27,054 nt of DNA from IMG/VR virus record IMGVR_UViG_3300032050_015224, positions 1-27,054 of that record. One strand, 5' to 3'. Made by a program: the position numbers and the translations under genes. Shown here piece after piece: positions 1-27,054 of this stretch (position 1 is its first letter; every line of letters begins with the position of its first letter). The notes under the pieces were generated by a model that ran no database searches, was not told the origin of the DNA, and saw nothing but the letters and a program-made list of their open reading frames with translations. The stretch is from a virus.

Positions 1-2
1 CA

Positions 3-128
3 AGGGGATCAATCAGATTGATATACAACTTCATAACTGAAAATCAGTACCTAAGAAAGTATGCGTCAAAAGAGCACCACAAAGTGCTTCATGATTTGTA
101 CGAAAAAAGATTAAAGGATCTAAAATGA
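3..128 (+). CDS. 3' end of an unidentified gene (partial)
   Basis: An open frame enters from the left edge (first complete codon at base 3) and ends with TGA at 126-128. It gives 41 C-terminal residues, finishing EKRLKDLK. It overlaps the next start codon as ATGA, the same coupling used throughout this cluster, which supports it as the tail of a real upstream gene. The visible part is charged and probably helical, with no recognisable motif. By position it could be the tail of another sugar-cluster enzyme, but that is only inference. Confidence 0.6.
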   Translation, partial: RGSIRLIYNFITENQYLRKYASKEHHKVLHDLYEKRLKDLK

Positions 129-1153
129 AAATTTGTGTACTTGGGGCAGGTAAAAGAATCCACGAAATGTATGGGCCTGTCACAAAAACAATGCCAAATC
201 TTGAGATTTGTGGGTTCTGGAACCGTGATCACCACAAGGGGGACCTTGTTGCTAAGACATGGGGGTGGAAAAGATACACTGACATCGATTTAATGATCTC
301 TGAGAACCGGCCTGACGCACTTTTAGTTGTGATAAACTCATCCGCCATAAAATCAGTCGTGCTGAGTTGTATCAAGTACGGAATTCCTATCATCATGGAA
401 ACTCCTGTGTGGGACTCTGAGATACATGATGCATCGTCTGATGCAGGCGTAAAGGTTTTTGTAAACGAGCAAACGCCGTTTCTTCCTTGCGAAGAATTTA
501 AGATGACTTTGCTGAATTCAGGCCTTTTCGGGCAGCCAACCGTAGTAATGAATGATTGTCGAACGTTTGAGTATCACGGAATCTCTCAACTCAGAAGATA
601 TATTGGGTTTGAAAAACAGCCAGTTGAAGTTGTGGGCTCGAGCGTCCCGCACTACCCAGTCTCGTATACCGACAACAACGGAATGATCTCAAATCAAACA
701 GAAGGTTGGGATTTTGGTGTCATCAAGTTTTCATCAGGTCAGACTGCAGTCTATAACTTTAGTTCAATTTACAATCGAGCTAAGTTTAGAAAACCACGGT
801 CAATGAGGATTTATTGTACAAGAGGTACAATAACAAATGATGATAACGTATTTGAGATACACAGATTGGGCGATTCTCATGACACAGAGAAGATTGATGT
901 TAATGTTGTAGGTGAATACATGAGTACAAAAGAAATATCTGCAGTTATTTCAGGTCGCCAGTTCAGATGGGCAAAAGATGATGAAATTGGTCATTTAAAT
1001 GACCAGCAAGTTGCCGTGAGAGAGATTTTTACGCAAAACATTAATGCGATTAAATCAAATACAGACGGCTACACGTGCAAATCTGCTTACATGGACGTGA
1101 ATCTATTGTTTGCAATTAGGCAGAGTGGGGCTCAAAGAAGGTTTTTTTACTGA
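125..1153 (+). CDS. Gfo/Idh/MocA-like oxidoreductase with altered EKP motif
   Basis: The 342-residue protein starts with a Rossmann fold (VLGAGKR, residues 5-11) and has the two-domain layout and length of Gfo/Idh/MocA NAD(P)-dependent sugar oxidoreductases. These usually act on nucleotide sugars, for example in making 3-keto or amino sugars. The family's hallmark EKP motif is expected at the end of the Rossmann half; here the matching place (residues 91-94) reads METP, so the usual catalytic lysine is a threonine. It may have lost classical dehydrogenase activity or use another residue. The ATG overlaps the upstream stop and the TGA overlaps the next ATG (TGATG), placing it in the glycan operon. 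Fold assignment is fairly firm; the substrate is unknown. Confidence 0.7.
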   Translation: MKICVLGAGKRIHEMYGPVTKTMPNLEICGFWNRDHHKGDLVAKTWGWKRYTDIDLMISENRPDALLVVINSSAIKSVVLSCIKYGIPIIMETPVWDSEIHDASSDAGVKVFVNEQTPFLPCEEFKMTLLNSGLFGQPTVVMNDCRTFEYHGISQLRRYIGFEKQPVEVVGSSVPHYPVSYTDNNGMISNQTEGWDFGVIKFSSGQTAVYNFSSIYNRAKFRKPRSMRIYCTRGTITNDDNVFEIHRLGDSHDTEKIDVNVVGEYMSTKEISAVISGRQFRWAKDDEIGHLNDQQVAVREIFTQNINAIKSNTDGYTCKSAYMDVNLLFAIRQSGAQRRFFY

Positions 1154-2061
1154 TGAAAGTTTTCATTTTACCCCCAGGCGAAGACTGGATTGTTGACAGA
1201 TTTGTCAAAGAGTGGTATTCAGATAATGCTGAAATTAGCACTTATAATGTGCTTGAGGCAGACGTAATTTGGTTATTGGCTGATTGGTGTTGGAATCAAC
1301 TTCCGTATGATCTTTTGCGATCAAAACATGTCATCACAACGGTTCATCACATAGTTCCTGAAAAGTTTTCAGAAAAAGAAAGACAAGATTTTCAAAAACG
1401 TGATCAGGTCACAGACCTTTACCATGTATACAACGAAAAAACTTTTGAATTTGTCAAAAGTCTAACAAGTAAAAATATCAAACTTGTCCACTATTGGGCA
1501 AATCAAAACATATGGAAAAAAACTGGTTCAAAGTCTAGTCTTAGACTAAAGTATGATCTTCCTGCAGATAAGTTTTTGATTGGCTCTTTTCAAAGAGATA
1601 CCGAAGGATTTGATTTAATCAGTCCCAAGCTAGAGAAAGGCCCTGATTTATTTGTTGATTTTGTTGAGCACAAAAGCTCTATCTCTGTACCAAGAGACAT
1701 TCACGTTGTTTTAGCAGGTTGGCGACGTCAATATGTCATAAAAAGACTTCAAGATGCAAAAATAAGCTTTTCTTACTTTGAAAGACCCTCTCATGAAGTT
1801 ATTAATGACTTATATCAGTGTTTAGACTTGTATCCAATATCTGCACGATGTGAGGGTGGCCCACAAGCATTGATTGAGTGTGGGTTATTAAGGGTTCCTG
1901 TTGTCTCGAGAGATGTAGGAATTTCAAGACAAGTGCTGCCTGACACTGCGATAAACAATGATTTAAGATTGGCGGAACCTGAAATACCGCATGTAACAGA
2001 CTGGTTATTACCGTTAGGTTATAAACCTTACATCGAAATGATTAATTTACTAACACCATGA
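1153..2061 (+). CDS. GT4-like glycosyltransferase (GT-B fold)
   Basis: This 302-residue protein is a probable cytoplasmic glycosyltransferase of the GT-B fold. The C-terminal half has the nucleotide-sugar site of family GT4: the EX7E pattern in ARCEGGPQALIECG (E234 and E242), followed by LRVPVVSRDVG, the usual 'G.PVV....G' stretch. GSFQRDTEGFD (about 144-154) fits the start of the second Rossmann domain. There is no signal peptide or membrane segment. It is shorter than typical GT4 enzymes (about 350-400 residues), mostly in the N-terminal acceptor-binding half. It is coupled to both neighbours by overlapping start and stop codons. Donor and acceptor cannot be read from the sequence. Confidence 0.78.
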   Translation: MKVFILPPGEDWIVDRFVKEWYSDNAEISTYNVLEADVIWLLADWCWNQLPYDLLRSKHVITTVHHIVPEKFSEKERQDFQKRDQVTDLYHVYNEKTFEFVKSLTSKNIKLVHYWANQNIWKKTGSKSSLRLKYDLPADKFLIGSFQRDTEGFDLISPKLEKGPDLFVDFVEHKSSISVPRDIHVVLAGWRRQYVIKRLQDAKISFSYFERPSHEVINDLYQCLDLYPISARCEGGPQALIECGLLRVPVVSRDVGISRQVLPDTAINNDLRLAEPEIPHVTDWLLPLGYKPYIEMINLLTP

Positions 2062-2993
2062 AAATATTTTTTAACAGAAAATTCAGACGTACTCCTTGGG
2101 GCGGCGGTGTTCATTTTGTCACAGGCTTTGCAGATTATTTGACAAAGTTGGGGCATCAGGTGACAAATGAATATCACCCAGACGTTGACATCATATTCAT
2201 GGTCGATCCACGTGATGATGAAGGTTTTGGTGACATAAATCAACTGTTGCAATTTAAACACCATTTAAAAAGCAGCGGAAAGAACGTAAAAGTCGTACAT
2301 CGAATCAACGATAGCGACATTCCAAGAGGCACCAATTTTTTGGTGGATCTCAATATCAGGGCGAATGCTGCGATTGCGGATGAAACCATCTTCATAAGCG
2401 AATGGTTGCAAAAACACTATCAGGAAAAGGGATTCAGGAAAGACTCTTACGTAATCAGAAACGGTACGAATCTGTACCACTTCAATCCACTAGGTAAGCC
2501 TGAAAAAGAAGATAATGTTGTCAAGGTTGTGACTCATCACTGGTCTGACAATTACAACAAGGGATTTGACTCATATATTGAACTTGACAAAGTAATATCA
2601 GGTAGGAAAGACATTGAGTTCACGTACATCGGTCGGTACTACAAGGACTACGTACCACAAAACACAAAGGTCATTTCGCCTTTATATGGAAAAGAATTGG
2701 GGAATGAGTTAAAGAAACACGATGTGTACGTCACCGCCGCCCGTTGGGAGGCCTGTGGAATGCATCACATTGAGGCGGCTGCATGTGGGCTACCGGTTGC
2801 ATATCACAAAGATGGTGGTGGAATCGTGGAAATGTGCAAAAACTACGGAATTCAATTTGGCTCTCCTGATGACGTGTTGAACACAGTGTTTAAAGTGTTT
2901 GAACAGAGAAAAAAACTGACGTCAAAAATAGATGCTGAATCTTTAAATTCAGTTTCCTCTTTCAATTCATACCTTAGAATCATGGAAAAATGA
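2058..2993 (+). CDS. GT4-like glycosyltransferase
   Basis: The 311-residue product is a second GT-B glycosyltransferase. It has a glycine-rich N-terminal loop (PWGGGVHF, 13-20) of the kind that contacts the donor phosphate in GT4 enzymes. A clear EX7E motif lies at E231/E239 (ARWEACGMHHIEAAACGLP), followed by a GGG loop at 253-255. VIRNGTNLYHFNP (132-144) matches the family's 'v.pNGvd...F.p' linker between domains. Start ATG overlaps the preceding stop (ATGA) and its own stop overlaps the next start. It is not an obvious copy of the gene just upstream: outside the EX7E region the two differ widely. Sugar specificity is unknown. Confidence 0.8.
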   Translation: MKIFFNRKFRRTPWGGGVHFVTGFADYLTKLGHQVTNEYHPDVDIIFMVDPRDDEGFGDINQLLQFKHHLKSSGKNVKVVHRINDSDIPRGTNFLVDLNIRANAAIADETIFISEWLQKHYQEKGFRKDSYVIRNGTNLYHFNPLGKPEKEDNVVKVVTHHWSDNYNKGFDSYIELDKVISGRKDIEFTYIGRYYKDYVPQNTKVISPLYGKELGNELKKHDVYVTAARWEACGMHHIEAAACGLPVAYHKDGGGIVEMCKNYGIQFGSPDDVLNTVFKVFEQRKKLTSKIDAESLNSVSSFNSYLRIMEK

Positions 2994-3925
2994 AGCTCAT
3001 ACTCATCACCCCAGATAGAAAACGAGATTACACCGCTGAGTGTGTCATCGAAGGTTTCAAAAAATTAAACTGCGAATTGTATGCATCGGACGTCGGTAAC
3101 GGAATCACAGAGTCGTGCGCTGATGAAGTCTTGAGACTCGAGTTACACGACGCAGATGCAATCGTGTATTTTTTTGGAAAAGTGAGAGACAACAAGCCAC
3201 CCAAGCATCACTTATTTGCAGACATAAATGACGTAAAAAAAGTCTATGTCGACGGAAGTGAATGGACAAACACGGGTTATCCAGAACAGAATCAGATGAA
3301 AGCCTCGCTAGTCTGCCCAAGAATGAGGCGAGGCGCTCACTGGATAAATGAACCAATGTTACAGGCTGTCGATTTTTACTTTAAACGAGAGACATATCCT
3401 GAAGACTTAAACAAGGGAATCACACCCCTACCTTTTGGTATGATGGACAGGCACATCACCCCTGACTTTGAAAAGGACATAGATGTGTTCTGTGTGTTTG
3501 GTCAAACAGCAACAGGCCTAAGAGAACCGATTTTTCGCAGACTTCAAGAACTTTCTCGGTCTTCGAACTACAAGATCTGTGTGGGAAACTCCCTGAATCC
3601 GGAGGAATACAAGAGCATGATCTCACGCTCTCGGATTGTGATTGATGCATGGGGAGGCGGAGACAACTGCGACAGGTTCTATGAAGCAGTCGGAGCAAAA
3701 TCGTGCTGCTTGTACCAAAAGTACCAAACAATCGTTCCCAATCCTTTCCTCAACATGGAGCATGCAGTCACATATTCTGACATGAATGAATTTGAGGTAA
3801 AGTTGCAATTGTTGCTAAGGGACTCATATTTGTCTCGAAAAATAGGCGTAGCTGGATTTAATCACGCCTTGGGACATCACACCTCTATCAAACGTGCACA
3901 AGAAATAACAAACAAGCTGGGGTAA
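2990..3925 (+). CDS. GT-B type glycosyltransferase-like protein
   Basis: This 311-residue protein looks like a GT-B glycosyltransferase of the CgeB/'group 1_2' kind. The supporting stretch is EEYKSMISRSRIVIDAWGGG (about 205-224) followed by RFYEAVGAKSCCLYQ (229-243), the usual layout in which a group of 'storms' of small residues is followed by an E-A-G-A segment that binds the nucleotide. The C-terminal tail (280-311) is the typical helical cap ending in a His-rich segment. No EX7E pair is present. The base composition here and in the next two genes is visibly richer in G and C than in the genes from about 5500 to 8100. Function as a transferase is likely but not certain. Confidence 0.62.
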   Translation: MKLILITPDRKRDYTAECVIEGFKKLNCELYASDVGNGITESCADEVLRLELHDADAIVYFFGKVRDNKPPKHHLFADINDVKKVYVDGSEWTNTGYPEQNQMKASLVCPRMRRGAHWINEPMLQAVDFYFKRETYPEDLNKGITPLPFGMMDRHITPDFEKDIDVFCVFGQTATGLREPIFRRLQELSRSSNYKICVGNSLNPEEYKSMISRSRIVIDAWGGGDNCDRFYEAVGAKSCCLYQKYQTIVPNPFLNMEHAVTYSDMNEFEVKLQLLLRDSYLSRKIGVAGFNHALGHHTSIKRAQEITNKLG

Positions 3926-3927
3926 AA

Positions 3928-4659
3928 ATGTCAAGGTTTGCAGTCATCACTTACACAACTTCAAAGTACAACGACGTCTGGCCCATGCACTTCGGTCAGC
4001 TTGACAGGCACCTTTGCGGCGCAAAGAGTTACGCGTTCTCTGACGAAGAGTCGAGGAAATTGTGGACTCACGACAATCACGAACTGATCACCTATAACAA
4101 TTCAGATCCATACTGGACGCAGTACACGAAATGTCTTGAATCAGTAAAGGAGGATTACGTCATCTATTCACAGGAGGACTTTATTCTTTTTTCTGACATC
4201 TTGGCAGACAAGATAGAGAAGTACGCAGACTTCCTGAACACCAGCAGTTATGATTACGTGCGATTGATACGTTGTGGATATCAGATGCCACTTGATAGAC
4301 ACGTGGTGGACGACCTCTATGAGGTTCACATGGAAAGTCGAGACGCATTTTCGATGCAGGCCACGTTATGGAAAAAAGACTCTCTCAGAAAGTTGTACGA
4401 ACACGTCAAATCTCAAAAGTGGCTTGAGTCAGAGGAATGGAACAATGGTGCACGTGAGCTCGGGATCAAAGGCACCATGATATACAATGGAGAGCCTAAA
4501 GTCGCCAGAAGCGCTCACTACGATTCAATCGTGTACCCCTACGTGTGCACTGCGATAAATAAAGGGAAGTGGAACGTGGATCAATATCCTGAAGTGATGA
4601 GAAGCATGTTCCTGACATACAACATCAACCCAGCAGTGAGGGGGATCAGGATTAGATGA
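3928..4659 (+). CDS. putative GT-A-like glycosyltransferase
   Basis: The 243-residue protein begins two bases after the previous stop and overlaps the next start by four. It resembles small GT-A-like proteins from polysaccharide clusters: a beta-strand ending in acidic residues, YVIYSQEDFILF (77-88), takes the place where GT-A enzymes carry a metal-binding DXD. RLIRCGY and FSMQATLWKK further on match the usual acceptor-side strands of such proteins. No membrane segment is visible. I do not recognise a named family, and the metal-site reading (QEDF, 82-85) is inference from pattern and context. A GGGG-rich leader just before the ATG may serve as a ribosome site. Confidence 0.5.
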   Translation: MSRFAVITYTTSKYNDVWPMHFGQLDRHLCGAKSYAFSDEESRKLWTHDNHELITYNNSDPYWTQYTKCLESVKEDYVIYSQEDFILFSDILADKIEKYADFLNTSSYDYVRLIRCGYQMPLDRHVVDDLYEVHMESRDAFSMQATLWKKDSLRKLYEHVKSQKWLESEEWNNGARELGIKGTMIYNGEPKVARSAHYDSIVYPYVCTAINKGKWNVDQYPEVMRSMFLTYNINPAVRGIRIR

Positions 4660-5459
4660 AGATATTCAGCCTCATATTTGATTACAACATCGCAAAGATG
4701 CAACAGACCGGTCGACCTTGGGCCAACACAGCATACAAGAACAAGGATTATATTTTTACATATTCAGCGGCATCTATCGCCACCTTTCTACATCACAATC
4801 CTCACCTACCATATGAGATCTTGACTGACGATGTCAACCTGTTGGATGAAAAATTGTCATCGTATAAGGTTGATAGGCGCAACTTGTCGATTGTTGATGC
4901 AACAAAACTCATCGATGAATGGACGCAGCACTGGTACTGCTTCTGGCCACTCATTCAAGTATTTGATCATCAATTGAAAAGTAACGACAGCGTGCTTAAG
5001 CTTGACAACGACCTCACGTGCCTGAAGCCAATAGATGACCTATTAAAGCACGACGGTGCAATCGTGTGGAAGAAAGAAAGGTTGTGTGCAAACGGACGTG
5101 ATTACTGGGGCGAGAAGCTTGCGGCGCGTGGAGCTTTCGGCACTGATCAATTCTTCATCTACAACACGGGCACGTGGGGACTGTCAAGCAAGTGGAATGA
5201 TGTCGCAAGGCAGATACCTGAGTTTTGTGAAAAACTCATATCAGTGGACATCTCAAGTGTGAATAAGTTTCCTGAAAATCCGTCCCTTGTCTCAAAAGTA
5301 TTCAATACAAGCGATCAGGTCGCAAACTGCTACTTTCTCCACAAGAATGACGTGCCTGTCATGGAGTCGACTGAGTGGTTTGAGCACCATTGTTACAGCT
5401 ATGACGCAAAGAAAGATTGCATAATTCGCGCATCTCATCTGAAAAAGGCCACAACATGA
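4656..5459 (+). CDS. GT-A glycosyltransferase-like protein (GT8/GT32 resemblance)
   Basis: This 267-residue protein shows a classical DXD metal site, LKLDNDLTCLKPIDDLL (115-131), in which D117-N118-D119 would bind the divalent metal and the sugar nucleotide. Downstream, FFIYNTGTWGLS (166-177) matches the 'fNSG' segment of GT8-like enzymes. The N-terminal part has an alternating strand/helix pattern with YEILTDDV (53-60), like the first GT-A strands. The gene is flanked by ATGA overlaps on both sides. The DXD pattern and layout make glycosyl transfer likely; the specific family and sugar are not certain. Confidence 0.62.
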   Translation: MKIFSLIFDYNIAKMQQTGRPWANTAYKNKDYIFTYSAASIATFLHHNPHLPYEILTDDVNLLDEKLSSYKVDRRNLSIVDATKLIDEWTQHWYCFWPLIQVFDHQLKSNDSVLKLDNDLTCLKPIDDLLKHDGAIVWKKERLCANGRDYWGEKLAARGAFGTDQFFIYNTGTWGLSSKWNDVARQIPEFCEKLISVDISSVNKFPENPSLVSKVFNTSDQVANCYFLHKNDVPVMESTEWFEHHCYSYDAKKDCIIRASHLKKATT

Positions 5460-6160
5460 AATTAACGTTTCTGACGTGCGCAAATGCAACGCACTTGAGT
5501 TCGCAGCAAAAAATACAAAATGAAATTTCTTTCATTATAAAAGATGACGATTTAAGCCATATTTCTTTTGATGAAAAACACTTAAATCTTGATCTTGAAT
5601 TTGTTAACAGCGATTTTTACCAAAATCACAAAGAAATTGCGCAATCCAAAAAAGGTGCAGGTTTTTGCATCTGGAAACCTTATTTCCTACAAAAATTATT
5701 AAACCAAGCAAGTGATGGCGATATTGTCATATATGTTGATAGCACAGATAGCATCACAAGTGATACAGTTAAATTTATCATTGATTATCTTATAAAAAAT
5801 GATACTTTTATTTTAGCGTGGCATCAAAACAAAAGCAAGAATAAAATTCTGGTATCTACTAAGCGTGAATGTCTAATTAAGATGAATTGTGATAACGATA
5901 AATATAAAAATGCTCAAATGATTGAGGCAGGCTTTTTGGTTGCTGTCGCGTCTAAGACAACAAAAGAAATAATAGATGAATGGTTAAATTTTTGCTGTGA
6001 AAAAGAATGTATCGTAGATGACATCATGACAGATGTTGCAAATTATCCAGAATACAAATTTAATCGATATGATCAAAGTGTGTTAAGTGTGTTGTTTGAA
6101 AAACACAAATTAACAAAATTACAACGAATACCTGGTATTAGGTTTAATGTGAGAGGTTGA
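5456..6160 (+). CDS. glycosyltransferase-like protein of the 'WKPY' type
   Basis: The preferred start is the ATG at 5456, which overlaps the upstream stop; an in-frame start at 5417 would run far into the neighbour. The 234-residue protein carries GAGFCIWKPYFLQKLL (67-82) and DGDIVIYVDS (87-96), a pairing seen in small proteins of surface-polysaccharide clusters where a 'WKPY' strand precedes a D-x-D-like acidic turn. NAQMIEAGFLVA and RYDQSVLSVL continue the same pattern. Composition changes sharply to AT-rich about 50 bases into the gene. A role as a GT-A-like transferase is likely from family resemblance; no catalytic proof is visible. Confidence 0.55.
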   Translation: MKLTFLTCANATHLSSQQKIQNEISFIIKDDDLSHISFDEKHLNLDLEFVNSDFYQNHKEIAQSKKGAGFCIWKPYFLQKLLNQASDGDIVIYVDSTDSITSDTVKFIIDYLIKNDTFILAWHQNKSKNKILVSTKRECLIKMNCDNDKYKNAQMIEAGFLVAVASKTTKEIIDEWLNFCCEKECIVDDIMTDVANYPEYKFNRYDQSVLSVLFEKHKLTKLQRIPGIRFNVRG

Positions 6161-6161
6161 A

Positions 6162-6743
6162 ATGAAATATTTCATAGATTGCGGAACTTATTTTTTTCAA
6201 GGTCTTAAAGAATTTGAAAAGAAATATCGTTTTGACAATAATTGGATGGTTTATTCATTTGAGGCAAATCCTCATGTATTTAAGTCATCTCTTAATCACA
6301 GACCGACAGCAAAATATGAATTAATTCACGAAAATAAGGCTGTCTGGTGTGATGTTGGAAAAATAAAAATTCATTGTGAGGGAGCAAATTTGGCCGGTTG
6401 TTCATCTACGGTTCTTTCAGCTCCTCCTCCTACTGATAAAACCTGGAAATCTGTTCACAACTGGGCGGCGGTTGAGGATGTTGAGTGTTTACGTCTAAGC
6501 GATCTATTAAAGTCAATATCAAAAAATTCAGAAAAAGTAGTTGTTAAACTAGATATTGAGGGTGCTGAATTTGCCGTATTGAAAGACTTAATAGACACTG
6601 ATTCATTAAGCTATATAGACGATTTATATGTTGAATTTCACGAAAGATTTTTCATGGACAAAGAAGAAGATTATCGTGCCGTTAAATTAGACTTAATAGA
6701 AACCATAAAAAAAACTTGCAAGAATTTTGAGGTTTGGCGCTAA
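6162..6743 (+). CDS. FkbM-type SAM-dependent methyltransferase
   Basis: The 193-residue protein fits FkbM-family methyltransferases, which O-methylate sugars and other hydroxyl groups using S-adenosylmethionine. It starts directly in the SAM-binding fold: FIDCGTY (4-10) as motif I, YSFEANPHVF (31-40) with E34 as the ribose-binding acid, and the family signature VVKLDIEGAEFAVLKDL (127-143). A short helical C-terminus follows. It begins one base after the previous stop, with a GAGAGG stretch just upstream acting as a plausible ribosome site. Its position among glycosyltransferases suggests capping or decorating a glycan. The methylated position is unknown. Confidence 0.82.
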   Translation: MKYFIDCGTYFFQGLKEFEKKYRFDNNWMVYSFEANPHVFKSSLNHRPTAKYELIHENKAVWCDVGKIKIHCEGANLAGCSSTVLSAPPPTDKTWKSVHNWAAVEDVECLRLSDLLKSISKNSEKVVVKLDIEGAEFAVLKDLIDTDSLSYIDDLYVEFHERFFMDKEEDYRAVKLDLIETIKKTCKNFEVWR

Positions 6744-7525
6744 TGTTAAGTGTAGTCCTTACAATACACAATAAAGAAAATCTCGTTGAGCGTTGTCTTG
6801 GGTCTATTTTATCTTTGTCAAAAGATATGTCAGAATTAATAATTGTCTTAGATGGTTGTACTGACAATTCTCAATATTTGGTTGAAAAACGACTTGGAAA
6901 CTGCGACATTATTCATAAAGTAGTTTTTACAGACGACGTCTTTGAAACAAAGGCAAATAACGCAGGATTAAGAGAAGCAACCCAAAAATATGTTATACTT
7001 GTGCAAGATGACGTAGTTGTTGACGAATTAGGTTGGGACTCAAGGATAATAAAGCCCTTGCAAGTTTATGATGATATTTTTGCAGTTACGGCAAAAAATG
7101 CGCACAATAACTACTTGACCGGAAAAAAACCAGGCTCAGGACACGATCTTATCAAACATGGTGAAATTACTAACGGTCTTAAGGGCCCTCGTGATAGAAT
7201 CGAAATCAGAGATTCTGTAAACAGGGGACCGCTTGCACTTGATCGTGATAAGGCTTTATCGTTAAATTTTTTTGATGAAGTTTATGCACCTTTTGTTTGG
7301 GATGATCATGACATTTGCTACAGGGCAAAAGAAAAAGGCTGGTTTTGCGGCTCTTATTCAGTTAAATTTATTTCAGAAAAGCAATGGGGAACTACAAGAG
7401 AAAATCCAAAAAGTCATAGCGTTTGGAAAACCTCTAATGAAAAAAACCAAAAAATATTTTACGAAAGATATTACGATCTTTTGCTAAAGCCAAATAAAGA
7501 AACTCTGCACAGGACAGTAAAATGA
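6743..7525 (+). CDS. GT2 family glycosyltransferase
   Basis: The ATG at 6743 overlaps the upstream TAA (TAATG) and is preferred over an in-frame TTG nine bases earlier. The 260-residue protein begins VVLTIHNKENLVERCLGSIL (4-23), the classic GT2 opening. It has D37 for the nucleotide, VQDDVVV (87-93) as the DXD-like metal site, and WDDHDICYRAKEKGW (186-200), which corresponds to the ED/catalytic-base region. There is no membrane segment, so a soluble GT-A enzyme acting in the cytoplasm is expected. The donor sugar cannot be told. It ends with an ATGA overlap into a methyltransferase gene. Confidence 0.85.
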   Translation: MLSVVLTIHNKENLVERCLGSILSLSKDMSELIIVLDGCTDNSQYLVEKRLGNCDIIHKVVFTDDVFETKANNAGLREATQKYVILVQDDVVVDELGWDSRIIKPLQVYDDIFAVTAKNAHNNYLTGKKPGSGHDLIKHGEITNGLKGPRDRIEIRDSVNRGPLALDRDKALSLNFFDEVYAPFVWDDHDICYRAKEKGWFCGSYSVKFISEKQWGTTRENPKSHSVWKTSNEKNQKIFYERYYDLLLKPNKETLHRTVK

Positions 7526-8118
7526 CAAACTATTCACAGGCAAATCAAGATATTTTTGTTCTTGAAGTTTTTGATCATAAAAAAAATGGGACTTTTTTAG
7601 ACCTTGGGTGTAATGATCCCACCAATATTTCAAATACTTTTCTTCTAGAGTCTGAATACGGCTGGAATGGATCCTGTTATGATATAGATGAAAATTTCAT
7701 TAAAAGATTTCAGGGAAAAAGAAACTGTCATTTTGGAATAAAAGATTGCACTAATCTGCAACTTTCTGATTTTCAGAATTCATATTATGATTATTTGTCA
7801 TTAGACCTTGAGCCCGCATCAATAACCTTGAAATGTTTACAAAACATGCCATTTAACTCAATTGAATTTGGGGCTATAACATATGAACATGATGAATATA
7901 GATTTGGCAGCAAAATAAAAAATGAATCAAGAAAAATCTTTCTTGACCACGGATTTACTCTTTTATGCTCTGACGTTCATCACCATCACGCTGGTATAGA
8001 CTATAATTTTGAAGATTGGTATATTAATACCAAGTATGTTTCTTGGGAAAAAGTTAAACACTTACAAAGTGATGGTTTAAATCACCTACAGTTAAAAGCA
8101 AAATTCAGGGGGCAATAA
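7522..8118 (+). CDS. FkbM-like methyltransferase
   Basis: This 198-residue protein opens with SQANQDIFVLEVF (5-17), a conserved lead-in to many FkbM-like enzymes. It continues with GTFLDLGCNDP (23-33) as the SAM-binding motif I and SCYDIDENF (51-59) as motif II. YLSLDLEPAS (91-100) stands where the family normally has 'SLDVEGaE'; the final glycine is missing, a mild departure. HHHHAGIDYNFEDWY near the end is typical of the family tail. It is a second, only distantly similar FkbM-type gene within 1.4 kb of the one at 6162. Methylation of a sugar hydroxyl is the likely role; the exact target is unknown. Confidence 0.75.
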   Translation: MTNYSQANQDIFVLEVFDHKKNGTFLDLGCNDPTNISNTFLLESEYGWNGSCYDIDENFIKRFQGKRNCHFGIKDCTNLQLSDFQNSYYDYLSLDLEPASITLKCLQNMPFNSIEFGAITYEHDEYRFGSKIKNESRKIFLDHGFTLLCSDVHHHHAGIDYNFEDWYINTKYVSWEKVKHLQSDGLNHLQLKAKFRGQ

Positions 8119-9099
8119 ATGAAAAAAGTATTAGTCTGCGGTGCAGGCGGTTTCATCGGTTCCCACCTTGTGAAGAGGTTAAAAAATGAAGGATATTGGG
8201 TAAGGGGAGTAGACCTCAAATATCCTGAATTTTCTCAAACTGCCGCCGATGAGTTTGTCATAGGTGACCTGCGCGATCATAGTACAGTGATGACCGTGAT
8301 GCACCTTAATAAGGCATGGGACGATGGATTTGATGAGATCTATCAGCTTGCTGCTGACATGGGCGGTGCTGGATATATCTTTACGGGAGACCACGATGCC
8401 GATGTGATGCACAACTCGGCGACAATCAATTTGAATGTTGTCTCAAACGCGGTGAAATTTGCTAAAAAGCCCAAAATATTCTATTCATCATCTGCGTGCA
8501 TCTATCCGGCGTATAATCAGACAGATCCAGAAAATCCCCTGTGTTCAGAAGAATCCGCATACCCAGCTGCGCCAGACAGCGAGTATGGGTGGGAAAAGCT
8601 TTTCAGCGAAAGGCTGTATCTATCACACGCCAGAAACTACGGCTTGGACGTGAGAATTGCAAGATTCCACAACATATTTGGTCCTGAGGGAACGTGGCGG
8701 GGCGGAAAAGAAAAAGCACCAGCTGCCATCTGTAGAAAAGTCGCTGAATGTGACGATGGTGGAACCATAGAGGTGTGGGGTGATGGACAACAGACGCGAT
8801 CCTTTCTTTATGTCGATGAGTGTGTAGAAGGTGTTCTCAGGCTGATGAGATCAGATTGTCAATCTACTGTCAACATCGGTTCTGAAGAGATGATCAAAAT
8901 AAATGATCTTGTGAAGATGGTCGCCTTTATAGCTGGCAAGCATATCAATATTAAAAATATTGACGGCCCAGTGGGCGTAAGGGGAAGAAATTCAGATAAC
9001 AACTTAATTTATTTAAAAGTAGGTTGGAAACCTAAACAACCTTTAATAGAAGGTGTTAATATTACCTATGACTGGATTGATCAACAAATAAAAATTTAA
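8119..9099 (+). CDS. GDP-mannose 3,5-epimerase
   Basis: The 326-residue extended short-chain dehydrogenase/reductase matches GDP-mannose 3,5-epimerase, known from plants for making GDP-L-galactose and GDP-L-gulose from GDP-D-mannose. Seen here: GAGGFIG (8-14) for NAD, LAADMGGAGYI (78-88), SSACIYP (124-130), YGWEK (156-160), RFHNIFGPEGTWRGGKEKAP (182-201), WGDGQQTRSF (220-229) and GVRGRNSDNN (286-295). With a constant shift of 18, C127, Y156, K160, K199 and R288 line up with the plant enzyme's C145, Y174, K178, K217 and R306 (numbers recalled from the Arabidopsis enzyme). Length is near full for the catalytic body. AGGGGGC just upstream is a strong ribosome site. The last 160 bases are notably AT-rich compared with the rest. 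Confidence 0.88.
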   Translation: MKKVLVCGAGGFIGSHLVKRLKNEGYWVRGVDLKYPEFSQTAADEFVIGDLRDHSTVMTVMHLNKAWDDGFDEIYQLAADMGGAGYIFTGDHDADVMHNSATINLNVVSNAVKFAKKPKIFYSSSACIYPAYNQTDPENPLCSEESAYPAAPDSEYGWEKLFSERLYLSHARNYGLDVRIARFHNIFGPEGTWRGGKEKAPAAICRKVAECDDGGTIEVWGDGQQTRSFLYVDECVEGVLRLMRSDCQSTVNIGSEEMIKINDLVKMVAFIAGKHINIKNIDGPVGVRGRNSDNNLIYLKVGWKPKQPLIEGVNITYDWIDQQIKI

Positions 9100-9123
9100 A
9101 TTGCAAACCAAAGAGTGTTTGAT

Positions 9124-9933
9124 ATGCCCCATGAAGAGATTTTCAGAAAATTAAATTCAAAGAACTTTGATAATGATTTTTTTCAAAAATGGGGCAAAAC
9201 TTTTTGCCCACACACAAACCAAGAATTAGAGAACTATTGCTACAACAGAACAGATGTTATGTCTAAAGAACTAGAGCAAGAGTTCAAAAGTTTCATTGAA
9301 AATTATAATGATCTATCTTTGCTTGAAAAACAGTCCATTAAGCAATGGATTCTAAAAGAATTAATTGAACCCGCTTGGTCTAAAGGATTTGGGATTAGAC
9401 CTAAATGGTCATGGGAAAACTTTCTTTCAAAAAAAGAAAATGCAAAAACTTATTTAGATATTGGGCCATGCCACGGAATTCATAGCAACATTCTCTACAA
9501 AGAATTTTACAAGGCAAATTTTGATTTCTACTCAGCAGATATACTCCCATGCTATCTTGAGCTACAGACTATTTTTGGAATAAATGCAAGTTACTTTGAT
9601 GCAGACAGAACGTCTTTGTCAAACTTGTATAAGGGCGATTTTTTTGATTTGATCATGTTTGCAGAAGTGCTAGAGCATTTAACGCCAGAGCAAGGTGAGC
9701 AAATATTGGTTGATATATCAAAGATTATTTCTTCAACTGGAAAATTGATGCTATCATTTCCTGTAGATGCTAGACCGCTTAATCAAGAACCATTCGGTCA
9801 TATTTATCAACCAAATGTCGAACAAGTTTCAAAACTTTTATTTAAACTAAATTTACGTTCGCAAGAGTATGTCAAGTTGTGGAGCGGTAAAACTTACCAA
9901 CATGTAATCATCGCGAGTAAAACAGAAATATGA
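9124..9933 (+). CDS. class I SAM-dependent methyltransferase
   Basis: The ATG at 9124 is preferred because AAGAG lies eight bases before it; an in-frame GTG at 9115 is the alternative. The 269-residue protein has an N-terminal helical part of about 105 residues, then a Rossmann-type methyltransferase core: YLDIGPCHGIH (110-120) as motif I, FYSADILPCYLE (135-146) as motif II, and FDLIMFAEVLEHLTPEQG (174-191), the 'D....EvleHl' motif of Methyltransf_11/23 enzymes. It ends in an ATGA overlap. The substrate is unknown; by context a sugar or sugar-linked group is likely. The helical N-terminal part is not recognised. Confidence 0.78.
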   Translation: MPHEEIFRKLNSKNFDNDFFQKWGKTFCPHTNQELENYCYNRTDVMSKELEQEFKSFIENYNDLSLLEKQSIKQWILKELIEPAWSKGFGIRPKWSWENFLSKKENAKTYLDIGPCHGIHSNILYKEFYKANFDFYSADILPCYLELQTIFGINASYFDADRTSLSNLYKGDFFDLIMFAEVLEHLTPEQGEQILVDISKIISSTGKLMLSFPVDARPLNQEPFGHIYQPNVEQVSKLLFKLNLRSQEYVKLWSGKTYQHVIIASKTEI

Positions 9934-10817
9934 TCAATTTTTTAGGATTGAGCGATCGAACATCAGGCCTCATTAGAGGCAAGCAGATTTCATCTAAAAT
10001 TGAAAACTCTGAATTTTTTAACAGTCATGAATCCAAGGTTGGCAAAAATCAATTTTCAATAATGATTAGAAATCACATTCCAGGTATTGCTGAACTAAAT
10101 AAAAAAAACAATAAAATCATAGGCTATGACATTTTAGACATGCCCGTCGGCGACGCTTTTTTTAGAGGAGCCAAAGACATACAGCTAAAAAACTATTGTC
10201 ATGATGTTTATGATTTTTTCATTGTCAACAATGATTTATGCAAGAGTGAATTAGAGCAATTCATAAAAAAGCCTATTTTTGTTATTCCCCATCACACTAC
10301 AAACACTGATTATAAAAAAATAAATTTAAATAAAAAAGTAACTAAAATAGGTTACGTAGGTCTACCCGAGCAATTAAGCCAGGCAGACAAAATTATAAAT
10401 TTTTGTAAAGAAAAAAACATTGATTTTGTCAATGTTTCCCCAAGCACAAGAGAAAAATGCGATGAAATTTTTATGTCTCTTGATATCGGTCTCATCTTTT
10501 TAGATGAGTCATCACACTCTAGTACCGTAATTGAGGCTATAAAAAAATACAAACCAAATACCAAATTATCAAACTTTCAAAGTTATGGAATACCAACAAT
10601 CAGTATTCCTTATGAAAGCTTTGATCAGTTTGGCTATAACGCATACATAAAAATTCAAAATATTGATGAATTGATAGAAAATCTAAATATTTTAATTGAT
10701 GACGTTGATCAAAGAAAATTCCTATCAGATTCTTCATACGAGGTTGCTAAACGATTTCACATAGATGAAATTGTTAAACTTTATAAAAACATTGCTAACG
10801 ATCATAGATTATTATGA
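9930..10817 (+). CDS. GT-B-like glycosyltransferase, divergent
   Basis: The 295-residue protein has no EX7E motif, but its second half reads like the nucleotide-binding domain of a GT-B enzyme: TKIGYVGLPEQLS (138-150) opening a Rossmann unit, SLDIGLIFLD (183-192), and NTKLSNFQSYGIPTISIPY (210-228), the usual 'ssKl..y.a.GiPvi' segment. The last 60 residues form the helical cap. The gene is very AT-rich and overlaps the preceding stop. A transferase role is probable but less sure than for the GT4 genes. Phage or host sugar-phosphate enzymes with a GT-B fold are the alternative. Confidence 0.5.
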   Translation: MINFLGLSDRTSGLIRGKQISSKIENSEFFNSHESKVGKNQFSIMIRNHIPGIAELNKKNNKIIGYDILDMPVGDAFFRGAKDIQLKNYCHDVYDFFIVNNDLCKSELEQFIKKPIFVIPHHTTNTDYKKINLNKKVTKIGYVGLPEQLSQADKIINFCKEKNIDFVNVSPSTREKCDEIFMSLDIGLIFLDESSHSSTVIEAIKKYKPNTKLSNFQSYGIPTISIPYESFDQFGYNAYIKIQNIDELIENLNILIDDVDQRKFLSDSSYEVAKRFHIDEIVKLYKNIANDHRLL

Positions 10818-10836
10818 TCATCAACTTTGGGGTTTT

Positions 10837-11577
10837 ATGATGAGAATTGGCATCTTAGGGTACGGAGAAATTGGAAAAGCCATCCATCAGCTTTACCTAG
10901 CTGATGAAAAATTTAATATCTTTGTCAAAGACATCGAAAGAAATGATGGGCTAATATCATTAGACGTTTTAAACGTCTCAATTCCATACAATGAATCTTT
11001 TGATTTTGTAGAAGCTGTTGTGCAAAATGTCATTGAATCTTGCGCAAAGGTCGTGATTATTCACTCTACGGTGGCAATAGGCACAACTTCAAAAATAAAA
11101 GAAAGGTTGCCAAACACAATTGTTGCACACTCCCCGTGCAGGGGGGTGCATCCTCACCTGTATGAAGGACTGTTGACTTTTGAAAAATTAATCGGTTCGC
11201 CTGTCCATGCAGATGCCACGAAAGTTTCAGAACACTTTGATTTTTTAAGAATAAAAAATCGTGTGTGTAAAAATGCTGAAACAAGCGAATTAGCCAAATT
11301 ACTTGACACAAGCTATTATGGATTATGCATTGCATATCACGGCGAAGCGCTCAAGGCTTGCGAACATTTTGACGCAGACTTTAGCGATGTCATGACGTTT
11401 TATAACTCTACCTACAATGACGGTTATAAAAAACTTGGGAAAACAAATGTTGTAAGGCCGGTTTTAACTCCACCAACTAATGGTATTGGCGGTCACTGTG
11501 TGATACAGAATGCAGAGCTGTTAGATAAACAATTTAAATCAATTGCATTAGATTTAATTTTAAAATATAAGGTTTAA
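10837..11577 (+). CDS. short UDP-glucose/GDP-mannose dehydrogenase-like protein
   Basis: The start is ATG at 10837 (or the adjacent ATG at 10840), 19 bases after the previous stop. The 246-residue protein has GILGYGEIGKAI (5-16) for NAD, IIHSTVAIGTTSKI (74-87), matching the 'kSTVppGtt' segment, the helix AETSELAKLLDTSYYG (147-162) with the conserved lysine K154, and NGIGGHC (215-221) with the catalytic cysteine C221. It departs from active enzymes in three ways: the stretch after the cysteine is VIQN rather than P-K/V-D, the active-site Asn four residues after the lysine is Thr158, and the C-terminal UDP-binding domain is absent. It may bind a nucleotide sugar without full four-electron oxidation. 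Confidence 0.68.
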   Translation: MMRIGILGYGEIGKAIHQLYLADEKFNIFVKDIERNDGLISLDVLNVSIPYNESFDFVEAVVQNVIESCAKVVIIHSTVAIGTTSKIKERLPNTIVAHSPCRGVHPHLYEGLLTFEKLIGSPVHADATKVSEHFDFLRIKNRVCKNAETSELAKLLDTSYYGLCIAYHGEALKACEHFDADFSDVMTFYNSTYNDGYKKLGKTNVVRPVLTPPTNGIGGHCVIQNAELLDKQFKSIALDLILKYKV

Positions 11578-11584
11578 ATTCTTT

Positions 11585-12352
11585 ATGCTAAAAAAAAATT
11601 TAAAAAATTTATCAAATCAGTATGCAAAAATATTTGCAACATCCACACCATTTAATCACATCGTAATAGATGATTTGTTTACACAAGAATTTTTGCATGA
11701 ATTGTTGGAAAATTTTCCAAGCTCAACTGAAAAAGTGTGGTGGTTGTACGACAACCCACTAGAAAAAAAGTTGGCTTTCAATGAAATTGAAAAATTACCT
11801 GTAATATTTCATAATTTTTTTGAATTTATGAAGTCAAAAGACTTCATAAATTTTTTAGAAGAAATTTCTGGGATTTATGGGATAATAGCTGATCCCAAAT
11901 TAAACGGTGGTGGCTTACACCAAATCTTGCGGGGCGGAAAACTTGACATTCATGAAGACTTCAATATTCATAAAGAGTTAAATGCGTTTAGAAAATTAAA
12001 CGTAATCTTATATTTGAATGCTGATTGGAAAGAATCATATGGTGGTGATCTTGAGATGTGGGACGCAAAGATGTCGCAATGCGTAAAAAAGATTTCACCG
12101 TTGTTTGGAAGAATGGTTATCTTTCGAACAGACCAGACGTCAAACCACGGACACCCAGAGCCTCTAAACTGCCCAGAAGATAAATCTAGAAAGTCTTTGG
12201 CTACGTATTACTACGTTCCCGTTGCTAATGAGCAAAAAGTCGAATATAGGTCAACAAACTACAAAAAAATACCAGGAATAATAGAGGCACCTGAAATTGA
12301 TGAATTAAGAAAATTAAGGTTAATTGGAAGAATTGAAAACAGGACAACTTGA
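11585..12352 (+). CDS. 2-oxoglutarate/Fe(II)-dependent oxygenase
   Basis: This 255-residue protein resembles prolyl-4-hydroxylase-type 2-oxoglutarate oxygenases. The iron ligands are visible as IHEDFN (H123, D125) and NHGHPEPL (H188 most likely, H190 alternative), and RKSLATYYY (202-210) gives the arginine that holds 2-oxoglutarate. LNVILYLNADWKESYGGDLEMW (spanning 138-159) is the typical family strand-turn-strand with its GG-L-E/W ending. The N-terminus (FNHIVIDDLF, 23-32) is also typical. In this setting it may hydroxylate a sugar, a lipid or a protein side chain that is later glycosylated; that target is inference. It starts 7 bases after the previous gene. Confidence 0.82.
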   Translation: MLKKNLKNLSNQYAKIFATSTPFNHIVIDDLFTQEFLHELLENFPSSTEKVWWLYDNPLEKKLAFNEIEKLPVIFHNFFEFMKSKDFINFLEEISGIYGIIADPKLNGGGLHQILRGGKLDIHEDFNIHKELNAFRKLNVILYLNADWKESYGGDLEMWDAKMSQCVKKISPLFGRMVIFRTDQTSNHGHPEPLNCPEDKSRKSLATYYYVPVANEQKVEYRSTNYKKIPGIIEAPEIDELRKLRLIGRIENRTT

Positions 12353-13323
12353 TGATCACTCACTTTGGAATTAATACACGAGATCACATCTTAAATTTTC
12401 AATCAGAGCTGCATAAAAGAATATTGACAGGCCATTCAAAACTTGATCACCGGCTTTCAACTGAAAATTTAGGAAAAAATTTTGGTGCCTTTATTTACGA
12501 AAAAAACGAAAAAAGGTTACTGGTACTGATAGACGCCGATGACGGGAGTGGGGGCACGACCGCAGATTGCAAAATCATTTGGTCTGCCTACAACAACGTC
12601 CTTGAATCGTATAAACCGCAAGACGTGCTGGTACTGAAATCCCAAGTAAACACAGACCCAGAATACAATCAATTCTACCCTTTCAAATCAGACGTTCATG
12701 CATTAGGAATTTTTAGCAATGACCCGCGCACAATTCAAAGTACAAAGAAGAAGTTGTCACAATCTGACAAAGATATTGATGTATTTTTTGCTGGAGGATC
12801 GAAGTTTGCTAAATTAAAGCCACATGCGTGGCCTAAAAATCGTGACCCAAAAAGATGGTGGCCCGGTGCATCAAACAGGGGCTATCAAGTGCTTAATGAC
12901 ATAAAAAGCAGAAGAAAAGATCTAAACGTTCAGATTTTTGATCAAATATTGCAACCACATGAATTTTATGACTATATCAGTAGAAGCAAGATTTGTATAG
13001 ATCTACCTGGAATCGGCCTTTCTTCAAGAAAATTTTATGAATATATGGTACTTGAAAAGTGTGTCTTGGCGTTAAAACAGCAAATCACGCCATGGACATG
13101 CCAAGAAAATATTCACTATTCATCGATGGGATACGATCTTGACTTCCTTTCTATGGAAAGAAAGATTGATGAACTGCTTCTCGACGATAGATGGAAAGAA
13201 TTAGAAAAAAACGTATCAGAAATTCAACAAGAACTAACCATGGATTTCATGATCCAGCGGGCAATAAACATAATAGACACAAAGGTGTCGTCTATGACGA
13301 GTCAAGCATTATTTATTTTATGA
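12352..13323 (+). CDS. GT-B-like glycosyltransferase (exostosin-like)
   Basis: ATG at 12352 is chosen because AGGAC lies six bases upstream; a TTG three bases earlier overlaps the previous stop and is the alternative. The 323-residue protein carries KDIDVFFAGGSKFAKL (140-155), opening the C-terminal Rossmann unit, and HEFYDYISRSKICIDLPGIG (203-222) followed by SRKFYEYMVLEKCVLAL (225-241). This last pair closely parallels the SRSRIVIDAWGGG...FYEAVGAKSC arrangement in the product of the gene at 2990, so the two may be distant relatives. LLVLIDADDGSGGTT (57-70) lies in the N-terminal half. A glycosyltransferase role is likely. Confidence 0.58.
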   Translation: MITHFGINTRDHILNFQSELHKRILTGHSKLDHRLSTENLGKNFGAFIYEKNEKRLLVLIDADDGSGGTTADCKIIWSAYNNVLESYKPQDVLVLKSQVNTDPEYNQFYPFKSDVHALGIFSNDPRTIQSTKKKLSQSDKDIDVFFAGGSKFAKLKPHAWPKNRDPKRWWPGASNRGYQVLNDIKSRRKDLNVQIFDQILQPHEFYDYISRSKICIDLPGIGLSSRKFYEYMVLEKCVLALKQQITPWTCQENIHYSSMGYDLDFLSMERKIDELLLDDRWKELEKNVSEIQQELTMDFMIQRAINIIDTKVSSMTSQALFIL

Positions 13324-14003
13324 ATTATTGCTACATGCACTACCTCGTTTCTTCCGATAGCGGAAAGTTTTCACACGAAATTTTTCAAAATATTTACAGG
13401 CAAATCGTCGAAGCAAAATTGCTAGAAGACCTGCAAGAAATACGAGTTGTAACAGTTGGAAACAAGACTGATTTAAAAACTGATTTTTCTACTTACGAAA
13501 AAGTTTTTCACGTTAATCACGTTAACGACAGGTATTCTTATGAATTTCCCACGTTGGAAAAAATGGCAAGTGACGCAAGTGAAATGAATGATGACGATCA
13601 AATACTTTACATGCACCTTAAAAATGCCTCAAAACCTTCACTGATCAACAAGAAATGTGAATGGACACAATCGATGCTTAATTGTGTGGTGCACAGTCAC
13701 GAAACTTGCCGGCAAAAGTTGGCACATCACAATTCGGTGGGAACAAGATTCTCCGAAGCATATAAGGTTAAAAATAAAGTAGCAAGAAACTATTCAGGAA
13801 ATTTTTGGTGGACGACAGCTTCACACGTAAAGAACCTACCGTATCCTAGTAAAGAAAATCTCATGAAAACGCATGGATTTTTAGTGGATTTTAGAAAAAA
13901 CAAGAACCCATCGTCCCCGTCTTCTGATAACTGGAGGTATTTGCCTGAACTTTGGGTGTGTTTACTAGACATGGATGAAACACATAAAATGTGCGGATTA
14001 TAA
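13320..14003 (+). CDS. glycosyltransferase-like protein with 'SGNFWW' motif
   Basis: The ATG at 13320 overlaps the preceding TGA and gives 227 residues; earlier in-frame starts would run through the neighbour. Two stretches mark a recognisable group of polysaccharide-cluster proteins: ILYMHLKNAS (95-104), like the group's 'iLYlHtKG', and YSGNFWWTTASHVKNLP (158-174), like its 'fSGNFWWa...yi..LP'. The second motif ends in a Trp-rich loop thought to sit in the active site of GT-A-like enzymes. The lysine-glycine of 'HtKG' is LKN here. Family resemblance is from memory; enzymatic activity is not established. The C-terminal residues run over the next coding start region. Confidence 0.55.
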   Translation: MNYCYMHYLVSSDSGKFSHEIFQNIYRQIVEAKLLEDLQEIRVVTVGNKTDLKTDFSTYEKVFHVNHVNDRYSYEFPTLEKMASDASEMNDDDQILYMHLKNASKPSLINKKCEWTQSMLNCVVHSHETCRQKLAHHNSVGTRFSEAYKVKNKVARNYSGNFWWTTASHVKNLPYPSKENLMKTHGFLVDFRKNKNPSSPSSDNWRYLPELWVCLLDMDETHKMCGL

Positions 14004-14016
14004 TCCTACGGCAACT

Positions 14017-14022
14017 AAAGGA
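14017..14022 (+). promoter_or_regulatory. ribosome binding site AAAGGA for the 14029 gene
   Basis: AAAGGA is followed by six bases and then ATG at 14029. It decides against the longer in-frame start at 13975, which lies inside the previous gene and has no such site. Confidence 0.7.
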
Positions 14023-14028
14023 AAGCTT

Positions 14029-14685
14029 ATGTCAAACAATGATCTGCTGAGTATTGGTAAAAAGTTTGAAACTGACAAAGTCACACATTTCTATCTTCCA
14101 CATTATGAAAAAATTTTATCTCACCTAAGAGACTCTCACATTAAAATTCTTGAAATCGGGGTCTTCAAGGGTGCAAGCATCAGGATGTGGAGGGAATATT
14201 TTCCAAACGCTGAGATACATTGCGTTGACATAAATGAGATCAACTTGTCAGATCTAAACAACGTCACCATGCACATTGTTGACTGTGATAGCAAAGAATC
14301 CTTGAAATCTTTTGCAGAAAAATTGGGAGAATTTGACGTGATCATAGATGACGGCGGTCACACAATGAGACAGCAGCAAAATGCGCTTGAGGTTTTGTGG
14401 CCAAACCTAAAAAAAGGCGGAATCTTCATCATGGAAGATATGCACACGAGTATCAAGGAATTCTACCCGGAGTATAACGTAGAGAACCAACCAACAACGT
14501 ATGATTTATTTATTTCTTTGCTGCAAAAAGAGCGTTTTCAGAGCTCGTACATCTCTGCGACCTCTTTTGAAGACATAAAGAGTTCAGTAGACAAAGTAGA
14601 AATAATCTGGAGCAAAAAAATTATTTCTAATAATCCAAAAAGGCCGTTTAACGCCAGCATCACATCGTACCTGACAAAGATTTAA
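14029..14685 (+). CDS. class I SAM methyltransferase (macrocin O-methyltransferase-like)
   Basis: The 218-residue protein opens with a cap region, KKFETDKVTHFYLPHYEKIL (11-30), followed by ILEIGVFKGASIRMW (40-54) as the SAM-binding motif. IHCVDINE (63-70) supplies the ribose-binding aspartate, and VIIDDGGHTMRQQQNAL (104-120) with GGIFIMEDMHTS (130-141) forms the metal/acceptor side. This arrangement is characteristic of the sugar O-methyltransferases acting on macrolide sugars (TylE/MycE/MycF type), which use a divalent metal bound by the aspartates. By analogy it probably methylates a deoxysugar or uronic-type sugar in this pathway. It is separated by 25 bases from the gene before it and by 9 from the epimerase after it. 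Confidence 0.8.
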   Translation: MSNNDLLSIGKKFETDKVTHFYLPHYEKILSHLRDSHIKILEIGVFKGASIRMWREYFPNAEIHCVDINEINLSDLNNVTMHIVDCDSKESLKSFAEKLGEFDVIIDDGGHTMRQQQNALEVLWPNLKKGGIFIMEDMHTSIKEFYPEYNVENQPTTYDLFISLLQKERFQSSYISATSFEDIKSSVDKVEIIWSKKIISNNPKRPFNASITSYLTKI

Positions 14686-14694
14686 ACCAAAGAT

Positions 14695-15735
14695 ATGAAA
14701 ACAATCTTAATCACAGGCGCATCAGGTTTGATTGGATCTGAAGTCGCAAGATTCTTTCTTGCGGCAGGACATCGTGTTGTCGGTATAGACAACAACATGA
14801 GAAAAACATTTTTTGGTATTGGCGGCGATACGTCATCTGTGACGAGTGAGCTGTGCAAAACCCCTCATTACACTCACGAAGACTCAGACATCAGGGATTT
14901 CAAAAAAATCCTCGAGATATTTGGAATTCATAAGCCGGACTACATCGTCCACGCAGCTGCACAACCGTCACACGATCTTGCGGCCAAAATTCCACATGAT
15001 GACTTTGCCACGAATGCAGTGGGTACCCTAAACGTACTAGAGTCAGCTAGGCTAACAACTCCGGAATCTCCGTTTGTACACGTCAGCACCAATAAAGTGT
15101 ATGGTGATACTCCGAATCGTTTGAACTTGATCGAAAAAGAATCAAGATTCGATTACGCAGACGAAAAGTATTGCAATGGTATCAACGAATCGATGTCAAT
15201 AGACCAGACGACACACTCTCTATTTGGGGTGTCAAAGACATCTGCTGATCTTCTGGCACAGGAGTATGCACGATACTTTGGTATGCCCGTAGGCGTGTTC
15301 AGAGGAGGCTGCCTCACAGGCCCACAGCATGCAGGTGTTGAATTACATGGATTCTTGTCGTACATCGTAAAGTGTGCAGTAAAAGGCACCCCATACACAA
15401 TTTATGGACACAAAGGAAAGCAGGTCAGAGACCAGATACATTCATACGACGTTTGCACGGCATTCCATGAGTTTATGAAAAACCCACGCCCGGGCGAAGT
15501 CTACAACATCGGCGGCGGAGTGCAGAATAACGCATCGATACTCGAAACAATAGGCATCCTGAGTAGCTTGGGTCATAAACTAGACTTTAATGTGTCGGAC
15601 AAAGCGCGTATCGGAGATCACATATGTTACATAAGTGACATGTCCAAGTTTCGATCCCACTATCCTAGTTGGAATATCACAAAGACACTCCCGACAATCG
15701 TTGCAGAAATAATCGACTCAGTGAGGACAAATTGA
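14695..15735 (+). CDS. CDP-paratose 2-epimerase-like SDR
   Basis: The 346-residue extended SDR has TGASGLIG (7-14) for NAD and HAAAQPSHDLAAKIP (86-100). It also has STNKVYGDTPN (131-141), NGINESMSID (161-170), RGGCLTGPQHAGVE about 60 bases of codons later, and KQVRDQIHSYDV. These match the CDP-paratose/CDP-tyvelose 2-epimerase group, which inverts C2 of a dideoxysugar nucleotide. The SDR catalytic YxxxK is FGVSK (177-181), with Phe in place of Tyr; related bacterial sequences I recall also carry Phe there, so this may mark a subfamily rather than a defect. The real substrate is therefore uncertain. Its stop overlaps the next start as TTGA. Confidence 0.75.
   Translation: MKTILITGASGLIGSEVARFFLAAGHRVVGIDNNMRKTFFGIGGDTSSVTSELCKTPHYTHEDSDIRDFKKILEIFGIHKPDYIVHAAAQPSHDLAAKIPHDDFATNAVGTLNVLESARLTTPESPFVHVSTNKVYGDTPNRLNLIEKESRFDYADEKYCNGINESMSIDQTTHSLFGVSKTSADLLAQEYARYFGMPVGVFRGGCLTGPQHAGVELHGFLSYIVKCAVKGTPYTIYGHKGKQVRDQIHSYDVCTAFHEFMKNPRPGEVYNIGGGVQNNASILETIGILSSLGHKLDFNVSDKARIGDHICYISDMSKFRSHYPSWNITKTLPTIVAEIIDSVRTN
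15723..15727 (+). promoter_or_regulatory. ribosome binding site GAGGA before a TTG start
   Basis: GAGGA lies four bases before TTG at 15732. No ATG or GTG in this frame lies near the gap, and the N-terminal strand KKITFGIVNCN must be included for a complete GT2 fold, so this site supports TTG as the true start. Confidence 0.55.
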
Positions 15736-16673
15736 AAAAGATCACCTTTGGAATCGTCAATTGCAACAGGCTTTATTATCTTAAAAGTTGCCTTGAGTCG
15801 CTGATAGACACCACCAAAGATTACGAAAACAAGGAATTGATCGTCATCGATAATGCATCTATCGAGCATGGAACGTCAGATTACCTTCTGAGCCTCGAAG
15901 AGAGAGGTGTAAAGGTGATCAGACAAGGCACGAGAAATTACGCCAATGAGTTTGCAATCGGATTAAATAAGATAGTCTCGATGGCATCTGGGGACTATAT
16001 TTGCATGTTGCAGGGGGACATGCAATTTGTCTTGAACGGTTGGTTGCAAGACGTGATGTCATTTTTGGAAATGAACGTTGACATCGTGGGATCTTACACG
16101 TTAGACGCACAACGACAGGTCACTCATAGATCCCATGACATCAGGCAATTTTCACCTGAAAGACAACCTGCCTCAGGTAAGAACAGGTTTTTTGCCGACC
16201 TGACACGCGACAAGATCTGTCCGTCAGCAGATGCAATCTACAGCAGAGCTGTCATTGAACAGATAGCACCGTGGCATGAAAAGAACGTAAATCACGAAGG
16301 CGGAATGGATTCCGAGAATGAAATGCGATTCAAGGTCAAGAAGTTGATGTCAGAGGGTAAGATGAAAGATTACGTTGCCACTCTTTCAGCCGTTCCTCAG
16401 GCCGTTGCAATATACACCGATATAAGAGGCACGCAAGGCAGAGTGAGAGGAAACAAGCGTTATGGTGCATATTGGCCCGCAAAGGATGAAACCGGGTGGA
16501 AGTACTACGAATACATAAATGAAGGCGACCATGATTTGAATTACCCGAATTCAATTGAGGCAGTCGCAAGACCAATCGGTTTCAACAATCCAATCGATCA
16601 GAACGGCAATTGGCTAAAGAACCCAATCAGACCGGAGACGGCGACGGTTTTGGACTGGGTAGAATTAACGTGA
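15732..16673 (+). CDS. GT2 family glycosyltransferase
   Basis: With a TTG start overlapping the upstream TGA, the product is 313 residues. It opens ITFGIVNCNRLYYLKSCLES (4-23), the GT2 nucleotide-binding strand and helix, then ELIVIDNAS (35-43) and GDYICMLQGDMQFV (87-100), where QGDMQ carries the metal-binding acid. HEGGMDSENEMRFK in the second half matches the GT2 region holding the catalytic acid. The C-terminal 100 residues (YGAYWPAKDETGW onward) are Trp/Tyr-rich and not recognised. No membrane segment is visible. It is the last gene before the 59-base leader of the split dehydrogenase. Confidence 0.8.
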   Translation: MKKITFGIVNCNRLYYLKSCLESLIDTTKDYENKELIVIDNASIEHGTSDYLLSLEERGVKVIRQGTRNYANEFAIGLNKIVSMASGDYICMLQGDMQFVLNGWLQDVMSFLEMNVDIVGSYTLDAQRQVTHRSHDIRQFSPERQPASGKNRFFADLTRDKICPSADAIYSRAVIEQIAPWHEKNVNHEGGMDSENEMRFKVKKLMSEGKMKDYVATLSAVPQAVAIYTDIRGTQGRVRGNKRYGAYWPAKDETGWKYYEYINEGDHDLNYPNSIEAVARPIGFNNPIDQNGNWLKNPIRPETATVLDWVELT

Positions 16674-16719
16674 TTCACATGAACATTTAAATGTCTTAAA
16701 TTACGTTGATTAACAAATC

Positions 16720-16724
16720 AGGAG
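16720..16724 (+). promoter_or_regulatory. ribosome binding site AGGAG for the split dehydrogenase
   Basis: AGGAG is followed by eight bases and ATG at 16733, making this start preferable to the in-frame codon at 16706. The 59-base leader 16674-16732 also holds a perfect 12-base palindrome (16683-16694) but no T-run, so I do not call a terminator there. Confidence 0.7.
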
Positions 16725-16732
16725 TGGTCGTG

Positions 16733-17785
16733 ATGTCTCAAAATTCTATCGCTGTGATCGGTCAAGGTTTCGTAGGTGGTTCAATCACCACTGTTTTCTC
16801 GGAAAGAGGTTTCAAGGTTCACACATATGACAAGGCGGGAAAGTGTGCCGAAGGCAGCCTTGGAAATGCAGCATCTACGGGTGATCTTGTGGCCTCTTGT
16901 GAGGCACAAGATAATTTCTCAGGGGTTTACTTTGTGTGTTTACCCACTCCCATGTATGAGGACGGAGAGGCCGACCTGTCCATCGTGGGTGGTGTGCTTC
17001 AGGAGCTGGCAGATATCCCCGGAGAACGAATCGCGGTAGTAAAGTCAACAGTACCACCCGGTTCCACAGAGAGTTGGAACAAAAAGTTTGAAGGAACCGG
17101 TCTCAAGGTTGTCTTCAATCCTGAGTTCCTCACAGAGGCAAACGCCCTCGATGACATGAGAAACCAGAATCGAATAATCCTCGGTGGACCTCGGCCCTGG
17201 ATCAACAGGGTAAAGCAAGTGTTTCAAACAGCATTTCCCAAGGTTCCGCTCATCAAAACGTCTTCAACTACTGCGGAAATGGTGAAGTACGTGACTAATT
17301 GTTTCTTAGCCACAAAGGTCTCATTTGCGAACGAGATGTCGCAAATTTGTGAGGCTTTGGATAAGGACGGTCTAAACATTGACTACGATAAAGTCGTTGA
17401 ATACGCAAAGTATGATGTAAGATTGGGAAATTCTCATTGGTCAGTTCCCGGTCCCGATGGGGATCGTGGGTACGGCGGGCATTGTATTGTCGGTGACACC
17501 GCCGTGCTAACCGAAAAAGGCAGCGTCTTAGTTCAAGATATCAAACCATATGATTCAGTCATTAGTTCAAATCACACTTTAAATGAAACGAACACTAAGC
17601 GAGTTGAAGAAATTCATGCTCGTGCTTATCATGGTGAAGTGATCAAATTCACAGTCATTGTCAACGGTACTGAAACGTCAGTAACCTGTACACCGTGTCA
17701 TATCCTACCAATCAAGAGAAACAATCAAATTTTGCTCATTCAAGCATCTGAAATTTTAGAAACAGATGAACTTTTTACCATATGA
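16733..17785 (+). CDS. ugd: UDP-glucose 6-dehydrogenase N-part fused to N-intein
   Basis: This 350-residue protein is the first half of a broken UDP-glucose 6-dehydrogenase (UDP-glucose to UDP-glucuronate, two NAD). Residues 1-250 are extein: IAVIGQGFVGG (6-16) binds NAD, FVCLPTPM (67-74), VVKSTVPPGST (102-112), FNPEFLTEANALDDM (128-142) for the sugar, AEMVKYVTNC (181-190) with catalytic K185 and N189, and DGDRGYGGH (242-250). The next residue starts an intein (C251, reading CIVGDTAVLT) that runs to the stop. On its own the gene lacks the catalytic cysteine of the extein. The missing part is encoded at 18644-18796. The ribosome site AGGAG sets the start. Recognition of the enzyme is firm. Confidence 0.93.
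   Translation: MSQNSIAVIGQGFVGGSITTVFSERGFKVHTYDKAGKCAEGSLGNAASTGDLVASCEAQDNFSGVYFVCLPTPMYEDGEADLSIVGGVLQELADIPGERIAVVKSTVPPGSTESWNKKFEGTGLKVVFNPEFLTEANALDDMRNQNRIILGGPRPWINRVKQVFQTAFPKVPLIKTSSTTAEMVKYVTNCFLATKVSFANEMSQICEALDKDGLNIDYDKVVEYAKYDVRLGNSHWSVPGPDGDRGYGGHCIVGDTAVLTEKGSVLVQDIKPYDSVISSNHTLNETNTKRVEEIHARAYHGEVIKFTVIVNGTETSVTCTPCHILPIKRNNQILLIQASEILETDELFTI
17483..17782 (+). other. N-terminal half of a split intein
   Basis: One hundred codons follow the extein's GGH. The half begins with the nucleophile C1 in block A (CIVGDTAVLT, 1-10). Block B is VTCTPCHILPI (67-77), with T70 and H73 as the TxxH pair that activates the first peptide bond. The tail, ILETDELFTI, is acidic, while the partner half begins basic, as is usual for natural split inteins that attract each other by charge. 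It is followed directly by a stop codon and no endonuclease domain in frame. Function as a splicing domain is inferred from the motifs. Confidence 0.9.
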
Positions 17786-17807
17786 AAAGCAATGACCGCC
17801 AATACCT

Positions 17808-18515
17808 ATGGGTATGAAAAAAATTGACATAAGTTGTAAAAACTGCCAAGTTTTGTTCACAGTTTCTTACAAAGAAAGAAAAAGAAAATTTTGTTCTACA
17901 AAATGTGTGAGCCTATTCCAAACCGGAGAAAAAAATCCATCGTTTGGAAAAACTTATCGAACAAAAGAAACTCATCCTGAGTGGGCAAAAAAGGTTTCAA
18001 AGACTCACCTTGAAAAAGGATATATTTCAGGTGAAAAAAATCCGATGAAAAATCCCGAGATTGCAGTCAAAGCAGGGAAGAAAAGATCTGAAAGGTTCAA
18101 GTCAGATGAAAATTTTAAAAACATGACACGTGAACTTGTAAAAAAGGCTTGGGCTGAAGGAAAGTTTGATGGCGTCAAAGTAGGAAAGTGTAAATGGTTT
18201 GACTTTGAAAAATCTGACGGCTCCATTTGTAAGCTACAGGGAACATGGGAACTTGCATACGCAAGATGGCTACAAAATGAAGGAGTAAATTTTGTAGCCC
18301 ACAAAGGAAGAATCAAGTATAAGGATGAAAACGGTTCAGAGAAATCATACTATCCAGATTTTTACCTTCCTGATTCCGATGAATATATTGATATCAAAAA
18401 TAAATATCACTTTAGTTTAAATGAAAAAAAATGGGAAAATATAAAAAAGTCTAATCCTGAGTTGAAGATAAGACTTGTTTTTGATGATGAACTCAAGGAA
18501 AAAAACATTTTATGA
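17808..18515 (+). CDS. free-standing homing endonuclease, PD-(D/E)XK type
   Basis: The 235-residue protein (start 17808, or ATG 17814) has three parts. A zinc-finger-like CX2C...CX3C lies at C10/C13 and C29/C33. Two NUMOD3-like repeats, GEKNPSFGK (40-48) and SGEKNPMKNPE (74-84), are DNA-contact modules common in phage homing enzymes. The nuclease domain has GTWELAYARWL (145-155) with E148, YYPDFYLP (181-188) with D184, and YIDIK (193-197) with D195 and K197. That catalytic pattern resembles Vsr-related homing endonucleases found in marine fractured genes and phage introns. No Shine-Dalgarno site is clear before it. Its stop overlaps the start of the C-intein gene (ATGA), linking translation of the two. 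Confidence 0.82.
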   Translation: MGMKKIDISCKNCQVLFTVSYKERKRKFCSTKCVSLFQTGEKNPSFGKTYRTKETHPEWAKKVSKTHLEKGYISGEKNPMKNPEIAVKAGKKRSERFKSDENFKNMTRELVKKAWAEGKFDGVKVGKCKWFDFEKSDGSICKLQGTWELAYARWLQNEGVNFVAHKGRIKYKDENGSEKSYYPDFYLPDSDEYIDIKNKYHFSLNEKKWENIKKSNPELKIRLVFDDELKEKNIL

Positions 18516-18643
18516 AAACTGCAAAAATCGAAAAAATTGAAAGATTGTCGTACACCGGAACAGTTCACAATTTAGAACTTTCATCCCTTGATGAGAAAAA
18601 TGATGATTTGTTTTGGGTGTGCAATAACATTGTTGTCCACAAT
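18512..18643 (+). other. C-terminal half of a split intein
   Basis: The 44 residues start MKTAKIEKIERL, a basic lead-in like those of known split C-inteins. Block F is YTGTVHNLELSS (14-25) and block G is NNIVVHN (38-44), ending in the penultimate H43 and terminal N44 that cyclises to release the intein. The next residue is the extein cysteine. Together with the N half the intein would be 144 residues, the size of a mini-intein without an in-frame endonuclease. Confidence 0.9.
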
Positions 18644-18799
18644 TGTTTTCCAAAAGATATCAACGCTTTAATTAAGCTTTCTAAGAATTTAGACGTAAAT
18701 CCAGTCGTTCTGCAGGCCGCTTGGGAAAAGAACAAGGAGGTCAGAAAAGACAAAGATTGGGAGAGACAATTAGGGCGTGCTGTCTCAAAAAGAAGCTGA
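18512..18799 (+). CDS. ugd: C-intein fused to C-terminal part of UDP-glucose dehydrogenase
   Basis: This 95-residue protein is the second half of the broken dehydrogenase. After the C-intein (1-44), the extein starts CFPKDINALIKLSKNL, with the catalytic cysteine at position 45. It then runs through a helix, VVLQAAWEKNKEVRKDKDW, ending GRAVSKRS. That is the central dimerisation helix of UGDH. The C-terminal UDP-binding domain of classical enzymes (about 100 more residues) is not present, and the terminator follows immediately. Ligated to the first half it gives 301 residues, as opposed to roughly 390-400 in bacterial UGDH. Whether the short form is active cannot be told from sequence. Confidence 0.9.
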   Translation: MKTAKIEKIERLSYTGTVHNLELSSLDEKNDDLFWVCNNIVVHNCFPKDINALIKLSKNLDVNPVVLQAAWEKNKEVRKDKDWERQLGRAVSKRS

Positions 18800-18817
18800 A
18801 TAACTTCAACTAAACTT

Positions 18818-18857
18818 AAAGGTTCAATCTAACTAGATTGAACTTTTTTTTATTTTT
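18818..18857 (+). terminator. rho-independent terminator after the split dehydrogenase
   Basis: Nine bases, GTTCAATCT (18822-18830), pair perfectly with AGATTGAAC (18835-18843) around the loop AACT. Eight T residues follow, then more T-rich sequence; A/T pairs can extend the stem. It separates the sugar/split-intein unit from the nuclease gene. It lies within the 73-base gap 18800-18872, which holds nothing else I can support. Confidence 0.9.
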
Positions 18858-18872
18858 GTTTAAATTTTGACA

Positions 18873-19679
18873 ATGAGCGCTTTTGAAAATCTTCCCACAG
18901 GAAAACCTCACGTAAGTTTCAGTGAATTGAAGGAGTGGCAAGACTGTTCCTATCGTCACAAACTGAGGCACATCGATAAGATTGACCTTTTTGTTCCTTC
19001 ACCTATCTTGGACTTTGGCACCGCGGTACACGCTTCATGCGAAGATTTTTTAAAAACACGTGTGATGAACACAGATGTTGCGGTCAATTTGTTGATCGAG
19101 TCTTTTGAAAAAAACAAAGAAATTGCAGAATACAAGACTGAATTACTTGACTCTTTTAAGCGAGAGGCAATTGACATTTTGGCTGACATTCCACAATTTC
19201 TTGAAGATAATTTTCCTTCGTGGGAAACAGTAGATGCAGAGCATGCCCTGTACGAGGCGATTGAAAAACATCCGAATCACGCATTCAAGGGATTTATTGA
19301 TGGAATCATCAAGACAAAGGGGAAAAGAGGGGAAGACCAATATTGGTTATTAGACTGGAAGACCACAGCGTGGGGTTGGACGGCTGATAAAAAGTCTGAT
19401 CATAAAATCCAGCAACAACTCATATTCTATAAAAACTTTTGGTCAGGCAAGACAAACATAGACCCACGACACGTAAGGTGTGGATTTGTCTTGCTTAAAA
19501 GATCCGCAAAGAGAGGCTCGCATTGTGAATTGGTCAAAGTCTCCGTTGGAGACGTAACGTCTGGACGTGCATTAAAGGCCCTTAATAGCATGATCTCTTC
19601 CGTTAGAAAGGGAATTGCCCTAAAAAACAGGGACTCTTGCACATATTGTCAGTATAAAAATACACAGCATTGCGTATAA
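18873..19679 (+). CDS. RecB/Cas4-like PD-(D/E)XK nuclease
   Basis: The 268-residue protein is a RecB-family nuclease. It begins HVSFSELKEWQDCSYRHKLR (13-32), has FGTAVHA (48-54) with H53, GFIDGIIK (140-147) with the metal ligand D143, LLDWKTT (159-165) with D161 and K163, and QQLIFY (181-186), the QxxxY motif. C25 together with C256, C259 and C267 (CTYCQYKNTQHC, 256-267) fits the four-cysteine iron-sulphur site of Cas4/AddB-type enzymes. Such phage enzymes work in DNA end processing and recombination. ATG 18873 is preferred to TTG 18867; no clear ribosome site precedes it. It lies alone between terminator and the GT4 pair. Confidence 0.85.
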   Translation: MSAFENLPTGKPHVSFSELKEWQDCSYRHKLRHIDKIDLFVPSPILDFGTAVHASCEDFLKTRVMNTDVAVNLLIESFEKNKEIAEYKTELLDSFKREAIDILADIPQFLEDNFPSWETVDAEHALYEAIEKHPNHAFKGFIDGIIKTKGKRGEDQYWLLDWKTTAWGWTADKKSDHKIQQQLIFYKNFWSGKTNIDPRHVRCGFVLLKRSAKRGSHCELVKVSVGDVTSGRALKALNSMISSVRKGIALKNRDSCTYCQYKNTQHCV

Positions 19680-19698
19680 TTTTGCTAAATAGGTTTTT

Positions 19699-20946
19699 AT
19701 GGAAAAAAAGAAAACAATTTTAATGCTTTGTGATCATCCTTTGGCGGCTAGCGGTGTGGGAACTCAGGCTAGATGGCTGATCAACGGATTGATTTCTACG
19801 GGCAAGTACAAGTTCTATGTTTTTGGTGGTGCAATAAAGCATTCAAACTACGATGAACAAGTTGTAAATCCCGATTTTATCATTAAGCCCACAAATGCTT
19901 TCGGAGACAGAAATCTGCTGAGGCAAGCGCTTGCACAGATCAAACCTGATGCAATGTTATTGTTCACCGATCCACGTTTCTTTATTTGGGTGTGGCAGAT
20001 GGAAGATGAGATCCACCAAATCTGCCCGATAACTTACAATCACCTCTGGGACAATCCTCCGTGGCCGGAGTTCAACAGGGTATTATACGAAAGTACAGAT
20101 CTGATCAATTGTATCAACTGGCCGACGTATGAAATGGTTCACAAAAGATTTCCAGACAAGACCAACTACATACCTCATTCAGTTCCTGAATGGATATTCA
20201 AGCCTCTTCCCAGGGATGAAAAAGAAAAATTCAAAATCAAACTCCTCGGGAAGGAAAAGAAGGATCACTTCATCGGCCTGTACGTGAGCAGAAATGCAAG
20301 AAGAAAACTTGCGAGTGACATTATAAATTCGTGGAAGATTTTCCTAGATGAACTTGAGGCAAAACATGGGCATAGGAATGCCACCATGATCATGCATACA
20401 GAACCTTTTGATAATGAAGGTCCAAATCTTCACGAGGTTGTCAACTTGTTTGGTCTACAGAAACACGTCCTCTTCTCGAAAGAAAGGATAGAGTTTGAGG
20501 AAATGTCATCTCTTTACAACATATCTGACGTGCTTGTCAATAGGTCGTGCAACGAAGGATTTGGACTTGGGGTTCTTGAGGCAAAGATGTGTGGAACTCC
20601 CGTGATTGCAATTAAAACAGGTGGTTTGACGCGACAGGTGGAAGATCACGAAACCGGATTTGAATACGGAGTAGCCCTTGAGCCGGAAGTGAGGTCTTTA
20701 GCCGGTAGCCAAAGTGTTCCATACATTTATGAAGACTTTGTGTCTCACAAATCAGTCGCAAATGCTTTCATGAAGATGTACGAATTAGGTCCTGAAGATA
20801 GAGAGCAACTCGGGCTGAAGGCAATGGAGCACGCACGTAAAAATTACGGTATGAACGACATGATCAAAAGGTGGGATGAAACCTTGACCAACTGCATCGA
20901 TACGTGGAAGCAGACATACAAGCGTTGGGAGATAACCGAGATATGA
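19699..20946 (+). CDS. GT4 family glycosyltransferase
   Basis: At 415 residues this is a full-length GT4 enzyme. The N-terminal donor loop is HPLAASGVGTQARWL (13-27). The second domain opens with HFIGLYVSRNARRKLAS (190-206), where 'R.. .rK' residues bind the donor phosphate, and the EX7E pair is E286/E294 in NEGFGLGVLEAKMCGTPV (285-302), followed by TGGL. The C-terminal helical cap is complete. It overlaps the start of a second GT4 gene, and both sit downstream of the terminator, separate from the main sugar cluster. The sugar and acceptor are unknown; a virion-protein target is possible but not shown. TAGG lies six bases before the ATG. Confidence 0.88.
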   Translation: MEKKKTILMLCDHPLAASGVGTQARWLINGLISTGKYKFYVFGGAIKHSNYDEQVVNPDFIIKPTNAFGDRNLLRQALAQIKPDAMLLFTDPRFFIWVWQMEDEIHQICPITYNHLWDNPPWPEFNRVLYESTDLINCINWPTYEMVHKRFPDKTNYIPHSVPEWIFKPLPRDEKEKFKIKLLGKEKKDHFIGLYVSRNARRKLASDIINSWKIFLDELEAKHGHRNATMIMHTEPFDNEGPNLHEVVNLFGLQKHVLFSKERIEFEEMSSLYNISDVLVNRSCNEGFGLGVLEAKMCGTPVIAIKTGGLTRQVEDHETGFEYGVALEPEVRSLAGSQSVPYIYEDFVSHKSVANAFMKMYELGPEDREQLGLKAMEHARKNYGMNDMIKRWDETLTNCIDTWKQTYKRWEITEI

Positions 20947-22109
20947 TGAAGAAAAGTGTGATCTTACGTGGCCCCGTGTTGACGCAGTCTGGTTATGGTG
21001 TTCACTGTCGTCAGTTGGCAAAGTGGCTTTTATCAAAACCCAACATTGACGTGAAATTTCAGTTATTGCCGTGGGGTGATACTCCGTGGTTTATAAATCC
21101 TGACCATGACAATGGATTTATTGGAAAGGTGATGGAAAGGACCACCGATCTAAGGGGTACAGCCGATGTTTCTGTTCAGCTGCAACTTCCAAACGAATGG
21201 GACACTCAAATCGCCCGACATAACGTAGGTCTCACTGCAGGCGTAGAGACAGATAGGTGCAATCCGGCATGGCTGAACGACATAAACAAGATGGATACTG
21301 TCATTGTACCGTCGACACATGTAAAGAAATGTTTTGAGTCCACGGGCAAAACAAATAAGCAGATACATGTCGTTCCAGAGTCATATCTTGAAAGGCTGGA
21401 TCATCACGAGAACGTTGACAATAATTTGTTTGATGTACCAACAGGCTTTAATTTTTTAGTCTTTGGACAATTGACCGGAAACAATCCTTACAACGATAGA
21501 AAGAACACGTTTTTTTCAATCAAGTGGCTATGTGAAACGTTTAAGGACGATAAAGACGTAGGAATCTTTGTAAAGACAAACACGAGTCGGAATACAAAGA
21601 TTGACAGACAATCTGTGTTAAGTATTTTTAACACAATGTTGTCAGAGGTCAGAAAGGGTCCATATCCAAAGGTTTATTTGGTTCACGGGGACATGAATGA
21701 TGACGAAGTGATCTCGTTATATAAACACCCAAAGATCCACGCTCTTGTGTCAGCGACTCGAGGAGAAGGATACGGACTACCGCTTTTGGAAGCGTCTGTT
21801 GCTGGTCTTCCGGTCATTGCAACCAACTGGTCAGGACATCTTGACTTCTTGAACCAAGGACGCTTTATTTCCGTTGACTACAAAATGGAAAATGTGCATT
21901 CTTCTAGAATAGACAACAAGATATTTTTGCCCGGAATGCAGTGGGCGTTCCCAAATGAAGATGACTTCAAGAAAAAAGTGTTGAAATTCAGACAATCACC
22001 CACAATTCCCAAGCAGTGGGCAATGAGCCTGTCTGAGAAACTAAGTACAACACACAACTTTGGGTCTATTTGTAGTATGTACGATGCCATTTTGGGAGAA
22101 GTGATTTGA
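20943..22109 (+). CDS. GT4 family glycosyltransferase
   Basis: The start is ATG 20943, overlapping the previous TGA (ATG 20946 is an alternative), giving 388 residues. It has the donor loop LTQSGYGVHCRQLAKWL (13-29), the domain linker IHVVPESYLE (141-150), LVFGQLTGNNPYNDRKN (172-188) and the EX7E pair E275/E283 in GEGYGLPLLEASVAGLPV (274-291), then TNWSGHLDFL. The 'RK' at 186-187 matches the usual phosphate-binding residues. It is a neighbour but not a close copy of the gene at 19699. The two probably act in one pathway as a coupled pair. Its stop overlaps a TTG start (TTGA). Confidence 0.87.
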   Translation: MMKKSVILRGPVLTQSGYGVHCRQLAKWLLSKPNIDVKFQLLPWGDTPWFINPDHDNGFIGKVMERTTDLRGTADVSVQLQLPNEWDTQIARHNVGLTAGVETDRCNPAWLNDINKMDTVIVPSTHVKKCFESTGKTNKQIHVVPESYLERLDHHENVDNNLFDVPTGFNFLVFGQLTGNNPYNDRKNTFFSIKWLCETFKDDKDVGIFVKTNTSRNTKIDRQSVLSIFNTMLSEVRKGPYPKVYLVHGDMNDDEVISLYKHPKIHALVSATRGEGYGLPLLEASVAGLPVIATNWSGHLDFLNQGRFISVDYKMENVHSSRIDNKIFLPGMQWAFPNEDDFKKKVLKFRQSPTIPKQWAMSLSEKLSTTHNFGSICSMYDAILGEVI

Positions 22110-22408
22110 TCATATTTTTGTCTATTTTTTGCGCGATTTTGTTATTTCTCCTCGTGTTAAGCGTGAGAAAGAACCTCGAATTTTCTGAGAGATTTGAAAA
22201 TGTTGTTGATAAAATCGAAGAATCTCTTGACGTTCTTGACGCGTGTTACAATCGTGCATCAATTAGGGCAAAACTGGAAGTATTAAGCGATGAACCTGTG
22301 GTGAGAGAACTTTTAGACGACATTCAATTGTCACGTGATGCAGTTTTGTTGGTTGCAAATCTGTTGGTTGAACCGCTTCAAGATGAAATAGGGAAGGAAA
22401 TGAAGTGA
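22106..22408 (+). CDS. small membrane-anchored protein, unknown
   Basis: The 100-residue frame has no ATG in its first part. It would start at TTG 22106, which is preceded at seven bases by GGGAG, and overlaps the previous stop. A hydrophobic segment at residues 2-20 (IIFLSIFCAILLFLLVLSV) would span a membrane with a short outside start. The rest (21-100) is charged and helical, LDVLDACYNR...LLVANLLVEP, likely a coiled coil facing the cytoplasm. The tight spacing to the sigma-factor gene (GTG/ATG overlapping its TGA) and the clear ribosome site support it as real. I do not recognise the family. Confidence 0.6.
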   Translation: MIIFLSIFCAILLFLLVLSVRKNLEFSERFENVVDKIEESLDVLDACYNRASIRAKLEVLSDEPVVRELLDDIQLSRDAVLLVANLLVEPLQDEIGKEMK

Positions 22409-23223
22409 TGGGATTACGGAAAAAATTAAAGAGGCGACAATCTTCAGATGAAACGCAGTCAAAAGCAGGGCCCGCATATCAAGAGGAAATGAAACGCCTG
22501 AGTGAAGAGGCAAAAAAAGCAGCAAAATTAACAAAAATGTATTTCAACCAAAATACACAAGCTGCAATAACAGCATACCAGCTCACAAACGAAAAGAAAG
22601 AAAGAAACAAACTTTACATGGAAGAGATAATGCCTGCGTTTGAAAAACTCGCAGAAAATTTGATCAACATACACAAGTTCTCTAGCATGCACGATTCTTA
22701 TGATGACCTCAAAAGCGACTGTGTCAACTTCCTTTTTGAGACAATACACAAATTTGATGGATCTCGCGGGACAAACGCATTCTCTTATTTCAACGTTGTT
22801 GCAAAAAATTGGCTCATTTCTAAGACGAAACAAAAACTTCAAAAGGTGAAGCGCTCAATCTCGTTGGATGATCCGGACTCATTAACATCGTTGGAACTAA
22901 AGTCAATTGAAGAACAATCCATAATTCCAGGTGTTGATTCTTTGTTTGAGTCTAGATACGCATCAAATGACATACTTAACACTTTGCACGACATAAGATC
23001 AAAAATCAAAACTGAAAACGAGCTTTCGTGTATTAATTCAATCATAACCATCTTTGAAAACATAGACGATATTGATCTTTTAAATAAGCGAGCAATATTA
23101 CTGTATATGAGAGAACTGTCTGGTTTGAGTCCCAAATTGTTGACAACAACAATGCAAACTATCAAAAAACATTATAAAAAAATCAAAGTAGGAACAGAAT
23201 TTGACATAATTGGGAGTGAATAA
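22408..23223 (+). CDS. late sigma factor, T4 gp55-like
   Basis: The 271-residue product (ATG 22408; a GTG three bases earlier is possible; AAGGA lies at 22394-22398) contains a sigma-70 region-2-like segment. LKSDCVNFLFETIHKFDGSR (101-120) is followed by GTNAFSYFNVVAKNWLISKT (121-140) and KRSISLDDP (148-156), which matches phage late sigma factors of the T4 gp55 type. These direct host RNA polymerase to late promoters. T4 gp55 is about 185 residues; this one has about 90 extra residues of lysine-rich helix at the N-terminus. The C-terminus ends EFDIIGSE, perhaps comparable to the hydrophobic/acidic tail by which gp55 binds the sliding clamp, but that is guesswork. Confidence 0.72.
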   Translation: MGLRKKLKRRQSSDETQSKAGPAYQEEMKRLSEEAKKAAKLTKMYFNQNTQAAITAYQLTNEKKERNKLYMEEIMPAFEKLAENLINIHKFSSMHDSYDDLKSDCVNFLFETIHKFDGSRGTNAFSYFNVVAKNWLISKTKQKLQKVKRSISLDDPDSLTSLELKSIEEQSIIPGVDSLFESRYASNDILNTLHDIRSKIKTENELSCINSIITIFENIDDIDLLNKRAILLYMRELSGLSPKLLTTTMQTIKKHYKKIKVGTEFDIIGSE

Positions 23224-23594
23224 TGTCTGAAAGTCAAGATGATACCGTTGGCATTTCCAATAAATCTGTCGAAGAAAGAATCAAAGATTTTAGTGGTCTA
23301 TTAAAACAGATAGAGACGTTAAACGACAAGAAGCGTCAATTGTGGACAGAAATATACGAAAATGCAATTTCTGACAGACAAAATTCATACGCAATGTTTG
23401 CAAGACTAGTGAAGATATCTCAGGATAAAAGCTCAGAGCACGCGGTACATGGAAAAACAATGGCAACGTACATTGAAAGAATGAGTAAGGCAAATGATCA
23501 ATTGATCAAACTTGCGGAGTTGATCGACAAAGCCGACAAAAAAAATGAAGAACTTGACGTCGATGACATTTTTGACAAAATTAACAAGAGATAA
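23223..23594 (+). CDS. small helical protein beside the sigma factor
   Basis: This 123-residue protein starts at ATG 23223, overlapping the sigma-factor stop (TAATG) with GGGAG upstream. It is almost wholly helical and charged: VEERIKDFSGLLKQIETLND (16-35) looks like a coiled coil, followed by IYENAISDRQNSYAMFARL and HGKTMATYIERMSKANDQLI, and an acidic end ELDVDDIFDKINKR. There are no cysteines and no membrane segment. I recall similar uncharacterised proteins in marine T4-like phages. A late transcription cofactor (gp33 role) or small terminase are both possible from its place, but nothing in the sequence decides between them. Confidence 0.7.
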   Translation: MSESQDDTVGISNKSVEERIKDFSGLLKQIETLNDKKRQLWTEIYENAISDRQNSYAMFARLVKISQDKSSEHAVHGKTMATYIERMSKANDQLIKLAELIDKADKKNEELDVDDIFDKINKR

Positions 23595-23603
23595 GAGGTT
23601 GCT

Positions 23604-25247
23604 ATGAGCAAGTTTCTCGGTAAATACAACAATTCAGAATTTGCAAAAACAATTGCAATGGGTCGGAATTTCACCGACCAACAGGTTGAAGTACCAGGAA
23701 ACAACGTAATTTTTCATAGATTTGTTGTGATTGACGTGATTCCTGACGCAGAGATGTTTTTCAATGGTAATGATGAAGCCTATGAAAAGAAAAAGGCGTA
23801 TTGGGCGTCAATTAACGTATCAAATCTTGAGCTTGCTCGTGTCCTGCCCAGAAATACAATCATCGGAAAAAGAATTTATGACATAAATGCAACGTCTGTA
23901 GAAAATCCGATGTTTCTTTTTCCATTTTTATCGTCTCATATTGCATTGCCTTGCAAGCCGGGCGAGCATGTGTGGGTAATGTTTGAAACTTTTCAAGATC
24001 AAGAAATTGGATATTGGGTTTCCAAGATCACAGAGATCAAGCATGTTGATGACGTCAATCACACACATCCTCCACGAGCATACGAACAAAGCTTCTTTCC
24101 CGCTACAAAAGACATTGCAAACGAAAGAGATAAGGCGGTCTACGAATACCGCGTAGGTCAAGCCAGAAAAACCGATCAAGGGACAAAAACATCAATAGAC
24201 ACTTCAGTTGTTGACTCCGATGATGAGTTTTTCTACGAAAATTTATTGAAAAATAGTGATGCATCAAAATTGATGACATATGAACCAGTTCCAAGATTTA
24301 AAAAAAGACCCGGTGATATTGCAATAGAAGGAAGCAATAATACCTTGATAGTCCTGGGAACAGATAGATTGGGACCAATAGGAACAACGACAGAAACAGA
24401 TGATGGCAGAGGTAAGGTGCCACAAAAAACCACGAATGACTTTGCAGAAAGTGCAGGTTCGATCGATATGGTCGCAGGAAGAGGACAGACTGAAAGGACG
24501 TTAGGAAAAGTTGTCGATTCAAAGTTGATAGACGGATCTAATTTTAAGAAAGAGATTGGAAAAAGTGAACGTGAAGTAGTCAAGGACGAAGGAGATCCAG
24601 ACTGGATAAATGACAAGAGTCGGCTGTTGATCTCACAGAGAACCAAGGTTGATGGAAACCTTCAAATTTCTGACATAAACAAGCAATTTTCTGTGTCTGA
24701 CGATCCAAATGGAGATGCAGTTGTTTTAATGAAGTCTGATAAAATCAGAGTGATAGGAAGAAAAGACGCACAAATTTTGGTCAAAGATGACGCTGGATCT
24801 GTTGTGACAACGGTAATGGCAAAATCCACGGGTCACGTCACTATAAAAGCAAAAAATTCATCAATCACGATTGATAGTGGCGGAAATGTGACAATTAATT
24901 CTGCGGGAAACACAACGATTAATTCAGGTGCAAATGTAGAAATAAATTCTAATGAATTTTTAACTGTGACTTCACAAAAAACCGGGAGGTTGGCGTCAGT
25001 CACTGATTTTATTATAGACTCTGATGGTCCGATCATTATCGGCGATGATTCACCTTTTCCTTGTGCAAGAGAAGGCGATCCAATCTACCTTTCAGACGAT
25101 GTCATAAAGTTCATGAGTATAATATATGCCAATATGGTCGCCCTAAGCCAGGCAGGTCAACCTGTCAGTTTAGCAGGTCTTACTGTTCCCATGATTCCTC
25201 CACATGGTTTTATTCAAAGAGGGTCTTTAAAAGTAAAGGTATCTTGA
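23604..25247 (+). CDS. baseplate central spike, T4 gp5-like
   Basis: The 547-residue protein fits the baseplate hub spike that pierces the host envelope. Residues about 77-145 (LARVLPRNTIIGKRIYDINA, then LPCKPGEHVWVMFETFQDQE) look like the OB-fold domain that sits on the hub. Residues about 375-455 are a beta-helix of short repeats, for example SSITIDSGGNVTINS and AGNTTINSGANVEINS, forming the trimeric needle shaft. The last 80 residues form a tip region. I see no T4-type lysozyme domain between the OB-fold and helix. The middle, about 160-370, is rich in charged residues and unrecognised. A ribosome site AGAGG precedes the ATG. Confidence 0.85.
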   Translation: MSKFLGKYNNSEFAKTIAMGRNFTDQQVEVPGNNVIFHRFVVIDVIPDAEMFFNGNDEAYEKKKAYWASINVSNLELARVLPRNTIIGKRIYDINATSVENPMFLFPFLSSHIALPCKPGEHVWVMFETFQDQEIGYWVSKITEIKHVDDVNHTHPPRAYEQSFFPATKDIANERDKAVYEYRVGQARKTDQGTKTSIDTSVVDSDDEFFYENLLKNSDASKLMTYEPVPRFKKRPGDIAIEGSNNTLIVLGTDRLGPIGTTTETDDGRGKVPQKTTNDFAESAGSIDMVAGRGQTERTLGKVVDSKLIDGSNFKKEIGKSEREVVKDEGDPDWINDKSRLLISQRTKVDGNLQISDINKQFSVSDDPNGDAVVLMKSDKIRVIGRKDAQILVKDDAGSVVTTVMAKSTGHVTIKAKNSSITIDSGGNVTINSAGNTTINSGANVEINSNEFLTVTSQKTGRLASVTDFIIDSDGPIIIGDDSPFPCAREGDPIYLSDDVIKFMSIIYANMVALSQAGQPVSLAGLTVPMIPPHGFIQRGSLKVKVS

Positions 25248-25275
25248 TATTTGAGATTCCCCATATATAAATGTC

Positions 25276-25746
25276 ATGGGATCATATAGTTTTAAAAGCA
25301 CCGGAAAGACTTTTGAGCAAAAAGTCGTAGAAAGGATAGAATCAAGTCCGGTACCGATTGGTATTAAAACACCGTTACAGATCAATGAAAATGACGGTGA
25401 AATATTTGTGACATATGACAAACTGTCAGACGTTGTTCACGATAACTTGAGAAATTTGATATTAACAAACTGGGGTGAGAGGTTGGGAATCTATGAATTT
25501 GGAGCAAACCTAAAACCACTTCTTTCTGAACTTGTTTCACAGGACGACTTTGACACCGCTGCGATAGATAGGATAAATTCGGCGGTGAAAAAGTGGATGC
25601 CATTTGTTTCATTGGAAAACTATCTTTCTGACTCTACAAAGATCGACAATCGGTCACTTGCAAGGATTTACATCAAAATCACGTATAACGTGCCTTCTCT
25701 TGGTGTAAAAAACAAGATGTTGCAAATAAACCTAAATGCCATGTAA
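25276..25746 (+). CDS. baseplate wedge subunit gp25
   Basis: The 156-residue protein matches T4 gp25, a small lysozyme-like-fold protein of the baseplate wedge that meets the sheath and gp6/gp53. Supporting stretches are PIGIKTPLQIN (27-37), IFVTYDKLSDVVHDNLRNLI (48-67), NWGERLGIYEFGANLKPLL (70-88), and RINSAVKKWMPFVSLEN (103-119), the family's 'R.. I...i...EPRi.l' portion with changed charge. Length is slightly above T4 gp25 (132). The start lies 29 bases after gp5; a second ATG at 25271 is in another frame. It precedes gp6, as in T4-like phages. Confidence 0.88.
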   Translation: MGSYSFKSTGKTFEQKVVERIESSPVPIGIKTPLQINENDGEIFVTYDKLSDVVHDNLRNLILTNWGERLGIYEFGANLKPLLSELVSQDDFDTAAIDRINSAVKKWMPFVSLENYLSDSTKIDNRSLARIYIKITYNVPSLGVKNKMLQINLNAM

Positions 25747-25774
25747 TTCATTACATACTTACAGATGGTGAAAT

Positions 25775-27054
25775 ATGTCTCTTAAAACAGATGAATTAAA
25801 AAATATCAGGCAAAGAAAGTACCTTGCAAAGGACTTTGACTCTTTGCGTAGTCAAATACTTGAATATGCAAGGAACTACTATCCTGATCGCCTGAGAGAT
25901 TTTTCTGAATCCTCGTTGGGTGGATTGTTTTTGGACATGGCGGCCTACGTAGGTGACAACATGTCGTTCTATCTAGACCACCAGTATGGTGAAACAATAC
26001 CCGACGTTGCGGTTGAGACGTCAAACATACAAAGACACCTCAGAGACGCCGGTGTTCCCATAGTTGGGGCCGCACCAGCGCTGGTCGCGGTCAATCTTTA
26101 CATAGAGGTGCCTGCCATAAAAGTCGGAGGTCAGGTGGTTCCAAATTCAGAGGCATTTCCAATTATTGAAATGGGAAGTGTGTTTGAATCAGACACGGGA
26201 ACTAAGTTTAACCTGATGGATGACGTAGATTTTGCAAAAAAAAGAAGTGATGGCAGTTATTATGCGACCATAAAAATCGGTAATAGAAATTCTGATGGAA
26301 CAGCAAGGTCATTTATATTGACTGCACGCGGTACCTGCATCTCCGGAAACGAAACAACTGAACTATTTTCCGTTGGCAGCAGTTTCATCCCATTCAGGGA
26401 ATTCACGTTATCAAATGCAAACGTTACTGACATCATCAATGTAGTCGACGGATTTGGAAATACGTATCATCAAGTGAAGTCATTAACTCATGACGTTGTT
26501 TATAAAAATGTTTTAAACACTGCTGGTGATAGTGATCTTGTCAAAGATACCTTGAGGGTAATTCCTGCTCCATATCGATTCATTGCAAATACTGAACTTG
26601 GAAGCAGAAAAACAACACTAACATTTGGAGGTGGGTCAGCTGACACGTTAGAGGATGACGTAATACCCGATCCTTCTGAATTTGCCATTTCTTTTCCTCA
26701 TACAAAAACATTTTCAAGAATATCTGTTAACCCACAACAGCTACTTCAAACCAAAACACTTGGTGTCATTGCAAATAACACAAACATTACGGTGACATAT
26801 CGATACGGTGGTGGACTATCGCATAATGTACGAGCAGGGTCAGTATCTGTGGTATCATCACTCATAGCAAGTTTCCCAGAAAATCCAACTGCAATCATTG
26901 CAGAAAGGGTGAGAGCATCACTATCTGTGTCAAATTCTTCAAATGCCTCCGGCGGTGAGGATTCACCAACAGTTAACGATCTAAGAAGTCTGATTCCGTC
27001 TATCAAAAATTCACAAGACAGAATCGTCACACGTGAAGACTTGCTAGCCAGGGT
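25775..27054 (+). CDS. baseplate wedge subunit gp6 (partial, Baseplate_J)
   Basis: The frame opens at ATG 25775 and runs without stop to the window edge, giving at least 426 residues. The N-terminus, KYLAKDFDSLRSQILEYARN (15-34), GGLFLDMAAYVGDNMSFYLD (49-68), and the following helical part NIQRHLRDAGVP (84-95), is the signature opening of gp6/gpJ wedge proteins. The visible middle part is beta-rich. T4 gp6 is 660 residues, so about two thirds are seen. It forms the inner ring of the baseplate with gp25, whose gene is 29 bases upstream. AGATGG is a weak ribosome site. The 3' part is cut by the window. Confidence 0.88.
   Translation, partial: MSLKTDELKNIRQRKYLAKDFDSLRSQILEYARNYYPDRLRDFSESSLGGLFLDMAAYVGDNMSFYLDHQYGETIPDVAVETSNIQRHLRDAGVPIVGAAPALVAVNLYIEVPAIKVGGQVVPNSEAFPIIEMGSVFESDTGTKFNLMDDVDFAKKRSDGSYYATIKIGNRNSDGTARSFILTARGTCISGNETTELFSVGSSFIPFREFTLSNANVTDIINVVDGFGNTYHQVKSLTHDVVYKNVLNTAGDSDLVKDTLRVIPAPYRFIANTELGSRKTTLTFGGGSADTLEDDVIPDPSEFAISFPHTKTFSRISVNPQQLLQTKTLGVIANNTNITVTYRYGGGLSHNVRAGSVSVVSSLIASFPENPTAIIAERVRASLSVSNSSNASGGEDSPTVNDLRSLIPSIKNSQDRIVTREDLLAR

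What the first reader, a model, noticed from the sequence alone, without database searches (positions are those of the whole stretch)
16733..18799. UDP-glucose dehydrogenase broken by a split intein exactly at its catalytic cysteine
Two separate genes hold complementary halves of UGDH joined to complementary intein halves (100 + 44 residues). The joint falls between GGH and CFPKD, so the first residue of the C-extein is both the +1 splicing nucleophile and the enzyme's catalytic cysteine. No enzyme activity is possible before trans-splicing. The fractured-gene layout is known for DNA synthesis and repair enzymes in marine phages; a carbohydrate enzyme as host gene would extend that list.
Basis: partly seen in the sequence, partly recalled or inferred. 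Interest (0 to 1): 0.92.

Follow-up and report, generated by a model that had tools for sequence, protein, structure and literature searches.

The report
Phage sugar-enzyme gene fractured by split intein
In this phage, the gene for a sugar-nucleotide enzyme is broken in two exactly at the amino acid that does the chemistry; each half carries half of a self-splicing protein element, and a DNA-cutting gene sits between them, so this is a mobile parasite lodged in an enzyme's active site, a known kind of arrangement in a new kind of gene that recurs in at least a dozen phages.

Summary
Confirmed and extended. UGDH-N plus a 100-residue IntN (16733-17785) and a 44-residue IntC plus UGDH-C (18512-18799) are complementary. 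Joining the exteins gives a gapless 301-aa (32.9 kDa) UDPG/GDP-mannose dehydrogenase family protein, with the junction GGH|CFPKD at the catalytic cysteine. This is the 'fractured gene' layout. The same site is fractured in at least 11 other distinct IMG/VR phages, two keeping only an endonuclease remnant. At least 84 relatives are uninterrupted. The same endonuclease family also sits directly downstream of 11 intact UGDHs. In those the site is never GGHCFPKD (0/11), against 9/10 fractured genes, which suggests target-site immunity; phylogeny-corrected tests lack power. A near-identical pair (L041/L017) swaps state exactly at the insertion point, and the nested endonucleases are not one clade, so the element moves. 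However, UGDH's catalytic cysteine is a well-used intein site: at least 96 bacterial and archaeal loci carry inteins there. The new part is the split version with a free-standing endonuclease, in phages, outside DNA metabolism. Splicing, DNA cutting and enzyme activity are untested.

The parts
16733..17482 (+). N-extein: residues 1-250 of a UDP-glucose/GDP-mannose dehydrogenase family protein, ending GYGGH; SD-like AGGAGTGG upstream
   Evidence: PF03721 6e-24, PF00984 8e-19, PHROG 9148 UDP-glucose dehydrogenase 3e-48; start region read
17483..17782 (+). IntN, 100 aa, CIVGDT...TCTPCH...ILETDELFTI (stop 17783-17785)
   Evidence: TIGR01445 aligns from residue 251, sub-threshold; profile hits to KlbA, PI-PkoII and NrdJ-1 inteins; 11 homologous IntNs
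17808..18515 (+). Free-standing homing-endonuclease-like gene, 235 aa: Cx2C...Cx3C zinc finger, NUMOD3-like GEKNPxFGKTYRTKE repeats, PD-(D/E)XK nuclease core (PDF...DIK)
   Evidence: Phage_endo_I 4e-6 (below curated cut-off) and weak NUMOD3; T7 endonuclease I structures 6e-5; alignment of 10 homologues with invariant P183 D184 F185 D195 K197; AlphaFold model with only weak Foldseek matches, the nuclease hits mostly PD-(D/E)XK
18512..18643 (+). IntC, 44 aa, MKTAKIEKIE...DDLFWVCNNIVVHN; start codon overlaps the nuclease stop codon (ATGA), AAGGA upstream
18644..18796 (+). C-extein, 51 aa, CFPKDINALI...; Cys is both the +1 splicing residue and the catalytic Cys position of the UGDH family (stop 18797-18799)
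   Evidence: PF00984 profile 62-93; gapless alignment of joined exteins to PDB UGDHs

Best explanation
A mobile 'fractured gene' element occupies the catalytic-cysteine codon of a short phage UDPG/GDP-mannose-dehydrogenase-family gene. One transcript (inferred) encodes UGDH-N-IntN, a free-standing PD-(D/E)XK homing endonuclease, and IntC-UGDH-C, the last probably translationally coupled to the endonuclease stop (ATGA overlap). IntN and IntC associate and trans-splice through Cys1, the block-B His, the terminal His-Asn and Cys+1, ligating GGH to CFPKD and restoring the active site; Cys+1 then becomes the catalytic cysteine. The endonuclease is inferred to cut intact GGHCFPKD-coding DNA in co-infecting phages, so that repair copies in the intein halves, the endonuclease and flanking extein. 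The same endonuclease family also lives just downstream of intact UGDHs, where changed codons at the site would protect the resident gene. Shown: anatomy, recurrence at one site, empty sites, remnant alleles, an allele swap exactly at the site, non-monophyly of the nested endonucleases. Inferred: splicing, cutting, homing, enzyme activity.
For: Complementary halves rebuild one domain with no gap. Splicing residues are invariant in 11-12 alleles, with rough dN/dS of 0.07-0.24 in the intein halves (dS near saturation). Same layout and site in 11 further distinct phage loci: L041, L042, L083, L084, L086/L087, L091, L092, L093, L094, L096/L098, L218. At least 84 uninterrupted relatives, with clean empty-site alignment of L218 to L199/L204. 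L042 and L218 keep only 72-78 aa of the endonuclease 3' end, still overlapping or abutting the IntC start. L041 (fractured) and L017 (intact, endonuclease downstream) are 95-96.5% identical up to the insertion point and 88% in the next gene, but 60% in C-extein and 54% in endonuclease. Fractured alleles are scattered on the UGDH tree (8 changes for 10 rows). One clade for the nested endonucleases is rejected (AU p 0.013). Site motif GGHCFPKD: fractured 9/10, endonuclease-downstream 0/11 (Fisher 3.4e-5).
Against: Nothing was expressed; splicing, DNA cutting and enzyme activity are untested. The window's own IntN matches single intein HMMs only weakly (TIGR01445 16.2 bits, cut-off 24.5; PT-HINT 0.042); the case rests on the family profile. 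The site-immunity pattern is directional but not significant once phylogeny is allowed for. The endonuclease assignment rests on modest profile scores and the fold search gave no hit at E <= 0.001. The protein lacks PF03720, so UGDH activity may not be its function.
Confidence: 0.87

Rival explanations
1. The split is a decayed remnant: a contiguous intein was disrupted by an endonuclease insertion, and the halves no longer splice; the UGDH is dead or works as two non-covalent pieces.
For: In Aeh1-type genes-in-pieces phage NrdA, pieces work without splicing (PMC3653736). L042 and L218 show decay of the endonuclease.
Against: Splicing residues are invariant in 11-12 diverged alleles; low dN/dS in both intein halves at near-saturated dS; the intein halves outlast loss of the endonuclease (L042, L218).
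Confidence: 0.07
2. The ORF between the halves is not the mobility agent of this element but an unrelated free-standing endonuclease that merely landed there.
For: It has its own ORF, and relatives occur beside intact UGDH genes.
Against: Endonucleases of one family lie in the same slot in 9 further fractured loci and directly downstream of 11 intact UGDHs, i.e. the close homologues are tied to this gene; sharp allele switch at the insertion point in L041/L017.
Confidence: 0.1
3. The GGS, GGHCFVKD and similar site variants beside the endonuclease reflect lineage history, not protection against the nuclease.
For: Many site variants also occur without any adjacent endonuclease (39 of 82 intact genes); phylogenetic pair tests p 0.06-0.5.
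Against: 0/11 versus 9/10, the direction is never reversed in independent pairs, and the altered codons differ between loci (S for H; V, I, C or S for P; L or S in the GG).
Confidence: 0.4

Closest known systems
Fractured genes with split inteins and a free-standing endonuclease (Dassa et al. 2009, NAR 37:2560; paper not held, content from memory)
   Same: Host enzyme broken in two, each half fused to an intein half, a free-standing endonuclease ORF between them, phage origin; endonuclease also found as stand-alone insert
   Different: From memory those host genes are DNA synthesis and repair enzymes and the new endonuclease family is Vsr-related; here the host gene is a nucleotide-sugar dehydrogenase and the endonuclease has a zinc finger, NUMOD3-like repeats and a lysine-containing PD-(D/E)XK core resembling T7 endonuclease I
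Contiguous inteins at the catalytic Cys of cellular UGDH (type case Mja UDPGD intein of MJ1054, from memory; at least 96 loci here)
   Same: Exactly the same insertion point, GGx|C...HN|CFPKD
   Different: Contiguous, 178-495 aa, in cellular genomes; the phage split inteins form a separate clade, 100/99 support against 24 of them
gp41-1, NrdJ-1, IMPDH-1 split inteins
   Same: Two-piece inteins of phage or metagenome origin; NrdJ-1 matched by the IntN profile at 5e-6
   Different: Different host genes; gp41-1 matched only at 0.04
Free-standing endonuclease targeting an intron site in cyanophage psbA / collaborative homing (Zeng 2009, Bonocora and Shub 2009, as cited in PMC2814812 and PMC10448857)
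   Same: An endonuclease outside the splicing element lies next to the gene that contains its presumed target
   Different: Here the splicing element is a split intein, and the same endonuclease family is found both inside it and outside

Membership tests
Fractured gene (split intein + free-standing endonuclease) | Conserved enzyme split into two ORFs, each fused to a complementary intein half | tested here: met
Fractured gene (split intein + free-standing endonuclease) | Separate endonuclease ORF between the halves | tested here: met
   17808-18515
Fractured gene (split intein + free-standing endonuclease) | Phage genome | tested here: met
   IMG/VR virus record; baseplate wedge and late sigma factor PHROGs in the window
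Fractured gene (split intein + free-standing endonuclease) | Vsr-related endonuclease family (half of the original loci, from memory; not required of all members) | tested here: not met
   No Vsr Pfam match; PDF...DIK core and T7 endonuclease I similarity instead
Class 1 intein (HINT, Cys1...HN/Cys+1) | Block A Cys1, block B TxxH, terminal His-Asn, Cys+1 | tested here: met
Class 1 intein (HINT, Cys1...HN/Cys+1) | Protein splicing activity | not testable with these tools
   needs co-expression
UDP-glucose dehydrogenase | NAD-binding and central domains with catalytic GGxCFxKD | tested here: met
UDP-glucose dehydrogenase | C-terminal UDP-binding domain PF03720 | tested here: not met
   absent in the joined product and in two intact relatives tested, L003 and L004; hence called UGDH-family, not proven UGDH
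Homing endonuclease | Nuclease fold plus DNA-binding modules at a homing locus | tested here: met
   (profile scores modest)
Homing endonuclease | Site-specific cleavage of the empty allele | not testable with these tools
   indirect only: site pattern and allele swap

The most novel reading that the evidence does not exclude
One gene shows a full homing cycle for a split intein: empty susceptible site, free-standing endonuclease beside an intact gene with an altered (immune) active-site codon context, the same endonuclease family nested in a fractured split intein, and endonuclease-loss remnants. The endonuclease changed between the outside and inside positions more than once, so this would be collaborative homing acting on an intein, and a visible route by which split inteins arise.
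Probability: 0.45. Interest if true: 0.78.

Novelty: new variant of a known kind. Interest (0 to 1): 0.62.

Why it matters
It takes the fractured-gene arrangement out of DNA metabolism into a carbohydrate-pathway gene, with the splice junction on the catalytic residue itself, so ligation and active-site assembly would be one event. The dozen alleles, empty sites, remnants and the outside/inside endonuclease pairs make the long-standing question of how inteins and endonucleases come together, and why some inteins are split, testable in one gene family. It also offers a set of diverse new natural split inteins with Cys+1 junctions, and a candidate case of active-site codons being shaped by a selfish nuclease.

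Tried and rejected
Window IntN+IntC joined against PDB by phmmer: only a bacterial intein-like domain at 0.17; the family profile was needed. IntC profile against PDB: nothing meaningful. Foldseek of the endonuclease model: no hit at E <= 0.001. Foldseek of the UGDH-N+IntN model: the 50 matches shown are all UGDH-family enzymes, so it says nothing on the HINT half. Close link between the phage inteins and the cellular UGDH-site inteins: rejected, two separate clades, though other phage split inteins were not in that tree. Literature: 'intein' with UDPGD, MJ1054, UGDH or 'nucleotide sugar dehydrogenase' gave no paper, with aglM two unrelated ones; Campylobacter phage IBB_35 has a UDP-glucose dehydrogenase and inteins, but in other genes. 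Dassa 2009 is not held. Cultured phages: no UGDH with this split found in INPHARED, endonuclease at most 33% identity. A mismatch count failed (empty reference set) and is not used; only the listed flanks are. Chance expectation for the HNCFPKD pattern was not computed; UGDH context was confirmed by profile instead.

Full report
WHAT IS THERE. The two ORFs of the finding exist as described. UGDH-N ends ...GPDGDRGYGGH and runs on into 100 residues beginning CIVGDT and containing TCTPCH. A second gene begins with 44 residues ending IVVHN, followed by CFPKDINALI.... Its product has a CxxC...CxxxC zinc finger, NUMOD3-like repeats and a PD-(D/E)XK core (PDF...DIK) that resembles T7 endonuclease I. 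Foldseek gives only weak matches; those that are nucleases are mostly PD-(D/E)XK enzymes such as Bax1, RecE, PvuRts1I and R2. This is the layout called a fractured gene.

IS IT A SPLIT INTEIN. TIGR01445 (intein N-terminal splicing region) aligns from its first position to residue 251, the first residue after GGH, though below its cut-off. A profile from 11 homologous IntNs finds the KlbA intein (8e-11), PI-PkoII (6e-8) and the split NrdJ-1 intein (5e-6); 7 of 11 members match Pfam Intein_splicing at E up to 1 (best 2e-7). Cys1, the block-B Thr and His, and the terminal His-Asn are invariant. Intein halves evolve under constraint (rough dN/dS 0.07-0.24, dS near saturation). Joined, the exteins give 301 aa, 32.9 kDa, one continuous PF00984 match (87 bits) and a gapless alignment to solved UGDHs at GG[H/S]CFPKD. 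So the +1 residue is the family's catalytic cysteine; the role of that Cys comes from established UGDH enzymology. The joined product and two intact relatives tested lack the UDP-binding domain PF03720, so the protein is a short member of the family whose substrate is not known.

RECURRENCE. Scans of IMG/VR with the N-half, C-half, endonuclease, IntN and IntC give 12 distinct fractured loci including the window, all at the same junction: window (= L001, an identical stretch of a 132,858-bp record), L041, L042, L083, L084, L086/L087, L091, L092, L093, L094, L096/L098 and L218. In L086/L087 the upstream extein is cut off by the contig end. L096/L098 is a different dehydrogenase of the same superfamily, at GGG|CHPRD. 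L042 and L218 retain only the last 72-78 residues of the endonuclease, still abutting the IntC start. Against these stand at least 84 uninterrupted relatives with no endonuclease of this family. L218 aligns to L199 and L204 as a clean insertion. The window's closest intact relative is 77% identical.

MOBILITY. On a UGDH tree built without the site residues, the 10 fractured alleles need 8 changes, i.e. they are scattered. L041 and L017 are close relatives in two states: DNA 95-96.5% identical up to the insertion point and 88% in the next gene, but the C-extein (60%) and endonuclease (54%) differ strongly. This is the footprint expected of a double-strand-break-driven replacement starting at the site; only 200 bases of the L041 upstream flank are available. 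Members of the same endonuclease family lie directly downstream of 11 distinct intact UGDHs. In the endonuclease tree the window and L041 group with downstream ones (92/85), while the other nested ones form another clade (99/98); one clade of nested endonucleases is rejected (AU p 0.013). So the endonuclease changed position more than once.

SITE PATTERN. At the DNA level, 9 of 10 fractured genes have GG-CAY|TGY-TTY-CCN-AAR-GAY; the 11 intact genes with an adjacent endonuclease all depart from it at the His and/or Pro codon (Fisher 3.4e-5). Intact genes without the endonuclease have GGHCFPKD in 43 of 82 (0/11 with it; Fisher 7e-4; six RGHCFPKD genes were counted as 'other', which is conservative). 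With phylogeny allowed for, the direction is never reversed but too few independent pairs exist (p 0.06-0.5). Site immunity is therefore a hypothesis, not a result.

WHAT IS KNOWN. The Mja UDPGD intein is the case recalled from memory; a Methanococci locus (L285) is in the list. So the site is a classic active-site intein site. The phage inteins form a clade apart from 24 of these (100/99). Split inteins with an endonuclease between the halves are known from phage DNA-metabolism genes (Dassa 2009, from memory; cited in PMC7090010 and PMC3653736). No held paper was found that links inteins with phage UGDH. Free-standing endonucleases that serve a neighbouring splicing element are known for group I introns (PMC2814812, PMC10448857); the set here looks like the intein counterpart.

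VERDICT. It is a new variant of a known kind: a fractured gene in a nucleotide-sugar dehydrogenase, with a PD-(D/E)XK endonuclease family that also lives next to intact copies of the same gene. Splicing, cutting and enzyme activity remain to be shown.

Noticed in passing
L360 166-2237 (same record as L042, IMGVR_UViG_3300009155_006780, about 1-2.2 kb): A second fractured gene in the L042 phage: a DinG-like helicase N-half + IntN (...GIIHC|IDENEPVMM...) and IntC + C-half (...VVHN|CHSYKVANY), 48 bp apart, no endonuclease between.
   Followed up: partly
window 10765-11577: A second UGDH-family protein (270 aa, P0004) with a GIGGHC motif but without the following K/D; a homologue lies directly upstream of UGDH in L003.
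   Followed up: partly
L042 5771-6004 and L218 5190-5426: Endonuclease remnants kept next to the IntC start; retention might serve translational coupling of IntC.
   Followed up: no
L088/L089/L090/L095, e.g. L088 3878-5080: An endonuclease of this family followed by an ORF resembling only the last part of UGDH (..NRDWEDMKGRAVVDG) without a catalytic-Cys motif: possibly a decayed fractured gene.
   Followed up: no
uncultured phage records H32-H34 (NC_055895, MT774379, NC_055872): Weak IntC-like matches (E 0.03-0.04) inside annotated terminase large subunit genes, possible inteins in those terminases.
   Followed up: no
window 125-16673 and 19699-22109: Large glycan/nucleotide-sugar gene cluster (glycosyltransferases, epimerases, FkbM methyltransferase, MocA oxidoreductase) in a phage with late sigma and baseplate genes downstream.
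   Followed up: partly
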